Of a DNA stretch of 64,000 bases, positions 1-64,000 are shown one piece after another. Origin of the DNA: Thioalkalivibrio sp. ALJT (GTDB lineage: Bacteria; Pseudomonadota; Gammaproteobacteria; Ectothiorhodospirales; Ectothiorhodospiraceae). The position numbers were made by a program, and so were the translations under genes. Within the stretch, counting starts at the first letter, position 1. Every line of letters starts with the position of its first letter. The notes under the pieces were generated by a model. The model had not been told where the DNA came from and did no database searches. It worked only from the letters and a program-made list of their open reading frames with translations. Location of the stretch: positions 62,001 through 126,000 of the forward strand of contig NZ_KB907122.1 of assembly GCF_000381825.1 (NCBI RefSeq). Reading direction: 5' to 3'.

Positions 1-441
1 CTCCTCCCGGGCCTGCCCAAAGTCCTCCAGCTCGCCATCATTGTTGCGCGGACCCAGCATGATGAACGGCTGCCCGCCGGTATGGAACGAATGCAGATCC
101 AGCAGCACGTCGTGTGCCGCCAACAGCGGGCACAGCACGTTGGCGATGCGGTCCTCGAAATCCTGCGGGGCCGAGGTCACGCGCAGATTGCGGTTCAGAT
201 TGCGCTCGCCCATGCGCTGCCCGAGTTCGTAGGCCAGCGGATTGGTACGCGGCACCAGGGTCAACGTCCCGCGCAGCAAACACCTCGCACCGCTTTCCAG
301 CTCGTCCTGCAGGCGCTCGGCGGCCCGGGTGCCACAGGTCTCGTTCCCGTGCACCGCCCCCAGCACAATCAGGCGCGGCCCCGGCTCCAGACCATGAAAG
401 GTGACGGAACGCAGCGCGGTGGGATGAACCGGCTCGGACAT
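1..441 (-). CDS. Succinylglutamate desuccinylase / aspartoacylase family protein (3' end cut off)
   Basis: The gene runs leftward off the window edge, so only the first 147 codons are present, from the ATG at 441. The product opens with a beta-rich segment containing GAVHGNETCG, the metal-binding His-x-x-Glu motif of zinc carboxypeptidase-like deacylases. Further on it has the Arg-Asn motif (GERNLNRN) and DLHSFHTGG with the third zinc ligand. This matches the AstE/AspA superfamily, which removes acyl groups from amino acids. The sequence alone does not tell AstE from the many uncharacterised M14-like family members. The gene is divergent from hisI, with about 150 bp between the two starts. 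Confidence 0.8.
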   Translation of the reverse strand, partial: MSEPVHPTALRSVTFHGLEPGPRLIVLGAVHGNETCGTRAAERLQDELESGARCLLRGTLTLVPRTNPLAYELGQRMGERNLNRNLRVTSAPQDFEDRIANVLCPLLAAHDVLLDLHSFHTGGQPFIMLGPRNNDGELEDFGQAREE

Positions 442-592
442 CGGGCAACTCCAGGTGGTGAATGGCTGCACAAAGGCTACCCGAGGCCCGGGGGCAATGC
501 CACGGGCGCGGCACGATGATCCACACGGGTGCAGACTTCGAGCGCCCGGGTGAAAATGCTATGGTTTGCGCCTATCACAACCGGACCAGGCC

Positions 593-1033
593 ATGTTCAA
601 GCAACTCGAAAGCGATGCCCCGGGCACCCGTCACCCGACTCATGAAGTCCTGGCCCGACTGAAGCTCAATGCCGATGGCCTGGTCCCGGCCATTGCGCAG
701 CAGCACGACACCGGCGAGGTCCTGATGCTCGCGTGGATGAACCGCGAGGCCCTGGACGAGACCCTGGCCACCGGCCGCGTATGCTACTACTCGCGCTCGC
801 GCCAGGCGCTGTGGCGCAAGGGCGAAAAATCGGGTCAGGTGCAGCATCTGCACACGCTGCATATCGACTGCGACGGCGACACCCTGCTGCTGAAGGTCGA
901 CCAGACCGGCCCCGCCTGCCACACCGGGCGCCGCAGCTGCTTCTACCTGCAAGTGGAGGGCCCCACGGTCACGATTACCAGCGCTCCGGAGATCGCCCCG
1001 GAAACCCTGTACGGCAAGGGGAGCGGCACATGA
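593..1033 (+). CDS. hisI: Phosphoribosyl-AMP cyclohydrolase
   Basis: HisI opens the purine ring of phosphoribosyl-AMP, the third step of histidine synthesis, in the cytoplasm. The 146-residue product has the family signature in order: [29 protein letters not shown], then [11 protein letters not shown] with the Asp-Cys-Asp metal site, and [11 protein letters not shown] with the two remaining zinc cysteines. The ATG at 593 is preferred to the upstream TTG at 566 because homologues begin just before the motif-rich core. The stop overlaps the cysS start (ATGA), so the two are cotranscribed and probably translationally coupled. There is no hisE domain; the monofunctional form is usual in several gammaproteobacteria. 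Confidence 0.95.
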
Positions 1034-2436
1034 ACAAGGGACGCACCCTGCGCCTGCACAACACCCTGGGCGGGCGCGACGAGCCCTTCGTCCCGCAGGA
1101 CCCGTCGCGGGTCACGCTCTACGTGTGCGGGCCCACGGTGTACAACCGTGTGCACATCGGTAACGGCCGGCCGGTGGTGGTGTTCGACGTGCTGTTCCGG
1201 GTATTGCGCGAGCTCTACGGCCCGGATCACGTGGTCTACGCCCGCAACATCACCGACGTCGACGACAAGATCAACAAGGCCGCGGCGGAGAACCAGGAGC
1301 CAATCGCGGCCCTGACCGATCGCTACACCCGCGCCTTCCACGAGGACGTCGCCGCCCTGGGCACGCTGGAACCCACACTGGAGCCGCGCGCCACGGATCA
1401 CATCCGGCCCATGATCGAGCTGATCGAACGCCTGCTCGCACGCGGCCACGCTTACACCGCCGAGGACCACGTGCTGTTCGACGTGACCTCCTACCCCGAA
1501 TACGGCGCACTGTCGGGGCGCACCCTTGCAGACATGCAGGCGGGTGCCCGCGTGGAGGTTGCCAGCTACAAGCGCCACCCCGGCGATTTCGTCCTGTGGA
1601 AACCGGCCGCCGCCGACGAACCCGGCTGGGACAGCCCCTGGGGCTTCGGGCGTCCGGGCTGGCATCTGGAATGCACGGCAATGATCCGCACCCACCTGGG
1701 GCCGATGATCGACATCCACGGCGGCGGGCACGATCTGGTGTTCCCGCACCATGAGAACGAGATCGCGCAGGGCTGTGCGGCTGAAGGCTGCGCCGAGCAC
1801 GGGACACATTACGCCCGGTACTGGGTGCACAACGGGCACCTGACCATCGACGGCGAGAAGATGTCCAAATCGCTGGGCAACTTCCGGCTGCTGCACGACC
1901 TGTTACAGCACTATCCGGGCGAGGCCCTGCGCCTGGCCCTGTTGTCGCGTCACTACCGTGCGCCGCTCAATTTCTCGGAAGAGACGCTGAACCAGTCGCG
2001 CAACAGCCTGAACAGCCTTTATCGCGTACTGCGCGATGCCAGCGACATCACCCCCGAGACGGTCGCGGCAGCGGAGACCCCGGTGTTCGAAGCCCTGCTC
2101 GATGACCTCAACACCCCGGCCGCGATCACCGCGCTGCACCGCCTGGGGGATGCACTGGCGACCGCCTCCGCCGATCGCCGTGCCCGTTGCAAGGGCGAAT
2201 TGCTGGCCGGCGCGGCCCTGCTGGGCCTGCTGCAACAAGCGCCCGCGACCTGGTTTCAGGGCAGCAGCGATGATGCCGACCTCGCCACCTGGGTAGAGGA
2301 GCGCATCGCGGCGCGCCAGGCCGCACGCAAGGCGCGCGATTTCGCCACAGCCGATGCGATCCGCGACGAAGTCACCGCCCGCGGGATCGAACTCGAGGAC
2401 ACCCCGGACGGCACGCGCTGGCAACGAGCACCCTGA
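1030..2436 (+). CDS. cysS: Cysteinyl-tRNA synthetase
   Basis: This class I aminoacyl-tRNA synthetase charges tRNA-Cys. The 468-residue product has the HIGH-type motif in [18 protein letters not shown] near the N-terminus and EKMSKSLGN (KMSKS loop) further on. The zinc ligands fit the Cys in YVCGPTV, Cys in WHLECTAM, and His/Cys in [11 protein letters not shown]. The length is normal for bacterial CysRS. The start at 1030 overlaps the hisI stop by four bases, and the longer open frame upstream of it is only a shadow of hisI. Confidence 0.97.
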
Positions 2437-2440
2437 CCCG

Positions 2441-3088
2441 ATGCACCTCCACCGTCGAAGCGCCCGCCTGGCCCTGCTGGCGGGCCTGTTGCTGCCCGCC
2501 ACCCTGATCGCCCATCCGCATGCCTGGATCGACCTGCGCGTGGGGCTGGTGTTCGACGGCCAGGGGCAGTTGCTGCACATGGACCAGTCCTGGCGGATCG
2601 ACCCGACGTACAGCCACATGCTGCTGGAGGACCTGACCCACGAGCTGGACCACACAATCAGTATCGAGACCGCTCTGGAACATGCCGCCGAACGCATGCT
2701 CGACAATCTGGCAGCCCATGACTATTTCACCGAGATCGGCCTGGACGCCGACGACCTGGATGTCCCGCATGCACGCAATGCCCGTCTGACGCTGGAAGAC
2801 CGGCGCCTGCACCTGCGCTTCGAACTTCCCCTGGAGGGGCTCGACATCCGCGCCGGGGACCCGCTCACCTACCGGGTATTCGATCCGGAATACTGGATCG
2901 AGATCCTGCACGACCCGGACGACATCGTGTTCGTGGAGAATGCACCCGGTTGCATGGTCGAAATCACCCCGCCCAGCCCGGATCCGCAGCTAATCCGCTA
3001 CGCCGCGACGCTGGACCGTCAGGACCGCAGCCCGATTGCCAACCTGGGACGCCACTTCGCAGAAACGGCCACACTGGAATGCGACTGA
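2441..3088 (+). CDS. DUF1007 family periplasmic protein
   Basis: The 215-residue product starts with a signal peptide (Arg-rich n-region, hydrophobic stretch LALLAGLLLPATLIA, then AHPHAWIDL). The exported protein begins with the conserved His-Pro-His-Ala-Trp segment typical of DUF1007. Members are regularly encoded beside NicO/RcnA nickel-cobalt exporters and are thought to be their periplasmic metal-handling partner; the same pairing occurs here. The start follows the cysS stop by four bases, so it probably belongs to the hisI-cysS transcript as well. The exact ligand and mechanism are unknown. Confidence 0.8.
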   Translation: MHLHRRSARLALLAGLLLPATLIAHPHAWIDLRVGLVFDGQGQLLHMDQSWRIDPTYSHMLLEDLTHELDHTISIETALEHAAERMLDNLAAHDYFTEIGLDADDLDVPHARNARLTLEDRRLHLRFELPLEGLDIRAGDPLTYRVFDPEYWIEILHDPDDIVFVENAPGCMVEITPPSPDPQLIRYAATLDRQDRSPIANLGRHFAETATLECD

Positions 3089-3296
3089 GCCCCCCCTGAT
3101 GAACCGCTGAACAGGGCCATCCTGACCTTTTCAGCGCACGCGGCGCGGCATCGGCCGGTTTTGCTTTGCATGGGCCAGGAGGTTGGCCGCCAGGCTCGGA
3201 ATCCAGCACTGGCCATGGTCGGTTCCGGCGGTACATCCCTGTGCCACGGGGCATACCAGACGGACGGCCGCCGAACGCACAACAGGCGGCAGCCAA

Positions 3297-3314
3297 GTGT
3301 TATATTGTTTCATC
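3297..3314. promoter_or_regulatory. Possible Zur-like operator / -10 region directly before nicO
   Basis: The 18 bases before the nicO ATG read GTGTTATATTGTTTCATC. GTTATATTGTTTC agrees with the Zur half-site pattern GTTATAnTATAAC at most positions, and TATATT could serve as a -10 box for a nearly leaderless transcript. No Shine-Dalgarno sequence is visible. This is a visual match only. Confidence 0.3.
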
Positions 3315-4526
3315 ATGACGAACAAGCCCCCCCTCACTGCCCGCCTGCGTCGCTACGCCCTTCCAGGCCTGTTGCTGGTGCTTTTGCTGACCGCGTTCGG
3401 CCCGACAAAGGCCGAGAACGCGCATCCGCTGGGCGCACCCACCGCCGCCCCCGCGGAGAGCGAATCCGCACCGCCCCCCGATACCCTCGGGATCACCACC
3501 CCGCTGGCCGAGCCTCCCGGCACGCTGGAACGCCTGACCACGTGGGTACTGCAAACCCAGCGCCAGCTGCACCGCGACCTGACCGAGGGCCTGCACGCGC
3601 TGCGTGACGGCCCGACCGCACAGACCGCCGGCGCCCTGATCCTGGTCAGTCTTCTTTACGGCATCTTCCATGCCGCCGGCCCCGGCCACGGCAAGGCCGT
3701 GATCAGTGCCTACCTGCTGACCCAGCCGCAGAACCTGCGCCGCGGCATCCTCCTGTCTACGGTGTCCGCGCTGGCGCAAGGGGTCACCGCCATCGTCCTC
3801 GTCGGCGTATTGATCGGCCTGTTCGGCTGGCTGGCGCGAGACACCCTGGACCAGGTACGCACCCTGGAAATCGCCAGCTTCGCCCTGGTGGCCGTGCTCG
3901 GCCTGTGGTTGATGCTGCGCGCCCTGCGCCACACCTGGCGCCTGTCCCGCGCTCGACACACCGCCACACCTGCAACCCACCCCGACCACGACGATGGGCA
4001 CGACCATGGGCACGACCATGGGCACGACCATGGGCACGACCATGGGCACGAGCACGGGCACGAGCACGAGCACGGGCACGGGCACCACCATGAGCATGGG
4101 GACCATGACCACGGTCACCAGCACTCGCACCAGGTGAACTGCGGGTGCGGCACGCCGCACCACGTCGATCCCAACCACACTGGCACCTGGTGGGCCACCG
4201 TACTGGCCGTGGGCATCCGCCCCTGTTCCGGAGCCGTGCTCATCATGGCCGTCTCCACCGCCCTGGGCCTGGCCTGGGCCGGCGTCGCCGCGGTGCTGGC
4301 CATGTCCCTGGGAACCGCGGCGACCGTCTCGGTGCTCGCAACTCTGGCCGTCTCCGCCCGCGACTGGACCCGACACTGGCTCGGCCCCACGCGGATGGGC
4401 CGCCTGACCTACATTGGCCCCGCCCTGGGGCTGACCGGTGGCAGCATCATCGCCCTGATCGGCTTCACCCTGGTATTCGGCGCACTCGCCTACCAGCCCA
4501 CAGCCCATCCCCTGGGCGTCCGCTAA
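3315..4526 (+). CDS. NicO/RcnA family metal exporter with His-rich loop
   Basis: The product is a 403-residue inner-membrane protein of the nickel/cobalt NicO family. After an N-terminal hydrophobic leader it has an early helix pair containing GIFHAAGPGHGKAVISAYLL, the family signature. A long cytoplasmic loop of about 65 residues is made of repeated Gly-His-Asp-His and Gly-His-Glu-His units and is followed by NCGCGTPHHVDPNH. The C-terminal helices include VGIRPCSGAVLIM. The His loop and the Cys pair are likely metal ligands. It lies 226 bp after the DUF1007 gene, its expected partner. Family members move Ni, Co and sometimes other divalent metals; specificity cannot be read here. Confidence 0.85.
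   Translation: MTNKPPLTARLRRYALPGLLLVLLLTAFGPTKAENAHPLGAPTAAPAESESAPPPDTLGITTPLAEPPGTLERLTTWVLQTQRQLHRDLTEGLHALRDGPTAQTAGALILVSLLYGIFHAAGPGHGKAVISAYLLTQPQNLRRGILLSTVSALAQGVTAIVLVGVLIGLFGWLARDTLDQVRTLEIASFALVAVLGLWLMLRALRHTWRLSRARHTATPATHPDHDDGHDHGHDHGHDHGHDHGHEHGHEHEHGHGHHHEHGDHDHGHQHSHQVNCGCGTPHHVDPNHTGTWWATVLAVGIRPCSGAVLIMAVSTALGLAWAGVAAVLAMSLGTAATVSVLATLAVSARDWTRHWLGPTRMGRLTYIGPALGLTGGSIIALIGFTLVFGALAYQPTAHPLGVR
3996..4092 (+). repeat. In-frame 12-bp tandem repeat in nicO His-rich loop
   Basis: The unit GGGCACGACCAT is repeated four times with perfect or near-perfect copies, then decays into GAGCAC/GGGCAC hexamers. Each 12-mer adds four residues (Gly-His-Asp-His), so slippage would change loop length without shifting the frame. 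Confidence 0.85.
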
Positions 4527-4935
4527 GAACCTGTCGGGTTTGGACAACCGTCACACGCGTGAGCGGGAGAGCAGCCCCGAATCCGCCAGAGTCCCCGGAC
4601 AACAACGTGAATGCTCGCGGCAACCCCCGGGGGTTGCCCGACCCCGCCTCCTGATTCGAAAAACGGGCGTCAGCCAGTCTCAAGGCCGTGCAGGCCCGGG
4701 TCTCCAGCCGCCCCCTCTTGCTCATCAGCTCCCGCCTTGTGGCCCGAATACGTGACACGAGTGCATCAAGATCAGGCCGGCAGCACCATCGCCGCAGAAC
4801 CACCACCGGCTGCACACCACGCCTGGTCCCGGCAAGCCCGGTTGCCAACGCGAGCGTATGGACGCATCGGGGCTTGCCCCCGACATGGACGTCCTCTAAC
4901 TTCCAGAGGGTCTTCACTTTGCACGCGAGGTTTCC
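4527..4935. other. Intergenic region, no gene recognised
   Basis: This 409-bp gap starts with GAACCTGTCGGGTTTGG, which matches one end of the dispersed palindromic repeat seen elsewhere in the window, but no body or second end follows. It also contains the short hairpin CAACCCCCGGGGGTTG near 4620. No convincing ORF or promoter was found. Confidence 0.5.
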
Positions 4936-6738
4936 ATGTCATCGACGGCCATTGCACCCAACCAGGCGCCAACCCTGCCGGCCCTGTTCCGCGCCCGCGT
5001 GTCACTGACGCCGGACACCCCGGCCTACCGTCAATTCAACAGCCGCGAACAAATATGGCAACAAACGACCTGGGGCGAGATGGCCACCATGGTGGATCGC
5101 TGGCAGGCCGCACTGGCCCGCGAGGGCTTCAAGCCCGGCGAACGGGTCGCACTGATGCTCGGCAACTCGCGCGAATGGGTCGCCTTCGACCAGGCGGCCA
5201 CCGAGCTCGGCCTGATCACCGTCCCGCTCTACACCGATGACCGTCCCGACAACATTGCCTATATCGTCGGCCAGACCCAGGCGCGCCTGCTGTTACTGGG
5301 GGAAAACGCCCACAACCGGCGCCTGTCCGATCACGTCGAGAACATGCCCTCGCTCAAGCGCATCGTCTGCCTCGGAGGCACCGAGGGCCAACCCAGAGAC
5401 GACCGAGTACTGAACCTCGATGCCTGGCTCGAGCGCGGCGACCCCGAACGTGTACAGCGGCCGGACCTGGACCCGCAGGGTCTCGCGACCATCGTGTTCA
5501 CCTCCGGGACCACAGGGCGTCCCAAGGGCGTGATGCTGTCGCACCGCAACATCCTCGACAATGCCCGGGCCTGCTCCACCGCAGGCCCGCTCTCGCAGGC
5601 AGACCGCTTCCTGTCGTTCCTGCCGCTGTCGCACATGCTGGAACGTACCGGCGGCTATTACATGCCCATGCTGATCGGTGCCGAGGTGGCCTTTGCCCGC
5701 TCCATCCAGGGACTGGGCGAGGACCTGATGTCCGTCCAGCCCACTGTGCTGATCTCGGTCCCGCGCATCTACGAGCGCGTGCATGGCCGCATCCAGGCCG
5801 GTCTCAAAAAGAAGTCGGCACTCGGCCGCAGTCTGTTCAAGGCCACCGTCGCGATCGGCTGGCGCCGCTTCGAGCATCAACAGGGTCGTGCATCCTGGTC
5901 GCCCGGCTTCATCCTCTGGCCACTGCTGGAACGAATCGTCGCGCACAAGGTGCTGGATCGTCTCGGAGGCAAGCTGCGCTTCGCCGTGTGTGGCGGCGCC
6001 CCGCTGCCACCCCCGATCGCCCGTTTCTTTATCGGCCTGGGCCTGCCCGTGCTGCACGGCTATGGCATGACCGAATCCAGCCCGGTGGTCAGCGTGAACA
6101 CCCCGGACGACAACCTGCCTGCATCCATCGGCAAACCACTACCCGGGATCGAGGTCAGGATCGGCGAGGCGGATGAACTGCTCACGCGGTCGAGTTGCGT
6201 GATGCTCGGCTACTGGAAGAACGCAGAGGCCACCGACAATACGATCGACGCCGACCAATGGCTGCACAGCGGGGATCAGGCACGGATCGACGAAAACGGG
6301 CACATCTTTATCACCGGGCGCCTGAAGGACATCCTCGTGCTCACCAACGGGGAGAAGGTACCGCCCGCGGATATGGAAATGGCCATCGCACTGGATGCAC
6401 TGTTCGACCAGGTGATGGTCGTCGGTGATGGCCACGCCTTCCTGAGCGCCCTGGTCGTGCCGGAAGCCGAGGCCTGGGCGACCTTCGCGGAGGATCACGG
6501 CCTGCCCCCCGACAGCAGTGGCCGCCCGCCGCGTGCGGCCGAGCGCGCGCTGCTCCAACGCATGCAGTACCAGCTGCGAGACTTTCCCGGCTACGCCAAG
6601 ATTCGTCACGTCTACGTCGTGCACGAACCATGGTCGGTGGATAACGGCATGCTGACCCCGACCATGAAACTCAAACGACTGGTCATCAGCCAGCACTATG
6701 CCGACGCGATTGAGGCCATGTACGCCGGCCACGACTAG
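4936..6738 (+). CDS. Long-chain acyl-CoA synthetase (AMP-binding family)
   Basis: The enzyme activates a carboxylic acid, most likely a fatty acid, through an acyl-adenylate to its CoA thioester. The 600-residue product carries the adenylate-forming P-loop IVFTSGTTGRPKGVMLSHRN around residue 190, the GYGMTESSPV motif, LHSGDQARIDENG, and ITGRLKDILVLTNGEKV with the hinge. The overall organisation matches the FadD/FAA1-like long-chain group, which carries an insertion before the GYGxTE motif. It stands alone with long gaps on both sides. The chain length preferred cannot be read from sequence. Confidence 0.88.
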   Translation: MSSTAIAPNQAPTLPALFRARVSLTPDTPAYRQFNSREQIWQQTTWGEMATMVDRWQAALAREGFKPGERVALMLGNSREWVAFDQAATELGLITVPLYTDDRPDNIAYIVGQTQARLLLLGENAHNRRLSDHVENMPSLKRIVCLGGTEGQPRDDRVLNLDAWLERGDPERVQRPDLDPQGLATIVFTSGTTGRPKGVMLSHRNILDNARACSTAGPLSQADRFLSFLPLSHMLERTGGYYMPMLIGAEVAFARSIQGLGEDLMSVQPTVLISVPRIYERVHGRIQAGLKKKSALGRSLFKATVAIGWRRFEHQQGRASWSPGFILWPLLERIVAHKVLDRLGGKLRFAVCGGAPLPPPIARFFIGLGLPVLHGYGMTESSPVVSVNTPDDNLPASIGKPLPGIEVRIGEADELLTRSSCVMLGYWKNAEATDNTIDADQWLHSGDQARIDENGHIFITGRLKDILVLTNGEKVPPADMEMAIALDALFDQVMVVGDGHAFLSALVVPEAEAWATFAEDHGLPPDSSGRPPRAAERALLQRMQYQLRDFPGYAKIRHVYVVHEPWSVDNGMLTPTMKLKRLVISQHYADAIEAMYAGHD

Positions 6739-7017
6739 CGGGCTAGCGGGCCATCTCGATTCACGACAAAGCCCGCTCAGAAGCGCGACGTAAAGCCTGA
6801 GCAGAAAAACGGGAAAGTCGGGGGATTTACAAGCGGCGCCGAGCAACCAGCAACCTCCCCCGCAAAACCCGGACGCAAACGCGTCTCGGACGCCCTCCCC
6901 CGGTTCAGCTCCCCTGCTGCCAATCTTCCTGTTAAACGACTTTGAATGCCTTCGCCGCTTCGCGCGCTCCGCGGTAAAAACATGCTGCAGAGCAGCGGAC
7001 GGGACCCACCACCAACG
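6739..7017. other. Intergenic region, no gene recognised
   Basis: This gap separates the convergent acyl-CoA synthetase and dsrE2-like genes. Apart from the terminator at 7018-7049 it shows no ORF with a plausible start and no obvious repeat. Confidence 0.4.
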
Positions 7018-7049
7018 AAAAAGGCCCCGCGGCGCGATGCCGCGGGGCC
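7018..7049 (-). terminator. Rho-independent terminator at the end of the leftward cluster
   Basis: On the minus strand a perfect 11-bp GC stem (7023-7033 with 7039-7049, five-base loop) is followed by TTTTT. It lies 28 bp beyond the stop of the DsrE2 gene and marks the end of the leftward gene block. Confidence 0.9.
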
Positions 7050-7077
7050 CTGAAGGCGCATCACACGCGCGGCCGGT

Positions 7078-7548
7078 TCAGATGAACAGGCAGATATCCG
7101 CCTCGCCCGCGAACTCGAAGAACGCCGCCGCCCCGGCGTACTCCACGCCGTCGATGAACTCGCTGGTGTCCATGTCGAAAAGGTCCACCGTCATCTGGCA
7201 GGCAATCATGCGTACCTCGGCCTCCTGACACAGTTCGCGCAGGTCGCCCAGATCCGAGACGCCCTTGGCCGCCATTTTCTTTTTCATCATCACGGTCATC
7301 ATCTTCTGCATGCCCGGCAGCGCCTGCAGCAGGACCGGCATGGGCATGGGCATCGGCATCCCCGGGTTACCCAGCGAGGTCACCTGCAGGTCCAGCTTCT
7401 TGCGCAGCAACTGCAGGCCGTAGAACGTGAAGAATACTTCGCAGTCATAGCCCAGCGCGGCCGCCGTGGAGGCCAGGATGAACGGAGGATAGCCCCAGTC
7501 CAGGCTGCCCTTCGTGGCAATGATGGCCATCTTCTTTTGATCACTCAT
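7078..7548 (-). CDS. DsrE2-like sulfur carrier family protein
   Basis: The 156-residue product belongs to the DsrE/DsrF superfamily and most resembles DsrE2. It starts with MAIIATKGSLDWGYPPFILA, has a cysteine in GYDCEVFFTFYG, and has the characteristic RMIACQMTVDLFDMD, where the cysteine is the likely persulfide carrier. A Met/Pro-rich segment (GMPMPMPMP) sits mid-protein and may contact membrane. DsrE2 proteins usually act with rhodanese and TusA in cytoplasmic sulfur transfer in sulfur oxidisers; neither is adjacent here. It is the last gene of an 11-gene leftward block. A GGAGG ribosome site precedes the ATG. Confidence 0.85.
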   Translation of the reverse strand: MSDQKKMAIIATKGSLDWGYPPFILASTAAALGYDCEVFFTFYGLQLLRKKLDLQVTSLGNPGMPMPMPMPVLLQALPGMQKMMTVMMKKKMAAKGVSDLGDLRELCQEAEVRMIACQMTVDLFDMDTSEFIDGVEYAGAAAFFEFAGEADICLFI

Positions 7549-7650
7549 GATTACTTTTCCTCCAAATGGTTAAAGGGGTTGCGCCCGCCAGACCCCCCAT
7601 CTGTCCGGGCAATCCTCAGTTCATTGAAACCGGCCGGCCGGTGCGTGCAT

Positions 7651-7794
7651 CTAACTCGATGTCTGACGCCCCTTGCGCCAGTCACGAATCAACGCACATC
7701 CGGCACAGACCCCGAGTGCCGCCATGCTGGCCCAAACCGAAATCGGGACCAGGATCATGGCCAGTACAAACATAATCCACGCCAGTATGGTCAT
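7651..7794 (-). CDS. Small membrane protein, 47 residues
   Basis: This ORF begins at an ATG at 7794, six bases after a strong AGGAGGAG ribosome site. The peptide starts MTILAWIMFVLAMILVPISV, one hydrophobic helix continuing to about residue 31, with two cysteines (GVCAGCALI) near its end. A short basic tail (RDWRKGRQ) follows. The helix-then-basic-tail pattern suggests an inner-membrane peptide with a cytoplasmic C-terminus. It lies between the dynamin-like GTPase and DsrE2 genes on the same strand. The CxxC pair could bind metal or form a disulfide. No family was recognised. Confidence 0.7.
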   Translation of the reverse strand: MTILAWIMFVLAMILVPISVWASMAALGVCAGCALIRDWRKGRQTSS

Positions 7795-7887
7795 CGTTCT
7801 CCTCCTGCACAACGCTTGCGGCCGGAAACCGCGCCCCGTTGTAGCCTTCGTGGTAGCTGCGAGCCGCTGTTGGAGGAGGTCTGCGAC

Positions 7888-9459
7888 CTACCCCTGGCGC
7901 TTCTCCGACGCCTCCGGCTCGACGTGGTCACGGGGCGGATCCATGCCCGGTGTCGGTTCCGCAGCCGCAGTCTCCTGCTGGGGCGGATCGTAGGCATCCG
8001 TGGCGGAGGCCCGGCCGCCCTCACGCGAAACCGGGCTTGCATCCACGAACTGGTTGTTCAAGCGCTGAATGTAAGCCTCGGCACGGTCACGCAGCTGGTG
8101 CAAGCGCCCGATCACCCTGCGGCCCATACCCAGCGGCGTGCGCCGCATCATCGGCCGCCACGGACGGGTATTCTTCTCGAAGGCCGCACGCCAGTTTCCG
8201 GCCGCAGTCTCGACAGGCAGGGAGCGGGCAATGCGCCGCGCGATCCAGCCCCGGTTGAAGAAGTGAATACCCGCCAGCACGATCGCCAGCACGGCCACTC
8301 CAAACCCGGTCAACATGGGTCGCTCACCCATGGCCTGCCAGGCTGAACCATCCACTAACGGCGTAACGCCGCCTGCAGTCTGGGACCCGACCACCACCGC
8401 GATCACTGCGACCAGCGCAAACATCCCGGCATCAAACTGCAGCACGCGCCGGCGCCAGTCACCAAGCGCCTTCTGCAACGCCGGCAAGGCATCCTTCTCG
8501 ATCGACTCGGCGATCGCCTGCAGCGAGCCGAGGATACGATAGGAACGCGACGAGCTGATTTCCTGGATCTTGGCGTGAATCTCTTCGCGATCGCGGCGGG
8601 ATTTCCCCTCAAAACGTTGCCGTACCTGCGGATCCTCGATCTCCACCGCTGCACTCTCGTTATAGAGGCAGTAGAACCGGCCCGTCGCATTGCCCTGGCG
8701 CACTACCGCACGCTGCCATGCGGACACGACTTCTTCGAGGTTGTCCTCGCGCCAGGTGGTGTCAATCTGGTTAAGCACAAAGACCAGCTTGGTGAAGTCG
8801 TTGCGCTCGGCAACGCGATTGACCAGATACTCGAGCGTATCCCGCATGGCCCCTGGTTCGGGATGGCGGGCGTCGAAAAACACCAGCACCAGATCCGACA
8901 GGTCAATGATGTGATCGGTCAACTGCAGAATGGCAGTGCGCTGCTCATCGGCATCGAATCCGGGCGAATCGATGATGATCCGACCACGCAGGCGTTCGGA
9001 CGGCGCGGTCTTCATCGCCAGGAAGTGGTCCACCGTACGCCCGCCACCGTCAGTCAGGCGTTCGATCTCGTCGGAAAAGCGATAGAACGGAAACCGCGGA
9101 TCGCCGTCCAGCGCAAGCCCCGGTAGCTCCTGAACGCGCCCGCTGCCCCCGTAGCTGATGACGGTGAATTTGTCATCTACGGCCTGCGAACCACTGCGTT
9201 GCACGGGCATGCCGACATATTCGTTGATGAAGGTCGACTTGCCGGCCGAGAACGTACCCAGCGTAGCGATCATCGGCCACCACGAGATGGTGAAGGCGTA
9301 AGATTCCTCTACAGGGTCCAGCAACCCCGTGGCATACCCGATCCGATCCAGGTTACGGAAAGGCTCCACGACACCCGTGAGGACTGGATTCTCTTCCGCC
9401 AGCCGATCGCTCAAAAGCTTGAGCTGTTTACGTACCCGAGGGCCAGGTCGATTGAACAT
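7888..9459 (-). CDS. Dynamin-like GTPase with two C-terminal membrane helices
   Basis: The product is 523 residues. The G domain has P-loop GTFSAGKST (about 68-76), switch/Walker B IIIDSPGFD (about 161-169), and VLNQID (about 228-233) as the base-specificity motif. A helical stalk region follows, then two hydrophobic segments (about 343-359 and 384-401) and a charged, Pro-rich C-terminal tail. This architecture is that of bacterial dynamin-family proteins, which remodel or tether membranes. It sits between a single-pass coiled-coil protein gene and a small membrane peptide gene. The family assignment is firm; the membrane it acts on is unknown. Confidence 0.85.
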   Translation of the reverse strand: MFNRPGPRVRKQLKLLSDRLAEENPVLTGVVEPFRNLDRIGYATGLLDPVEESYAFTISWWPMIATLGTFSAGKSTFINEYVGMPVQRSGSQAVDDKFTVISYGGSGRVQELPGLALDGDPRFPFYRFSDEIERLTDGGGRTVDHFLAMKTAPSERLRGRIIIDSPGFDADEQRTAILQLTDHIIDLSDLVLVFFDARHPEPGAMRDTLEYLVNRVAERNDFTKLVFVLNQIDTTWREDNLEEVVSAWQRAVVRQGNATGRFYCLYNESAAVEIEDPQVRQRFEGKSRRDREEIHAKIQEISSSRSYRILGSLQAIAESIEKDALPALQKALGDWRRRVLQFDAGMFALVAVIAVVVGSQTAGGVTPLVDGSAWQAMGERPMLTGFGVAVLAIVLAGIHFFNRGWIARRIARSLPVETAAGNWRAAFEKNTRPWRPMMRRTPLGMGRRVIGRLHQLRDRAEAYIQRLNNQFVDASPVSREGGRASATDAYDPPQQETAAAEPTPGMDPPRDHVEPEASEKRQG

Positions 9460-9484
9460 GCAGACTCCGTCAGTCTAGTCGTGA

Positions 9485-10006
9485 TCAACGCGGGTGGTAG
9501 GGTCCGGGTGAACCGCGCGCGGGCCCGCCCTGATCACTGAATGGGTTGAACATGTTCATCATACCCATTGGGGCACCCACATTGCGATTCAGGCTCCACA
9601 TATCATGCTGCATGCCCGTGATCGACCCCGCCATCACACTGGTATCGCGCGTCATCGAACCGATGTTGGCGTCCATCGAGTCGGTATTCGACGCAATGCC
9701 GACGATTTCATCGGTCATGTTGCGCATCGTGCCGCTGATCTCCGTCATCTGGTGATCCATGGAGTTCATATCAGCCGCGATGGAGGACATGTCACGATCC
9801 ACGACACGCGTCATCAGAGAGATCTCCTCGGTCAACTGGCTGACATCCCGAGTCAGGCTGGTGATCAGCCAGAAACCGTAGATCGCCAGGACCACGAAAG
9901 CCACCAGCGCGGCGTAGACAATCAATTCCACGCGTCGCGAGCGGGCGTCCGCCTCATCGGCCTCCTCGCGTACGGCGCTGAACTCATCGAGATTCGGGTT
10001 ACTCAT
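9485..10006 (-). CDS. Single-pass membrane protein with Met-rich coiled coil
   Basis: The 173-residue product has an acidic cytoplasmic N-terminus (SAVREEADEADARSRR), one transmembrane helix (about 26-48, VYAALVAFVVLAIYGFWLI) and a long heptad-like segment. In that segment Met, Ile and Ser recur every three to four residues (ISLMTRVV, MNSMDHQMTEI, MRNMTDEIVGI). The tail is Gly/Pro-rich. It looks like a chemoreceptor-type helical stalk without signalling domains. The ATG at 10006 has AGGGG upstream and is preferred to the TTG before it. The neighbours are DUF302 and the dynamin-like GTPase, suggesting a scaffold or partner role. No characterised family was recognised. Confidence 0.75.
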   Translation of the reverse strand: MSNPNLDEFSAVREEADEADARSRRVELIVYAALVAFVVLAIYGFWLITSLTRDVSQLTEEISLMTRVVDRDMSSIAADMNSMDHQMTEISGTMRNMTDEIVGIASNTDSMDANIGSMTRDTSVMAGSITGMQHDMWSLNRNVGAPMGMMNMFNPFSDQGGPARGSPGPYHPR

Positions 10007-10045
10007 CAAACGCCCCTGAAACTAGTGATAATGAGGTCTCCCCCG

Positions 10046-10633
10046 CTAGAACGCACCCTCGGCGGCACGATCGATGATTTCCTCCAGCGCTTCCTTTACG
10101 AACACCGCCTGCTCATGCAGTTCGTCGGGCAACGGGCGGCCGCCGTGGATCATCGGCTCCAGATCCAGGGTCATCAGCCACAGATTGCCCTCGGCATCTT
10201 CCTGCAGCACGATCCTGCAGGGCATATAGGCCGCCATGGCCGGGCTGTAGCTCACCATCTGCGCCGCGATGGCGACATCGCAGAACATGTAAATCTTCAG
10301 GAACGGGAAATCCTCTCCGGTGACGCTACGCACTTCCTCGCCCATCGGCAGCTCACCGACATTGCGAACATTCAGCTCGTTCGCCACCAGGCGCAGAACA
10401 TCTTCCACCTCTTCAATGCTCAGGCCTGCCTCCACCCGCCGCTTGTACACCATGGCTTCCGCGGCATCTCCAGTCTCCAGCACCGTCCGTGCCATCTGCG
10501 CATAGACGGTCGGTGCCTGGGAATCCAGCGAACGCGCCTGCCCAACGTAGGGTTCAAAGACAAATATGGCATAGGCCACCCCGGCCAGCGCCAGGAAACC
10601 GAACAAGGCCAGGACATTGCGGATCACTCGCAT
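10046..10633 (-). CDS. DUF302 domain membrane-anchored protein
   Basis: The 195-residue product starts with a signal anchor (ALFGFLALAGVAYAIFVF), then a variable linker and a DUF302 domain recognisable from YSPAMAAYMPCRIVLQED followed by NLWLMTLDLEPMI. DUF302 folds are small alpha/beta domains often found in sulfur- and metal-handling contexts; their chemistry is not established. Cysteines in MFCDVA and MPCRI are the notable residues. The gene has same-strand neighbours within about 60 bp on both sides, so an operon is likely. Confidence 0.8.
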   Translation of the reverse strand: MRVIRNVLALFGFLALAGVAYAIFVFEPYVGQARSLDSQAPTVYAQMARTVLETGDAAEAMVYKRRVEAGLSIEEVEDVLRLVANELNVRNVGELPMGEEVRSVTGEDFPFLKIYMFCDVAIAAQMVSYSPAMAAYMPCRIVLQEDAEGNLWLMTLDLEPMIHGGRPLPDELHEQAVFVKEALEEIIDRAAEGAF

Positions 10634-10690
10634 GGGACTCTCCTTCTTGCCTTACAGCATCCTGACAACCCCGGATGCATGAGGTCTTGG

Positions 10691-11326
10691 CTATTGACGC
10701 CGGCCACCGAACACGGCCACGGCGAGCGCATCGAGCTCGGCCGCGGCCTTGCCGCGCGGCTCCAGCTCGTGAACGGACAGTCCTTCACTGAACGAACGTC
10801 GAAATGCCATGCGTTGTTTCAGACGCGGCTGCAACAACCGAACGCCCTCGATCTGCTCGAGGGCCGAACAGGTCTCGTCGCTTTCCCGGACCGCCGTGTG
10901 AGTATCCGCTCGGTTGATGAATGCGAGAATTTCCGGTCTGTTGCGGTTCCCGCGTTGCTCCAGAATGCGCGTCACGAAACGGTAGGTCGCCCATACATCC
11001 GCCTGACTGGGCGGCACCGGGATCAGCACCCGGTCGGCACCCTCCACCGCGGCCATCAACGCAGCCATGTCCGACGCGCCGACATCGATGAGGATCTCGT
11101 CGTAGTCACCTTCGTGAGCCTGTGCGGACTCGAGGTCGGACGTCACATCGAGAGCGGGTTCGAAGCCCTCCTCCTGGCGCACTTCCAGCGCATCACTGAG
11201 CGTGCACTGGGGGTCCAGGTCCACCGCCAGGACCCGCCGACGGCCTTCCAGCAACCAGAGGCCGAGATTGAAGGCTACGGTACTCTTGCCGGTCCCCCCC
11301 TTCAGATTGGCAACGACCGTTCGCAT
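10691..11326 (-). CDS. ParA/MinD-type ATPase
   Basis: The 211-residue product carries the deviant Walker A motif NLKGGTGKST (residues 7-16, with signature Lys9), the AVDLDPQCTLSDAL segment, and ILIDVGASD as the Walker B region. ParA-type ATPases form dynamic gradients on nucleoid or membrane and position plasmids, chromosomes, carboxysomes, chemoreceptor arrays or flagella. No ParB or oriT-like site is nearby, so a cargo-positioning role is more likely than plasmid partition. It is the first gene after the mid-operon terminator. Confidence 0.88.
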   Translation of the reverse strand: MRTVVANLKGGTGKSTVAFNLGLWLLEGRRRVLAVDLDPQCTLSDALEVRQEEGFEPALDVTSDLESAQAHEGDYDEILIDVGASDMAALMAAVEGADRVLIPVPPSQADVWATYRFVTRILEQRGNRNRPEILAFINRADTHTAVRESDETCSALEQIEGVRLLQPRLKQRMAFRRSFSEGLSVHELEPRGKAAAELDALAVAVFGGRRQ

Positions 11327-11348
11327 GCTGCATCTCCTTGGAACGCTG

Positions 11349-11381
11349 CGGACTGCCGACTACGCGGCAGCAGGCAGTCCG
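11349..11381 (-). other. Inverted repeat between terminator and parA-like gene
   Basis: CGGACTGCC at 11349-11357 pairs with GGCAGTCCG at 11373-11381 around a 15-base loop. It lies in the leader just upstream of the ParA gene, after the terminator on that strand. It could be an operator or a leader hairpin. Confidence 0.4.
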
Positions 11382-11389
11382 GAACGCTC

Positions 11390-11421
11390 AAAAACGGGGC
11401 CTGCCCGAAACGGGCAGGCCC
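11390..11421 (-). terminator. Terminator / attenuator after the sulfur-globule-like gene
   Basis: An 11-bp perfect GC stem (11397-11407 with 11411-11421, loop AAA on the plus strand) is followed on the minus strand by C, G and TTTTT. It lies 16 bp after the stop of the 134-residue Gly/Tyr-rich gene and before the ParA gene. It would lower transcription of the downstream six genes or split the block. Confidence 0.85.
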
Positions 11422-11436
11422 AATCGAGGGATGGAC

Positions 11437-11841
11437 TTAGTTGCCCTCACCCTGCGGCTGCTGCGGCATCGGACCCTGCGGGCCATAGCCGTAGTAACCC
11501 GGGCCGTAGCCGTAGCCGTGACGCGGATAGCCATAACCACGGCCGTAGCCGTCGCCATAACCATGACCGTGACCATAGCCATGACCACGACCGCGACCGC
11601 TGGCGGAGAAGTCAAAGGCACCGTCGCCCATCATGTCGCTGAACATGTCGCCCATGCCGTAGTTACGACCGGAACCGTAACCCGGGCCACCGAAGAACGG
11701 CATGCCATAACCATAACCCGGGCCGTAGTGACCGGGGCCGTAGCCATAACCCGGGCCGCCCCACTGGGCGGAGGCCATCATCGGGGCGGCCAGGCCACCC
11801 AGGGAAACGGCGAGAACGGCTGCTTTCACAAACTTATTCAT
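11437..11841 (-). CDS. Secreted Gly/Tyr/His-rich protein, sulfur-globule-protein-like
   Basis: The 134-residue product starts at the ATG at 11841 behind AGGAGG. A signal peptide ends near MMASAQ (residue 26). The mature part is almost wholly Gly-Tyr-Pro-His repeats, with a central MGDMFSDMMGDGAFDFS followed by SGRGRGHGYGHGHGYGDGYG. This composition and the D-F-x-x-SGRGRG-(x-GYG)n layout resemble sulfur globule envelope proteins of purple sulfur bacteria. The assignment rests on pattern, not alignment. A second gene sharing the motif lies two genes upstream. A strong terminator follows, consistent with high expression. Confidence 0.65.
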   Translation of the reverse strand: MNKFVKAAVLAVSLGGLAAPMMASAQWGGPGYGYGPGHYGPGYGYGMPFFGGPGYGSGRNYGMGDMFSDMMGDGAFDFSASGRGRGHGYGHGHGYGDGYGRGYGYPRHGYGYGPGYYGYGPQGPMPQQPQGEGN

Positions 11842-11924
11842 GGTACTACCTCCTGAAGGAGTCATGCCCTCGAAATCGAATTACGCGCAGACGACGAGGG
11901 CTTCTCGAACGCGCGCCTTACTTG

Positions 11925-12491
11925 TCAGAGGAACGGGAATCCGCCCATTCCCCAGGGGAGGACCGGGAACGATCCGCCCAGTCCCGGGACGCCGGGCATT
12001 CCCGGAGTCCCGTATGGATTCCCCCACGGCATCCCGCCGGGGGGTTGGAACAAAGGCACACCGGGCACGTTGTATGGATAACTCAACGGAGAACCCGAAG
12101 GGTGGCTCAGCTGAGAACCCGAAGGGTGGCTCGATGGAGCGCCCGAAGGGAAGCTCAGTGAAGAACCCAACGGGTAGCCCGTCGACGGCGCACCCCATTG
12201 GTAACCCCATGGAACACCCGTCAACTGGCCCGGAACCAGTTGCGCAGGAGAGGACACGTCTTCGGACTCAACCCGTCGCGACGGGTCGTAATCTCGATCC
12301 GGAAACCGCCCACGCAGCTGCTCCGGCGCCGCACGTTGCATATCCTGCACACCGGAGGCCCACGGGTTTTGACGTTCGCTTGCAACCAGCTCAGCGCCGG
12401 TCCCCAGGAATCCGGCGGTCGCCACGACCCCGAATACCAGGAGCTGTCGCCCCCAAAGGGGCTTCATTTGCCCGGACTGTCTGCCTAGCAT
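11925..12491 (-). CDS. Secreted Pro/Ser/Gly-rich repeat protein of unknown function
   Basis: The 188-residue product begins at the ATG at 12491, with GGAGG eight bases upstream. A hydrophobic leader (RQLLVFGVVATAGFLGTGAEL) directs export. The mature part has a charged first half and then repeats such as GSSLSFPSGAPSSHPSGSQL, built on Ser-x-Pro-Ser-Gly units, ending in a Gly/Pro/Phe/Trp-rich tail (GMPWGNPYG, VPGLGGSFPVLPWGMGGFPF). It is low-complexity and lies between the two sulfur-globule-like genes, so it may be part of the same extracytoplasmic material. No family was recognised. Confidence 0.6.
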   Translation of the reverse strand: MLGRQSGQMKPLWGRQLLVFGVVATAGFLGTGAELVASERQNPWASGVQDMQRAAPEQLRGRFPDRDYDPSRRVESEDVSSPAQLVPGQLTGVPWGYQWGAPSTGYPLGSSLSFPSGAPSSHPSGSQLSHPSGSPLSYPYNVPGVPLFQPPGGMPWGNPYGTPGMPGVPGLGGSFPVLPWGMGGFPFL

Positions 12492-12567
12492 GGCGAACTG
12501 CCTCCGTCTCGCGTCCACTGCGACGGACGCCGCGGCGTCCGTCCCTTCGTGACCACTGATCCCTGGA

Positions 12568-13233
12568 TCAGTAGTCACCGCCTTCTTCCATGGACTCGCG
12601 ACGTTCGCGCATCATTTCCATGCGCCGCTCGCGCTGACGCTCCATCTCTTCCTTGAACGCCTCACGGCCCGCTTCCATGGCCTTCTGACGCGCCTCGCGC
12701 ATCGCCTGCATCTCTTCCATGCGTTCCTGGCGCTCAGCGTGCTGGGCCTTGATACGATCACGCATCTCTTCCGGCATGTCTTCCGGCAGGTTTTCCGGAT
12801 CGAACTCCGGCATCTGGCCGTAGCGCGGCTGCATCATCTCCGGGGCGGCATAGCCTTCACGCTGCCACTCGGGGGCGTAACCACGACCGTAACCGTAACC
12901 CGGGTAGCCGTGCCCGTAACCCTGCCCGTAACCATCGCCGTAACCACGCCCATAACCCCGGCCATGGCCGCGCCCGGACATGCCGAAGCTGAAGTCACCT
13001 GACGCATCACGTTCCTGCACCATGCCCGCACCGGGATGCATGCCCATACCGTGACGCTGGTACGGGGCATAACCGTAAGGACCCGGGACCGGACCCTGCT
13101 GGCCCGCTGCGGGGCCCTGGCCATAACCCTGTTCCTGTTCCTCGGCCTGGGCCACGCCCAGAGCCAGAACGGACGCTACTGCGGCGCCGGCCAGCGTAGT
13201 GGTGATCATTCGAATGTTGAATCGCTTCTTCAT
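12568..13233 (-). CDS. Secreted Gly/Tyr-rich protein with charged helical tail, sulfur-globule-like
   Basis: The 221-residue product starts behind AAGGAGG. The signal peptide ends near GVAQA (residue 30). Residues 79-118 hold GDFSFGMSGRGHGRGYGRG followed by further Gly-Tyr-Gly units, the same motif as the 134-residue neighbour. From about residue 150 the protein changes to a Met/Glu/Arg-rich segment (MEEMQAMREARQKAMEAGRE, EEMERQRERRMEMMRERRE) predicted to be a long charged helix. The combination suggests a structural protein able to self-associate. It directly follows the RND pump gene (31 bp gap). Confidence 0.65.
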   Translation of the reverse strand: MKKRFNIRMITTTLAGAAVASVLALGVAQAEEQEQGYGQGPAAGQQGPVPGPYGYAPYQRHGMGMHPGAGMVQERDASGDFSFGMSGRGHGRGYGRGYGDGYGQGYGHGYPGYGYGRGYAPEWQREGYAAPEMMQPRYGQMPEFDPENLPEDMPEEMRDRIKAQHAERQERMEEMQAMREARQKAMEAGREAFKEEMERQRERRMEMMRERRESMEEGGDY

Positions 13234-13264
13234 CGGAAACCTCCTTGAGGTCTTGGTTGCATGT

Positions 13265-16200
13265 TCATTTCAGTCGAATTCCGCGCCGCGAGCGGCCCTT
13301 GGCGGTTGTTGCCGACTTGCCACCCGTCTTCGCGGTACCGCCGCTCTCCTTGCGGCCGCTATTGCTGCTCGCAGCTGGGGCTGCTTTTTTAACCCCACCG
13401 GTCATTTTTTGATCGTTCTCTGTCTCTGGCATCGATTCTCTTTTAGCATCGCTACCATCTCCCGCACCTTCGTCAGCGCCGCCGGCTTCGGCGTTGCCTG
13501 CAGGGGCCTGTCCGGTTTCCCCGGCGGTCGTATCAGACGCGGGAGCCGCGTCGGGGACAGGTCGCGCTCCACGGTCACCTTCAGCCATACGGGACTGCGG
13601 CTCCCCGACCGTACCAGAAGGGCTACCGGTGCTGCCGACTTCAGACGACCGGCCCGCGTTATCGCCGGCTGCCGGCGGGATTGCCTCCGCGGTCGACTGC
13701 GGAGCGTCGTGCGCGGCGGACTCCGACGCCCGTGGTGCCGTGTCGGAACCGTCCGGCGACTGCGGGCGCTCGGGGGAGTCGGCACGCGTCGAGACATCAC
13801 CGGGTCCAGCATCCGTGGCGGTCGCACCTGACCCGCCGGACCCGCCCTGCGGCCCTCCGCGACCAGACGGACCTGACCCGGACGGTCCACCTGCACCTCC
13901 GCCTGCCGGGGGCGGGGTGTCGTCATCGTCACCACCGCCACGGCGCTGATTCACGAAGGCACGGACGAGGCGCCACAGTGCCAGCATCAGATCACGCAAG
14001 CCGGCCAGGATTGCCAGACCCAGCGACTTCATGGAAGCCCCCGCGAACTGAACAGCCTTGGTCACCGGACCACCGTCGGCGGGGCCAAAGAAATCGCGCT
14101 CGCCGGCTCCTGCGCCCGGACCTCCACCAGTGCCATTGTCACCATCGGTGGCAGAGACCGCCACCGTCTCACCATTCGCGTCCACGGTCGCCGGGACAAA
14201 CGCGCGTTGGCCAGAAATACAGCCCAGCGGGATCACCACCAGGGTCAACAAAGTGGCGACTACCGTACCAAACATCAGCGAGATCGCCATACCCTGGAAG
14301 ATCGGGTCAAACAGGATGACACTGGAACCGGCCAGCAGCGCCAGCGCGGTGATGATGATCGGGCGGGTGCGCGCCTGGCATGCCATGATCATCGCGTCAC
14401 GCACATCATAGCCCTCGTTCACCGCCTGGCGGCCGAAATCCACCAGCAGTATCGAGTTGCGCACGATAATCCCTGCCAGAGCGATAAACCCGATCATTGA
14501 GGTTGCGGTAAATTCCGCGTTCATCAGCCAATGGCCGGGAATGATGCCGATCAGCGTCAACGGGATCGGGGCCATGATGATGCCGGGCAGCACGAAGTTA
14601 CCGAACTCCCAGACCACGAGCATGTAGATCAGAATCAGCGCAATGGCAAACGCGATGCCCATGTCGCGGAAGGTCTCATAGGTCACCGTCCATTCACCGG
14701 CCCACTCGAAGGCGGTCGCGCCATCATTGGGCGGCGGACCCAACCAGTGCGGCTGTACCTTGCTGCCATCAGGCAGGCGGTAGTCCTCCAGTTGTTCCTG
14801 GACTTCCAGCATGCCGTATACGGGTGCAGCCAGGCGTCCAACCACTTCACCGGTGACGTATTCCACGGGCCGCAGGTTCTTGTGGTAGATCGGCTCATCC
14901 TGCGGGCGCTGGACGAATTCGCCCAGCTCACCCAGCGGGATGGATCCACCCTGCGCGGTTGCAACCGGAATCATCTCCAGCTGCCGAATGTCGTTACGTA
15001 TCTCCTTCGGGAGGCGCATCTCGATCAGGTGTGGCTCCACCAGGGATTGTGCCTTGATGTCCCCGAGGATCTGGCCCCCAATGGCGGCTTCCAGTGTCTG
15101 GTTGACGGCCGCCACCGTGACGCCGCGGCGCAAGGCCTTGTCACGGTCCACCTCGAAGTGCCAGACGCGGTGCGGTGCCTGCAGGAAGCTGTCCACATCA
15201 TCCACATGTTCGGCCTGCGCGAACATGCCTTCGAGATCCCGGGCGACCGCCCGCCGGGTAGCCGCGTCAGGCCCGTACACCTCGGCCACGATCGACTGTA
15301 GCACCGGCGGTCCCGGCGGCATTTCGACGACCTGAATACGTGCGCCGGCGGCATCCGCCAGCGGGGTCAGGCGGGCGCGCGCTTCAGTGGCAATCTCATG
15401 GGAGGTGCGGCTGCGATCCCCCTTGTCCACCAACTGGACCTGGATATCGCCCTGCCAGGGTTTGTCACGCAGATAGTAGTGACGGACCAAGCCATTGAAG
15501 TTGAATGGCGACGCGGTACCTACATAGGACTGCAAACCGACGACTTCGTCCATGTCCCGCAACACCCGCGCCATGTCATGGCTCAGGGTCGCGGTCTCGG
15601 TCAGGGCCGTGCCTTCGGGGAAGTTCACCATCACCTGGAACTCGGGTTTGTTGTCCAGTGGCAGCATCTTCACGCGCACGTCGGTGGTCATGAACAGGCT
15701 GACCATCAGGAAGAACATCACGATCACGCCGATCAGGAAACCGTAACCGCGCACGGGGTTGTCGGCCAGGCCCGGAATCGCCGTGCGGTAGAACTTGCCC
15801 AGCGCCTCCGCCTGACGGTGTTCCTTGTCCGTTGCCTTTTCCAGGTACGCCATGCTGGGACGCAGGCGCTGGGTGAGCCATGGGGTAAACACGAAGGCCG
15901 CCACCAGCGAGAACAACATCGCGACCGACCCCAAAACCGGGATCGGCTGCATGTACGGCCCCATCATGCCGGAGACGAAACCCATCGGCAGCAACGCCGC
16001 GATGACGGTAAAAGTCGCCAGGATGGTCGGATTGCCGACCTCGCGCACCGCATCCACGGAGGTCTCGGTGTCGATACCGCGCTTCATCAGCCAGCGCCGG
16101 TAGATATTCTCTACGACGACGATCGCATCATCGACGAGGATGCCAATGGAGAAGATCAGCGCAAACAGGCTGACACGGTCGATGGTGTAGCCCAGCACCC

Positions 16201-17428
16201 ACGCGCTGAATACGGTAAAAAGGATCACCACGGGGATGACAATCAGCACTACCAGTGCAGCACGGAGACCAAGGAACAACCCGACCAGGATAGTCACCGC
16301 GAAGGTGGCGATGAAAAGCTTGAAGATCAGTTCGTTGACCTTCTCGTTGGCGGTCTTGCCGTAGTCGCGCGATACGACGACCTCGACATCATCCGGAATC
16401 ACCGTGCCCTTGAGGTCCTCCAGCCGGTCAAGCACGCCATTGGCGACCGTAACGCCGTTGCTGCCGGGCTTCTTGGCGATGGCCAGAGTCACCGCGGCAG
16501 CCCCCTCCGGCGCGGCATCGGGATCGAGCGCCGCCGGACCGGAGTAGTGCCGTACGAACCGTTCGAGTTCGCCCGGACCGTAGCTCACATTGGCGACATC
16601 GCTCAGGTAGACCGGCTGGCCGTCGCTGACCGCAACCAGGAGCTGTTCCAGATCCGAGGCTCCGGTAAAGAAATTCCCGGTATACACGGCGGTGCTCGAA
16701 CCACCACTTTCGATATGGCCTGCGGTCCCCTCCACGTTCGCGGCCTGAACCGCACCGGCAATCTGCTCCTGGCTGACACCGAAGCTGGTCAGGCGTTCCG
16801 GCAGCAAGTCGATACGCAGGCGTTCGGCACGCCCGCTGACCACGAAGCTCTGACTGGTATCGGGAACCTCGTTGAGCTGCTGTTGGGCGTCCAGTGCGAT
16901 CTGGCGCAGCAGGGCATCATCCACCTCGTGGGACCACAAGGTCAGGTTGACCACCGGCACGTCATCCGCGCCCTTGGCCTTGACCATCGGCTCACTGACG
17001 CCCGGCGGCATCAGGTCTCGATTCGCGAGCAGTTTGTCGTGCACCTTGACGATGGAGGACTCCATGTCCTCGCCAACATCAAATTGCACCGTGACCATTG
17101 CCTCACCGCGATGCGAGACGGAGTAGACGTTATCGACCCCCGAGAGTTCGCTCATCAGCCGCTCCAGCGGCCGGGCGGCGAGGCTGGCAACCTGCTCTGA
17201 CGGCACCCCCGGATACGCCACCATGATGTCCACCATGGGGACGGAGATCTGCGGATCCTCCTGGCGCGGCGTGACCATCAGACCGAGGATGCCGATCGCA
17301 ATACTCGCGAGCAGCAACAGCGGCGACAGCGGCGAATGAATGAACGCCGCCGCCATACGCCCGGCGATGCCCAGATCTCCGTGCTTGTCCTGGAGATCAC
17401 GATCGGATTGTTGTTGATTTTCTGACAT
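13265..17428 (-). CDS. RND-family inner-membrane transporter with about 320-residue C-terminal extension
   Basis: The product is 1387 residues. Residues 1-1068 form a complete AcrB/CusA-like RND protein with the N-terminal helix, MVTPRQEDPQISVPMVDI, the first periplasmic porter domain, the helix bundle with FSIGILVDDAIVVVENI, and the second half ending near VVATLLTLVVIPLGC. After this, where normal family members stop, come about 320 residues. They include a possible amphipathic helix (GASMKSLGLAILAGL), then Gly/Ser/Pro/Asp-rich disordered sequence and a Lys/Arg-rich end (KGRSRRGIRLK). The extension should be cytoplasmic. It is 54 bp downstream of its MFP partner; no outer-membrane channel gene is nearby. 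Confidence 0.88.
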   Translation of the reverse strand: MSENQQQSDRDLQDKHGDLGIAGRMAAAFIHSPLSPLLLLASIAIGILGLMVTPRQEDPQISVPMVDIMVAYPGVPSEQVASLAARPLERLMSELSGVDNVYSVSHRGEAMVTVQFDVGEDMESSIVKVHDKLLANRDLMPPGVSEPMVKAKGADDVPVVNLTLWSHEVDDALLRQIALDAQQQLNEVPDTSQSFVVSGRAERLRIDLLPERLTSFGVSQEQIAGAVQAANVEGTAGHIESGGSSTAVYTGNFFTGASDLEQLLVAVSDGQPVYLSDVANVSYGPGELERFVRHYSGPAALDPDAAPEGAAAVTLAIAKKPGSNGVTVANGVLDRLEDLKGTVIPDDVEVVVSRDYGKTANEKVNELIFKLFIATFAVTILVGLFLGLRAALVVLIVIPVVILFTVFSAWVLGYTIDRVSLFALIFSIGILVDDAIVVVENIYRRWLMKRGIDTETSVDAVREVGNPTILATFTVIAALLPMGFVSGMMGPYMQPIPVLGSVAMLFSLVAAFVFTPWLTQRLRPSMAYLEKATDKEHRQAEALGKFYRTAIPGLADNPVRGYGFLIGVIVMFFLMVSLFMTTDVRVKMLPLDNKPEFQVMVNFPEGTALTETATLSHDMARVLRDMDEVVGLQSYVGTASPFNFNGLVRHYYLRDKPWQGDIQVQLVDKGDRSRTSHEIATEARARLTPLADAAGARIQVVEMPPGPPVLQSIVAEVYGPDAATRRAVARDLEGMFAQAEHVDDVDSFLQAPHRVWHFEVDRDKALRRGVTVAAVNQTLEAAIGGQILGDIKAQSLVEPHLIEMRLPKEIRNDIRQLEMIPVATAQGGSIPLGELGEFVQRPQDEPIYHKNLRPVEYVTGEVVGRLAAPVYGMLEVQEQLEDYRLPDGSKVQPHWLGPPPNDGATAFEWAGEWTVTYETFRDMGIAFAIALILIYMLVVWEFGNFVLPGIIMAPIPLTLIGIIPGHWLMNAEFTATSMIGFIALAGIIVRNSILLVDFGRQAVNEGYDVRDAMIMACQARTRPIIITALALLAGSSVILFDPIFQGMAISLMFGTVVATLLTLVVIPLGCISGQRAFVPATVDANGETVAVSATDGDNGTGGGPGAGAGERDFFGPADGGPVTKAVQFAGASMKSLGLAILAGLRDLMLALWRLVRAFVNQRRGGGDDDDTPPPAGGGAGGPSGSGPSGRGGPQGGSGGSGATATDAGPGDVSTRADSPERPQSPDGSDTAPRASESAAHDAPQSTAEAIPPAAGDNAGRSSEVGSTGSPSGTVGEPQSRMAEGDRGARPVPDAAPASDTTAGETGQAPAGNAEAGGADEGAGDGSDAKRESMPETENDQKMTGGVKKAAPAASSNSGRKESGGTAKTGGKSATTAKGRSRRGIRLK

Positions 17429-17482
17429 CAGGCCTGAAACATCCCTTGTCGATCCCGTGTTCGCATCACCTGGCGCATCCGC

Positions 17483-18664
17483 TTACATCCGATGCCAGGG
17501 GTCAGATTCCCGCGAGCCCTGACCGGAGGTGCCGCGCCCCAGGGACTGGCCGGAACGGATACTCGCATCCGGCCGTGCCAGGATCTGCATACCCTCTTCC
17601 AGGCCCGAAGTCACCACCACCTGGTCACCCCGGGCGCCACCCAGACGTACCATGCGCACACGGACATGGCCGTCGCGATCGAGTACTGCCACGCGCGGCA
17701 GTGCACCACCAGGAATCAGGGCGGAACGCGGTATCACGACCCGGCCACTACGGACGGCATTCTGAGGCAAATGCACGGCGGCGTGCATGCCCGGGCCGCC
17801 GCGCACACCCTGAGGCAGATCAAACTTGACCGTTACGGTGTGGCGCTGGGGATCTGCCAACGGGAATATGCGCGCAACCCGAGCTTCGACCTCGTCTCCG
17901 GTATCCAGACGCACCCGTACGTAGTTGCCCTCCTGCAGGCCTGCAACCAGCCGAACGGGCACCTGGGCCTCCACACGCAGAAACTCGACGTGCCCGAAGC
18001 GCACCAGCGGCTGTCCCGGCTGGACCGTGTCACCCACTTCCACATGTTTGTGCATCACCAGGCCGTCGAAAGGCGCCTCGGACCGGGTGTCACGGATCGC
18101 CGCATCCAGTTCGCTGACGCGAGCACGTGCCTGTTCCCAGCGCGCCTGCGCCTGATCCACCCCAATATAACGGGAGAAGAGATCGGTACGGCGCTCCAGA
18201 TCAGTATCACCGATTCCCATCGTATCGCCCATTGGCTGGGTGATCAGCTGATCGAACATCGAAGGGATACCCATACCGGGCATCTGACTCAAACTCTCCG
18301 ATCGGGGCGCTGCCATCTCGCGGCCATACTGCATCTGGGCTTCACGAATGGCCGCCTCGGCGGTGCGCATTTCCGCCTGCGCGGCCAGGCGCTGGGCGCG
18401 CAGGCGATCGTCACTGATGGAGACCAGCAGCGCATCCTGCTCGAAACGGTCACCCTCGGCGCCGGCCACCTCGGTCACCCGCCCGGCGGATTGCGCGGTC
18501 AGGGTCACCTCGCGAAACGGGATTACCGTACCGCTTACGACCTGAGTCGCAGCGCGATCCGATTCGACAGTCACCACCTGACTGGAAGCCTGGGCGCCCA
18601 GCGGGCCGGCCAGTATCAGGGCTACCGCCCCACGCAGAAAGATCCGGAATATTCGAGCAGGCAT
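17483..18664 (-). CDS. Periplasmic adaptor (membrane fusion protein) of RND system
   Basis: The 393-residue product has a signal peptide (VALILAGPLGAQA), a barrel-sandwich hybrid domain split by a helical hairpin, with halves VIPFREVTLTAQSAGRVTEV and RSEAPFDGLVMHKHVEVGDT. It continues with beta-barrel and membrane-proximal domains. The hairpin carries a Met/Pro-rich stretch (SLSQMPGMGIPSM, ITQPMGDTMGIGD) not usual in adaptors. The C-terminus is Gly/Ser-rich. It is the first gene of the leftward block, about 200 nt downstream of the sigma-54 promoter. Confidence 0.88.
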   Translation of the reverse strand: MPARIFRIFLRGAVALILAGPLGAQASSQVVTVESDRAATQVVSGTVIPFREVTLTAQSAGRVTEVAGAEGDRFEQDALLVSISDDRLRAQRLAAQAEMRTAEAAIREAQMQYGREMAAPRSESLSQMPGMGIPSMFDQLITQPMGDTMGIGDTDLERRTDLFSRYIGVDQAQARWEQARARVSELDAAIRDTRSEAPFDGLVMHKHVEVGDTVQPGQPLVRFGHVEFLRVEAQVPVRLVAGLQEGNYVRVRLDTGDEVEARVARIFPLADPQRHTVTVKFDLPQGVRGGPGMHAAVHLPQNAVRSGRVVIPRSALIPGGALPRVAVLDRDGHVRVRMVRLGGARGDQVVVTSGLEEGMQILARPDASIRSGQSLGRGTSGQGSRESDPWHRM

Positions 18665-18786
18665 GTTTCGTCTTCACCTCGCGCCGATGACCGCAATGGT
18701 AGAAAAAATCGGGCCGGGGGTTGTCGCAACGAACCGGGCACCGAGCAGAGACACTGCCACAAAATGGCATACGCCTGCAGGGGAGC

Positions 18787-18800
18787 CGACAAATGTCGGC
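18787..18800. promoter_or_regulatory. Inverted repeat in leader of the MFP gene
   Basis: GCCGACA and TGTCGGC, separated by AA, form a near-perfect palindrome around 18785-18800, inside the predicted 5' leader of the MFP transcript. It could be a second operator or a small hairpin. Confidence 0.35.
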
Positions 18801-18876
18801 CCTGCAGAAGTGGCAGCGTCGCGATCAGTAAGTGTGGCCATCGACGTGAATGTATAAGAACTCATGGCCAGTCACA

Positions 18877-18892
18877 AGCAACGCATATGCCA
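18877..18892 (-). promoter_or_regulatory. Sigma-54 (-24/-12) promoter for the leftward block
   Basis: On the minus strand the sequence is TGGCATATGCGTTGCT. This matches the consensus TGGCACGnnnnTTGCW at all key positions, with GG and GC separated by exactly ten bases. Transcription would start near 18866, giving a leader of about 200 nt before the MFP gene. A divergent sigma-54 activator gene and its probable binding sites lie immediately upstream. Confidence 0.85.
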
Positions 18893-18953
18893 ACATTACG
18901 GTGTTCTTATTAAACAATCAGTTAATCAGGATTCTCTAATCTTCGGCAAGCCA

Positions 18954-18965
18954 GTGTTGCAACAC
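18954..18965. promoter_or_regulatory. Activator site 1 (GTGTTGCAACAC palindrome)
   Basis: Perfect 12-bp palindrome centred about 93 bp upstream of the predicted sigma-54 start. It is the nearest of three copies and lies at a normal upstream-activating-site distance. Confidence 0.75.
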
Positions 18966-19018
18966 CCCGGTTTCGCGCTATAACCGGGTTAGGGACTGGC
19001 AAATCGGGCATCTGGGGA

Positions 19019-19030
19019 GTGTTGCAACAA
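19019..19030. promoter_or_regulatory. Activator site 2 (GTGTTGCAACAA)
   Basis: Second copy of the palindrome with one mismatch at the last base, centred about 158 bp upstream of the predicted sigma-54 start and 19 bp from site 3, near two helical turns. Confidence 0.72.
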
Positions 19031-19037
19031 GAACCCC

Positions 19038-19049
19038 GTGTTGCAACAC
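19038..19049. promoter_or_regulatory. Activator site 3 (GTGTTGCAACAC palindrome)
   Basis: Third, perfect copy, about 177 bp upstream of the predicted sigma-54 start and 50 bp before the ATG of the activator gene, so it may also govern autoregulation. Confidence 0.75.
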
Positions 19050-19099
19050 TCGCCCGCTTCCGCCACCCCGTCCAACAAAAAAAAACGAAAGGAGAGGGG

Positions 19100-20488
19100 A
19101 TGACCACAACCGAGCTAGCCGAGATCTGTATCCGGCACAGTCGCGACCCGCACCTCGTCAGCGATGCCCAGGGCCGCGTGCTCTTCACCAATCCGGCCTT
19201 GCGGCAAACCCTGCAGATCCCGGAGAAGGCCCCGTTAACCCTGGACCAACTGGGGCCACTTAATCTTGAGACGCACCTGAAAGAGGCTGCCATGGCTGCA
19301 GGCGAACCGTCCGACGCGAGCCAGGCAACAAGCCCACTGCAGTTTTCGCTGATGGCCAAACTGGCAAACGACACCCTGCCGCTGGAGGTCATCAGCCAGC
19401 CGCTGCACTTGAATGACGACGCGCGTGTACTGCGCTTGATTACTCTGCAACCCCAGCGCCGTCGCACCATCGCGGTCGAGGCCCTTCGCGAGGATGGCCA
19501 CGAGGGACATGATGGCGGCCATTTCCACTCCCACGACGAGGCATGCCGCAGCGCATTGCAATTCGCCCGTCGCATCGCGGCCAGCGATGTGCGCGTAATG
19601 CTGCTGGGCGAATCCGGGACCGGCAAAACCCGCCTGGCGCGCGCGATCCACCGTTCGAGCAGCCGTGCCAGTGCGCCGTTCGTTGAGATTAACTGTGCGG
19701 CGATCCCCGAAGAACTCCTGGAATCCGAACTCTTCGGCCATGCCCGCGGGGCCTTCTCCGGTGCCGTCAACGACCGCATTGGGCGCTTCGAGGCAGCCGA
19801 CGGTGGCACTCTGTTTCTGGACGAAATCGGCGAAATGAGCCCGCGCCTGCAGGCCAAACTGCTGCGGGCGGTTCAGGACGGGGCATTCGAACGCGTCGGC
19901 GAGAACCAGACCCGTCAGGTGGACGTGCGAATTCTCTCCGCCTCCAACCAGGACTTGCGCGCCCGCGTAGAAGCCGGCGAATTTCGCACTGACCTGTTCT
20001 ATCGACTCGCGGTCGCCACGGTTGAAATGCCGCCTCTGCGCGACCGTCCGAAGGATCTCGCGGCAGCCCTCGAGACGTTCCAGGTACGCACCGGCATCCG
20101 CATCTCGCAACGCCTGAAAAAGCGGCTGCAGGCATACTCCTGGCCGGGCAACTTCCGCGAGATGGAGAACATCTTCGAGTGCCTTACACTGCACGCCCGT
20201 GACGGCCACGTGGATGATTTCCCCCTGCCCGAGCCAGTCCGTGTCGACTCCGGGGCCATCGGTGCCGTCCCTTGCGACGACCATCATCCGACCAGCGCCG
20301 CTGCAAACGAGGCAAGCGGGGCCGGAGAATCCCGGAACCAGCCGGCCCCGGCAAACGAACACCCGGAGGCTCGACGCCTGCGCGAGGCGCTGGTGGCCCA
20401 TGCCGGGAACCGTTCGCAGACAGCGCGCGCTCTGGGCATGGATCGCAGCACGCTCTGGCGCAAGATGCATCGCTATCAGCTGGTCTGA
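19100..20488 (+). CDS. Sigma-54-dependent transcriptional activator (PAS-AAA+-Fis HTH) with His-rich linker
   Basis: The 462-residue product has an N-terminal PAS-like domain (about 10-120), then a linker [18 protein letters not shown] (residues 131-148) with six histidines. The AAA+ domain carries Walker A GESGTGKT (170-177), the sigma-54 contact loop as GAFSGA (217-222; usual form GAFTGA) and Walker [12 protein letters not shown] (235-245). A Fis-type helix-turn-helix closes it ([20 protein letters not shown]). The ATG at 19100 has GGAG upstream. It is divergent from the MFP-RND block and its presumed sites lie between. The His cluster may sense metal, redox state or pH; the PAS ligand is unknown. 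Confidence 0.92.
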
Positions 20489-20540
20489 CGCACCAGCCAA
20501 GAAAGAGGCCCCGCGGGTGATCCACCTGCGGGGCCCGGGG

Positions 20541-20700
20541 GCCTGTGGGGGCTGGGACAGATCCGCTGCGCGTGCGGGACAGCAGACCCTTTTTCCGCTC
20601 TCTCTCGTTACATCACCCCACTATGCGCCTCGGGAGACCGAAACGAGCCTCGCTCCCCTGCCCAACGCCCGCAACGATCGCCCAAACCCGACCGTTTCCT
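20541..20700 (+). repeat. Dispersed palindromic element, copy A
   Basis: This copy shares with the four others the core GATCCGCTGCGCGTGCGGGA, then CTCTCTCGTTACAT, then TGCGCCTCGGGAGACCGAAA, and ends in the CCCAAACCCGAC arm. The ends are complementary and the whole element can fold on itself. It lies between the activator gene and the TolA-like gene, and its right end abuts the latter's stop codon. Confidence 0.85.
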
Positions 20701-21547
20701 AGCGGTACTGCCGCAGATGCCGGACACCATCGCGATGGTGACGGTCGTACAACGGCGCCAGGCGCTGCATCAACATCCGCCGTTCGTTCGCTGGCAGCAT
20801 TCCCAGCGCACGGTCCCATGCCCGCATCGCGCCATGCGCATCCCCGCTGGCATACAGGGCATTCCCCAGCTCGCCGTAAAGGGCCGCGCGCTGCTGCGAG
20901 GTCTCCGGGATGTCCGTCAGGGCATCACGCAGCACAACCGCCGCGGCCCCGGGGCCTGCGTTCCAGTACGCCGCACGTCCTGCCTCCAGCGCTTCCTGGA
21001 CCTGGCGCGCAATCTGCTCCTCGCTCGCCGACTCGGCAGCTGCCCGGTCCGGGGTGCGCTCCTGCGCCTCGACGGCCTCTTCGCGTTCGTCATCCTCAAT
21101 AGCCGTCGCGTCAGCATCATCCTCCGTGGGCCGACCCTCGGCCGGTGCGCTCTCCGGAGCCGCCTCTTCTGTCATTGCGACCGCTTCAGTGTCCGCGTCT
21201 TCCCGCACGGCTTCTGCCTCGGCTGCCGCCTCAGCCTCTTCATCCTCGCGTGCGGCCTCCGCCTTGGCGGCAGCCTCGGCTTCCGCGGCCTCGCGCGCAG
21301 CCTCTGCCGCGGCCTCGGCCTCTGCGGCCTCCCGCACGGCATCCGCCTCAGCGGCCGCTTCAGCTTCCACGTCTTCGCGCTTGGGCTCTGCCTCCGCAAC
21401 GGTCTCGGTTTCCGCATCGTCCTGTACGGTCTCCACGCCGGGAGACAGCACGTCACGGGCCGACCAAGCGATCAGCCACAGCACGATCACGATCAGGACC
21501 CAGTAGCGATTAACGAAACTTCTCTGCTTTTTATCTGCTTGTTCCAT
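20699..21547 (-). CDS. TolA-like membrane protein with Ala/Glu-rich helix and TPR-like C-terminus
   Basis: The 282-residue product has one N-terminal transmembrane helix (about 14-29, YWVLIVIVLWLIAW). Then come about 150 residues of Ala/Glu-rich repeats (AEAEAAAEAAREAAEAEAAA), expected to form a long single helix as in TolA. The C-terminal 100 residues contain TPR-like helices (LYGELGNALYASGDAHGAMR and AWDRALGML). It is bordered by two copies of the same dispersed repeat in the same orientation. It could be a scaffold spanning the periplasm; no specific partner is evident. Confidence 0.7.
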   Translation of the reverse strand: MEQADKKQRSFVNRYWVLIVIVLWLIAWSARDVLSPGVETVQDDAETETVAEAEPKREDVEAEAAAEADAVREAAEAEAAAEAAREAAEAEAAAKAEAAREDEEAEAAAEAEAVREDADTEAVAMTEEAAPESAPAEGRPTEDDADATAIEDDEREEAVEAQERTPDRAAAESASEEQIARQVQEALEAGRAAYWNAGPGAAAVVLRDALTDIPETSQQRAALYGELGNALYASGDAHGAMRAWDRALGMLPANERRMLMQRLAPLYDRHHRDGVRHLRQYR

Positions 21548-21654
21548 GCTTCACCTTTGCCGATTGATCCATGGCGAAGAGTCCCCCCTTCGCACAATCC
21601 TGTGCCTTATCCTGCACCGATCGGGCCTCTGCTTCCAGCACAAACCGACCGCGA

Positions 21655-21817
21655 GAGCCTGTCGGATTTGCGACGGATCGGCTGCGCGTGCGGGACAGCC
21701 GCCCCTTTTTCCGCTTCCTCTCGTTACATAGTCCCCACCATGCGCCTCGAGAGACCGAAAACAGGGCCTCACTCTCCTGAACTGCGCTCGCGACAATCAC
21801 CCAAACTCGACAGGCTC
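21655..21817 (+). repeat. Dispersed palindromic element, copy B
   Basis: This is the best-preserved copy. Its ends are GAGCCTGTCGGATTTG (21655-21670) and CCAAACTCGACAGGCTC (21801-21817), an inverted repeat with 14 of 16 positions complementary. The interior also pairs imperfectly. It sits in the 358-bp gap upstream of the TolA-like gene. The rest of the gap has no gene. Confidence 0.88.
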
Positions 21818-21905
21818 CCGGGCAGTGGCAACAAGACGGCATCTTAGGGAAACATGGATGGATGTACATACTCGACGCCGTGTCGCCGCCAGCGATGTAC
21901 ACCGG

Positions 21906-22706
21906 TCAGCGCCAGCCCAGCACATCCTGGTGTCCCACGGTCAGTTCGACGGTACCGCTGGCCAGCGCCCGCGCACGCGCGTCACCCCAGGCTCGCAGAT
22001 CCCCGGCCCGCTGTGGGCAAACCTCGGACGCGGCCCCTACCCAGCCCTCGATGAGGGCCGCCCCCAGAACCGCCTGCTCTGCGCCGATCCACCAGTCACT
22101 GGGACGGATCTGCACCTGATAGCCCAGCGCCTCCAGCTGTTCCGCGCAGGTCGCGGCCGCAATCGGCCCCAGCGCCGGCCCGAATCCCTTGTCCGAACGC
22201 TGATGCCGATTGACCCAGGCCTCCACGTCCGCGTCCAGGGGGTGCGGCCGCGACCAGCGGATGCGGCCGTCATAGCTCAGGGCGAACAGTACGGCGGCAC
22301 CCTGTGTGAAACAGACCGATAGCAGGCGCTGCAGCCAGTCCCGCGAGACCAGGTCGAGCAAGGCCGCGCCGGTCACCAGGGCCTCGTCCCCGGTCAGCGC
22401 CCTGGCCGGCTCCGCTGCCAGATCGCAGCGCTTGCGCTCAATCTCGACGCCACCACAGGGCGCCCGCGTCTGCGCCAGCAAACCGCGATCATGATCCACA
22501 AGCCGCCAGTGCTGCGGCCGCGGCAGGCGCGGCGCCAGATAGCGCAGGTTGGAACCGCTGCCACTGCCCAGATCGGTCACCCGGATCGCAGTCGATCCCG
22601 GCTCCGGCAGCGCATCTCGCAACACGGGCACCAGGCCCTCCGGGCGCGCTGCATGGTCCGCCGGCTCCCGCTGCTGAAGCCAGTCCAAAGCAAAGGTTTC
22701 GATCAT
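21906..22706 (-). CDS. Class I SAM-dependent methyltransferase
   Basis: The 266-residue product has the SAM-binding motif VTDLGSGSGSNLRYLAPRL (about residues 42-60) and WRLVDHDRGLL for the ribose-binding acidic residue, followed by DEALVTGAALLDLVSRDWL. The start overlaps the glycosyltransferase stop (ATGA); an in-frame ATG nine bases upstream is an alternative. Coupling to the glycosyltransferase suggests action on the same product. The substrate is unknown. Confidence 0.8.
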   Translation of the reverse strand: MIETFALDWLQQREPADHAARPEGLVPVLRDALPEPGSTAIRVTDLGSGSGSNLRYLAPRLPRPQHWRLVDHDRGLLAQTRAPCGGVEIERKRCDLAAEPARALTGDEALVTGAALLDLVSRDWLQRLLSVCFTQGAAVLFALSYDGRIRWSRPHPLDADVEAWVNRHQRSDKGFGPALGPIAAATCAEQLEALGYQVQIRPSDWWIGAEQAVLGAALIEGWVGAASEVCPQRAGDLRAWGDARARALASGTVELTVGHQDVLGWR

Positions 22707-23755
22707 CCCAGCCATTCCGTCAGGGTTCGCTCCAGCGCATTCACGGTACCCGTCCAGTCGGGACGCATGCCCATTGCGGCACGCCCGGCCCGGCCCATAC
22801 GCTCGCGGGTGGCAGCATCCGGCAACAGCGCATCCAGCGTCGACGCCAGCGCGGGCACATCGCCCGGGGGCAGCAGACAGCCGGCCTCTGCGGGCACGGT
22901 ATCGGGTATGGCACCGCCGGTCGTGGCGACTACGGGGAGCCCGCGGGCCATGGCCTCCGTGAAGGCCATGCCATAACCCTCGTAGGCACTGGGTAACACG
23001 AACAGCGAGGCCCGCGTATACCAGGCCTCCAGCGCCGTCTCGTCGCACTCTCCCGCCCATTCAAGCCGGTCATCGATGCCGGCCGCCGCAATGGCCGCCT
23101 CGACCTGCCGACAATATGCCGGATCACGGGAGCGGGAACCCACCAGCGCCACGCGCCAGTGCGTCGCCTGCAGCCGCCCCAGCGCCTGCACCAGTTCCAG
23201 CTGGCCCTTGCGGGGTACGACGGACCCCACCGCCAGCAACAGCGGCGGCTCCCCCGGTGCCGGCCCGATCGCCTGCGGGCGCCGCTCCACACCCGGCGGG
23301 ACCGCGCGCAGCCGCGCCGGGGCCACACCCCAGGCGGCCACCTCGCGGGCGGTATGGTCGCTGGTCGCCAGCACCCCGTACGCCAGCCCCAGCGCGGCCC
23401 GCTCGGATTCCAGCAGTGCCCGCGCGCGCGCCGCGTCGAGGCCGGTCTCCAGCCCCAGCGGATGATGCAGCAGGTAGATCAGACGCAGGCGTTCGGCATG
23501 GTGGGCCAGAACATGCGGGAAGGCCCCCGCGGCCAGGCCATCCACGACCACCCCCGAGCCATCGGAAAGGCCCGCCAGTGCAGCAGCCAGGGCCGCCTCG
23601 GCGGCAGGCTCCGGGCCGGGAAACGCACCCGCCAGCTCATGCACCTCCAGTTGCCAGCCACGCGCGCGCAGCCCCGACACCAGCTGTGCATCATAGCGGT
23701 AGCCCCCGGTACGCTGAGCCAGCGCCCCGGGCACCAGCACGGCCAGGCGGTGCAT
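22703..23755 (-). CDS. GT-B fold glycosyltransferase (family 4 type)
   Basis: The 350-residue product has the donor-binding C-terminal half of family 4 glycosyltransferases: LLAVGSVVPRKGQLELVQAL, VGSRSRDPAY, and LFVLPSAYEGYGMAFTEAMA with the Glu-x7-Glu type motif, then GLPVVATTGGAIPDTVP. It transfers a sugar from a nucleotide donor to an unidentified acceptor. It is the third gene of a leftward set with the dehydrogenase and pterin-synthase-like genes, and overlaps the methyltransferase. Confidence 0.85.
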   Translation of the reverse strand: MHRLAVLVPGALAQRTGGYRYDAQLVSGLRARGWQLEVHELAGAFPGPEPAAEAALAAALAGLSDGSGVVVDGLAAGAFPHVLAHHAERLRLIYLLHHPLGLETGLDAARARALLESERAALGLAYGVLATSDHTAREVAAWGVAPARLRAVPPGVERRPQAIGPAPGEPPLLLAVGSVVPRKGQLELVQALGRLQATHWRVALVGSRSRDPAYCRQVEAAIAAAGIDDRLEWAGECDETALEAWYTRASLFVLPSAYEGYGMAFTEAMARGLPVVATTGGAIPDTVPAEAGCLLPPGDVPALASTLDALLPDAATRERMGRAGRAAMGMRPDWTGTVNALERTLTEWLG

Positions 23756-23775
23756 CTCGCGGTCGACGGGGCCCG

Positions 23776-24174
23776 CTATGGCGCCGCCTCGTAGCTCGCC
23801 CAGGCCACATGGGATTCGTTCAGGGTCACGCAGACCGCATCGAGGTCACGGGCCGACTCGCCCAGCTCGCCGGCCTGGATGGCCCGGGCGAAGCGTTGAT
23901 GCAGCGCGTGGGCCAGAAATTCGGTGGTCGTGTTACTGCCACGGAACTCCTCGCGCTCGTCCAGGTTCTGGTAGTTCAGATCGGCCAGCAGGGCCTTCAG
24001 CACCTCGGAGGCGCGACCGATATCGACCACCAGGCCGTCGGCATCCAGCGCCTTGCGGCGAAAGGTGACATCGACCACATAGGTCGCCCCATGCAGCTTT
24101 TGTGCGGGGCCAAAGATCTCACCGGCAAAACTGTGGGCGATCATGAAGTGATCGCGGACATTCAGGCTGTACAT
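23776..24174 (-). CDS. 6-pyruvoyl-tetrahydropterin synthase family protein, divergent active site
   Basis: The 132-residue product has the PTPS/QueD fold signature: RDHFMIAHSFAGEIF at the start, LHGATYVVDVTF, LVVDIGRASEVL, and TTEFLAHALHQRF. Compared with QueD it keeps the first zinc His (AHSF, His14) and LHG (His28). The third ligand position is Ala where HGH is usual, and no cysteine is at the usual catalytic position. It may therefore have a changed metal site or different chemistry. It is bracketed by a dehydrogenase and a glycosyltransferase gene. Calling it QueD would be unsafe. Confidence 0.75.
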   Translation of the reverse strand: MYSLNVRDHFMIAHSFAGEIFGPAQKLHGATYVVDVTFRRKALDADGLVVDIGRASEVLKALLADLNYQNLDEREEFRGSNTTTEFLAHALHQRFARAIQAGELGESARDLDAVCVTLNESHVAWASYEAAP

Positions 24175-24217
24175 CGGGCATTTCCCCGTAGTTCGCGTGG
24201 ATTCGCAGGCATTCGGG

Positions 24218-25222
24218 TCAGTAACGGATGCGATGGCAGAGTGTCTGTGCCGCCTCCGGGCCGGTGACGCGCGCCATCACCGCGGGCAGATCGGCAAACG
24301 CATCCTCCCCGGTCATCAGGGCATCCAGGGCCGGCTCGGCGAGCAGCGACAGGGCCAGCGCCAGGCGCCGCCGGTAGTCCCAGCGTGCGGCGCGCTCGGG
24401 CGGCAGACGCCCGACCTGGGAACTGCGCAGGGTCAGCCGCCGCGAGTGGAAGGCCTCGCCCAACGGCACCGGCACCGACTGATCGCCGTACCAGCTCATC
24501 TCCACCACGCGCGCCTCCACCCCCGCCAGCGCCAGCGCCTGTGTCAGTCCCTCCGGATTGCCACTGGCGTGCAGCACCCGGTCAAGCCCCTGCAGATTGG
24601 TGTCCGTGGCGGCAGCCGCCGGCGGAAGCAAGCGCAACCCCAACCGTTGCGCCACCGTCGCGCGCGCGGGATTGGGGTCGACAACGGTCACTTCGACACC
24701 CGGGATGGGCCGCAGCAGCCACGCCGCCAGCAGACCGACCACCCCCGCCCCGATCACCGCAACGCGGTCGCCGGGACCGACCCGCGCATCCCAGACGGCA
24801 TTGATCGCGGTCTCCAGGTTGGCGGCCAGCACCGCACGTCCGGAGGGTACCGCGTCCGGGATCGGCACCACCGCGTTGGCCGGCACCACATACGCGCTTT
24901 GGTGCGGATACAGGCAGAAGACCCGCTGGCCCCGTTCGAGTTCGGACCCGGCCATCGCCGTCGCGCCGGCCTCGATCACGCCGACACTGATATAGCCGTA
25001 CTTCACCGGCCCCGGAAACACCCCCTCCTGAAACGGCGCACGCATGGCCTGGTACTGGCTCGCCGGCACCCGGCCATGGAATACCAGGGATTCGGTGCCC
25101 CGGCTGATGGCCGAGAACCGGGTACGCACGCGCACCTCGCCGGCGCCGGGCTCCGGCAACGGGTGCGGGCGCAGCTCGCCGACGCCCGGCGCCATGACCC
25201 AGAAGGCCTGCTCCGGCGTCAT
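24218..25222 (-). CDS. MDR-family (zinc-type alcohol dehydrogenase-like) oxidoreductase
   Basis: The 334-residue product has an N-terminal GroES-like domain with FSAISRGTESLVFHGRVP and a Rossmann domain with VAVIGAGVVGLLAAWLL. The usual catalytic zinc Cys is replaced in SRGTE, as in the BchC-like branch of medium-chain dehydrogenases. The ATG at 25222 is chosen because everything upstream reads through a dispersed repeat. It is the first gene of the leftward four-gene set. The substrate is unknown. Confidence 0.8.
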   Translation of the reverse strand: MTPEQAFWVMAPGVGELRPHPLPEPGAGEVRVRTRFSAISRGTESLVFHGRVPASQYQAMRAPFQEGVFPGPVKYGYISVGVIEAGATAMAGSELERGQRVFCLYPHQSAYVVPANAVVPIPDAVPSGRAVLAANLETAINAVWDARVGPGDRVAVIGAGVVGLLAAWLLRPIPGVEVTVVDPNPARATVAQRLGLRLLPPAAAATDTNLQGLDRVLHASGNPEGLTQALALAGVEARVVEMSWYGDQSVPVPLGEAFHSRRLTLRSSQVGRLPPERAARWDYRRRLALALSLLAEPALDALMTGEDAFADLPAVMARVTGPEAAQTLCHRIRY

Positions 25223-25357
25223 GGGCGGACTCCGGAACCCGGCACGACGGGCTTGCGACAGGGCATCATCATCCGCGCAGTGTGGGCGAAGCGCCGGATC
25301 AGCGGCAACTCCCGCCGCGGCCCGTGGTCCATCCAGCAGACACGGACGTACGGGCCA

Positions 25358-25525
25358 GCAGCCGGCCGGATTCGGGACCGATCGGCTGCGCGCGTGAGAG
25401 AGCAGCCTCTGTTCCGCTCTCTCTACGTTACATGGCCCCAACACGCGCCCCGAGAGACCGAAAACAGGGCCTCGCTCTCCTGCCCCACGCGCGCAACGCC
25501 CGCCCAGACCCGACACAGGCTCCTG
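25358..25525 (+). repeat. Dispersed palindromic element, copy C
   Basis: Core GACCGATCGGCTGCGCGCG, then CTCTCTACGTTACATGGCCC and GAGAGACCGAAAACAGGGCC, ending CCCAGACCCGACACAGGCTC. It fills most of the 321-bp gap between the divergent dehydrogenase and CDP-alcohol transferase genes, where promoters for both would be expected. Confidence 0.85.
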
Positions 25526-25543
25526 GAGGACTACAATCCCGAC

Positions 25544-26329
25544 ATGATCTCATCCAACCTCCAACCCGGTCCCGGTGCACGCCTGCGCAACGGCGCACGC
25601 ACCTGGGCGGCGGACTGGGTACTGACCGGCCTGTTGGGGCTCGGCGTCACGCTGACCCTGCAGGCCCATACCGGCCTCTCCGGCCCTGCATTGCCCGTCA
25701 CCTACAGCCTGCTGTGGCTGGGCCTTGGCGGACTGCTTGCGGGCACCACACCGACAGCCGACCTGGTACCCGGTCGCCGGGGACCCGGGCCGGCCAACCG
25801 GGTCACACTGGTGCGCGCGGCCCTGACCGCCCCGCTGGCCGCACTGGTGTTCATGGCCCCTGCAGCAGACACCCTGCTGGCACTCTGGGTCATCGCCCTG
25901 GCAGCCCTGGCCCTGCTGCTCGATGGGGTCGACGGGGCCGTGGCCCGCCGCAGCGGCAGCAGCACGGCCTATGGCGCCCGCTTCGACATGGAACTGGACG
26001 CCGCGATGATCCTGGCGCTGGCGCTGCTGGCCTGGCAGCTCACCCCGGTCGGCCCGTGGGTCGTCCTGATCGGACTGATGCGCTATATCTTCGTGCTGGC
26101 CGCCCGGCCATGGCCATGGCTGGCCGCAGAACTGCCACCCAGCCGCCGGCGCCAGGCGATCTGTGTGCTGCAGACCGTCATCCTGCTGCTGGCGCTGACC
26201 CCCGCTTTGCCCGCCGCCGTAGCCATCACCATCGCCCTGGGCGGCCTGTTCGCCCTGACCCTGTCCTTTGCCGTGGATATCCACTGGCTGTACCGCCACT
26301 CGACGCCCGCTGACGGAGGTGCGCAATGA
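25544..26329 (+). CDS. CDP-alcohol phosphatidyltransferase family membrane protein
   Basis: The 261-residue product has about six hydrophobic helices. It carries the family active-site motif DGVDGAVARRSGSSTAYGA followed by RFDMELDA, with the four Asp in the expected spacing (D-G-x2-D-G-x2-A-R-x8-G-x3-D-x3-D). Such enzymes transfer a phospho-alcohol from a CDP donor. The long N-terminal part with two extra helices is not typical of PgsA or PssA. The stop overlaps the YceI start (ATGA). The acceptor is unknown; it may belong with the divergent glycosyltransferase set. Confidence 0.82.
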   Translation: MISSNLQPGPGARLRNGARTWAADWVLTGLLGLGVTLTLQAHTGLSGPALPVTYSLLWLGLGGLLAGTTPTADLVPGRRGPGPANRVTLVRAALTAPLAALVFMAPAADTLLALWVIALAALALLLDGVDGAVARRSGSSTAYGARFDMELDAAMILALALLAWQLTPVGPWVVLIGLMRYIFVLAARPWPWLAAELPPSRRRQAICVLQTVILLLALTPALPAAVAITIALGGLFALTLSFAVDIHWLYRHSTPADGGAQ

Positions 26330-26964
26330 CCGCTACCCGCAACAACCCATCCCCCCAACGCCGGCTCGGGTGGATGCCCTCCTTGCTGCTGGCACTCGCC
26401 CTCGCCCTGCCCGGAAGCGCGCTGGCCGGGACCGACCGCTGGGTCATCGACCCCGACCACTTCGCGGTCGGGTTCCTGGTAGACCATGCCGGTTTCGCCC
26501 GGGTCATGGGGATGTTCCTGGAGGCCGAGGGCGAGTTCAGCTTCAATCCCGAATCCGGCGAGCTGGAAGGCGGCCACTTCGTCATCCAGACCGACAGCGT
26601 CTTTACCAACCATGACGAGCGCGACGACCACCTGCGCAACGAAGACTTCCTGAACGTCGAGGAATACCCCGAGATGCGCTTCACTGCCACGGGCTACCAG
26701 CCCACCGGCGACAACAGCGGGCGCCTGAGCGGCGGGCTGGAACTGCTCGGCGAGACGCGCATCATTGAGCTGGACGTGACCATCAACAAGGTCGCGCGCT
26801 ATCCGTTTCCGCTTGGTGGGCTGTTCGGCCGGCCCTACGTGCTCGGGGCGTCGATGCGCGGGAGCTTCAACCGCTCGGACTTCGGCATGACCTACGGCCT
26901 GACGCGCGACATCGTCGGGGACAAGGTCGAGCTGATCATTGAATTCGAGGCCCAGCGCCAGTAA
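26326..26964 (+). CDS. YceI family periplasmic lipid-binding protein
   Basis: The 212-residue product has a signal peptide (LLLALALALPGSALAG) and a YceI beta-barrel: DRWVIDPDHFAVGFLVDHAG, FNPESGELEGG, DDHLRNEDFLNVEEYPEMRF, LSGGLELLGETRIIELDVTI. YceI proteins bind isoprenoid or amphiphilic molecules in a lipocalin-like pocket. Translational overlap with the CDP-alcohol transferase suggests a shared lipid-related role. Confidence 0.9.
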   Translation: MTATRNNPSPQRRLGWMPSLLLALALALPGSALAGTDRWVIDPDHFAVGFLVDHAGFARVMGMFLEAEGEFSFNPESGELEGGHFVIQTDSVFTNHDERDDHLRNEDFLNVEEYPEMRFTATGYQPTGDNSGRLSGGLELLGETRIIELDVTINKVARYPFPLGGLFGRPYVLGASMRGSFNRSDFGMTYGLTRDIVGDKVELIIEFEAQRQ

Positions 26965-27364
26965 GGCCCCGGTGCCGCAATGGACTCACCACGGGGGGCA
27001 CGGAAAACGCGGAGAAGAACGGGCCTCAGGCGCCACGGGACGGACTCCAGGACAATGCGCTGGACCGGCCGAGGGTCACGGATGATCGCGGGTATGCCCC
27101 GTCATTCCGGCCGCAGCGCTGCGCACAGCCGGGATCTACGGCCCATGCCCCGACGCCGACCCCGGACCAACCCGGGCGCCTGACAGTGCCCCCAAAACGC
27201 GGATCGCAAGTGCAGCCGGCTGCGCGACGATGATGCCGGGACAGGGCTCTTCTCGAAAAAATCCGGTTCGAGGGCTCAAGTCTGCGGGCAAGCCGCCGTC
27301 ACCCCGGGGAGACCCGTCCCGCTGTTGAGCACCACGGGCCTGCACATTCAGAACCCGGAGTACC
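26965..27364. other. Intergenic region with short repeat
   Basis: No gene is seen. It contains GTCATTCCGGCCGCAGCGCT followed by GCGCACAGCCGGGATC (27101-27141), which recurs in inverted orientation and diverged form at 28755-28790. Confidence 0.55.
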
Positions 27365-27580
27365 ATGATGGACGCAAGCGCGATTGCCGCGATGGCCACG
27401 CAGAACAGCCAGCAACAGCTGGCCCTGCAAAAAGACGTGGCCGTACAGAAGAAGGCGATGGAATCTCAGGAGGTCGCCGCTCAGGCCTTGCTGCAGACCA
27501 TGCCGGACATCGGCGAGATGCAGGCCTCCACGCAGGGCCTGCCGGACAACATCGGCACCCACATCAACACGACCGCCTGA
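27365..27580 (+). CDS. YjfB-like putative motility protein
   Basis: This is a 71-residue product with CCGGAG just before the ATG. The sequence MDASAIAAMATQNSQQQLAL, then LQKDVAVQKKAMESQEVAAQ and a TMPDIGE segment, follows the layout of the small YjfB family (N-terminal Gln/Ala helix, KKAMD-like centre, C-terminal turn ending near a Gly-x-x-Ile/Asp segment). The function is unproven; some members lie near flagellar genes, but none are here. The gene is isolated. Confidence 0.6.
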   Translation: MMDASAIAAMATQNSQQQLALQKDVAVQKKAMESQEVAAQALLQTMPDIGEMQASTQGLPDNIGTHINTTA

Positions 27581-27754
27581 CCCTTTACCGTCCGTCCCGA
27601 ACGGCCCTGACGCATCCATGCCCGGGGCCTCCTCATTACTGGGCCATCACTGGTCCGGTTCCAGCAACAATCCGGCTGGTCCGGGTCCGGTTACACGCCC
27701 CTGCCCTTCCTGCGTCTCTGCGTGCCCTTTGCGGTAAAAAAGCGCCCCTGCCCT

Positions 27755-28384
27755 TCAGCCCGAATCCCCGTCGTTACGGTCAGACGCATCCGCCTGCGCA
27801 GCGCAGACCCGAGCGGCAAAGCGCCGCATCACGCCACGCGCCACCCGCTCATCCGGGTCGATGCAGAAACCGGCACGCTCCACCGCGGCCTCGGTATCCC
27901 GATTCGGGTGACAGCCCCCGGAGACACAGGTCCAGGCCGGCTGCACCCGGTCCTGCCAGCGAGCCACCCCGGGCCGCGCGTGACGCACGTGCTCCAGCAT
28001 GCGCAGTTCGCCCTCGGCGCCGAGCACACGGCGCACCTCCGTCAGCGCACGCGGCGGGTCCTGCACGCTGCAGAACACCAGGCCGGAGACCACGGTATCG
28101 AAAACGCCGTCGGCGAACGGCAGAGCCTCGGCGCGCGCCACCACCAGCGGCACGGAAGGTGCCCGCCGGCGGGCCCGACGCAGGGCGGCCAGATCCGGGT
28201 CCATCCCGATCACCCTTTCCGGGACCGCATACAGCGGCAAGTTGCGGCCGGTCCCACAACCAACCTCCAGCACCCGCCCGCTCACACCCGCAACCAGGCG
28301 CCGGCGCCAGCGTCGCAGGCCCAGACGGTCGGCCGCGGCCATCAAACCATCGTACAGCCAGGGGATCTGTTCCAGACCACGCAT
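27755..28384 (-). CDS. Class I SAM-dependent methyltransferase (UbiE/Methyltransf_11 type)
   Basis: The 209-residue product has motif I VLEVGCGTGRNLPLYAVPER, motif II IGMDPDLAALRRA, and the post-motif ALPFADGVFDTVVSGLVFCS followed by ALTEVRRVLGAEGELRMLEHV. This is the typical small-molecule or lipid methyltransferase series. The ATG at 28384 has GGGAG upstream. A cysteine-containing stretch (WTCVSGGCHPNRDT) lies late in the protein, as in phosphatidylethanolamine/lipid methylases. The substrate is not identifiable. Confidence 0.82.
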   Translation of the reverse strand: MRGLEQIPWLYDGLMAAADRLGLRRWRRRLVAGVSGRVLEVGCGTGRNLPLYAVPERVIGMDPDLAALRRARRRAPSVPLVVARAEALPFADGVFDTVVSGLVFCSVQDPPRALTEVRRVLGAEGELRMLEHVRHARPGVARWQDRVQPAWTCVSGGCHPNRDTEAAVERAGFCIDPDERVARGVMRRFAARVCAAQADASDRNDGDSG

Positions 28385-28439
28385 CGAGACTCCCGGGAAA
28401 CTAAAGTGTGAGCCACCCCATTCTTTCGGCGAATGCACC

Positions 28440-28596
28440 GAACCTGTTTCCACTGTCCCTGTCCACCCGTACAGGTGGCGTGGATGACCGTGTCGTGGCA
28501 ACGGCGGGCGGTCATTCGCCGTTCGGGCCAGAACCCTCCATCACACGGGTGTCCGAACGTTTTATTGGCCCGGCCTTCGCGCCGGGCCATTTTTTT
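28440..28596 (+). ncRNA. Candidate small RNA ending in an orphan terminator
   Basis: A strong plus-strand terminator (28567-28596) has no plus-strand protein gene before it for almost 1 kb. The 120 bases before it hold several short hairpins (CCACCcgtacaGGTGG; CGGCGggcggtcattCGCCG). No credible ORF uses the terminator. This is inferred from structure and position only. Confidence 0.35.
28567..28596 (+). terminator. Rho-independent terminator, plus strand, no obvious gene
   Basis: GGCCCGGC (28567-28574) and GCCGGGCC (28581-28588) with loop CTTCGC, followed by A and seven T. The minus-strand side lacks a T run, so it works for plus-strand transcripts. Confidence 0.85.
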
Positions 28597-28754
28597 GTCT
28601 GCCGCCCAGGCCGGAATGCCACGACGTCCCGCAGGAGCACGTCTCGCGCGAAGCCCCTGCCCGCGGTGGACATGACTCCGACTCGGGTTCGCCGCTGCAG
28701 CCGGCGCCTGCGCTGTTCCGAGTCTTTGTCATCGCGGCAAACCTGAAGCGGGAG

Positions 28755-28790
28755 GTCCCGGCTGTGCGCTTCGCTCCGGCCGGGATGACC
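28755..28790 (-). repeat. Inverted, diverged copy of the 27101-27141 repeat
   Basis: The reverse complement starts GTCATCCCGGCCGGAGCGAA and ends GCGCACAGCCGGGAC, matching the 27.1 kb copy with a few changes. The rest of the 28597-28814 gap shows nothing else. Confidence 0.6.
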
Positions 28791-28814
28791 ACGCGGCACC
28801 TGAAGGAAGGCCGG

Positions 28815-29462
28815 TCAGCCACCCGTCCGGCCAATCAGGTTCAGGAATTCACGCCGGGTGCGGCCATCCTCGCGGAAGGCACCCAGCATCACCGAGGTCG
28901 CCATGGAAGAGTGCTGTTTTTCGACACCGCGCATGGTCATGCACATGTGCCGGGCATCCACCACCACACCGACCCCCTTGGCCCCCGTGACCTGCATCAG
29001 CGCCTCGGCGATCTCGCGGGTCAGGCTCTCCTGGATCTGCAGGCGGGCGGCGAACATGTCCACGATGCGCGCGATCTTCGACAGCCCGATCACCTTGCCA
29101 TCGGGCAGATAGGCCACATGCACCTTGCCGATGATCGGCAGCAGATGGTGCTCGCACATGGAGTACAGCTCGATATCGCGCAGCACCACCATCTCGTCGT
29201 TGTCCGAGGTGAACAACGCCCCGTTGACGATGGTATCCAGGTCCTGATGGTAGCCACGCGTCAGGTACTGCATCGCCCTGGCGGCACGCATCGGCGTATC
29301 CAGCAGACCCTCGCGCTGCGGGTTCTCGCCCAGCCCGGCGAGGATCTCGCGGTAGTGCTCGGCCAGGGCCTCGGGGGCGGCCAGTGGCGCACCTGCGGCC
29401 GCCACGGACCCGGACTTCGTGCCAGCTTGTGCTTCCATGGTCGAATCCTTGTCTTCACTCAT
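28815..29462 (-). CDS. folE: GTP cyclohydrolase I
   Basis: FolE converts GTP to dihydroneopterin triphosphate, the first step of folate and pterin synthesis. The 215-residue product contains the zinc site [19 protein letters not shown] and the second Cys in [15 protein letters not shown], plus [20 protein letters not shown] and [15 protein letters not shown]. The first 30 residues are a low-complexity extension. It lies beside the DUF3429 gene and near the FAD-DUF1365-CFA operon, a neighbourhood where folE genes are often found in light-stress loci. Confidence 0.95.
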
Positions 29463-29490
29463 GCTTGCTTGTTCCTGTTACCAGCCCGGT

Positions 29491-30306
29491 TCAGGCCAGC
29501 AGCGTGACCGCCAAACCGGAGGCCAGCGCCAGCATTGCTCCCGCCGTCAACACCAGGCGCAGGCCCAGATAGCCCGGGGGCAGGGCCCGCTGGCGCAGGC
29601 TTGCTCGGTCTACCCAGAGCACCCCGAGAAACAGCACCGCCAGCGTCATCAAAGATTCCTGCAGCGGCTGCAGCAGGGCGAGCCAGGCCAGGATGGACGG
29701 CACCACCGCCCATACCGGCGCCTGCAACGGTCCCACACGGTGCTGCCGGTCTACCAGGTAGATACCCCAGTGGATCGCGCCCAGAAACGACAGGATCACG
29801 GCACCATAGAGTGCCAGGGCCTCCAGGGCGAAAGCCTGCCATTCCGGCCGGGCCATCCAGGCTGCGACCCCGAAGAAGGCAAAGGGTATCAACCCGCCGT
29901 AGCCCAGCACTGTCACGGCCGGCGCCGACGCATCCGACCGGGCAGCGGGCGCAGCGGCATGGCTGCCGCCATGCCCCAGGTACTCCCGCAGCTCCGGCAG
30001 GCCGCCGATTACGCCCTCGCGGGAGATAAAAAAGGGTAACACCGCGGCACCCGTTGCCTGTTGCAGGGCATGGAACTGCTCACGGTTGTACGCGGAACCC
30101 ATGCCCCACTCCAGACGCACCCAGCGTTCCGGCCGTTCGGCCTGCAGCAGGGCCTCTGCTTCGCGCAGGTCCGACAAGCCCGAGGTGATGGCCACGATCT
30201 CGTGGTTTGCCAGCGCCTCGCGGATGGCCGCCGGCCAGGCCTCTGCGCCCGCGATGCCGGATCGCCCGTGTACCCCGCCGTACTTGTCCGCCTGTTCGTT
30301 TGCCAC
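29491..30306 (-). CDS. Glutaredoxin-fold (Cys-less) domain fused to DUF3429 membrane domain
   Basis: The 271-residue product probably starts at the GTG at 30306, after CAGGGG. Residues 25-110 resemble glutaredoxin (HEIVAITSGLSDLREAEALL, then AVLPFFISREGVIGGLPELR), but the CPYC active site is replaced by SGLS, so no redox cysteine remains. From about residue 130, five hydrophobic helices form a DUF3429 domain (YGGLIPFAFFGVAAW, LGAIHWGIYLV). It is divergent from the FAD oxidase operon and could share its promoter region. The function of DUF3429 is unknown. Confidence 0.78.
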   Translation of the reverse strand: MANEQADKYGGVHGRSGIAGAEAWPAAIREALANHEIVAITSGLSDLREAEALLQAERPERWVRLEWGMGSAYNREQFHALQQATGAAVLPFFISREGVIGGLPELREYLGHGGSHAAAPAARSDASAPAVTVLGYGGLIPFAFFGVAAWMARPEWQAFALEALALYGAVILSFLGAIHWGIYLVDRQHRVGPLQAPVWAVVPSILAWLALLQPLQESLMTLAVLFLGVLWVDRASLRQRALPPGYLGLRLVLTAGAMLALASGLAVTLLA

Positions 30307-30328
30307 ATGTACCCCTGCTTTCCGAAGG

Positions 30329-30358
30329 TTTACAGGTATTGTACAGGTCCTGTATAAC
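30329..30358 (+). promoter_or_regulatory. Promoter with palindromic spacer, MerR/LitR-like
   Basis: TTTACA (30329-30334) and TATAAC (30353-30358) form near-consensus -35 and -10 boxes, 18 bp apart. The spacer contains TACAGG ... CCTGTA as an inverted repeat around TTGTACA. Operators inside a long spacer are typical of MerR-family regulators, including light-sensing LitR/CarH. It precedes the FAD oxidase operon by 40 bp. Confidence 0.5.
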
Positions 30359-30394
30359 AGTGACCAAATTCGGTTGATCTGGAGATTCACTCCC

Positions 30395-31768
30395 ATGAAA
30401 CGCTCGCGCATCGCTGTCATCGGTGGCGGCATCGCCGGCCTGTCGGCTGCCTGGATCCTCCAGACTCGGCATCAGGTTCAGTTGTTCGAGGCAGAGCCCA
30501 TGCTGGGGGGGCATGCCCACACCGTAGAGATTGCCGATTCGCAGGGCGCCACGGCCATCGACACCGGGTTCGTCGTTTACAACGAGCGCAATTACCCACT
30601 GCTGACACAACTGTTCGCGGATCTGGGCGTGGCCACCCAGGACACCGACATGTCCTTCGCCTACTCACGTCAGCCTCAGGGGGTGGAATACGCCGGGTCG
30701 AACCTCAATACCCTGTTTGCCCAGCGCCTTAACCTGCTGCGCCCGCGATTCCTGCGCATGGCCGGGGACATCCTTCGATTCAACCGTCTGGGCCGGGACC
30801 TGTTCGAGCGTGGCGAGCGCGCGGAGGGGACGCTGGGTGCGTTTCTCACCCGCCACCGTCTCGGCCGTGGCTTCGCCGAGGACTACCTGCTGCCCATGGC
30901 CGCAGCAATCTGGTCCTGCCCGCCCGAGGAGATCCGCGATTTTCCGGCCGCCAGCTTCCTTCAGTTCTTCTATAACCACGGTCTGCTGAACCTGCGCGAC
31001 CGGCCGCAGTGGCGCACCGTCACCGGAGGCAGCCGCGAATACGTGCAGCGCCTGGCCGCCCGGCTGGAACCGGACACCACCGTCCACCGTTCCGTTCGGG
31101 CGGTACAGCCCGCGGGCGACCAGTGGCAGGTGGTGACAGATGGCCCGACCGCCGCGTTCGACCGTGTCGTCTTCGCCTGCCACGCAGATACTGCCCGCAA
31201 CCTGCTGAACGGCGCGGACCGTGCACGCGACCGCCTTCTGGCAGCTTGCCGGTTCCAGTCCAACCACGCGGTGCTGCACACCGACCCGGAGCTGATGCCC
31301 CGCACGCGGCGGGTCTGGTCCTCCTGGAACTACCTGAGCAGTCACCACGGCCATGCTCGCAATCAGGTCTCCGTGTCCTACTGGATGAATCGCCTGCACC
31401 GCCTGGACCGGCGCCGGGACTACATCATCAGCCTGAACCCGCTGCGCGACCCCCACCCGACCACGGTACTGCGCGAGCAGACCTGGGAGCACCCGGTGAT
31501 GGATACCGCGGCCGAAGCCGCCCGCACACGGCTGGCTGCGACTCAGGGCGAAAACGGCCTGTACTTCGCCGGTGCCTGGATGGGCTACGGGTTCCACGAG
31601 GACGGCCTGCGCTCCGCAGTGCGGGTCGGCCAGGCCATGGACATCGAGCCACCGTGGTCGCAATCGGCCGGCACGCCGGCGCAGGAGCCGGGCGACACCC
31701 GGACGGTTACGCTCGGCGGCGGCCCTGCCCCCGCCAGCGCGCCGGCCTCCCATTCCAGGGGTACCTGA
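30395..31768 (+). CDS. FAD-dependent amine-oxidase-like oxidoreductase
   Basis: The 457-residue product has the dinucleotide-binding motif RIAVIGGGIAGLSAAWIL and EAEPMLGGHAHTVEI at its start, and a C-terminal FAD motif GLYFAGAWMGYGFHEDGLRS. This is the NAD(P)/FAD oxidoreductase group that is consistently encoded with DUF1365 and CFA-synthase genes and linked to fatty-acid modification under photo-oxidative stress. It heads a five-gene rightward operon with overlaps or near-zero spacing. Confidence 0.87.
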   Translation: MKRSRIAVIGGGIAGLSAAWILQTRHQVQLFEAEPMLGGHAHTVEIADSQGATAIDTGFVVYNERNYPLLTQLFADLGVATQDTDMSFAYSRQPQGVEYAGSNLNTLFAQRLNLLRPRFLRMAGDILRFNRLGRDLFERGERAEGTLGAFLTRHRLGRGFAEDYLLPMAAAIWSCPPEEIRDFPAASFLQFFYNHGLLNLRDRPQWRTVTGGSREYVQRLAARLEPDTTVHRSVRAVQPAGDQWQVVTDGPTAAFDRVVFACHADTARNLLNGADRARDRLLAACRFQSNHAVLHTDPELMPRTRRVWSSWNYLSSHHGHARNQVSVSYWMNRLHRLDRRRDYIISLNPLRDPHPTTVLREQTWEHPVMDTAAEAARTRLAATQGENGLYFAGAWMGYGFHEDGLRSAVRVGQAMDIEPPWSQSAGTPAQEPGDTRTVTLGGGPAPASAPASHSRGT

Positions 31769-32539
31769 ATGAACGCGGCCCTGGTACCCGGCTGGGTCAT
31801 GCACCAGCGTTTTGTCCCGCAGCAGTACCGGTTTCGCTACCCGGTCACCAGCGCGCTGTTCGATATCGATCGCCTGGCAGAGACGGCCCGCCACTGCCGG
31901 CTGTTTTCGCTGGACCGCCGCAACCTGTTCAGCCTGCGTACGCGTGATCACGGTCCCCGCGACGGGCGCCCCTGGCGACCCTGGATCGAGGCCCGGCTGG
32001 CCGAACACGGCATTGACCTCGCCGGCGGACGGATCCGCCTGCTGACCATGCCGCGAGTCCTCGGGCACGCCTTCAACCCGCTCAGCATCTGGTACGCCTG
32101 GCATGCCGACGGCGGGCTGCGGGCGATCCTGCTGGAGGTGCGCAACACCTTTGGCGAACACCACCACTATCTGCTGCACGAAAACGGCGCCCCCATGGCC
32201 CTCCCGGTGCGTCAGGACAAGGCCAAGACCTTTCACGTATCGCCGTTCATCGACATGCAGGCGCGCTACGCCTTCACCCTGACACCCCCGCGCGCAGAGC
32301 CCGGCGCCGCCCTGCGCATCGCCATCAATGAATACCAGGACCGGGACCTGATGCTGACAGCGACCCAGCATGGCCGACTGCAGCCTTTCAATGACCGCGC
32401 ATTGCTGGGCGCATTCCTGCGCAAGCCCTGGATGACTCTCAGGGTCCTGCCTCTGATCCACTGGCAGGCCCTCAAGATCTGGTGGCGCGGGGGCCGTTAT
32501 CACCCGCGCCCGCCACGTCCGGCACAGGAGATCGACTAA
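31769..32539 (+). CDS. DUF1365 family protein
   Basis: The 256-residue product contains the conserved DUF1365 blocks: GWVMHQRFVPQQYRFRYPVT, RIRLLTMPRVLGHAFNPLSI, YAWHADGGLRAILLEVRNTF, and KTFHVSPFIDMQARYAFTL. The family has no proven chemistry but is nearly always found between an FAD oxidoreductase and a CFA-synthase gene, as here. The ATG follows the previous stop directly and its own stop overlaps the next start (TAATG). Confidence 0.88.
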   Translation: MNAALVPGWVMHQRFVPQQYRFRYPVTSALFDIDRLAETARHCRLFSLDRRNLFSLRTRDHGPRDGRPWRPWIEARLAEHGIDLAGGRIRLLTMPRVLGHAFNPLSIWYAWHADGGLRAILLEVRNTFGEHHHYLLHENGAPMALPVRQDKAKTFHVSPFIDMQARYAFTLTPPRAEPGAALRIAINEYQDRDLMLTATQHGRLQPFNDRALLGAFLRKPWMTLRVLPLIHWQALKIWWRGGRYHPRPPRPAQEID

Positions 32540-33795
32540 TGTCCTCAGACCAGCTCGACACCCCGCACGTCGCGACGGCCCGACGCGACTGGGCCCTGCG
32601 CCTGATGGCCCGGGCACTGAAAGACATCGAACGCGGGCAGATCACCCTGATCGGGCCTGGCGGTGACCGCATCACCGTACGCGGACGTCGCGCCGGCACG
32701 GAGGCGATCTGGCATTTCCGGCGCCCCTGGCGTGCGATCCTGCGTCTGCTGCGCCACGGCGACATCGGCTTTGCCGAGGGCTTCATCGGCGGCGACTGGA
32801 TCACCCCCGATCTGCAGGCCCTGCTGCGTTTCGCAGCCGACAACCGGGGCACGCTGGCCGCCCTGGCAGATCGCCCCGCCTGGCAGCGCGGGATCGACCG
32901 TCTGCGGCACTGGATGCACCGCAACAGCCGGCGCGGGAGCCGCGCCAATATCCGCTTCCACTATGACCTCGGGAATGACTTCTACAACCTTTGGCTGGAC
33001 CGCAGCATGAGCTACTCGGCGGCGCTGTTCACCCGCGGCGACGAGGCCCTGGAACAGGCGCAGGAACGGAAATACGCGCGCCTGCTGGATCAGCTCGATG
33101 CCGCCCCCGGCGCGCATATCCTGGAGATCGGTTGCGGCTGGGGTGGCTTTGCCGAGATGGCCGCAAGCCGCGGCTACCGCGTCACCGGTGTCACCCTGTC
33201 ACGGGAACAACTGGACTATGCCCGTGCCCGCATCGAACGCGCCGGCCTTGGCGATCGCGTGGAACTGCGCCTGCAGGACTACCGCGACCTGGAAGGCCGC
33301 TTCGACCACGTGGTGTCCATCGAGATGTTCGAGGCCGTGGGCGAACAATGGTGGCCGACCTTCTTCGCCAAGGTGCGCGAGTGCCTGCGTCCGGGTGGAC
33401 GCGCGGCACTGCAGGTCATCACCATCGCCGAACACGCGTTCGAGCATTACCGCCGCAATGCCGACTTCATCCAGCTCTACATCTTCCCCGGCGGCATGCT
33501 GCCGTCGGTCCCGCGCTTCAACGCAGAAGCCGAACAGGCCGGCCTGAGCGTGGCGGACCAGGCCTTCTTCGGGCCGGACTATGCGTACACGCTGCGCCAC
33601 TGGCACCAGGCGGTCCGCCAGGCCGAACCGGTCATCGAGGCACTGGGCTACTCCCCCTCCTTCCTGCGCATGTGGCGCTACTACCTGGCCTACTGCGAGG
33701 TGGGGTTCGACACCGCCCGGGTCGATCTGATGCAAGCGGTCCTGCAAAACCCGGCCCCTCCCGGGAAGCAGGACCCGCCCGGCGCGACCGGTTGA
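32539..33795 (+). CDS. Cyclopropane-fatty-acyl-phospholipid synthase family methyltransferase
   Basis: The 418-residue product has an N-terminal lipid-binding part (GDIGFAEGFIGGDW) and a SAM domain with NIRFHYDLGNDFYNLWLD, MSYSAALFTRGDEALEQAQE, ILEIGCGWGGFAEMAA and VSIEMFEAVGEQWW. CFA-type enzymes add a methylene or methyl carbon to unsaturated acyl chains of phospholipids. Relatives in this operon type act in methylated or furan fatty-acid synthesis, so cyclopropanation should not be taken for granted. Confidence 0.88.
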   Translation: MSSDQLDTPHVATARRDWALRLMARALKDIERGQITLIGPGGDRITVRGRRAGTEAIWHFRRPWRAILRLLRHGDIGFAEGFIGGDWITPDLQALLRFAADNRGTLAALADRPAWQRGIDRLRHWMHRNSRRGSRANIRFHYDLGNDFYNLWLDRSMSYSAALFTRGDEALEQAQERKYARLLDQLDAAPGAHILEIGCGWGGFAEMAASRGYRVTGVTLSREQLDYARARIERAGLGDRVELRLQDYRDLEGRFDHVVSIEMFEAVGEQWWPTFFAKVRECLRPGGRAALQVITIAEHAFEHYRRNADFIQLYIFPGGMLPSVPRFNAEAEQAGLSVADQAFFGPDYAYTLRHWHQAVRQAEPVIEALGYSPSFLRMWRYYLAYCEVGFDTARVDLMQAVLQNPAPPGKQDPPGATG

Positions 33796-33796
33796 G

Positions 33797-35140
33797 GTGA
33801 ACACCTTGCGCTGGCCGCAACTGTTCGCCTACGGCGGCCTGGGCATGCCGCTGGCGGTACTCGGGTTGCCGCTGTACGTATTCCTGCCGGCGCACTACGC
33901 CGAGCACACCGGACTGGGAGTCACCCTGGTCGGCCTGTTCCTGCTCCTGGCGCGACTACTGGATGTCGTCACCGACCCGCTGGTCGGCCACCTGTCCGAC
34001 CGCATTCCCGGCGCCTGGCGCCGCCGCGTGGTCATGCTGGCCGGCGTACCCCTGCTGCTGATCGCTGCACCCTTCCTGTTCCTTCCACCACCCGAAGCCG
34101 GTGCCGGCTATCTGCTACTGTTCAGCACCCTGGTCTACCTCGGCTGGACCCTGGTCGCCCTGCCCTATGCGGCATGGGGCGCCGAGCTGTCCGGCGATTA
34201 CCACGAGCGCTCGCGCATCACCGCCGCGCGCGAGGGCTTTGTCGTGCTGGGCACGGTCACGGCGGCCGCCCTGCCCGCCGTTCTCGGGCTGCAGGACGAC
34301 GCCGGCGCCGCACTGGCCGCATTGGCCGTACTGCTCTGGGTCCTGCTGCCACTGGCCTTTGTGGTCCTGCTCTGGCGAGTACCGGAACGGCCGGGGCGCC
34401 TGAAACCCGTACCCTGGCGCGCCGGTTGGGGGCTGTTGCTCGGCAATCGGCCGTTCCGGCGTCTGATCCTCGCCTGGATTCTCAATGGCACGGCCAACGC
34501 GATCCCGGCCACGCTGTTCCTGTTGTTCATTACCCATGTGCTCGAGGCACCGGAGCATGCCGGACCGCTACTGCTGGTCTATTTCGCCACCGGTATCCTC
34601 GCCCTGCCCGTGTGGTTGCGGCTGGCGCGCCGCCTGCCCAAGCATCGGGTCTGGACGCTTTCCATGCTGCTGGCATCCAGTTTCTTTATCTGGGTCCCGT
34701 TCCTCGGCTCCGGCGATGTGCTGGCGTTCTACATAATCACCGTGCTCACCGGCCTCAGCCTGGGCGTCGATCTCGCACTGCCGGCGGCGATGCAGGCGGA
34801 CGTGATCGACCAGGACACCGCCGATGGCGGCGGCGAGCGTGCCGGCCTGTTCTTCGGACTCTGGGGCATGGCCACCAAACTGGCCCTCGCCCTCGCCGTC
34901 GGCCTCAGCTTCCCGCTACTGGGACTGGCCGGCTTCTCGGCCGAAGGCGACAATGGCCCCACCGCACTGCTGGTTCTGGCGCTGGCCTATGCCGGGCTGC
35001 CGGTCCTGTTCAAACTCGCAGCAATGATCCTGATCTGGCATTTCCCGATCGACGCCGACACCCAGCATGCCCTGCGCGAGCGCATCCACGCGCGCGAACA
35101 GGCCTCTTCACCCGCCCCATCCGGAGGACCCACCCCATGA
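33797..35140 (+). CDS. MFS transporter (glycoside-pentoside-hexuronide-like)
   Basis: The 447-residue product has about twelve hydrophobic helices. It carries the cation-symporter loop LLLARLLDVVTDPLVGHLSD and PYAAWGAELSGDYHERSRIT, typical of the melibiose/GPH branch. It starts at a GTG right after the CFA gene stop and its stop overlaps the next start. In related operons the MFS gene is constant but its substrate is unknown. Confidence 0.85.
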   Translation: MNTLRWPQLFAYGGLGMPLAVLGLPLYVFLPAHYAEHTGLGVTLVGLFLLLARLLDVVTDPLVGHLSDRIPGAWRRRVVMLAGVPLLLIAAPFLFLPPPEAGAGYLLLFSTLVYLGWTLVALPYAAWGAELSGDYHERSRITAAREGFVVLGTVTAAALPAVLGLQDDAGAALAALAVLLWVLLPLAFVVLLWRVPERPGRLKPVPWRAGWGLLLGNRPFRRLILAWILNGTANAIPATLFLLFITHVLEAPEHAGPLLLVYFATGILALPVWLRLARRLPKHRVWTLSMLLASSFFIWVPFLGSGDVLAFYIITVLTGLSLGVDLALPAAMQADVIDQDTADGGGERAGLFFGLWGMATKLALALAVGLSFPLLGLAGFSAEGDNGPTALLVLALAYAGLPVLFKLAAMILIWHFPIDADTQHALRERIHAREQASSPAPSGGPTP

Positions 35141-35718
35141 GACCACGCCATCGCATCATTCCCGCTGCCCTTACCCTGGTGCTGGCACTGTTCCTCGCCC
35201 TGCCGACCCAGGCGGAAACCGAGATCAGCGGCGTAACATTTGCCGACACCATCACCATCGACGACACCGAAATTCCCCTGCGCGCCGGACGCCTGTACCG
35301 CTACACCGTGTTTCGCGTTTACGTGGGCGCGCTGTACATCCCCGAGGACGTTAAACCGGATGCAGTCCTGACCGCGGACGTCCCCAAACGCCTGGAGCTG
35401 GAATACCTGCGTGCGATCAGCGCCGACGACTTCCGCCGCAGCGGCAACCGCCTGCTCGAAGACCAGCAGGACGAGGAGACCCTGGACGCCATGGCCGACC
35501 GTCTGGAAACCTTCAATGCTGCCTACCGCGACATGGAGGCGGGCGACCGCTACGCGCTGGAATACCGCCCCGGACACGGGACCCGTCTGCTGCAAAACGG
35601 CACGCAGCTGGTCGAGGTTCCCGGCGCCGATTTCGCCGAGATCTACTTCGGCATCTGGCTGCACCCGGAAAACCCGCTGTCCCGCCGCTTCCGCGACACC
35701 CTGATCGGGGAAAGCTGA
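35137..35718 (+). CDS. Chalcone-isomerase-like periplasmic protein
   Basis: The 193-residue product has a signal peptide (ALTLVLALFLALPTQA) and a chalcone-isomerase-like fold pattern: EISGVTFADTITIDDTEIPL, YRYTVFRVYVGALYIPED, LELEYLRAISADDFRRS, and DFAEIYFGIWLHPENPLSRR. Bacterial members lack flavonoid activity and may bind fatty acids. It closes the operon. Confidence 0.85.
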   Translation: MRPRHRIIPAALTLVLALFLALPTQAETEISGVTFADTITIDDTEIPLRAGRLYRYTVFRVYVGALYIPEDVKPDAVLTADVPKRLELEYLRAISADDFRRSGNRLLEDQQDEETLDAMADRLETFNAAYRDMEAGDRYALEYRPGHGTRLLQNGTQLVEVPGADFAEIYFGIWLHPENPLSRRFRDTLIGES

Positions 35719-36002
35719 GCGCCTGCCGGCATCCGGGCAGCACCCGACCGCCTGACGCACAGGAAGGCACAGCCTTCGGGCCCGGCGCCCTGCGCGCCCG
35801 GGCCGGCGGCCGCCAACTCCTGCAGCCCCGGCCCGCACATTTCCTGAATTTGGACCATGATCGCGCAAGTTAGCCGCTTAAAGGGGAGCTTTCCGTGGAG
35901 GTCCCGTATCGGGGCATACGCCCGATCGACCCCCCCTGCGCGGACAGGAGACAGGCAAGGGCGGACGTCAACCATGAACGATTCGGATTAGGGAACCATC
36001 CA

Positions 36003-36170
36003 CAGGAGCCCGGCGGGTTGGGGGCTGATCGGCTGCGCATGGGCAGGCGAGCGGCCTTCTCTTCGCGCGCTCTCGTTCCATGGCCCCAACGCTGCGCCTC
36101 GAGAGACCGCAAAGAGGCGTCACGTCCCCACACGATCACGCCGATCGACCCGACCCGACAGGTTCCTGGC
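36003..36170 (+). repeat. Dispersed palindromic element, copy D
   Basis: Core GGCTGATCGGCTGCGCATGG, CTCTCGTTCCATGGCCCCAA and GCGCCTCGAGAGACCGCAAA, ending GACCCGACAGGTTCCTGG. It lies in the 545-bp gap between the chalcone-isomerase-like and GNAT genes; the rest of that gap has no gene. Confidence 0.85.
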
Positions 36171-36263
36171 GATGAACTAAACTCTTCTGTCCGGGGTCGA
36201 GACCACGCAGCTCCAGGGCGCCATCCAGCGACACCCGACCAAGGCACTCCGGAGGAGAACCCC

Positions 36264-36737
36264 ATGCAGCAACACATCACCTTCCGGGAAGCCAGCTGGC
36301 CTGCCGACGCTGCCCCCCTGTCCCGCATCCGCCGCGAGGTCTTTATCGAGGAACAACACGTACCCGAGGCCCTGGAGTTCGATGGCCTCGACGCCGCCGC
36401 CTTGCACTGGCTGGCCAGCGGGCCGGACCAGGAACCCATCGGAACCCTGCGCATGCTGCCGTCCGGGCAAATCGGACGCATGGCGGTACGCGCCGCCTGG
36501 CGCGGCCACGGCATCGGCTCCCGACTGCTGGAACACGCCCTCGCGGCTGCCGCCCGCCACGGCTGGCAGGAAGTCTGGCTGAATGCGCAGAACACGCGCA
36601 TCGGATTCTACGCCCGCCACGACTTTTTCGTCATCAGCGACCCCTTCGAGGACGCCGGCATCCCCCATCGCCGCATGCTCCACCGCATCCCGCGCCCGAC
36701 CACCCCCCACGCCTGCCCACACCCCCACACCCCGTAG
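36264..36737 (+). CDS. GNAT family N-acetyltransferase
   Basis: The 157-residue product has the acetyl-CoA-binding motif GRMAVRAAWRGHGIGSRLLE and the preceding ISRIRREVFIEEQHVPE-type segment (VFIEEQHVPEALEFDG). It ends in a His/Pro-rich tail. A GGAGGAG site precedes the ATG. The substrate is unknown. The gene after the next gap encodes a small protein often found appended to such acetyltransferases, suggesting a functional link. Confidence 0.88.
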   Translation: MQQHITFREASWPADAAPLSRIRREVFIEEQHVPEALEFDGLDAAALHWLASGPDQEPIGTLRMLPSGQIGRMAVRAAWRGHGIGSRLLEHALAAAARHGWQEVWLNAQNTRIGFYARHDFFVISDPFEDAGIPHRRMLHRIPRPTTPHACPHPHTP

Positions 36738-37016
36738 GAGCCTGCTTGCAGGCGGAGCCCCTGCCCGCATCTGACCCAGGCAGGGCCTTCGCCGGCGAGC
36801 CGGCTCCTGCAGCAGGCTTGCGGTGTTCCGGGTTGCTCGTCACGCCGGGTGCCGAGGCCCTGCCGATCCGCCTTTGCCGCCGCACCTTCAACTCCGTCGA
36901 ACGGCCCAAACGCTCCGCTCACGCCGTCGGGGCGGGACTGCAGCGGTCGCAATGATGCGAAGCCACATCCACTCCCCTATGCTGAAAGAAGAACCATCAA
37001 CCGCACCGAGCCGCCC
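36738..37016. repeat. REP-like hairpins in GNAT / downstream gap
   Basis: GTAGGAGCCTGCTTGCAGGC at the start of the gap and GCCGGCGAGCCGGCTCCTGC further on have the GTAGGAG...hairpin form of REP elements seen also near 42.9, 43.0 and 45.6 kb. Confidence 0.65.
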
Positions 37017-37499
37017 ATGACCGCCCCCGAACGCGACCCCACCCTGAGCGATGCCGAGGCCCGACTGGGTGCGCTCCTTTCCGCTGCCCACCGCCGCTTC
37101 TGGCTGCACGCACGAGTGGGCCTGCTCGCCGAGATCGCAGGGGCCGACCTGGGTACCGCACTGGCCGGTATCGCCCGCCGCCACCGCCATACCGATATCC
37201 GCCTGCTGGTCGACGACGACCTCGCGCTCAAGGAACAGCTGCCAAGCCTGGTCGAAAGCATCAAACGCCTGCCCAGCGCCATCTCGGTACGACGACTGGA
37301 CGCCAGCGAGGAAGGCCCGCAGACGCTGACTGCCATCGCCGACCACAACGGCTGGATGGAGCTGACCCAGGCTCGCGGGCGGCGCATCCTGCGCGGAGAT
37401 ATTGACGACCGCCCCGGAACCCAACGTGCCGTACAGGACTTCGAGGCCAACTGGATCCTGAGCGATGAAGCCATCGAACTCCGCCGCCTGCTCGTCTGA
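37017..37499 (+). CDS. Conserved hypothetical protein
   Basis: The 160-residue product is soluble with no signal. It has a helical first half (ARLGALLSAAHRRFWLHARV), a segment HTDIRLLVDDDLALKEQLPS and an end DFEANWILSDEAIELRRLLV. The pattern resembles a phospholipase-D-like or CoA-enzyme accessory fold but lacks an HKD motif. It lies between the GNAT gene and the secretin-domain gene, 10 bp before the latter. No function is assigned. Confidence 0.7.
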   Translation: MTAPERDPTLSDAEARLGALLSAAHRRFWLHARVGLLAEIAGADLGTALAGIARRHRHTDIRLLVDDDLALKEQLPSLVESIKRLPSAISVRRLDASEEGPQTLTAIADHNGWMELTQARGRRILRGDIDDRPGTQRAVQDFEANWILSDEAIELRRLLV

Positions 37500-37509
37500 G
37501 CCACGCACA

Positions 37510-38316
37510 ATGACCGCGCGTCGTCACCTGCTGCGGGGCCTCCTCGCCCTGACGGCCGGCAGCCTGATTCCCGGGATCGCCGGCGCACGCAACGAAGACG
37601 GCGAGGTCGCCGTTCTGCCATTGCAGCATCGTCCGGCGAACCGCCTGCTACCCGAACTCCAGGCCCTGTTTGGCGACACCGCCACACTGCGCGGCGACGG
37701 CTTCCGCCTGCTGGTGCGCGCCGATACCCGCACCCTGCAACAAATCCGCGAGATCGTCACCGAACTCGACACACCGGTCCAGGACCTCGTCCTCTCCGTG
37801 CGCCGCCACCACGACGCCCCGCGCCTCGAACGCGGCACCGGCCTCGAGTTCGAGAGCACCCCGGAAGGCGCCGAGGGCCGCATCACCACCCAGCGGCGGC
37901 GCACCACCCGCCGCGATGACCAGACCCGGCACCTGCGCCTGCGCGAAGGCCACGAGGCCATCATCCTGGTCGGCGAGACCCGTGCCGCCGGCTTCCGCAT
38001 CCTCCACAGTCGTGCCGGCGTCGGCATCGAGCCCCTGCTGCAGGAAACCAGCCGCGGCTTCCGCGTGCGCCCCCAGGTCCAGCCCGACGGCCGCATCCGC
38101 GTCGCCATCTCCCAGCTCCACGAACGCCCGTTCCCGCGCGGCGCCGTGGACCGCGACGCCATCGACACGCAGCTCACCCTGGAGCCGGGCACCTGGCACA
38201 CCCTCGGCGGTGTTCACACCGAAACCGACGCGACTGAACGCGGCCTCGCCTCCCGCCGCACCACCCGCGACCGCGACACCCTCACCCTCGAAATCCGCGT
38301 CGATCCCGCCCGCTAG
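37510..38316 (+). CDS. Exported protein with secretin N-domain-like region
   Basis: The 268-residue product starts with an Arg-containing signal (ARRHLLRGLLALTAGSLIPG). Residues 30-100 (EVAVLPLQHRPANRLLPELQ, LVRADTRTLQQIREIVTELD) match the small alpha/beta N1/NolW-type domain of secretins. No secretin pore domain follows; the rest is Arg/Thr-rich beta sequence ending LTLEIRVDPAR. It may be a secretin-like periplasmic accessory. No type II or IV secretion genes are adjacent. Confidence 0.7.
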   Translation: MTARRHLLRGLLALTAGSLIPGIAGARNEDGEVAVLPLQHRPANRLLPELQALFGDTATLRGDGFRLLVRADTRTLQQIREIVTELDTPVQDLVLSVRRHHDAPRLERGTGLEFESTPEGAEGRITTQRRRTTRRDDQTRHLRLREGHEAIILVGETRAAGFRILHSRAGVGIEPLLQETSRGFRVRPQVQPDGRIRVAISQLHERPFPRGAVDRDAIDTQLTLEPGTWHTLGGVHTETDATERGLASRRTTRDRDTLTLEIRVDPAR

Positions 38317-38520
38317 GGAAACACTGATCAATGTACACACTCGCGTTGGTACCCCAGGTTTTCCGAGACAAGGCGCGTCGTGCAACAGGTAGTGGTTCTA
38401 CCCGCCCGTTTTCGATGGATTCGGGGCGCAACGCAGGATCGGGGAACCTGGGGTGCCAACCCCACAAATCATTGAAAGCAGGGGCTCGGGCGCAAGTGTG
38501 TACATTGACTGTGTTTCCCT
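38316..38520. mobile_element. Small element with terminal inverted repeats
   Basis: The left end GGGAAACACTGATCAATGTA and right end (reverse complement GGGAAACACAGTCAATGTAC) are about 30-bp imperfect inverted repeats, continuing with ACACTCGCG/ACACTTGCG. An inner pair, ACCCCAGGTTTTCC and GGAACCTGGGGTGCC, also matches. At about 205 bp with no gene, it looks like a non-autonomous element. Its left end overlaps the stop codon of the upstream gene. A diverged relative of the inner part lies near 54,918-54,955. Confidence 0.6.
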
Positions 38521-38798
38521 GGCCAACTCCCATGATTCGCTTCGCTCATCAGCATCCTGCGGAATAGCACTGCCCGTAGGGTGCGTTGAGCCCCGCGAAA
38601 CGCACCCACAACGGCGGGAGTCACCCCTTCGACCAAACCCGACAAATGGCACGCCGACACACCCGATCATCGTCCCGGAAACCGCAACGCGGTTATCCGG
38701 GATATCCCCCGCCCGCCCGAACATACCCCTCTGGCACGCCCCCACACCGTGGTGATACAGTCGTTTAAACAATGTCTATACATCTTGCGGGTGGAGCA
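38521..38798. other. Intergenic region before mazE-like gene
   Basis: It contains GTAGGGTGCGTTGAGC with GCGAAACGCACCC (near 38577-38610), a common short repeat, and an AT-richer stretch (AAACAATGTCTATACATC) just before the antitoxin start that may hold its promoter/operator. No gene is seen. Confidence 0.45.
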
Positions 38799-39050
38799 AT
38801 GGCCGAGACACGACTGAACATCAAGCGCTGGGGCAACAATCTGGGCGTCCGGCTTCCTGCGGCCATCGCGCGCGCAGCGCACCTGGAGGCGGACCAATCC
38901 GTGATCGTCTCCGTCGAAGGCAACCAGATCGTAATCCGTCCGGAAACCACTCCATCCATGAGCCTGGAGGAACGCCTGAAAGGATTCGACCCGGACAAGC
39001 ATGGCGGCGAGGCCATGTGCACGGACGTGATTGGAAATGAACGATGGTAA
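38799..39050 (+). CDS. mazE: MazE-type antitoxin (AbrB/SpoVT domain)
   Basis: The 83-residue product has the swapped-hairpin AbrB/MazE domain: RLNIKRWGNNLGVRLPAAIA, SVIVSVEGNQIVIRPE. A disordered C-terminus (MSLEERLKGFDPDKHGGEAM) would wrap the toxin. It overlaps the mazF-like gene by seven bases. A GTGGAG site precedes the ATG. Confidence 0.9.
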   Translation: MAETRLNIKRWGNNLGVRLPAAIARAAHLEADQSVIVSVEGNQIVIRPETTPSMSLEERLKGFDPDKHGGEAMCTDVIGNERW

Positions 39051-39430
39051 AGGGTGCAGCACCCAAGGACTGGGTACCCCGGCGCCGTGACGTCATCTGG
39101 ATAGACTGCAACCCTCAGGCCGGGCGGGAAATGCGAGATATTCACCCCTTCCTGGTCCTGTCGCCGACCCAATTCAACGCCCACACCTCGCTGGTTCTGG
39201 GGCTCCCCATGACCACTGCCGATTACAATGCGACCAACCCCTTCGCCGTGGTCGCGGGCACGACGCCGGATGCAAGAACCAGCTACATCCTCTGCCACCA
39301 GGTAAAGTCCTTCGACTGGCGCCAACGCAACGCGACACCCCATCCAGCCGGACAAGTGCCGCAGGGGACCTACCGGGAAGCCTGCGCGGTCCTCAACCAG
39401 ATCCTCGAACTCTGCCCCGATCCCGCCTAG
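39044..39430 (+). CDS. mazF: MazF/PemK-type endoribonuclease toxin
   Basis: The 128-residue product has the family's opening WVPRRRDVIWIDCNPQAGRE followed by RDIHPFLVLSPTQFN, and the strands VLGLPMTTADYNATNPFAVV and SYILCHQVKSFDWRQRN. MazF toxins cleave mRNA at short motifs. The toxin-antitoxin pair sits next to the transposase and repeat arrays, in a patch with accessory character. Confidence 0.92.
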   Translation: MVKGAAPKDWVPRRRDVIWIDCNPQAGREMRDIHPFLVLSPTQFNAHTSLVLGLPMTTADYNATNPFAVVAGTTPDARTSYILCHQVKSFDWRQRNATPHPAGQVPQGTYREACAVLNQILELCPDPA

Positions 39431-39535
39431 CGGACGTTTGTCGTACGGGCGGGACTCACGTAGGCCGGCCGCGTCCACGTCACCATCAGAACCACGGGAA
39501 TCGGATCGCACCGAATCGACGGAATCGACGGGGTC

Positions 39536-39735
39536 AACGAATCGACGGGGTCAAACCTTGCCTTTTGCCCTCGAACGAATCGACGGGGTCAAACCTGACG
39601 AATCGACGGGGTCAAACCTTGCCTTTTGCCCTCGGGGACACAATCCGACTCACTCGCGAAAAATGACGAATCGACGGGGTCAAACCTTGCCTTTTGCCCT
39701 CGGGGACACAATCCGACTCACTCGCGAAAAATGCA
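39536..39735 (-). repeat. Tandem copies of the RAYT 3' end (left array)
   Basis: A unit of about 67 bp containing GACGGGGTCAAACCTTGCCT, the rest of the KGKV-stop coding end and ACACAATCCGACTCACTCGC is present at 39,600-39,664 and again at 39,667-39,733, where it is the real end of the transposase gene. Shorter copies of the GGGGTCAAACCTTGCC part occur at 39,536-39,598. Confidence 0.85.
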
Positions 39736-40525
39736 GGCCAAAATGGTCACCGATAGCTTTCAGCGTGTAGCCACCGGACGCATACGCGCGCCGAATGGCT
39801 TCATTCCTCGGGAAGCTTGCCTCCAGGGATTCGAGCGTCGGCGGCACAGGCCGCTGCTGGGCCTTGGGGTATTCCGGGTCCAAGTCCAGCCTGCCGGACT
39901 TACCTGCCAGCCGCGCCTCGACAAAGGCGTCGGAGCCAAGAAATAGCTGCGCATGCAGATCATTCCAGGGAGATGTGCGTCCGATTCCCTCCTGGACAAA
40001 CCGCCGATAGGCCTGCTGCCGGGAGGCGGCCGGGCCGAATTCGTCCAGCACGCGATCCGTCGATAGCCACGAGGCGGCATCCGAAAGGCCCGCGGTGGCC
40101 CGGTAGCTGCTCCACTCCCAGTCCGCAGGATCGTCGATCAGATGCGCGCGCACCGGATTGAGGACGATGTAGCGCGCCAATTCCAGAAGATACGACTCGC
40201 GCTCAACGAGTATCGCCTTGTACCGGCCTTGAAGCACATGACCGACACGCCGGTGACGGCGGTTGAACCGCTGCGTGTAAACGCCGTTCAGCCACTGCAT
40301 CCCCCGGCTCAGGTTCGCATCCGGCGTCTCTAGCAAAAGGTGATAGTGGTTGCCCATCAGGCAGTACGCGAAGACCACCCAGTTAAATCGCTCGACCGCC
40401 TGCGCCAGCGTTTCTTCGAAGCGCCGATGGTCAACGTCATCCAGATAGATCCAGTCCCGCCGATTGCCGCGCGCCGTCACGTGATACAGCGCCCACGGAT
40501 ACTCCAACCGCACCGATCGAGCCAT
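39680..40525 (-). CDS. REP-associated tyrosine transposase (RAYT, Y1 family)
   Basis: The 281-residue product has the IS200-like Y1 transposase signature: YPWALYHVTARGNRRDWIYL, AYCLMGNHYHLLLETPDANL with the HxH metal motif, and YKAILVERESYLLELARYIV with the catalytic Tyr region, then LNPVRAHLIDDPADWEWSSY. A C-terminal helix-turn-helix (YTLKAIGDHFGLHFSRVSRI) follows. RAYTs are associated with REP elements rather than moving as IS elements. Arrays of short repeats derived from its own 3' end lie on both sides in inverted orientation. Confidence 0.92.
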   Translation of the reverse strand: MARSVRLEYPWALYHVTARGNRRDWIYLDDVDHRRFEETLAQAVERFNWVVFAYCLMGNHYHLLLETPDANLSRGMQWLNGVYTQRFNRRHRRVGHVLQGRYKAILVERESYLLELARYIVLNPVRAHLIDDPADWEWSSYRATAGLSDAASWLSTDRVLDEFGPAASRQQAYRRFVQEGIGRTSPWNDLHAQLFLGSDAFVEARLAGKSGRLDLDPEYPKAQQRPVPPTLESLEASFPRNEAIRRAYASGGYTLKAIGDHFGLHFSRVSRIVSPRAKGKV

Positions 40526-40614
40526 CCCTGCTCTCTCCGTCTTGTCCCTGCCCCCCGCTAGTACACCCTAAAGCAGACCGATCCGACAAGCCGAGCACCG
40601 CCCACCAACCAGTC

Positions 40615-40645
40615 GGGCAAAAGGCAAGGTTTGACCCCTGAGGCT
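40615..40645 (+). repeat. Single right-side copy of RAYT-end repeat
   Basis: GGGCAAAAGGCAAGGTTTGA followed by CCCCTGAGG, the same unit as the tandem array at 41.0-41.2 kb, inverted with respect to the left array. Confidence 0.8.
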
Positions 40646-40702
40646 CCGCAGGCGAGGTTTGGCCGCGTCCAGCTGGCTCCGGACAGCCGGGGCCGGAAAC
40701 GA

Positions 40703-40730
40703 CGAGGGCCCCGGAATTCCGGGGCCCTCG
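40703..40730 (-). terminator. 28-bp perfect palindrome after small peptide gene
   Basis: CGAGGGCCCCGGAA and its exact reverse complement form an uninterrupted palindrome 33 bp downstream of the 47-residue peptide stop (minus strand). The following T run is weak (TCGTTTCC), so it is a probable but not ideal terminator. Confidence 0.6.
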
Positions 40731-40762
40731 AGCGGTTTGCGCTGACAGGATGCGGCGACCGG

Positions 40763-40906
40763 TCAGAACACCAGGGCGCTGGCCAGCGGAAACAGCAAGG
40801 TATCGAGCGCGATCACGACCGGCTCAATAACGCTCTCCAGCGTACTGAAAAGAGGGTTGAGGATCTCGAGACCACCGTTGAAAGCTTTGAGAGTAAATGA
40901 GGCCAT
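40763..40906 (-). CDS. Small hydrophobic peptide, 47 residues
   Basis: The ATG at 40906 follows TTGGAG with seven-base spacing. The peptide opens MASFTLKAFNGGLEILNPLF and goes on with STLESVIEPVVIALDTLLFP, ending in LASALVF. It is amphipathic to hydrophobic, with only one Lys and four acidic residues. A palindrome follows as a likely terminator. It is enclosed between copies of the RAYT-end repeat. It could be a membrane-active peptide; no family was recognised. Confidence 0.6.
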   Translation of the reverse strand: MASFTLKAFNGGLEILNPLFSTLESVIEPVVIALDTLLFPLASALVF

Positions 40907-41025
40907 GGCATTTCTCCAAGATATGGTATGGACGATCCATCCCGAGCGAGACAGCCGGGAAGCTTGGGCTTTTCGAGTATACCCGTTCGGCCGGCACGAC
41001 AACAATCGTGGAGGCCTGGGGTCTA

Positions 41026-41227
41026 CGCGAAATCCAAAGGTAGACCCCTGAGGTGCTCTGAAAGGCAAGGTTTGACCCCTGAGGTGCGCAGCCGGGCAAA
41101 AGGCAAGGTTTGACCCCTGAGGTGCGCGCGAAATCCAAAGGTAGACCCCTGAGGTGCTCTGAAAGGCAAGGTTTGACCCCTGAGGTGCGCAGCCGGGCAA
41201 AAGGCAAGGTTTGACCCCTGAGGCTGA
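41026..41227 (+). repeat. Two tandem 101-bp units of RAYT-end repeat (right array)
   Basis: Each unit contains CGCGAAATCCAAAGGTAGAC, then GAAAGGCAAGGTTTGACCCC and GGGCAAAAGGCAAGGTTTGA, each followed by CCCTGAGGTG. The period is 101 bp, with the second unit starting at 41,127. All copies are in the opposite orientation to the left array. Confidence 0.88.
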
Positions 41228-41275
41228 GGTGGCCTGAGGTGGCCCCACGCACGAACGGGGCCAGAAGGTGCGCAC

Positions 41276-41302
41276 AAAAAAACGGGGCCCCGGAGGGCCC
41301 CG
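41276..41302 (-). terminator. Rho-independent terminator of the porin gene
   Basis: On the minus strand CGGGGCCC, a TCC loop and GGGGCCCCG-type stem are followed by seven T. It is 48 bp beyond the porin stop and abuts the right repeat array. Confidence 0.88.
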
Positions 41303-41350
41303 CCAATACACACACAACTGTATTGTTATACCGCTCGAAGCGATTCGGGC

Positions 41351-42382
41351 TTAGAAGGACACCCGCATGCCGCCACCAACACCGGTGAAGGACAGGTCAC
41401 TGTTGTTGACCCCAGCGTTATCGGTGCTGTTGTAACCCACACCGGCGAACGCCATCACGCGGTTGCTGAAGTTGTGCTTCACGGCAATCGCGGCATAGTC
41501 GGTGTTGTTGGCGTTATCGATACGGCTGTGGCCCAGGTTCAGGACAAAGTCGTTACGACCCATGGTGTAGGTACCCGACAGGAAGTACGTATTGAAATCC
41601 TGGCTCATACCGCCAACGCTGTCGCGGGAGATGTCTTCGACTTCACCCACCACGCGGAAGGCTCCGGCGGACCAATCAGCACCAAGCTTGGTATTGCGGG
41701 AGCGGGAATCGCGAGCCTCGAAATCGCCAGCGTCCACGTGCGCCACATACAGGTCGACGTCACCCAGATCGACGTTCACGCGACCGGAGAACGCGGTATC
41801 GCTGTCATCCATGTTGTCGATGAACGCGCCCACATCGACGCTCACCATGCCAAAGCTGTTGCTGTAACGGATACCGCGATCCACATAAGCACCGTTACCA
41901 AAGCCGCCGTCACCACCCAGGCGCGCGCCGTTGGTACGGCCCTGCATGAAGGTCGCGTTCAGCGGGTCCTTGCCGGCGGTGTTGTAGGAGGATGTCATGC
42001 GACCGGCGATGACACGACCGAAGTTGCCGTCCAGGCCAACGTAGATGTCGCGGGAGCCCGTGTTGAAACCACCGGTCCCGTCACCACCAGAACCCGTGTG
42101 GAAGTCGCTCTCGAGCTTGGCCAGGGCGGTCAGGCCGTTACCAAGGTCGTGAGCGACCATCACGCCGAACGCATTGGGGCCAGCGCCGTCGGTCGGGCCT
42201 CCCACGGAGCCGGCGTCGTGCTGACGGAAGCCACTGTCAAAAGCACCACCGTCGCCGGAGGCGCTATGGTGGACGACCTGCGTCTGCAGCTGGCCGAACA
42301 GGGTGACGTTGGTGTCGGCGGCGGCGAAGGCCGGGGCGGCGAAGGCGCCGGCAACGGCGACTGCGAGGATCTGCTTTTTCAT
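41351..42382 (-). CDS. Gram-negative general porin
   Basis: The 343-residue outer-membrane protein starts at the ATG at 42382 (MKKQILAVAVAGAFAAPAFA signal peptide, cleaved near AFAAAD). The first strand DTNVTLFGQLQTQVVHHSAS and later FGRVIAGRMTSSYNTAGKDP (L3 loop) are typical of 16-stranded OmpC-like porins. It ends GVGGGMRVSF with the terminal Phe needed for BAM-dependent assembly. The mature protein is Gly/Asp-rich and acidic, fitting an alkaliphile or halophile. Confidence 0.9.
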   Translation of the reverse strand: MKKQILAVAVAGAFAAPAFAAADTNVTLFGQLQTQVVHHSASGDGGAFDSGFRQHDAGSVGGPTDGAGPNAFGVMVAHDLGNGLTALAKLESDFHTGSGGDGTGGFNTGSRDIYVGLDGNFGRVIAGRMTSSYNTAGKDPLNATFMQGRTNGARLGGDGGFGNGAYVDRGIRYSNSFGMVSVDVGAFIDNMDDSDTAFSGRVNVDLGDVDLYVAHVDAGDFEARDSRSRNTKLGADWSAGAFRVVGEVEDISRDSVGGMSQDFNTYFLSGTYTMGRNDFVLNLGHSRIDNANNTDYAAIAVKHNFSNRVMAFAGVGYNSTDNAGVNNSDLSFTGVGGGMRVSF

Positions 42383-43096
42383 GTTGCGTATCTCCCAGGA
42401 GAGGTGTTGTGTTTCGTGTTTTATCCCAGCATCCACGGTCGATGCCGCGAATGACAGGTGTTTTATATACACCACGGTGTCGCATTTCAACCCCTAAGGG
42501 CGAAAAATTGGCCACAGTCGCCCCGGTTCTGGCCCCAATACCCCCGTTCGAAGGATCAAGCACTTGCGTACAGACGCTCGAAAAACGTCAGAACATGAAC
42601 GCAACCCACTGAATATGCAGATCAACAAGATTTCCCGGATCCACCAGCGGCCGTCGAAACTGCGAAACTCGTCAGGTTTCACTTATTTTTTCGGTGTTGT
42701 GGGAAATGTTCGTTTTTCGTGTTCGTGACGCGGCGGTGTCCGCCGCGCAGAGACGTTGCGTTTTTGCAACAATCAGAGATTCGGGCAGGGTCACGCGCCG
42801 AGTGTGGCGGAAAGCAGACACCGGGTGCGGCGGCACGAGCGTGGGTTGTCACGACTCGGGGGCTTTTGGGCTTTGGCGGGGGCTTCGCGGGCAAGCCCGC
42901 TCCTACGGGGCTTCAGCCAGCGGCACCCGCGGGAGCCGACATGGCGGCGAAGCCCCTGGCAAGGTCTGGTTCGGGCGAAGTTAGGGGCGGGGCAGCGGCT
43001 GTAGCCGTAGGAGGCCAGCCCTCTGGCCGATGGGGTCATCCAAGTGCCCGATCGGCCAGAGGGCTGGCCTCCTACAGGGGGTTTCGGTGGGGGGGG
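42383..43096. other. Long intergenic region with REP-like hairpins
   Basis: No gene is seen in 714 bp. The porin-proximal part has an AT-rich stretch (GTTTTATATACACC near 42,460) that may contain the porin promoter. The distal part has GCGGGCAAGCCCGCTCCTAC at about 42,887 and the long inverted repeat at 43,007-43,075. Confidence 0.5.
43007..43075. repeat. REP-like 25-bp perfect inverted repeat
   Basis: GTAGGAGGCCAGCCCTCTGG and following CCGAT (43,007-43,031) are exactly complementary to 43,051-43,075, with a 19-base loop. It begins with GTAGGAG like the other REP-type hairpins in the window. It lies just beyond the stop of the FAD hydroxylase gene. Confidence 0.8.
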
Positions 43097-44284
43097 TTAG
43101 TCGAGGCCGAAGGCGCGTAGGGCGAGGCGGCGTTTGAGGGGAGCGGCTTGGTCGACCAGGCGAATGCCGAGGCCGCGTAGCTCGGGGAGGCCGGCGGCGT
43201 GGGTGGCGAAGATCAGGCGGAAGCCGTCCATGGCGCGCTGCATGAAGGCGTTCTCGGTACGCCGGTCGCGGGTGTAGGCACGCAGGACGGTCTCGGCACC
43301 GGGGTCGCGGCGGGCGGGGCCATGCAGGCGCTCGACCAGGGCGCGGGCGTCGGCCAGGCCGAGGTTCAGGCCCTGCCCGGCCAGTGGGTGGATGGTGTGG
43401 GCGGCATCCCCCGCCAGCACCACGCGGCCGGCGTAATAGTCACGGGCATGGCGCGCCACCAGCGGGAAGCTGGCGCGCCGGGAGGTGGCGGTGATCGCGC
43501 CCAGACGGTGGTCGATCGCCTCCTCCAACGCCTCACAGAAACCGACATCGTCCAGCGCCAGCGTCGCATCCGCCTGATGCTCGGGCTGGGACCAGACGAT
43601 GGAGCTGCGCCCATCCGCCAGCGGCAGGAACGCGATGATCTGGTCGTCGACGAAGCGCTGCCAGGCGGTGTCCTCGTGCGAGCGCTCGGTGGTCACGGTC
43701 GCGACCACGCCCCGGGCGTGGTAATCCTGCTCGCGCACCGGGATGCCCATGCGGTGGCGCAACGGGGACAGCGCACCGTCGGCCGCGACCACCAGCCTGG
43801 CGGAGGCAAGCAGCGCGTGATGGGGTCCGTAGAGGTCCACCCGGTCCGGGCGCGCATCCACGCTTTTCCACTCCGTCTCCGACCACAGGGCGACGCCGGC
43901 AGCCTCCAGCTCGGCCCACAGCGCCGCCTCCAGCGCGGCGTGTTCCACGGTCCAGCCCAGCGCCGGCACGCCCAGCTCGTCGGCATCGAAGCAGATATGC
44001 CCCGGGCCCTGCGCGTCCCACACTGTCATGCCAGAGAAGGCGTGGGCACGGCGCGCCTCCAGCGCGTCCTGCACGCCCAGTGTGGCGAGGAAGTCCATCG
44101 AGGCGATGTTCAAGGTCGCCACCCGCGTGACGGGCGTGGCGTCAGTAAAGGTGGGCGCGGCGTTGCGTTCCAGCAGCCCCACGCGCAGGCCCTGGCGCGC
44201 CGCCCCCAGTGCGATGGCGCCGCCCACGGCGCCCGCCCCCACGACGAGCAGATCGAGTACTGCGCCGGAACGGCGTGTGTTCAT
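43097..44284 (-). CDS. UbiI/VisC-type FAD hydroxylase of ubiquinone synthesis
   Basis: The 395-residue product has the FAD motif LLVVGAGAVGGAIALGAARQ, the central RLVVAADGALSPLRHRMGI segment, and GRVVLAGDAAHTIHPLAGQG followed by LNLGLADA. This is the UbiH/F/I/Coq6 family of aromatic-ring hydroxylases. It is the second hydroxylase after ubiH in the conserved ygfB-pepP-ubiH-visC order, so a role as the C5 or C6 hydroxylase is likely. It overlaps ubiH by four bases. Confidence 0.88.
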   Translation of the reverse strand: MNTRRSGAVLDLLVVGAGAVGGAIALGAARQGLRVGLLERNAAPTFTDATPVTRVATLNIASMDFLATLGVQDALEARRAHAFSGMTVWDAQGPGHICFDADELGVPALGWTVEHAALEAALWAELEAAGVALWSETEWKSVDARPDRVDLYGPHHALLASARLVVAADGALSPLRHRMGIPVREQDYHARGVVATVTTERSHEDTAWQRFVDDQIIAFLPLADGRSSIVWSQPEHQADATLALDDVGFCEALEEAIDHRLGAITATSRRASFPLVARHARDYYAGRVVLAGDAAHTIHPLAGQGLNLGLADARALVERLHGPARRDPGAETVLRAYTRDRRTENAFMQRAMDGFRLIFATHAAGLPELRGLGIRLVDQAAPLKRRLALRAFGLD

Positions 44285-45543
44285 GCTGCGCCCTCCGTAT
44301 CCGGCCGCGCGAGATGCCGGGCGGTGTGACGCGGCAACGGGCCCAGCCCCATGGCGGCCCGTGCAATGTGATCCCGCGCCGGGCGCAGGCGATCCAGGGC
44401 CATCATGCCACCGCCCAGCGCATGGCCGCGCAGGCCGGCCGCGTGCAGCATGCCGCGGGCCAGGAAATCGGTCGTGGCGACCACGCCGGTCACGTCGCGC
44501 TGGCGCGCGCGGGCATAAGCGGCCAGGGTCGTCGCCACACCGGGGTCCGACGTAAATCGGGGGCGCCCGTCCGGTGCGCGATCGGCGCGCAGCGCATCCA
44601 GCAAGGTGGCGACATCGCGCAGGGACAGGTTCAGCCCCTGTCCCGCCACCGGGTGCACCGCGTGCGCGGCATTGCCCAGCAACAGCGCGCGTTCCGCGGC
44701 CGGCTCGGGGGCATGCACCCGCTCCAGCGGAAAACGGACCACGCGGCCGGCCGGGCGCAGGCGGCCCAGGCTCCAGCCGAAGCGGGCCTGCAGCTCGCGC
44801 AGGCGCTCGGCCTCATCCCGCTCCAGCCGCTGCTCGCAGGCCTCTGGCGGGGCCACCCACACCACATTCATACGCCCGTCCGCCTGCGGCAGCAGGGCCA
44901 GCGGCCCCTCGTCGGTAAAGCGCTCGAAGGCCTGGCCGTTGTGCGGCCGCGCCGGCTGCACGTCGAATACCAGGGCGTCCGCCGCGTAACGCAGGCGGTT
45001 GACCGGAAGGCCCAGGGCCTTGCGCGTGGGGGACTGGATGCCATCGGCGGCCAGGATCAGCCGGGCCGCCCAGGTACCCTCGCCCTCGGGGCCCCGGATG
45101 CGCAGCGGCCGGCGGCCATTGTCCACGTCTCCCACGTCCGCCAGCGTCGACTGGTAGCGCACGTCCACGCCGGCATCGCGGCAGGCCGCGTCCAGCATCG
45201 GCTCCAGCGCGACAGCCGGCACTACCTGCCCGAGGGCCTGGCGGCCATGGTCGGCGGCATTCAGATGCACCCGCCCCAGCCCGCCGCGGCGGCTGACAAT
45301 GATGGAACGGATCGCGGTGGCCCGCTGCGCCAGTGGCGCCCAGTATCCGAGATCGTCCAGGAACTGCACGGAGCCGGCCGCCAGGGCGTAGCCGCGAGTG
45401 TCGTTGGCGTGTGCATCCGGTGCGGGCGGCGCCCCGCGCTCGAACAGCGTGACCGCATAGCCCGCACGCGCCAGGGTGCAGGCGGCGAGGCCGCCCACCG
45501 GCCCGCCCCCGACGATGGCGATGTCGCAGGTGTTGGTTGTCAA
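44281..45543 (-). CDS. ubiH: 2-octaprenyl-6-methoxyphenol hydroxylase
   Basis: The 420-residue FAD monooxygenase has the N-terminal DIAIVGGGPVGGLAACTLAR, ARLILAADGIQSPTRKALGL, and ALLLGNAAHAVHPVAGQGLN with the ribityl-binding motif (Asn in place of the usual Asp before AAH). Its place directly downstream of pepP is the usual one for ubiH. It is translationally coupled to the next hydroxylase. Confidence 0.9.
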   Translation of the reverse strand: MTTNTCDIAIVGGGPVGGLAACTLARAGYAVTLFERGAPPAPDAHANDTRGYALAAGSVQFLDDLGYWAPLAQRATAIRSIIVSRRGGLGRVHLNAADHGRQALGQVVPAVALEPMLDAACRDAGVDVRYQSTLADVGDVDNGRRPLRIRGPEGEGTWAARLILAADGIQSPTRKALGLPVNRLRYAADALVFDVQPARPHNGQAFERFTDEGPLALLPQADGRMNVVWVAPPEACEQRLERDEAERLRELQARFGWSLGRLRPAGRVVRFPLERVHAPEPAAERALLLGNAAHAVHPVAGQGLNLSLRDVATLLDALRADRAPDGRPRFTSDPGVATTLAAYARARQRDVTGVVATTDFLARGMLHAAGLRGHALGGGMMALDRLRPARDHIARAAMGLGPLPRHTARHLARPDTEGAA

Positions 45544-45575
45544 GACTCACCCCGCAAGGGTGGGTCCGACGCTCC

Positions 45576-45641
45576 ATTCGCCTGCAAGCAGGCTCCTACG
45601 GGGGGTTGGGTATCTCTGTAGGCGCCTGCTTGCAGGCGAAT
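45576..45641. repeat. REP-like 18-bp perfect inverted repeat between pepP and ubiH
   Basis: ATTCGCCTGCAAGCAGGC and GCCTGCTTGCAGGCGAAT form a perfect inverted repeat around 30 bases that include TCCTACGGGG and TGTAGG. It interrupts an otherwise overlapping operon with a 157-bp gap. Confidence 0.8.
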
Positions 45642-45700
45642 CGAACCGGCCCGGACTCCCGGTCGCTTACTGAAGCGGAAGAGACGATGGCCGGGCATGG

Positions 45701-47065
45701 TCAGTCCCACCCCGGAAGGTCGCCGGCCATGCAGGCCTCGATGTCGGCGACGGTCTTGGGGCAGTCGGCGGTGAGGACCTCGCAGCCGTCGCGGGTGACG
45801 GCGACGTCGTCTTCGATGCGCACGCCGATGCCGCGCAACTCTTTCGGCGCGTCGCTGTAGGGCCCGAAATACAGCCCGGGCTCCACGGTCATCACCATGC
45901 CCGGTTCCAGCTCGCGCCAGGCATCGCCGACGCGGTAGTCGCCGACGTCGTGCACGTCCAGCCCCAGCCAGTGGCCGGTGCGGTGCATGTAGAACGGGCG
46001 GTAGGCCTGGTCGCGGATCAGCTTGTCCAGGCGGCCCTTGAGCACGCCCAGCTCCTTGAGCCCGCGGGTCAGTTCGCGCACGGCGGTGGCGTGCGGGGTG
46101 TCCCAGTCGTTGCCCGGGCGCACCTGTTCGATGGCAGCAAGCTGGGCGGCGAGCACGCACTCGTAGACCTCGCGCTGGCGGGCGTCGAAACGACCGGAAA
46201 CCGGAAAGGTCCGGGTGATGTCCGAGGCGTAGCCCTGCACCTCGCAACCGGCATCGATCAGCAGCAGATCACCGGCGTTCAGCTCGGCACGGTTCTCGAT
46301 GTAGTGCAGGATGCAGCCGTTCTCGCCACCACCAACGATGGAGGGATAGGCCGTCTCGGTGCCGTAACGGTGGAACTCGTGCAGCAGTTCGGCCTCCACC
46401 GCAAATTCGGTAAGACCCGGCCGACAGGCCTGCATCGCGCGCACATGCGCCTGCGAGGAGATGGCGGCCGCGTGGCGCATCAGTTTCAGTTCCGGCGCCT
46501 TCTTGAACAGCCGCTGCTCATGCAGGTGGTGCTCCACGGCGACGAACTCATGCGGGGCGCGGACCCCGTTGCGCGCCTTCGCGCGTACCCGGTTCACCCA
46601 GCCGAACAGGCGCTGATCCAGCGCCTCGTCACGCCCGAAAGGGGCGGCCATTACGGCGCGGTTCTCCAGCATCCCCGGCAGGATCTCGTCGATATCCTCG
46701 ATCGGAAAGGCGCATTCGGCGCCGAAGGCCGCGATGGCGCCCTCCGGTCCGGCGCGACGCCCCTGCCAGGTCTCCTGGGTCGGGTCGCGGTCTCGACAGA
46801 ACAGGATGTACTCGCCGGCCGGGCGCCCGGGGGCCAGCACCGCGACGGCATCCGGTTCCGGGAAACCGGTCAGATAGAGGAAGTCGCTATCCTGGCGAAA
46901 GGGGTATTCGACATCCCGATTGCGGGTCCGCTCGTGGGCTGCGGGAACGATGATGATCGAATCCGGACCCAGCGCCCGCATCAGGCGCTGACGGCGACGG
47001 GCAAATTCGCCCGGAGGAATCTCCGGCATCCGTCCTGGCCGGGGGCTGCGTCGCGCTCCAGTCAT
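45701..47065 (-). CDS. pepP: Xaa-Pro aminopeptidase
   Basis: The 454-residue cytoplasmic metallopeptidase removes N-terminal residues before proline. The metal ligands are visible: LLIDAGCEVQGYASDITRTF (two Asp), YMHRTGHWLGLDVHDVGDYR (His), MVMTVEPGLYFGP (Glu) and GIGVRIEDDVAVTRDG (Glu). The N-terminal prolidase domain has SIIIVPAAHERTRNRDVEYP followed by FRQDSDFLYLTGFPEPDA. The start overlaps the ygfB-like stop. Confidence 0.95.
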   Translation of the reverse strand: MTGARRSPRPGRMPEIPPGEFARRRQRLMRALGPDSIIIVPAAHERTRNRDVEYPFRQDSDFLYLTGFPEPDAVAVLAPGRPAGEYILFCRDRDPTQETWQGRRAGPEGAIAAFGAECAFPIEDIDEILPGMLENRAVMAAPFGRDEALDQRLFGWVNRVRAKARNGVRAPHEFVAVEHHLHEQRLFKKAPELKLMRHAAAISSQAHVRAMQACRPGLTEFAVEAELLHEFHRYGTETAYPSIVGGGENGCILHYIENRAELNAGDLLLIDAGCEVQGYASDITRTFPVSGRFDARQREVYECVLAAQLAAIEQVRPGNDWDTPHATAVRELTRGLKELGVLKGRLDKLIRDQAYRPFYMHRTGHWLGLDVHDVGDYRVGDAWRELEPGMVMTVEPGLYFGPYSDAPKELRGIGVRIEDDVAVTRDGCEVLTADCPKTVADIEACMAGDLPGWD

Positions 47066-47664
47066 TGCATCGGGATCCGTTTCGGGTCATCGGGGGCCAG
47101 TTCGTCGGCGATGAGCAGAACCCCTACACGTACGTATTCATTCAGCTCCTCGAAGGCGGCGGCGTTTTCCTCGTCGTCCTCGGGCTCCAGCTCGATGCGT
47201 GCGATCTCGGCGAAATCCCGCAGGATCTCGCTGGCCTCGGCCGAGGGCTTGAGCCGACTCAGGCGTGGCATCTGCCCCAACCCGCCGATGAAGCCATCCA
47301 CCCATTCCGACAGTGCCTGCGCCTGCGCCTCGATGGCGTCGTCTTCGGGCAGTAGCGGACCAAAACCCAGTTCGACGTCGTACAACTGCGCCAGCAACGC
47401 ACGGCGGATGGCCTCCACCGTTTTGCGGAACTGCTCTCCCGCACCTTCGGTCAGCGGCAGGGCCTCGCCCAGACTCCGCTCCAGCGCCCCGACATCGGCA
47501 CCCGGGTCCGCCACCAGGCAGCCAGTGAACAGCCCATGGGCCGAGGCCGGTGTCTGGGCAAACCCCATGCTGCGCAGGCCGTGCGCCAGTTGCTCGCGCA
47601 AAGCGACAGGGTCTCGCTCCAGGCCATCCTGCGCTTTCGCGTTGCCACCCGCATCGCTGGTCAT
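47062..47664 (-). CDS. YgfB/UPF0149 family protein
   Basis: The 200-residue acidic helical protein has the family's pattern: SAHGLFTGCLVADPGADVGA, LLPEDDAIEAQAQALSEWVD, GFIGGLGQ and EASEILRDFAEIARIELEPE. In gammaproteobacteria this gene immediately precedes pepP-ubiH-visC, as here. The ATG at 47664 is favoured over the TTG before it; it overlaps the upstream gene stop. Confidence 0.9.
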   Translation of the reverse strand: MTSDAGGNAKAQDGLERDPVALREQLAHGLRSMGFAQTPASAHGLFTGCLVADPGADVGALERSLGEALPLTEGAGEQFRKTVEAIRRALLAQLYDVELGFGPLLPEDDAIEAQAQALSEWVDGFIGGLGQMPRLSRLKPSAEASEILRDFAEIARIELEPEDDEENAAAFEELNEYVRVGVLLIADELAPDDPKRIPMQ

Positions 47665-47951
47665 CAAAAGCCCTCCAGACGGGCTTCGTAGGGAAACAGC
47701 AGGAAGCGGTAGAGCTCCTCCCCCACCTGCAAATGGGTGAACTGCGGCTCCCCCAGCTTGATGGCACTGGAACCGGTGGAGGACAGCATGTTGAGGCCGA
47801 AGCGCTTCTCCGCGATCAGGTCATTCAGCAACTGTTCCAGCTCCGCGCGCGGCACGGTGCCGGTATTGTCGACAATCCGGCACGGCTTTCCGTTGTGGGC
47901 CGTGCCCTCGATGACAGTGGCCTCGGGGCCGGGTTCGGGGGGCTGGGTCAT
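47664..47951 (-). CDS. Conserved hypothetical protein, 95 residues
   Basis: This is a soluble product starting MTQPPEPGPEATVIEGTAHN. The middle GTVPRAELEQLLNDLIAEKR and the C-terminus EPQFTHLQVGEELYRFLLFP suggest an alpha/beta fold. No catalytic residues stand out. It is translationally coupled to the ygfB-like gene. The gene is probably real because of coupling and low-repeat composition, but no family was recognised. Confidence 0.6.
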   Translation of the reverse strand: MTQPPEPGPEATVIEGTAHNGKPCRIVDNTGTVPRAELEQLLNDLIAEKRFGLNMLSSTGSSAIKLGEPQFTHLQVGEELYRFLLFPYEARLEGF

Positions 47952-48065
47952 GGGCAAGAACACTCGTCGGGTACACAGTCGTGTGTATTGTGGCCAGCGC
48001 GAGCACCGGCCCGCAACAAACCCCGGCATTGCCGGTGTGCGATCACGAAAAAGTGCATGCGTTCC

Positions 48066-48236
48066 CGCCAGGAACCTGCCGGGCCTGGGCGATCGTCGCG
48101 AGCCTGTTGGGAGACCAGGGCCCTTTTGTCGGTCTTTCGGGGCGCCATAGTGGGACTGTGTAACGAGAGAGAGCGAAAAACGGGGCCGCTTTCCCATTCG
48201 CGCAGCCGATCCGGCCCAAATCCGACCGGCTGCCAG
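48066..48236 (-). repeat. Dispersed palindromic element, copy E (inverted)
   Basis: Read on the minus strand it has GGCAGCCGGTCGGATTTGGG, GGATCGGCTGCGCGAATGGG, CTCTCTCTCGTTACACAGTC and CCTGGCGGGAACGC-like ends. It lies between the divergent 95-residue protein and ZapB-like genes; the rest of this 381-bp gap holds no gene. Confidence 0.83.
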
Positions 48237-48332
48237 CATGCGGCCCAAGTTGACGCCTCGCGCGAACCCCTCCTAGACTCCATGGCTCGTATGACCTGCG
48301 GCGAAGGCCGCCAGCCAACCGGGACCAAGGCC

Positions 48333-48560
48333 ATGCAGCCGACCGACGACGCCGCGATCGACCCAACCGAGCGCCTGGAGGCCGTCATCACACGCCTGCT
48401 GGAAGAACACGCGGCCCTGCGCAAGGAGAATCACCTCCTGCAGGAGCAGGTGCGCCAGCTCAAGAGCGAGCGCGCCGCCTTCAAGGAGCGCAACGAACAG
48501 GCCCGCCACCGGGTCGAGAACATGATCGCGCGCCTGCGTTCGATGGAGCACAGCGAATGA
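48333..48560 (+). CDS. ZapB-like coiled-coil cell division protein
   Basis: The 75-residue product is a single heptad-rich helix (LEAVITRLLEEHAALRKENH, LLQEQVRQLKSERAAFKERN). This small coiled-coil protein is regularly encoded just before zapA in gammaproteobacteria and is treated as a ZapB-type divisome factor. The stop overlaps the zapA start (ATGA). Confidence 0.8.
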   Translation: MQPTDDAAIDPTERLEAVITRLLEEHAALRKENHLLQEQVRQLKSERAAFKERNEQARHRVENMIARLRSMEHSE

Positions 48561-48865
48561 GCCAGTCCGAACCCGTCCGCATCTCCATCCTGGGCAAGGA
48601 ATACCAGATTGCCTGCCCGCCCGAAGAACGCGCCGATCTGTTTGCCTCCGCCAGCGTGATTGACGAACGCATGCGGGAGCTGCGCGACAGTGGGCGAGTG
48701 GTGGGCGCCGAGCGGGTCGCGGTGATGGTCGCGCTGAATCTGGCGCATGAGCTGCTGGAATGTCAGCAGCGGGCAAACAGTGCGGATGCGGATTCCGGCG
48801 CGCAGTCGGCGCGGCTGATCGATCTGGCCGACCGCATCGAAAAGAGCCTGGACTCCTCGCGCTAG
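48557..48865 (+). CDS. zapA: Cell division protein ZapA
   Basis: The 102-residue product carries VRISILGKEYQIACPPEERA, then SVIDERMRELRDSGRVVGAE and VAVMVALNLAHELLECQ, the ZapA globular domain plus C-terminal helix. ZapA bundles FtsZ filaments at midcell. It is coupled to the ZapB-like gene. Confidence 0.92.
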   Translation: MSQSEPVRISILGKEYQIACPPEERADLFASASVIDERMRELRDSGRVVGAERVAVMVALNLAHELLECQQRANSADADSGAQSARLIDLADRIEKSLDSSR

Positions 48866-48869
48866 CGCG

Positions 48870-49130
48870 CCTGCGACCACGCCCCGCGCCGTCCCTTCCA
48901 CCAGCGAGCCCGGTTACGTCCCGCTACCCACCTCAGCACGACCTCCACCATCCGGCCTACGCGTTGGCTTCGCTTGGCCGCCTGCCTTGAAGTGGAAGGC
49001 ACCGTAAACACCGACGACGAACCGGGCCTCGCCTCAACAAGGCAGGCGGCAGACCGAGGGCAAACAAACTTTAGCGGCAACGCTGGCCAAGCCAGGGGCG
49101 CCGCAGCCGTCCGCATTACAGAGCAGAGCG
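48870..49130 (+). ncRNA. Candidate structured RNA downstream of zapA (6S position)
   Basis: The gap between convergent zapA and ruvA can form two strong but mutually exclusive helices. AGCGAGCCCGGTTACGTC (48,903-48,920) pairs with GACGAACCGGGCCTCGC (49,016-49,032), and GCCGCCTGCCTTG (48,977-48,989) pairs with CAAGGCAGGCGGC (49,038-49,050). In many gammaproteobacteria 6S RNA lies directly after zapA. No sequence match to 6S consensus could be confirmed by eye. Confidence 0.35.
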
Positions 49131-49138
49131 GGTGCGCG

Positions 49139-49747
49139 CTAGCGCTTGACGGTGGAGCGCAGCGCGAGACGCACCAGCGTCTCCACCGAGTCGGCCTGGT
49201 CGCGGACCGCCGCGACCATCTTCTCGGCACTGGCCCGCGGGTAGCCAAGGGATTCCAGTGCCGCCAGGGCCTCGCCCTCCATCGCCGCGGCCGGCGTGGG
49301 CTCACTGCCCGCCGCAGCCCCGGCAGGCGCGGCGGCAAACCCCATCTCGGCGAGGCGCTCGCCCAGTTCCAGGACCACGCGCTCGGCCGTACGCTTGCCG
49401 ATGCCCGGTACCCGAGTCAGTCCCTTGACGTCGCCACTGCTGATCAGACCGGCCAGCTCGTCGCCGGCGTAGGTGGAGAGCATGGCCAGCGCGAGCTTGG
49501 CACCGATGCCATTGACCCGGATTAGGCGCCGGAACAGGTCCCGGTCGCGCTTGTTCAGAAAACCGAACAGTTGATGGGCGTCCTCGCGCACCACAAGATG
49601 CGTCGCCAGCACGACCGTCGCGCCCGGCTCCGGCAGCGCCGCCAGCGTGGACAGCGGGACATCGACCTCGTAGCCGACGCCGCCGGCATCGATGACCACG
49701 CCGTGAACCTCACGACTGATCAGGGCCCCTTCCAGACGGGCAATCAT
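49139..49747 (-). CDS. ruvA: Holliday junction helicase subunit RuvA
   Basis: The 202-residue product has the OB-fold N-terminus (MIARLEGALISREVHGVVID), the two helix-hairpin-helix motifs (LIRVNGIGAKLALAMLS and LTRVPGIGKRTAERVVLELG) and the C-terminal domain that contacts RuvB (EALAALESLGYPRASAEKMV). It is coupled to ruvC by ATGA. ruvB does not follow; the convergent zapA gene does. Confidence 0.95.
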   Translation of the reverse strand: MIARLEGALISREVHGVVIDAGGVGYEVDVPLSTLAALPEPGATVVLATHLVVREDAHQLFGFLNKRDRDLFRRLIRVNGIGAKLALAMLSTYAGDELAGLISSGDVKGLTRVPGIGKRTAERVVLELGERLAEMGFAAAPAGAAAGSEPTPAAAMEGEALAALESLGYPRASAEKMVAAVRDQADSVETLVRLALRSTVKR

Positions 49748-50268
49748 GAAGCCCCCCCGATCGTGGCGGCGGTGGAATCCAGCAGGCGCGCCGCGTGCTG
49801 CCGGGTGTGGGCATGGCAAAGTGCAACGGCCAGGGCGTCGGCGGCATCACTGGTGGCCGGTTCGGACAGACGTAACAGTTGCTGCATCATGTGCTGGACC
49901 TGTTCCTTGTCGGCCCCGCCAACACCGACCACGGCCAGCTTGATCGCGCGCGGGGCGTATTCGTGGACCGCCAGCCCGGCCTGGGTAGCGGCGCAGATCG
50001 CGGCCCCACGGGCGTGTCCAAGCTTGATCGCGGACTGGGCATTGCGGGCCACGAAGACCGTTTCGATCGCCAGCACGTCGGGCTTCAGCTCCGCGATCAC
50101 CTCGGCCACACCGGCAAAGATCTCGCCCAAGCGCTCGGGGAAGGCGCTGGCCCTGGGTCGGATCACGCCGTGTCCACAGGAGCGGCCCTGACTGCGGCTG
50201 TATTCGACCACCCCGAAGCCGGTGACCCGGGAGCCGGGGTCGATCCCGAGGATACGAATGCTGCTCAC
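49744..50268 (-). CDS. ruvC: Holliday junction resolvase RuvC
   Basis: The 174-residue endonuclease has catalytic Asp in ILGIDPGSRVTGFGVVE, Glu in VLAIETVFVARNAQSAIKLG and the C-terminal Asp pair in ATSDAADALAVALCHAH. The length is normal. It lies 12 bp after yebC and overlaps ruvA, the standard arrangement. Confidence 0.96.
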   Translation of the reverse strand: MSSIRILGIDPGSRVTGFGVVEYSRSQGRSCGHGVIRPRASAFPERLGEIFAGVAEVIAELKPDVLAIETVFVARNAQSAIKLGHARGAAICAATQAGLAVHEYAPRAIKLAVVGVGGADKEQVQHMMQQLLRLSEPATSDAADALAVALCHAHTRQHAARLLDSTAATIGGAS

Positions 50269-50280
50269 ATCGCCGCCGGA

Positions 50281-51021
50281 TCAACCGGCACCGGTTTCCG
50301 CGGGGAAGTCGGCATTGGTGTAGACGTTCTGCACGTCGTCGAGGTCGTCCAGCATGTCCAGCAGCTTGAGGATGGATTCGGCGGTATCCGCATCCAGCGG
50401 CGCCAGGGTATCCGGACGCCAGGTCACCTCCGACTGCTCCGGCTCCAGCCCGCGATCGAGCAGCGCCTGGCGCACGTCCTGATAGGTGTCGGGTTCGGTG
50501 ATGACCTCGATGGCGCCATCTTCCTCCACCTGCACATCCTCGGCACCGCCTTCCAGTGCGGCCTCCATCACCACCTCGTCATCCAGCCCCGGGCCAAAGC
50601 GGATCACACCCTTGTTCTGGAACAGGTAGGCGACCGAGCCATCGGTGCCGAGGTTGCCGCCCATCTTGGAGAAGGCGTGGCGCACCTCGGCCACGGTGCG
50701 ATTGCGGTTATCGGTCATGCAGTCGACCAGGATGGCCGCGCCACCGGGTCCGTAGCCCTCGTAGCGGATCTCCTCGACGTCGTCACCACCGCTCTCGCCC
50801 GCGCCACGTTTGGCCGCGCGTTCGATGGTATCTCGGGTCATGTTTGCACCCAGCGCCTTGTCGACCGCCAGGCGCAGACGCGGGTTGGTCTCCGGGTCCG
50901 AGCCGCCCTGGCGCGCGGCCACGGTGATCTCGCGAATCAGCTTGGTAAAGAGTTTGCCGCGCTTGGCGTCCTGGGCATTCTTGCGGTGCTGGATGTTTGC
51001 CCATTTGCTGTGGCCTGCCAT
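50281..51021 (-). CDS. YebC/PmpR family protein
   Basis: The 246-residue product opens [20 protein letters not shown] and has [20 protein letters not shown], the hallmark of the YebC family. Members act as DNA-binding regulators or help translation at difficult proline tracts. The position before ruvC is conserved. Confidence 0.93.
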
Positions 51022-51206
51022 TGGGTCACGACTCCTTGAGTTGGGTTCGGTGGCAGCGGTGCCGACACAACGCCGAACCGCAGAGTGTGCACAGTCTAAT
51101 CGCTGGGGCCGCCGTAATCACGAGGCCACCACACGCAGCACCCTGCCGTGCAACCCGTCCGTGCGCACCGCGCCGGGCCGCGGCAAAGCCGGGGCACCCA
51201 CGGACG

Positions 51207-51827
51207 TCAGGGCAGGAATTCGCCGACGTCCAGGAAGTGCAGGGTCTCGCGCGCCACGGTGGTGTCGAACAGCATGCCCATGTGCGAGACCGGCAGCGTC
51301 AGATGCCGCGAGACATCCGGGCTGCGCGTCTCGTCCACGGCCACGATGCCATCATGCGGGTGCGGCAGACGCGCGAACAGCGGGCCCGGGCCGAACGGCC
51401 GACTGCCAGCGAGCATCCCGATCTCGCGCCCGCGCAGGATCGGGCTGCCGCCCAGCAGACCTCGATCCAGCGCCGCACCCAGCCACCAGCAGCCGAGCCG
51501 GTTGCGCGCCAGCCGCGCGGCCACCCGGCTGCCCGCCAGCGGCGATCCCAGCATCACGATGCGGCCCGGGCGCTGGACCGGGGCCACCGTGAACAGGTGT
51601 CGCACGATAATGCCGCCGAGGCTGTGGGCAACCAAATGCACCAGGTCGCCGGGGACATCCTCAAGGAACGCAGCCAGGGCGCGCGCCGCCTGTTCCGGCG
51701 TCTGGCGACGCGAGGCGTAGTGGAAGCGATGAACCTCCAGCCCGCCTGCGCGCAGGCGGCGTTCCAGCCAGGCCAGTTCCATGCCCGGCATGTGCCAGCC
51801 ATGGACCGTGACCACGCTGGCGCGCAT
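51207..51827 (-). CDS. Alpha/beta hydrolase (lipase/esterase-like)
   Basis: The 206-residue product has the nucleophile elbow LVHLVAHSLGGIIVRHLFTV, oxyanion region VTVHGWHMPGMELAWLERRL, and plausible acid and His positions (HPHDGIVAVDETRSPDVSRH; VSHMGMLFDT). It resembles small PGAP1-like or lipase hydrolases without a signal peptide. A GTG nine bases upstream is an alternative start. The gap to yebC (185 bp) holds nothing recognised. Confidence 0.8.
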   Translation of the reverse strand: MRASVVTVHGWHMPGMELAWLERRLRAGGLEVHRFHYASRRQTPEQAARALAAFLEDVPGDLVHLVAHSLGGIIVRHLFTVAPVQRPGRIVMLGSPLAGSRVAARLARNRLGCWWLGAALDRGLLGGSPILRGREIGMLAGSRPFGPGPLFARLPHPHDGIVAVDETRSPDVSRHLTLPVSHMGMLFDTTVARETLHFLDVGEFLP

Positions 51828-51848
51828 GCCGGTCACAGGGGGAGGCGC

Positions 51849-53633
<1,785 letters not shown>

Positions 53634-53732
53634 TGCGCTGTTCCAGCCGAAGGGCGCCCCGTCCGGGGCTGCACGGTTAGTCGGGAAGGCGGGGCGAACA
53701 TGGCGTTCGCGCCCGCGAAAAGGCCGGAAATC

Positions 53733-54383
53733 TTACGATTTGCCCTGCCCTTGCGCAACCGGAGCCGGGGCATCGTCCATGCTTCTGAGCGGGGTCACAA
53801 CCCCCATGGACATCACGAACTTGAGGCCGTCTTCCACCGTCATGTCGAGTTCGACGGCCTCCTCGTGCGGCACCATCAGCACGAAACCGGAGGTCGGGTT
53901 GGGGGTGGTCGGGACGAACACGGTGATCACCTTGTGTTCGGTGCGTTCCTGCACCTCGCCGGTTCCAACGCCGGTCATGAAACCCACCGACCACAGGCCG
54001 CGGCGCGGGTATTCGATCAGCACGACCTTGCGAAAGGCCTGGCCTCCGTCGGAAAACACCGTCTCGGTGACCTGCTTGACCGCACCATAGATCGAGCTGA
54101 CCAGCGGGATGCGATGCACGATGGCCTCGCCCAGCGCGACCAGCTTGCGCCCGACGATATTGGCCACTACCACGCCGGTCACGAACACGACCGCTACGGC
54201 CAGTACGATGCCGGCCCCCGGAATAGAAAAGCCCAGGATCGCCTCCGGCCGCCAGCCCGGCGGCAGGAGAAGAATGGTGAAGTCCAGCAGGTCGACCAGC
54301 AGCTTGATTATGAAGCCGGTGACGATCAGCGGCAGCCAGACCAGTAGCCCTGCAATCAGGTAGCGGCGCAGGGAAACCAGCAC
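53733..54383 (-). CDS. DUF502 family membrane protein
   Basis: The 216-residue product has two N-terminal transmembrane helices (YLIAGLLVWLPLIVTGFIIK and GIVLAVAVVFVTGVVVANIV). A soluble domain follows with IPLVSSIYGAVKQVTETVFS, FRKVVLIEYPRRGLWSVGF and TVFVPTTPNPTSGFVLMVP. The function of DUF502 is unknown. The start is a GTG just after the FmdB stop. It lies between fmdB and aspS, a conserved arrangement. Confidence 0.88.
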   Translation of the reverse strand: MLVSLRRYLIAGLLVWLPLIVTGFIIKLLVDLLDFTILLLPPGWRPEAILGFSIPGAGIVLAVAVVFVTGVVVANIVGRKLVALGEAIVHRIPLVSSIYGAVKQVTETVFSDGGQAFRKVVLIEYPRRGLWSVGFMTGVGTGEVQERTEHKVITVFVPTTPNPTSGFVLMVPHEEAVELDMTVEDGLKFVMSMGVVTPLRSMDDAPAPVAQGQGKS

Positions 54384-54386
54384 GGA

Positions 54387-54665
54387 TCAGCTACCGGTCT
54401 TGGCACTGCCGGAGGATGCCGATTCCGACTTCTTCGCACTGCTGCCACTGGTACTGCCACCCTCCTTCAGATTGCGCTTGCCATCCTTCTTGAAGTCGGT
54501 CTCGTACCAGCCACCGCCCGCCAGGCGGAAACCGGCCGCCGACACCTGCTTGGTCAGGGACTCGGCACCGCACGCGGGACAAACGCTGGCCGGCGGATCG
54601 GAAATCTTCTGCAGGATCTCGGAGATCTGACCGCATTCCTTGCACTGATATTCGTAAATGGGCAT
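54387..54665 (-). CDS. FmdB-type zinc ribbon protein
   Basis: The 92-residue product has MPIYEYQCKECGQISEILQK and PPASVCPACGAESLTKQVSA, a CxxC...CxxC zinc ribbon of the FmdB family, followed by a Ser/Gly/Lys-rich disordered tail. Its role is unknown; it commonly precedes DUF502 and aspS. Confidence 0.92.
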   Translation of the reverse strand: MPIYEYQCKECGQISEILQKISDPPASVCPACGAESLTKQVSAAGFRLAGGGWYETDFKKDGKRNLKEGGSTSGSSAKKSESASSGSAKTGS

Positions 54666-54981
54666 GGCTGGAATCCTCGAAATACATCCACGACAACACG
54701 GGTTGACGCGTATTATGCGGCCGTTTTTCGGGAATAAAAGGCCTTCCTTATTGGCCGTCCGTGTTTGCGCCGCAAAGCCTCAGCGCGGATCATTCCCCCG
54801 ACAACGAGGGGAAACACGGACCGTGTGCCCACGCTTACTGCAGCGTCGCCTTTGCGTACGGCTGGTGCGCGGCGGATTGCCGCGCAACGGCACTGCACGA
54901 GCAGCACATCGATTCGCGTACACACCCGCACGGGCACCCCGGATTTTCCGGGGCACCGCAACGACCGCACAAGGACCCGAC
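54666..54981. other. Intergenic region between fmdB-like and dsrE-like genes
   Basis: No gene is seen. Near 54,918-54,955 is GCGTACACACCCGCACGGGC followed by ACCCCGGATTTTCCGGGG, similar to the inner arm of the 38.3 kb element. Promoters for both divergent genes should lie here. Confidence 0.4.
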
Positions 54982-55359
54982 ATGGCCGAAAAGATCGTGA
55001 TCATGCTGCTGAACCTGGACCTCGACCGCCCCGGCACCCTGGGCGCCCCGTTTTTCCAGGCCACCGTCGCCTCCGCGATGGATCTCGAGGTCGAGATCTA
55101 CTTCGCCGCCGGCACCACCCGCCTGCTGCGCCAGGGCGTGGCCGACAAGATCTACCCCGGCGAGGCGCAGGAAAAGTCGGTCTACAGCTTCATGCAGGAT
55201 GCCCACGAGGCCGGCTGCCGCTTCTACGCCTGTGCAGGTGCGATGGACGAGAACGGCCTGACCCTGGAGAACGCGGTACCCGAACTGGACGGAATGCGCG
55301 GCGGCGGCGCCTTCATTGGCGAAGTCGTCGAGGACGACGTTGCGACGCTGACCTACTGA
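54982..55359 (+). CDS. DsrE family protein
   Basis: The 125-residue product has the DsrE/F fold: KIVIMLLNLDLDRPGTLGAP, EVEIYFAAGTTRLLRQGVAD and GCRFYACAGAMDENGLTLEN. The single well-placed cysteine in FYACAGAMDE is the likely sulfur carrier. This is a different subgroup from the 7.1 kb DsrE2-like protein. It is followed 10 bp later by a short-chain dehydrogenase gene. Confidence 0.85.
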   Translation: MAEKIVIMLLNLDLDRPGTLGAPFFQATVASAMDLEVEIYFAAGTTRLLRQGVADKIYPGEAQEKSVYSFMQDAHEAGCRFYACAGAMDENGLTLENAVPELDGMRGGGAFIGEVVEDDVATLTY

Positions 55360-55369
55360 CGCCGCCACG

Positions 55370-56224
55370 ATGAGCCCGTCCACCTCACGCGCAGTCCTGA
55401 TCACCGGCTGTTCCACGGGCATCGGGGCCTGCACCGCCCGCATACTCCGGGAGCGCGGCTACCGGGTCTTCGCGACTGCACGCCGCAGCGAGGATGTCGC
55501 ACGGCTGAAACAGGAAGGCTTCGAGGCATTGCAACTGGACCTCCTCGACTCCGCCAGCATCCACGGCGCGGTGGCCGAAGTCCTCCACCGTACCGATGGG
55601 CACCTCTACGCCCTGTTCAACAACGGCGCCTATGGCCAGCCCGGCGCAGTGGAGGACCTGAACCGCGCCACCCTGCGCGCGCAACTGGAGACCAACGTGC
55701 TCGGCTGGCTGGAACTGACCAACGCCGTGCTGCCCGCGATGCGCCGCGCCGGCGAGGGCCGCATCATCCAGAATTCCTCGGTGCTCGGCCTTGTCGCGCT
55801 GCGCCTGCGCGGGGCCTACGTGACCTCCAAGTTCGCGATCGAGGGCATGAGCGACACCCTGCGCCAGGAACTGCACGGCACCGGGATTCACGTTGCACTG
55901 ATCGAACCCGGGCCGATCCGCAGCGAATTCCGTGCCAACGCACTGAAGGCCTTTCGCTACCACATCCAGCGCGACCACAGCCCGTGGCACGAGACCTACC
56001 GCGCCGCGGAGGCTCGCATGGCGAACGCGGAGGCCGACGCCCCCTTCACGCTGGGGCCCGAGGCGGTCGCGCGCTGTGTGGTCCATGCGCTGGAGGCCCG
56101 GCGCCCACGCGTGCGCTACCACGTGACCTTCCCGACCCGTCTGTTCGCCTTCCTCAGGTGGCTGCTGCCGGCACGGGCAATGGACGCCGTACTGCGCGGC
56201 GTATCACGCGGGGAGAACCGCTGA
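55370..56224 (+). CDS. Short-chain dehydrogenase/reductase
   Basis: The 284-residue product has the cofactor motif VLITGCSTGIGACTARIL, LFNNGAYGQPGAVEDLN, and catalytic Ser, Tyr and Lys in IIQNSSVLGLVALRLRGAYV followed by TSKFAIEGMSD. This is the classical SDR type with an NAD(P)-binding Rossmann fold. The substrate is unknown. Confidence 0.9.
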   Translation: MSPSTSRAVLITGCSTGIGACTARILRERGYRVFATARRSEDVARLKQEGFEALQLDLLDSASIHGAVAEVLHRTDGHLYALFNNGAYGQPGAVEDLNRATLRAQLETNVLGWLELTNAVLPAMRRAGEGRIIQNSSVLGLVALRLRGAYVTSKFAIEGMSDTLRQELHGTGIHVALIEPGPIRSEFRANALKAFRYHIQRDHSPWHETYRAAEARMANAEADAPFTLGPEAVARCVVHALEARRPRVRYHVTFPTRLFAFLRWLLPARAMDAVLRGVSRGENR

Positions 56225-56252
56225 TGCGCGCACGTCCGGGGGCGGGCCTCGC

Positions 56253-57629
56253 ATGAACCTGATCTTTCTCGCCCTGATCGTGATCGCCGTGGCCACGGCC
56301 GCGATCCGCGAGATCCGCTCGACCGATCCCGATGAACGCCCGATGCAGGCCCTGTCAGAGGGTGCGATCGATGCCGCCGGCTCGGCGGTAGAACTGGCAC
56401 TGGGGCTGGTCGGGGTAATGGCGCTGTTTCTCGGTCTGATGAAGATCGCCGAGGCCGGCGGCTTGCTGACCGTGCTGGCACGCTTGCTGCGCCCATTGAT
56501 GATCCGCCTGTTCCCCTCAGTGCCACCCGAGCACCCGGCCATGGGCGCGATGATCCTGAACTTCTCTGCCAACATCCTGGGCCTGGGCAACGCCGCGACA
56601 CCCTTCGGCATTCGCGCGATGCAGGAACTGGAGAAACTGAACCCGCACCCCGGCACGGCGACCAACGCCATGGCCCTGTTCCTGGCGATCAACACCTCCA
56701 GCATCACCTTGCTGCCCACCGGCGTCATCGCGCTGCGCGCCTCGCTGGGTTCCGAAGCGCCTGCCGCGATCCTGCCGACCACCCTGTTCGCCACCCTGTT
56801 CGCGACCATCGCCGGCATCACCAGCGCCCTGATCCTGCAACGCTACTTCCGCAGCCCGCCCCCTACACGCAGCCCGGACACGGGCGCCGCCACCACGGAC
56901 TCGGGGGCGCCGGAAGACACAGCCCTGCAGGACGAAAAGACCGGAACCGGGACGGCCGCCCACGCGCATCGCGAACCGGATGACCAGCCAACCGACCAGC
57001 AGCCCATGAACATCGAGGTGCCCGCCGAGGGGTACCCCGCCTGGGTCTCGATCCTGGTCCTGCTGGGGGTGCTGGCGATCATCCCGCTGACCATCCTGTA
57101 CGGCCAGGCGATCGCACCCTGGATCATTCCGGGACTGGTGGTCGGCTTCCTGTCCTACGGGGTGATCCGCGGGGTTCCGGTATACGAGGTATTCGTGGAA
57201 GGGGCCAAAGAGGGCTTCAACGTCGCCCTGCGCATCATCCCCTACCTGGTCGCGATCCTGGTCGCGGTGGGGATGCTGCGCGAGAGCGGCGCGCTGGGGA
57301 TGTTCGTCGGCCTGATCGGGCCGGTGACCACGCCGTTCGGCCTGCCGGCCGAGGCCCTGCCGATGGCACTGCTGCGGCCCCTGTCCGGCTCCGGCGCCTA
57401 CGGCATCATGGCCGGCATCATGCAGGACCCGGCCACCGGTCCGGACACCCATGTCGGCATCCTGGTGTCCACCCTGCAGGGTTCAACCGAGACCACCTTT
57501 TACGTACTCGCGGTGTACTTCGGCGCGATCGGCGTCAAACGCGTCCGCCACACCCTCGCCGCCGCACTGAGCGCCGATGCAGTCGCCGTGATTGCAGCCG
57601 TGGCAATCGTGGGATTCCTTTTCCTTTAA
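56253..57629 (+). CDS. Fused SpmA-SpmB-like nucleoside-recognition (Gate) membrane protein
   Basis: The 458-residue product has two Gate domains. The first half (about 45-190) has GAIDAAGSAVELALGLVGVM and NILGLGNAATPFGIRAMQEL, as in SpmA. A disordered acidic linker follows (about 205-250). The second half (about 270-450) has EGAKEGFNVALRIIPYLVAI and LLRPLSGSGAYGIMAGIMQD, as in SpmB. In non-sporulating bacteria the fused form is common and its transport role is unproven. Confidence 0.87.
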   Translation: MNLIFLALIVIAVATAAIREIRSTDPDERPMQALSEGAIDAAGSAVELALGLVGVMALFLGLMKIAEAGGLLTVLARLLRPLMIRLFPSVPPEHPAMGAMILNFSANILGLGNAATPFGIRAMQELEKLNPHPGTATNAMALFLAINTSSITLLPTGVIALRASLGSEAPAAILPTTLFATLFATIAGITSALILQRYFRSPPPTRSPDTGAATTDSGAPEDTALQDEKTGTGTAAHAHREPDDQPTDQQPMNIEVPAEGYPAWVSILVLLGVLAIIPLTILYGQAIAPWIIPGLVVGFLSYGVIRGVPVYEVFVEGAKEGFNVALRIIPYLVAILVAVGMLRESGALGMFVGLIGPVTTPFGLPAEALPMALLRPLSGSGAYGIMAGIMQDPATGPDTHVGILVSTLQGSTETTFYVLAVYFGAIGVKRVRHTLAAALSADAVAVIAAVAIVGFLFL

Positions 57630-57901
57630 AGAAAAAATGCCTTCTTGCTTCGAAACGACGTTCAGCCGATCTCGGGGATGGTTTGCTCCCGGACCGGTAC
57701 CCTTCCACCGCCGAGGCCAGGGTGCGGTTGAGGGACGCTGGATCAGAACACCCGGGCTGCGCGCTGATCGAGGGCGTGTGCGAAGGGGCCTGGCCAGAGG
57801 CCCTGGCCGCACACGGGATATCAATACGTGGGCAGGAACCGCGTCGCAGCGCGTCAGTATCAGGATGACTACGCGGCAGCCCCCTCGCATCACGCACACG
57901 C
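57630..57901. other. Intergenic region, no gene recognised
   Basis: This gap follows the SpmA-SpmB-like gene. It has a local hairpin GGCCTGGCCAGAGGCCCTGG near 57,788 and nothing else supportable. Confidence 0.4.
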
Positions 57902-57937
57902 AAAAAAGCCGTGCTGCATGTACATGCAGCACGGCTT
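57902..57937 (-). terminator. Rho-independent terminator after the 68-residue membrane protein gene
   Basis: AAGCCGTGCTGCATG and its perfect reverse complement (57,906-57,937) form a long uninterrupted stem, followed on the minus strand by TTTT. It lies 25 bp past the stop of the leftward small gene. Confidence 0.9.
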
Positions 57938-57962
57938 GTCCCTGCTCAAGGCGCTCGGAACC

Positions 57963-58169
57963 TCAGTTGGGCGGTCCGCCGGGATTGATGTCCTTGTCCT
58001 TGACGATGAAGTAAACACCGATCGCGGCCAGCGCCATCCACAGCAACAGCGCAACAACCCCCAGGTATTCCCACAGGGCAACGAAGAAAAAAAGCATCAA
58101 CGCGGCAGCGCCGAGAAAGATATTGCCGATCACGAAATTCGAGGGACGGCGGGATCCGTTGTCGGACAT
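57963..58169 (-). CDS. Small two-helix membrane protein
   Basis: The 68-residue product has two hydrophobic helices (VIGNIFLGAAALMLFFFVAL and LGVVALLLWMALAAIGVYFI) and a charged end (KDKDINPGGPPN). A terminator follows. No family was recognised; it is cotranscribed with the 72-residue protein upstream. Confidence 0.7.
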   Translation of the reverse strand: MSDNGSRRPSNFVIGNIFLGAAALMLFFFVALWEYLGVVALLLWMALAAIGVYFIVKDKDINPGGPPN

Positions 58170-58201
58170 TCCTGGCTCCTGAGCAAGCAGCGCGTGGGCC
58201 G

Positions 58202-58420
58202 CTACTGTTTCTTGTAAGGGGCGAAGTCGAACTGTCCGGCCGTCATGTCATCCCAGAGATCGCTCTGCAGCACAGCCAGCAGCTTGAACAGCTTGCGCAA
58301 TTCCGGGTCATCCATGAAACGCTGATCCTCGCTGGCCTTCAGTGTCTCCACCAGCGTTGCACACTGTTCACGGCTGATACCGAGGACATTCAGGCCCTCT
58401 TCTCCCATCTCGACATCCAT
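58202..58420 (-). CDS. Small hypothetical protein, 72 residues
   Basis: The product is soluble and mostly helical (ISREQCATLVETLKASEDQR, DDPELRKLFKLLAVLQSDLW). The start at 58,420 has an AGATGC context. It lies 32 bp upstream of the two-helix membrane protein gene on the same strand. No function is assigned. Confidence 0.6.
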   Translation of the reverse strand: MDVEMGEEGLNVLGISREQCATLVETLKASEDQRFMDDPELRKLFKLLAVLQSDLWDDMTAGQFDFAPYKKQ

Positions 58421-58538
58421 CGAGCATCTCCGGTTCGTTCGTTTGAAGGCAGCCGCATTGTAACGGCTCGCGCAGCAGCCGCGAAGACACGGACCACTGA
58501 CAACGGCATTGCGCCCGCAGGCGCAATGCCGGCTACCC

Positions 58539-61500
58539 CTACGCCGCCTGGGCCCGGATCAGATCAACCCGGTTACGCACGTACAGGTAGTACAGCACCG
58601 GGATGATCACCAGCGTCAGCAGCGTGGAGACGAACACGCCGAAGATCAGCGAGATCGCCAGGCCGGAGAAGATCGGGTCATCGAGGATGAACCCGGCGCC
58701 GACCATTGCCGCCAGCCCGGTCAGGACGATGGGCTTGGCACGTACCGCACCCGCATGGATCACTGCCTCGATCACGTCCACACCACGGCGGATCTCGTCG
58801 TTGATGAAGTCCACCAGCAGGATCGAGTTGCGCACGATAATCCCGGCCAGCGCGATCATCCCGATCATGGAGGTCGCAGTGAACTTGGCATCCATGATGA
58901 AGGCATCCATGAACGCATGTCCCGGCAGCACCCCGATCACCGTCAGCGGGATCGGCGCCATGATGATCAGCGGCACCATGTACGAGCGGAACTGCGCGAC
59001 CACCAGCAGGTAGATCAGGAGCAGACCCACCGAGTAGGCAATACCCATGTCACGGAAGGTCTCGTAGGTCACCTGCCATTCGCCATCCCACTTCAACGAG
59101 AAGTTGTACGGGTTGTCCGGCTGGCTGATGAACAACTGCTCCAGCGGCTCGCCATAGACCATCGGCTTGTCACGCATGCCGAAGAACATCTCGAACATCC
59201 CGTACAGCGGGCTGTCCAGCCCGCCCGCCAGGTCGCCCATCACGTACACCACGGGCAGCAGGTTCTTGTGATGGATCGAGTGCTCGAGGGTGGAGTCCAC
59301 CACATTGACGACCTCGGACAGCGGGACCAGGGTGCCATCACGCGAACGCACCTTGAGCCCCAGCACCGGAGCCAGACTGCCCTTCTCGGTCTGATCGAAT
59401 TCGAGCCGTACGGGCACCGCGTACTTCACGTTGGAACCGTAGAGATAGGTCACGTCTTCCCCGGACAGCGAGGTCTCGATCGCCTGCACCACCGCCTGCT
59501 GGGACACGCCCAGTCGTGCGGCCCGCTCGCGGTCCACCTGCAGGATCTTCTTCGGCCCCGGATATTCCACCGAGTCGTCGATGTCGGTGATGTCGTCGGT
59601 GTTCTCGAACACCTCCCGCACCCGCTGCGCGATCTCGATCTGGCCGTCGTAATCCGGACCGTAGATCTCCGCCACGATCGGCGACATCACCGGCGGCCCC
59701 GGCGGGACCTCGACGACCTTGACCGCCGCATCGTGACGATCGGCAATCGCGTTGATCGCCTCGCGCACGCCCAGCGCCACATCATGGCTCTTGCGGCTGC
59801 GTTCGGAGGCATCTACCAGATTCACCTGGATGTCGCCCACATGCGAACCCTCGCGCAGGTAGTACTGCCGCACCAGACCATTGAAATTGATCGGCGCCGC
59901 GGTGCCCGCGTAGGTCTGCACGTTGTGCACCTCGGGGACGCTCTTCAGGTAATCGCCCATCTCCGCCAGCACCATGGAGGTGCGCTCCAGACTGGTGCCC
60001 TCGGGCATGTCCAGCACAACCTGGAACTCCGACTTGTCATCGAAGGGCAGCATCTTCATGACCACCAGCTGGAAATACGCCAGCGAGACGGAACCGAGGA
60101 TCAGCAACAGGGTCCCCACCCACAGCGCCAGACGGTTGACCGTCTTGCGACCGCCGGTCCCGAGAAACGGCAGCAGCAGGGTGTTGAAGATCTTCATCAA
60201 GCCGGCGGAGGCACTCTCGCTTTCCGGAGCATGACCGCCGGTCGCCGGGGCGGCATGCTCATGCTGCTCGGCCTGACGGCGCAGGACCTTGTAGGTCAGC
60301 CAGGGGGTAACCACGTACGCCACCGCCAGCGAGATGATCATCCCCATCGAGGCGTTGATCGGGATCGGGCTCATGTACGGGCCCATCAGGCCGGTCACGA
60401 AGGCCATCGGCAGCAGCGCCGCGATCACCGCAAAGGTCGCGAGGATTGTCGGACCACCGACCTCATCCACCGCCAGCGGGATGGCCTCGAGGAACTTCTT
60501 GCCGCCCTGAACCATATGCCGGTGGATGTTCTCCACCACCACGATCGCATCGTCCACCAGTATCCCGATGGAGAAGATCAGGGCGAACAGCGACACACGG
60601 TTGAGAGTGAATCCGTAGGCCCAGGAGGCGAACAGTGTGATCGCCAGTGTGATCACCACTGCCACACCGACAATGAAGGCCTCGCGCCAGCCCAGCGCGA
60701 TCCAGACCAGGATCACCACCGAAGCGGTCGCCAGGATCAACTTCTGGATCAGGGTGTTCGCCTTGTCATCCGCGGTCGCACCGTAGTTGCGGGTAATCGT
60801 GGTCTCGATACCATCCGGGATGTAGGTGCCCCGCAGCTGGTCCAGTCGATCGATCAGGGCATCGGCGATATCCGGGGCATTCGTGCCCGGCTGCTTGGCA
60901 ATCGCGACGGTCACCGCCGGGTGGGTTTCGCCATGGATGGCGCGGTCGGCGGCGGCACCATAGGCAAAGCGCACCTGCTCGGTCGGGTAGGCCGGTCCCT
61001 GCACCACCTCGGCCACGTCATCCAGATAAATCGGACGCTCGTCCTGGATGCCGACGACCAGTCCACCGAAGGCCGACGGCTCGGTAATGAAGTCGCCGGC
61101 CTGGATCAGGATCTCCTGATCGTCCTGGTAAATCTGCCCGGCATCTCGCGAGAAATTGGAGACCTGCAGGCTGTCGCGGAGGTCATCGACCGACAAGCCG
61201 TAGGCCGACAGTGTCTCCGGATTAAAGCGCACGTGAACCACGTGCTCCGGCCCGCCCACGGTGTAGATGTCTCGGGTGCCCGGTACGCGCTTGAGCTCGG
61301 ATTCCAGCGCGTGTGCCACGCGCTGCAGGTCATGCCCGCCCCGCTCCGGGTCTTCGGTCCACAGCGTCACGTTGACGATCGGCACGTCATCGATGCCCAT
61401 GGGCTTGATGATCGGCTCACCGACACCCAGCCCATCGGGCAGCCAGTCCTGGTTGGAGAACACCTGCGTGTACAGACGCACCAGCGCTGCGGTGCGATCT

Positions 61501-61841
61501 TCGCCCACCTTGAACTGGATGGTGACCTGCGCCATGTTCGGGCGCGAAACCGAGTAGATGTCGTCGATCCCCTCGATTTCCGAGAGCACCTGTTCGGCCG
61601 GCGTCGAGACCAGTTCCGAGACCTCCTCTGCGCTCGCCCCGGGGAACGGGATAAACACGTCGGCCATGGTCACGTTGATCTGCGGCTCTTCCTCGCGCGG
61701 GGTCACCATGATCGCGAACAGGCCCAGAAGCAGGCCGATCAAGGCCAACAGCGGCGTGATCTGGGTGGTCAGGAAGGCCTTGGCAATACGGCCGGAAATA
61801 CCCATGCGGCCCTCTGCCGCGTCGGTGCTGGCATCACTCAT
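58539..61841 (-). CDS. RND-family inner-membrane transporter (second system)
   Basis: The 1100-residue product has the full RND layout: MVTPREEEPQINVTMADVF, ALIFSIGILVDDAIVVVENI, the central soluble insert EQHEHAAPATGGHAPESESA between membrane halves, and an end near VLYYLYVRNRVDLIRAQAA. It is 30-50 residues longer than AcrB because of the inserted linker. It overlaps the MFP gene by eight bases. Substrate class is not evident; charged transmembrane residues of heavy-metal pumps were not checked in detail. Confidence 0.9.
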   Translation of the reverse strand: MSDASTDAAEGRMGISGRIAKAFLTTQITPLLALIGLLLGLFAIMVTPREEEPQINVTMADVFIPFPGASAEEVSELVSTPAEQVLSEIEGIDDIYSVSRPNMAQVTIQFKVGEDRTAALVRLYTQVFSNQDWLPDGLGVGEPIIKPMGIDDVPIVNVTLWTEDPERGGHDLQRVAHALESELKRVPGTRDIYTVGGPEHVVHVRFNPETLSAYGLSVDDLRDSLQVSNFSRDAGQIYQDDQEILIQAGDFITEPSAFGGLVVGIQDERPIYLDDVAEVVQGPAYPTEQVRFAYGAAADRAIHGETHPAVTVAIAKQPGTNAPDIADALIDRLDQLRGTYIPDGIETTITRNYGATADDKANTLIQKLILATASVVILVWIALGWREAFIVGVAVVITLAITLFASWAYGFTLNRVSLFALIFSIGILVDDAIVVVENIHRHMVQGGKKFLEAIPLAVDEVGGPTILATFAVIAALLPMAFVTGLMGPYMSPIPINASMGMIISLAVAYVVTPWLTYKVLRRQAEQHEHAAPATGGHAPESESASAGLMKIFNTLLLPFLGTGGRKTVNRLALWVGTLLLILGSVSLAYFQLVVMKMLPFDDKSEFQVVLDMPEGTSLERTSMVLAEMGDYLKSVPEVHNVQTYAGTAAPINFNGLVRQYYLREGSHVGDIQVNLVDASERSRKSHDVALGVREAINAIADRHDAAVKVVEVPPGPPVMSPIVAEIYGPDYDGQIEIAQRVREVFENTDDITDIDDSVEYPGPKKILQVDRERAARLGVSQQAVVQAIETSLSGEDVTYLYGSNVKYAVPVRLEFDQTEKGSLAPVLGLKVRSRDGTLVPLSEVVNVVDSTLEHSIHHKNLLPVVYVMGDLAGGLDSPLYGMFEMFFGMRDKPMVYGEPLEQLFISQPDNPYNFSLKWDGEWQVTYETFRDMGIAYSVGLLLIYLLVVAQFRSYMVPLIIMAPIPLTVIGVLPGHAFMDAFIMDAKFTATSMIGMIALAGIIVRNSILLVDFINDEIRRGVDVIEAVIHAGAVRAKPIVLTGLAAMVGAGFILDDPIFSGLAISLIFGVFVSTLLTLVIIPVLYYLYVRNRVDLIRAQAA

Positions 61842-62880
61842 CGGCGCTCACCTGCTGGTGTTCCTTCAGCCAGATCTGGGCATGAATCGGGTCCAGTGCC
61901 ACACGCTCGCCTTCCATCAGACCGCCATGGATCTCGATCATCCCGTCGTGCTGACGCCCCACACGTACCTGGCGAAAGCTCACACGATCGTCGTCATCCA
62001 CCACATACACGGCCACCACCTCGCTGCGGTACACCACGGCCTCCGTGGGCACCAGCAACCGCTCGACGTCGTCGACCACAAAAGCGGTCTTGGCGAACAT
62101 GCCGGGGAACAGCCCCAGATCCTGCTGCTCCTGCAGATTCACACGGACACGAAAAGTGGAGCTGGCCGGATCGGCATAGGGGAAGATGGTCAGACTCTCG
62201 GCCATCACACGATCACCGTTCAGCAACACCTCGGCCGTACGCTGCTCGCGCACCCGATGGATCAGCCGTTGCGGCACGTCCACCGTCACCCGCAGTTGAT
62301 CGAGGCTGATACCCGACACCAGCGGTGAACCGGGGCTAACCGATTCGCCGACCTCGACATGGCGTTCCGTCACGATGCCCGAGTACGGTGCATACACCTC
62401 GGTATAGCCCAGCTGCTCGCGGGCCTCTTCAACCCGGCCCTCAGCGGAACGCAGACGCGCCCGGGCCGACGCCAGACCGGCTTCGGCACGATCGAACTCC
62501 GAGCGCGACACCGCCCCGCGTTCGAACACATCCTCGATGCGTTCGAATTCCGAGCGCGCCTCGTTGAGGCGGGCCCGGGCATCGGCCACGTCACCTTCCG
62601 CCTGGCTCAAACGCGCCTGCTGCTCGGTGTCACTGAGCCGGACCAGCAGTTCGTCGGCCTCGACAAAGTCGTCGACATCCACGTAGATCTCGCGAATACG
62701 ACCGGAAGTCTGAGCGGAGATCGTGGAACGCTGCACGGCCTCTACCCGACCATCCAGGATACGTTCCTGGATGATCGAATGACGTTCGGCGGTGGCCGTC
62801 TCGAACGGGAGTTCTGCCTGCGCCGACAACGGCAGCAGCAGCATGGCCCAGAGGGCCGGACGCATCCGGTTTTTTAACAT
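61834..62880 (-). CDS. Periplasmic adaptor (MFP) of second RND system
   Basis: The 348-residue product starts at the ATG at 62,880 (AAGGAAAT upstream) with a signal peptide (PALWAMLLLPLSAQA). The hybrid domain halves are RSTISAQTSGRIREIYVDVD and EVYAPYSGIVTERHVEVGES, separated by a coiled-coil hairpin (LSQAEGDVADARARLNEARS). The rest is the usual beta-barrel and C-terminal domains. It is the first gene of the pair. Confidence 0.9.
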   Translation of the reverse strand: MLKNRMRPALWAMLLLPLSAQAELPFETATAERHSIIQERILDGRVEAVQRSTISAQTSGRIREIYVDVDDFVEADELLVRLSDTEQQARLSQAEGDVADARARLNEARSEFERIEDVFERGAVSRSEFDRAEAGLASARARLRSAEGRVEEAREQLGYTEVYAPYSGIVTERHVEVGESVSPGSPLVSGISLDQLRVTVDVPQRLIHRVREQRTAEVLLNGDRVMAESLTIFPYADPASSTFRVRVNLQEQQDLGLFPGMFAKTAFVVDDVERLLVPTEAVVYRSEVVAVYVVDDDDRVSFRQVRVGRQHDGMIEIHGGLMEGERVALDPIHAQIWLKEHQQVSADE

Positions 62881-62955
62881 GGTGGCGTTATTTCCTTGCG
62901 CTGGTGTCGCGACCCGGACCGCCGTTGACACTGGCCCGGCCCTTCCGCGAACTTA

Positions 62956-62975
62956 ATATTAGTAAATGGTAATAT
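62956..62975. promoter_or_regulatory. AT-rich palindromic operator upstream of MFP-RND pair
   Basis: ATATTA and TAATAT (62,956-62,961 and 62,970-62,975) are separated by eight bases, in an AT-rich island within a GC-rich genome, 76 bp before the MFP start. Spacing and sequence resemble operators of ArsR-type repressors such as BigR/SqrR. No regulator gene is adjacent. The rest of the 62,881-63,195 gap shows nothing else. Confidence 0.55.
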
Positions 62976-63195
62976 ACTGCTTGATGATATCTGGCGCAAT
63001 GCCCGCAGGCCAGCGCCCCCCCTCGGATCGCATCCATCCATCTTCCCTGCGCGGAGTATAGTCAAGCTCTCCGATCTTTCACGCGGCCGCGGGCAGCCCG
63101 CCGTATTGACGCGATCATCGCTGCACCGGCTCGGCGCTCCCCGTATCATAGTCGCCAATTCGCCGTTTCACCGATCCGCCGAACCGGAGAGAACC

Positions 63196-63537
63196 ATGCC
63201 ACTGCTGCGCGTCGAGACCAACACCCGCCTGCCCGAGGACGCCGACGGCCTGTGCCAGCGCCTGTCCGCACAGGTCGCCGACTGGCTGGGCAAGCCCGAG
63301 TCCTACGTGATGGTCGCCTGCACGCACAACCCTGCGATGTGCTTTGCCGGCAGTAACGACCCGCTCGCCTACTGCGAGCTGAAGAGCATCGGCCTGCCCG
63401 AAGGCCTGACCCGCGAACTGTCGCGCAGGCTGTGCGATACCCTCCAGGCCGAGCTGGGCCTGGACCCGGCCCGCGTCTACATCGAATTCGCCGACGCCCC
63501 GCGCCATTTCTGGGGTACTAACGGCACCACGTTCTGA
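63196..63537 (+). CDS. Tautomerase / MIF superfamily protein
   Basis: The 113-residue product begins [20 protein letters not shown], so Pro1 would be exposed after Met removal, the catalytic residue of the family. It continues with [20 protein letters not shown] and ends [20 protein letters not shown], like macrophage-migration-inhibitory-factor homologues. It is divergent from the MFP-RND pair. Confidence 0.88.
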
Positions 63538-63595
63538 TCCTGGCCGGCACCGCCGGGCCCGTTCCACCCACTCAACCCGACAAGGCACTGCCCCG

Positions 63596-64000
63596 ATGCG
63601 CGTCTCGCAATTCCCGCTGAACACCCTGAAGGAAACCCCGGCCGACGCCGAGATCGTCTCCCACCAGCTGATGCTGCGGGCCGGCTACATCCGCCGGCTG
63701 GCCTCCGGGCTGTACACCTGGCTGCCGCTGGGCCTGCGCGTGCTGCGCCGGGTGGAAAACATCGTGCGCGAGGAGATGAACCGCGCCGGCGCCCTGGAGG
63801 TGCTGATGCCGGCGGTGCAACCGGCCGAGCTGTGGCAGGAATCCGGGCGCTGGGACTTCTACGGCGCCGAGCTGCTGCGCCTGAAGGACCGCCACGAGCG
63901 TGACTTCTGCTTCGGCCCGACGCACGAGGAGGTCATCACCGACCTGGTGCGCCGCGAGGTCCGCAGCTACCGCCAGCTGCCGGTCAACTACTACCAGATC
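63596..64000 (+). CDS. proS: Prolyl-tRNA synthetase (3' end cut off)
   Basis: The first 135 codons are present. They carry the class II motif 1 region ([20 protein letters not shown] followed by [20 protein letters not shown]) and the start of motif 2 ([20 protein letters not shown]). This matches the bacterial (ProS type with editing insertion) N-terminus. The gene continues beyond the window. Confidence 0.95.

Follow-up and report, generated by a model that had tools for sequence, protein, structure and literature searches.

We describe a block of eleven genes in Thioalkalivibrio sp. ALJT whose RND pump carries a long C-terminal tail ending in RRGIRLK, and we show that this terminus tracks the presence of a local parA gene, which is new here. 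On balance, and in the absence of any experiment, we lean towards reading the block as a machine that spans the envelope and produces, coats and positions sulfur globules in the periplasm, with the pump serving as the ParA adaptor. The link between block and globules is strong but correlative, and both ParA docking and membrane shaping are inferred. A preliminary description had hypothesised that the block serves to build, enclose or position an inclusion that is sulfur-related or extracytoplasmic; the comparative data support this, with function remaining an inference.

The eleven ORFs run leftward on one strand of the window (the whole stretch of DNA analysed, 64,000 nucleotides) from 18664 to 7078, preceded by a sigma-54 site and followed by a strong terminator, in the following order:
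18877..18892 (-): sigma-54 promoter-like site, near-consensus TGGCATATGCGTTGCT
17483..18664 (-): MFP, periplasmic adaptor of an RND pump (TIGR01730, 161.4 bits vs cut-off 94.9)
13265..17428 (-): RND permease of a distinct type (PF00873 over residues 26-1068, 503.5 vs 28 bits)
13265..14212 (-): C-terminal low-complexity tail of this pump, 315 residues
13268..13288 (-): terminal peptide RRGIRLK, residues 1381-1387, proposed ParA-docking motif (binding inferred)
12568..13233 (-): sgp1, secreted-looking, Gly-rich, with a sulfur-globule-protein stretch (PF17228, 31.4 vs 26.7 bits)
11925..12578 (-): secreted-looking Gly/Pro/Ser-rich protein of 217 aa, no family
11437..11865 (-): sgp2, Gly/Tyr-rich (31% G, 12% Y) sulfur globule protein (PF17228, 36.2 vs 26.7 bits)
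11397..11421 (-): terminator-like hairpin in the sgp2/parA gap, 11 pairs, 10 of them G-C
10691..11326 (-): ParA ATPase, deviant Walker A with signature lysine
10046..10633 (-): DUF302 protein with hydrophobic N-terminus (PF03625, 50.5 vs 23 bits)
9485..10009 (-): bitopic protein (coil) with short N-terminus, one TM segment, Met-rich coiled coil and C-terminal MNxFxP-type motif
7888..9459 (-): dynamin-like GTPase with TM hairpin (PF00350, 48.1 vs 27 bits)
7651..7794 (-): 47-aa membrane protein, 77-91% identity in 13 of 14 fetched relatives
7078..7548 (-): DsrE2 sulfur carrier (NF047629, 289.6 vs 210 bits)
7021..7051 (-): Rho-independent terminator, 13 pairs, 11 of them G-C

The single strand, sigma-54 start and strong terminator given in the preliminary description all held, and its gaps of 25-110 bp nearly did, the intergenic distances being 54, 31, -11, 59, 110, 57, 36, 25, 93 and 102 bp, with one overlapping pair. 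Its treatment of the block as one unit held only in part, since the internal hairpin between sgp2 and parA weakens a strict single-operon claim. This hairpin had been overlooked, as had the divergent activator gene, the three palindromes and the TM-TPR gene listed below. A terminator scan of 6500-20000 returned 15 terminator-like sites (8.7 expected), among which 7051-7021 (13 pairs) and 11421-11397 (11 pairs) exceed all others in length by a wide margin; the sgp2-parA gap held one against 0.1 expected. A hairpin occurs at this position in 14 of 15 loci, the window counted in, without a shuffle control. No site was returned by a sigma-70 scan of 6500-20000, and no Rfam match at gathering scores was found in 6500-22500.

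Upstream of the block lie further candidate components:
19100..20488 (+): divergent sigma-54-dependent activator (PF00158, 228.5 bits; PF02954 HTH, 45.2 bits)
18955..18964 (.): palindrome TGTTGCAACA, putative activator site, proposed without binding data
19020..19029 (.): palindrome TGTTGCAACA
19039..19048 (.): palindrome TGTTGCAACA
20699..21547 (-): protein combining a TM segment with an acidic linker and a TPR-like C-terminus, corresponding to the TPR gene of other lineages

The GG-N10-GC site, the activator gene and the repeated upstream sites together fit a sigma-54-dependent operon, judged from sequence alone, with transcription inferred. Among nine relatives' promoter regions, the sigma-54 pattern is present at the equivalent position in four (L035, L036, L037 and L039) and absent from five (L040, L041, L042, L043 and L046). 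The 2.66-Mb genome contains five TGTTGCAACA palindromes in total, three of them upstream of the block; no sigma-54 pattern was found within the 3 kb fetched around each of the other two, so no wider regulon was found. In other lineages, the TPR gene is placed between parA and coil, and a search with it against 384 window ORFs gave 20699..21547 as the sole match at E<=1 (E 2.5e-8). The two share AYW...GELGN; Pfam detected no TPR in the window protein itself, the N-terminus of which is short and basic.

The block is no single-genome oddity, as it recurs both in the genus and in other lineages. The order mfp-rnd-sgp1-parA-coil-dlp-small-dsrE2 was found in 9 of 14 fetched relatives, with contig ends truncating two more, and this pump type is present in 25 of 30 genus genomes. 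The core (MFP, RND pump, globule-type proteins, ParA, coil and GTPase) recurs across sulfur-oxidizing Gammaproteobacteria, and gene order is retained in distant families. The preliminary description had suggested seeking the same order in relatives, which we found in other Thioalkalivibrio and other sulfur oxidizers, and had named scattering of the homologues in related genomes as refuting; mostly they are not scattered, the exceptions being G024, with pump and dlp-small-dsrE2 on separate contigs, and G130, G222, G328 and G276, with ParA located away from the pump.

Across 303 genomes of the class, sulfur globule proteins (SGP; PF17228) were found in 48, the pump in 61, the GTPase in 75, the coil in 66 and dsrB in 100 (counted as present above 170 bits; 96 over the cut-off and 4 partial). 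The pump accompanies SGP in 43 of the 48 SGP genomes (p=4e-32; Fisher p-values here take no account of kinship), and SGP is absent from all 216 genomes lacking both pump and GTPase. Given that, among dsrB-positive genomes, SGP occurs in 39/53 with the pump vs 4/47 without it, the association extends beyond sulfur oxidation alone. All 27 SGP families fall within the 37 pump families, of 173 (the highest family label seen). Coil and pump occur together in 60 genomes and are discordant in seven (six coil-only, one pump-only), and the eight pump genomes without dsrB all carry soxB (no baseline). Against the proposed reading, eighteen of the 61 pump genomes have no PF17228 match, a model that may miss other globule proteins, and 12 lack the GTPase. 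SGP lies <=12 kb from pump or GTPase in only 19 of the 48 SGP genomes, a lower bound given many short contigs. The genome lists for co-occurrence were transcribed by hand between analyses, and GTPase counts among the 80 named loci are biased by their selection on GTPase similarity, out of 557 or more listed.

The block supplies the permease and MFP expected of a tripartite RND efflux pump, and the permease core is by sequence of ordinary AcrB/MexB type. Identity is >=52% for class members of this type and <=46% for the other listed RND matches; mfp was found in 49 of 54 pump-holding non-Thioalkalivibrio loci. Unlike AcrB/MexB-type pumps, with which it shares the permease domain and MFP, the pump bears a tail of ~150-370 low-complexity residues, the last being RRGIRLK, and no outer-membrane channel was recognised among ten block proteins by Pfam and NCBIfam (the 47-aa protein was outside the scan).

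Motif counts were made on 88 rows, with loci having <5500 bases downstream and duplicate loci excluded. The strict pattern, broadened once after L041 by permitting T or R at the last position, gave 60 loci with both motif and local parA, 4 with motif only, 4 with parA only and 20 with neither. A relaxed pattern (RGI[RQK]L), picked after viewing the four strict exceptions, gave 63/3/1/21 and loses L164 (RKGIRLK) and L177 (RRGIRIK); as it was chosen post hoc, both counts are reported. On the pump tree, the relaxed motif yielded 10 independent pairs, parA changing in the same direction in seven and in the opposite direction in none (p=0.016). The strict motif gave means of 5.8 same vs 0.3 opposite (median p=0.031, range 0.016-0.45), and a median p=0.06 with parA as the starting trait. 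Motif and parA thus tend to change together on the pump tree. Four motif-bearing genomes without a local parA each encode a ParA of >=200 bits elsewhere, and the strict motif occurred in just 3 of 9133 non-pump ORFs, all three being pump-tail pieces. Against the docking proposal, in G061 ParA, TPR and coil are present and the motif is missing from both fetched pumps.

The ParA residues KGG[TS]GKST, D36/D38 and D81 are invariant in 16/16 sequences, as expected of a deviant Walker A ATPase; the protein scores below the cut-off of the ParA_partition equivalog NF041546 (138.2 vs 180 bits) and is related to, rather than a member of, that equivalog. The pump tail, whose RRGIRLK end covaries with parA, is a candidate for the basic, flexible end of a ParA partner encoded nearby; docking of ParA on it, and hence an adaptor role for the pump, is inferred from this co-variation without binding data. 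McdAB carboxysome positioning and other ParA/MinD cargo systems (PMC10241942) likewise pair a small deviant-Walker-A ParA ATPase with an adjacent presumed cargo; their partner has a basic, flexible end, a part that the pump tail would play here. In contrast, the presumed partner end here belongs to an integral-membrane transporter, as its C-terminal tail, the presumed cargo is periplasmic, and nothing resembling McdB was recognised (no dedicated search was made). A bolder reading, for which the evidence falls a little short, is a ParA system for a periplasmic organelle in which the RND pump is cargo, its long disordered cytoplasmic tail ending in RRGIRLK the adaptor, and the dynamin-like GTPase a dedicated component.

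Both sgp1 and sgp2 pass the curated PF17228 cut-off, and the homologous cluster in L174 reaches 62.4 bits; their presence on globules is inferred. They are low-complexity, Gly/Tyr-rich and secreted-looking, in keeping with SgpA-D of Allochromatium vinosum, whose Gly/Tyr type is covered by PF17228. In A. vinosum, the SgpD gene adjoins a gene for a hydrophobic/amphiphilic exporter (PMC10386293); unlike in the present block, sgpD is described as a separate transcription unit, and no ParA, GTPase or coil partner is named in the relevant passages of the literature searched. SgpD was ruled out as a homologue of the coil gene, its published regularly spaced prolines and signal peptide not fitting. 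The statement that Ectothiorhodospiraceae are without sulfur globule proteins (PMC8877833) counts against the globule reading.

The coil features derive from an alignment of 24 sequences (A3); the window coil N-terminus is acidic (-4), unlike a typical ParA partner. In the GTPase alignment (A2, 56 sequences), GTFS.GKS, DSPG and N..D are invariant, meeting the G1/G3/G4 expectations of Dynamin_N, as is a DARHPEPGAM stretch. An AF2 model from these 56 sequences (pLDDT 77.9) superseded a poor one from 10 close sequences (pLDDT 56.5). Using Foldseek, its nearest solved fold was EHD4 (E 2e-11; TM 0.48 query, 0.63 target), with further dynamin-family folds (DLPs, mitofusin, BDLP) next in rank, consistent with a dynamin-like fold. 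The Dynamin_N domain and predicted fold are those of EHD ATPases and bacterial DLPs (BDLP, IniA, the Campylobacter DLP pair), from which the block's GTPase differs in its short helical part with a TM hairpin and its invariant DARHPEPGAM. That it shapes membrane is inferred from the fold, remodelling activity included.

In the mechanism we propose, the activator would act from the palindromes to turn on the sigma-54 promoter in the presence of reduced sulfur. The substrate carried by the MFP-RND pump into or within the periplasm would be hydrophobic, most likely either zero-valent sulfur/polysulfane or a lipid for the globule surface, and the Gly/Tyr proteins, judging from their family, would form the globule coat. 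The coil and TM-TPR proteins may scaffold the site across the inner membrane, and nucleoid ParA would grip RRGIRLK at the end of the long flexible pump tail such that sites are spaced and divided among daughters; here the co-variation is shown and the binding inferred. The GTPase, from its fold, may shape the inner membrane around the globule, and DsrE2, from its family, is predicted to take up sulfur for cytoplasmic oxidation.

The literature we searched on bacterial sulfur globules focuses on coat proteins and does not address placement or inheritance, and the gene set named here occurs in filamentous sulfur bacteria, clam symbionts and soda-lake strains. If the proposal is true, a periplasmic store would join the cytoplasmic bodies that ParA positions, and on the bolder reading a trans-envelope transporter as cargo would couple nucleoid-based positioning to sulfur storage across the membrane. 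Thioalkalivibrio-type cells produce sulfur in biological gas desulfurisation, to which it would then be relevant. One short peptide offers a handle on whether ParA can position a membrane pump.

The rival that survives best, and remains possible, retains the same machine with ParA engaged by coil or TPR, the tail instead binding nucleoid DNA or cytoplasmic sulfur carriers. Lys-rich N-termini in some coil proteins (L099, L102, L113 and L114), the basic N-terminus of the window TPR protein and the motif-less pumps of G061 speak for it. Against it, the motif follows parA within coil-positive (52/1/2/8; both/motif only/parA only/neither) and GTPase-positive loci (51/0/1/5).

Two separate units, a pump/globule operon up to the 11421-11397 hairpin and a ParA-DUF302-coil-GTPase set for cell division or chromosome placement, appear unlikely. 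The recurrent hairpin, the GTPase's occurrence without the remaining genes and the split contigs of G024 favour this reading. However, of the 67 genomes with coil or pump, 60 have both, order is retained across distant families, and pump tail and parA tend to change together; a partial terminator would, we infer, also be expected within an operon needing excess coat proteins.

Sulfide-stress efflux, in which MFP-RND rids the cell of a toxic by-product (metal sulfides, organic persulfides), with the globule proteins just co-induced, is likewise improbable. It can draw on the ordinary permease core and on the Azospira SQR operon, which has an MFP and multidrug efflux pump and is highly expressed during sulfide oxidation, its deletion leaving the oxidation rate unchanged (PMC5358917). 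It leaves unexplained, however, ParA, coil, TPR and GTPase, the tracking of parA by the tail motif, and SGP following the pump within dsrB-positive genomes.

Export of an extracellular matrix or S-layer, rather than stored sulfur, would suit the low-complexity secreted proteins and the sulfur excretion reported for many relatives in the family (PMC8877833), but is very unlikely given the PF17228 match, the dsrB/soxB association and a block-holding MAG (L070) bearing the name T. paradoxus, a species reported to store sulfur intracellularly (PMC5328954).

Two labels were dropped: 'SCP2-like', applied to the 131-aa gene that precedes mfp in other lineages, which no Pfam family supports, and the GTPase as best marker of the block, as it also occurs without pump or dsrB. 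It has wider uses, given that 26 GTPase genomes lack the pump and 18 of those also lack dsrB. Also against the proposed reading, within the genus G016, G019, G025 and G039 (all >=99% complete) have kept the GTPase in the absence of a pump of this type.

The block lies in a 2.66-Mb genome whose closest named relatives are Thioalkalivibrio, and its dynamin-like GTPase is 89% identical to that of Thioalkalivibrio strain ALJ16. The block and its control elements are as follows:

18664 to 7078, leftward: eleven genes encoding, in order, a periplasmic adaptor (MFP), an RND permease (the pump), a sulfur globule protein (SGP), a secreted-looking 217-aa protein, a second SGP, a ParA ATPase, a DUF302 protein, a bitopic coiled-coil protein (coil), a dynamin-like GTPase (dlp), a 47-aa membrane protein (small) and DsrE2
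18892-18877, upstream of the block: sigma-54 site
19100-20488, divergent: sigma-54 activator gene
11421-11397: terminator-like hairpin dividing the pump and coat genes from parA onward

The two proteins flanking the 217-aa product exceed the Pfam cut-off for sulfur globule proteins. The DUF302 protein has paralogs at four more sites in the genome (contigs C4, C6 and C10; loci L002-L005). The same window also holds an ordinary RND permease (58596-61841, 1102-aa frame, 43% identity to the block's pump) and, downstream of the block, a membrane-transport-like ORF with a large His-rich stretch (3183-4526).

The block likely belongs to a sulfur-globule system. The pump type (delimited by identity: lowest member 52%, highest other listed RND 46%), dsrB, the GTPase and the SGP family (PF17228) were searched in one set of 303 genomes of the class, with coil added afterwards, and were found in 61, 100, 75, 48 and 66 genomes, respectively. 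SGP and pump occurred together in 43 genomes (p=4e-32; kinship ignored), and no SGP was found in any of the 216 genomes without pump and GTPase. Among dsrB-positive genomes, SGP was present in 39/53 with the pump vs. 4/47 without it, and thus the block tracks globule proteins and not merely sulfur oxidation. Coil and pump presence were discordant in just 7 genomes. Such co-occurrence p-values disregard kinship, an objection answered in part by a pump-tree test of the pump tail and by a family-level count, in which all 27 SGP families are pump families (37 pump families; 173 families by label). Two counts speak against the link: a PF17228 match is missing in 18 of the 61 pump genomes, and an SGP was placed within 12 kb of the pump or GTPase in just 19 of the 48 SGP genomes, a number that is a lower bound.

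In the literature, the SgpD gene of A. vinosum adjoins a hydrophobic/amphiphilic exporter gene (PMC10386293), a transposon in a globule-protein gene of Beggiatoa D-401 left neither sulfur storage nor lithotrophic growth (PMC7356093), and T. paradoxus stores sulfur inside (PMC5328954). By contrast, Ectothiorhodospiraceae have been stated to lack sulfur globule proteins (PMC8877833). Four sgp genes, but not dynamin, are listed for SUP05 (PMC6509183). This gene set was not described in the open-access literature searched, which left most subscription papers outside and did not include the motif as a search term.

The preliminary description had grouped the eleven genes as a single block; the order mfp-rnd-sgp1-parA-coil-dlp-small-dsrE2 held in 9 of the 14 relatives fetched and was not seen whole in the other five. 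Of these, two are cut by contig ends, two are reduced to dlp-small-dsrE2 at the corresponding locus, and a single one, from another genus, has dlp only. The two reduced loci belong to G024, whose pump (86%) lies on a separate contig, and G016, in which this pump type is absent genome-wide. Across the genus, the pump type is present in 25/30 genomes, the remainder being G016, G019, G025, G039 and the 67%-complete G028. It is also held by 44 of 80 named loci picked through GTPase similarity (many of the others are short contigs), including Thiothrix, Cocleimonas, Leucothrix, Thiofilum, Sedimenticola and a Lucinoma symbiont. The 54 pump loci outside Thioalkalivibrio carry mfp (49), dlp (43), parA (41), coil (40), a TPR gene (32), DUF4412 (18), SGP (16) and DUF302 (13), with the SGP and DUF4412 counts taken from models built for this analysis. 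The DUF4412-type protein (e.g., L161:10312-11094) is weakly MucB/LolA-like, periplasmic-looking and sits between rnd and parA in other lineages, suggesting lipid or hydrophobe handling. At L054:7465-9786 (Thioalkalivibrio ALJ21) and L064:7500-9813 (ALJ3), pump, ParA and coil are absent, and dlp-small-dsrE2 is still accompanied by the TPR gene and by secreted proteins of globule-like type; no pump of this type was found anywhere in G025 and G019, which we take to be their genomes.

The TPR gene encodes a transmembrane protein with a TPR-like C-terminus and lies between parA and coil in many lineages. Its counterpart in the window (20699-21547) lies past the activator gene and shares an AYW...GELGN pattern with the TPR proteins of other lineages. 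Of the 384 ORFs in the window, it alone matched a C-terminal model at E ≤ 1 (E 2.5e-8). Pfam found no TPR in this protein.

Past residue 1072, the permease carries 315 low-complexity residues terminating in RRGIRLK. This strict motif was found in 64 of 74 pump ORFs, always within 23 residues of the C-terminus. The remaining 9133 ORFs examined, totalling 1.25 million residues, yielded only three matches, all of them pump-tail pieces, and five with the relaxed pattern RGI[RQK]L. Across 88 loci (duplicates removed, at least 5500 bases downstream), 60 had both motif and parA, 4 the motif only, 4 parA only and 20 neither. The four parA-only tails bear near-variants (TRGIRLK, KRGIKLK, RRGIRLN and WRGIRLN), and the genomes of the four motif-only loci encode, away from the pump, a ParA scoring 200 bits or more. 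Among the genomes searched that had neither feature locally, no ParA of this type was found at E ≤ 1e-20 in seven (G126, G148, G154, G186, G250, G264 and the 72%-complete G223), and G270 gave only weak matches (92-94 bits). G199 is undecided, since its ParA-bearing contig stops before any pump, and G061, with ParA present alongside TPR and coil, is a true exception. The motif also tracks parA within coil-positive (52/1/2/8, in the same order) and GTPase-positive loci (51/0/1/5). On a tree built from pump cores, tails excluded, 10 independent pairs differing in the relaxed motif showed parA in the same direction in 7 and opposite in 0 (p=0.016). Strict-motif pairs averaged 5.8 same vs. 0.3 opposite (median p=0.031, range 0.016-0.45), with a median p of 0.06 when starting from parA as the trait.

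RND termini face the cytoplasm, and therefore a basic peptide tethered there by a flexible tail is in keeping with a ParA partner; the N-terminus that other ParA partners reportedly use is disordered and carries positive charge (PMC10241942). Without binding data, whether the pump tail is the ParA partner could be argued equally well either way. Pump copies without local parA at L213 and L220 have an ISGIGPK helix-hairpin-like segment in place of RRGIRLK.

In profile searches, the best solved relatives of the GTPase were EHD proteins (E 2e-6). Its AF2 model (pLDDT 77.9) is closest to EHD4, followed by bacterial dynamin-like proteins, IniA, mitofusin and BDLP; the likeness to EHD4 is moderate when the full chain is compared (TM 0.48, normalised to query length), and a long helix runs into a hydrophobic hairpin. 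By kinship, we infer that the GTPase may shape membrane. It is missing in 12/61 pump genomes and is thus not obligatory. In Magnetococcales and Nitrosomonas (L107, L119, L116, L128), it occurs without a nearby pump, which hints at a wider role.

Ahead of the sigma-54 site lie three copies of the palindrome TGTTGCAACA, of five in the whole genome; the exact palindrome recurs in 7/9 relatives' promoter regions, and the sigma-54 pattern at the equivalent position in 4/9. A hairpin in the place of that at 11421-11397 is present in 14/15 loci, window counted (no shuffle control), with 1 observed vs. 0.1 expected in the window only. This hairpin is inferred to be an attenuator, by which coat proteins would exceed the positioning genes.

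As one package, the full mechanism, a globule-building, ParA-positioned machine, is moderately favoured over its rivals, its functional steps being without experiment. Globules with a protein coat and positioning by ParA are already known separately; their union, and a transporter serving as adaptor, would be new if true.

The coiled-coil protein has two tandem paralogs, one of 182 aa that ends in MRMFNQFNPFW followed by one of 174 aa, on contig 4 of the same genome (L184:4163-5241), downstream of a 755-aa sensor-like ORF and near cytochrome-like ORFs, and adjacent pairs of coil matches occur in further genomes.
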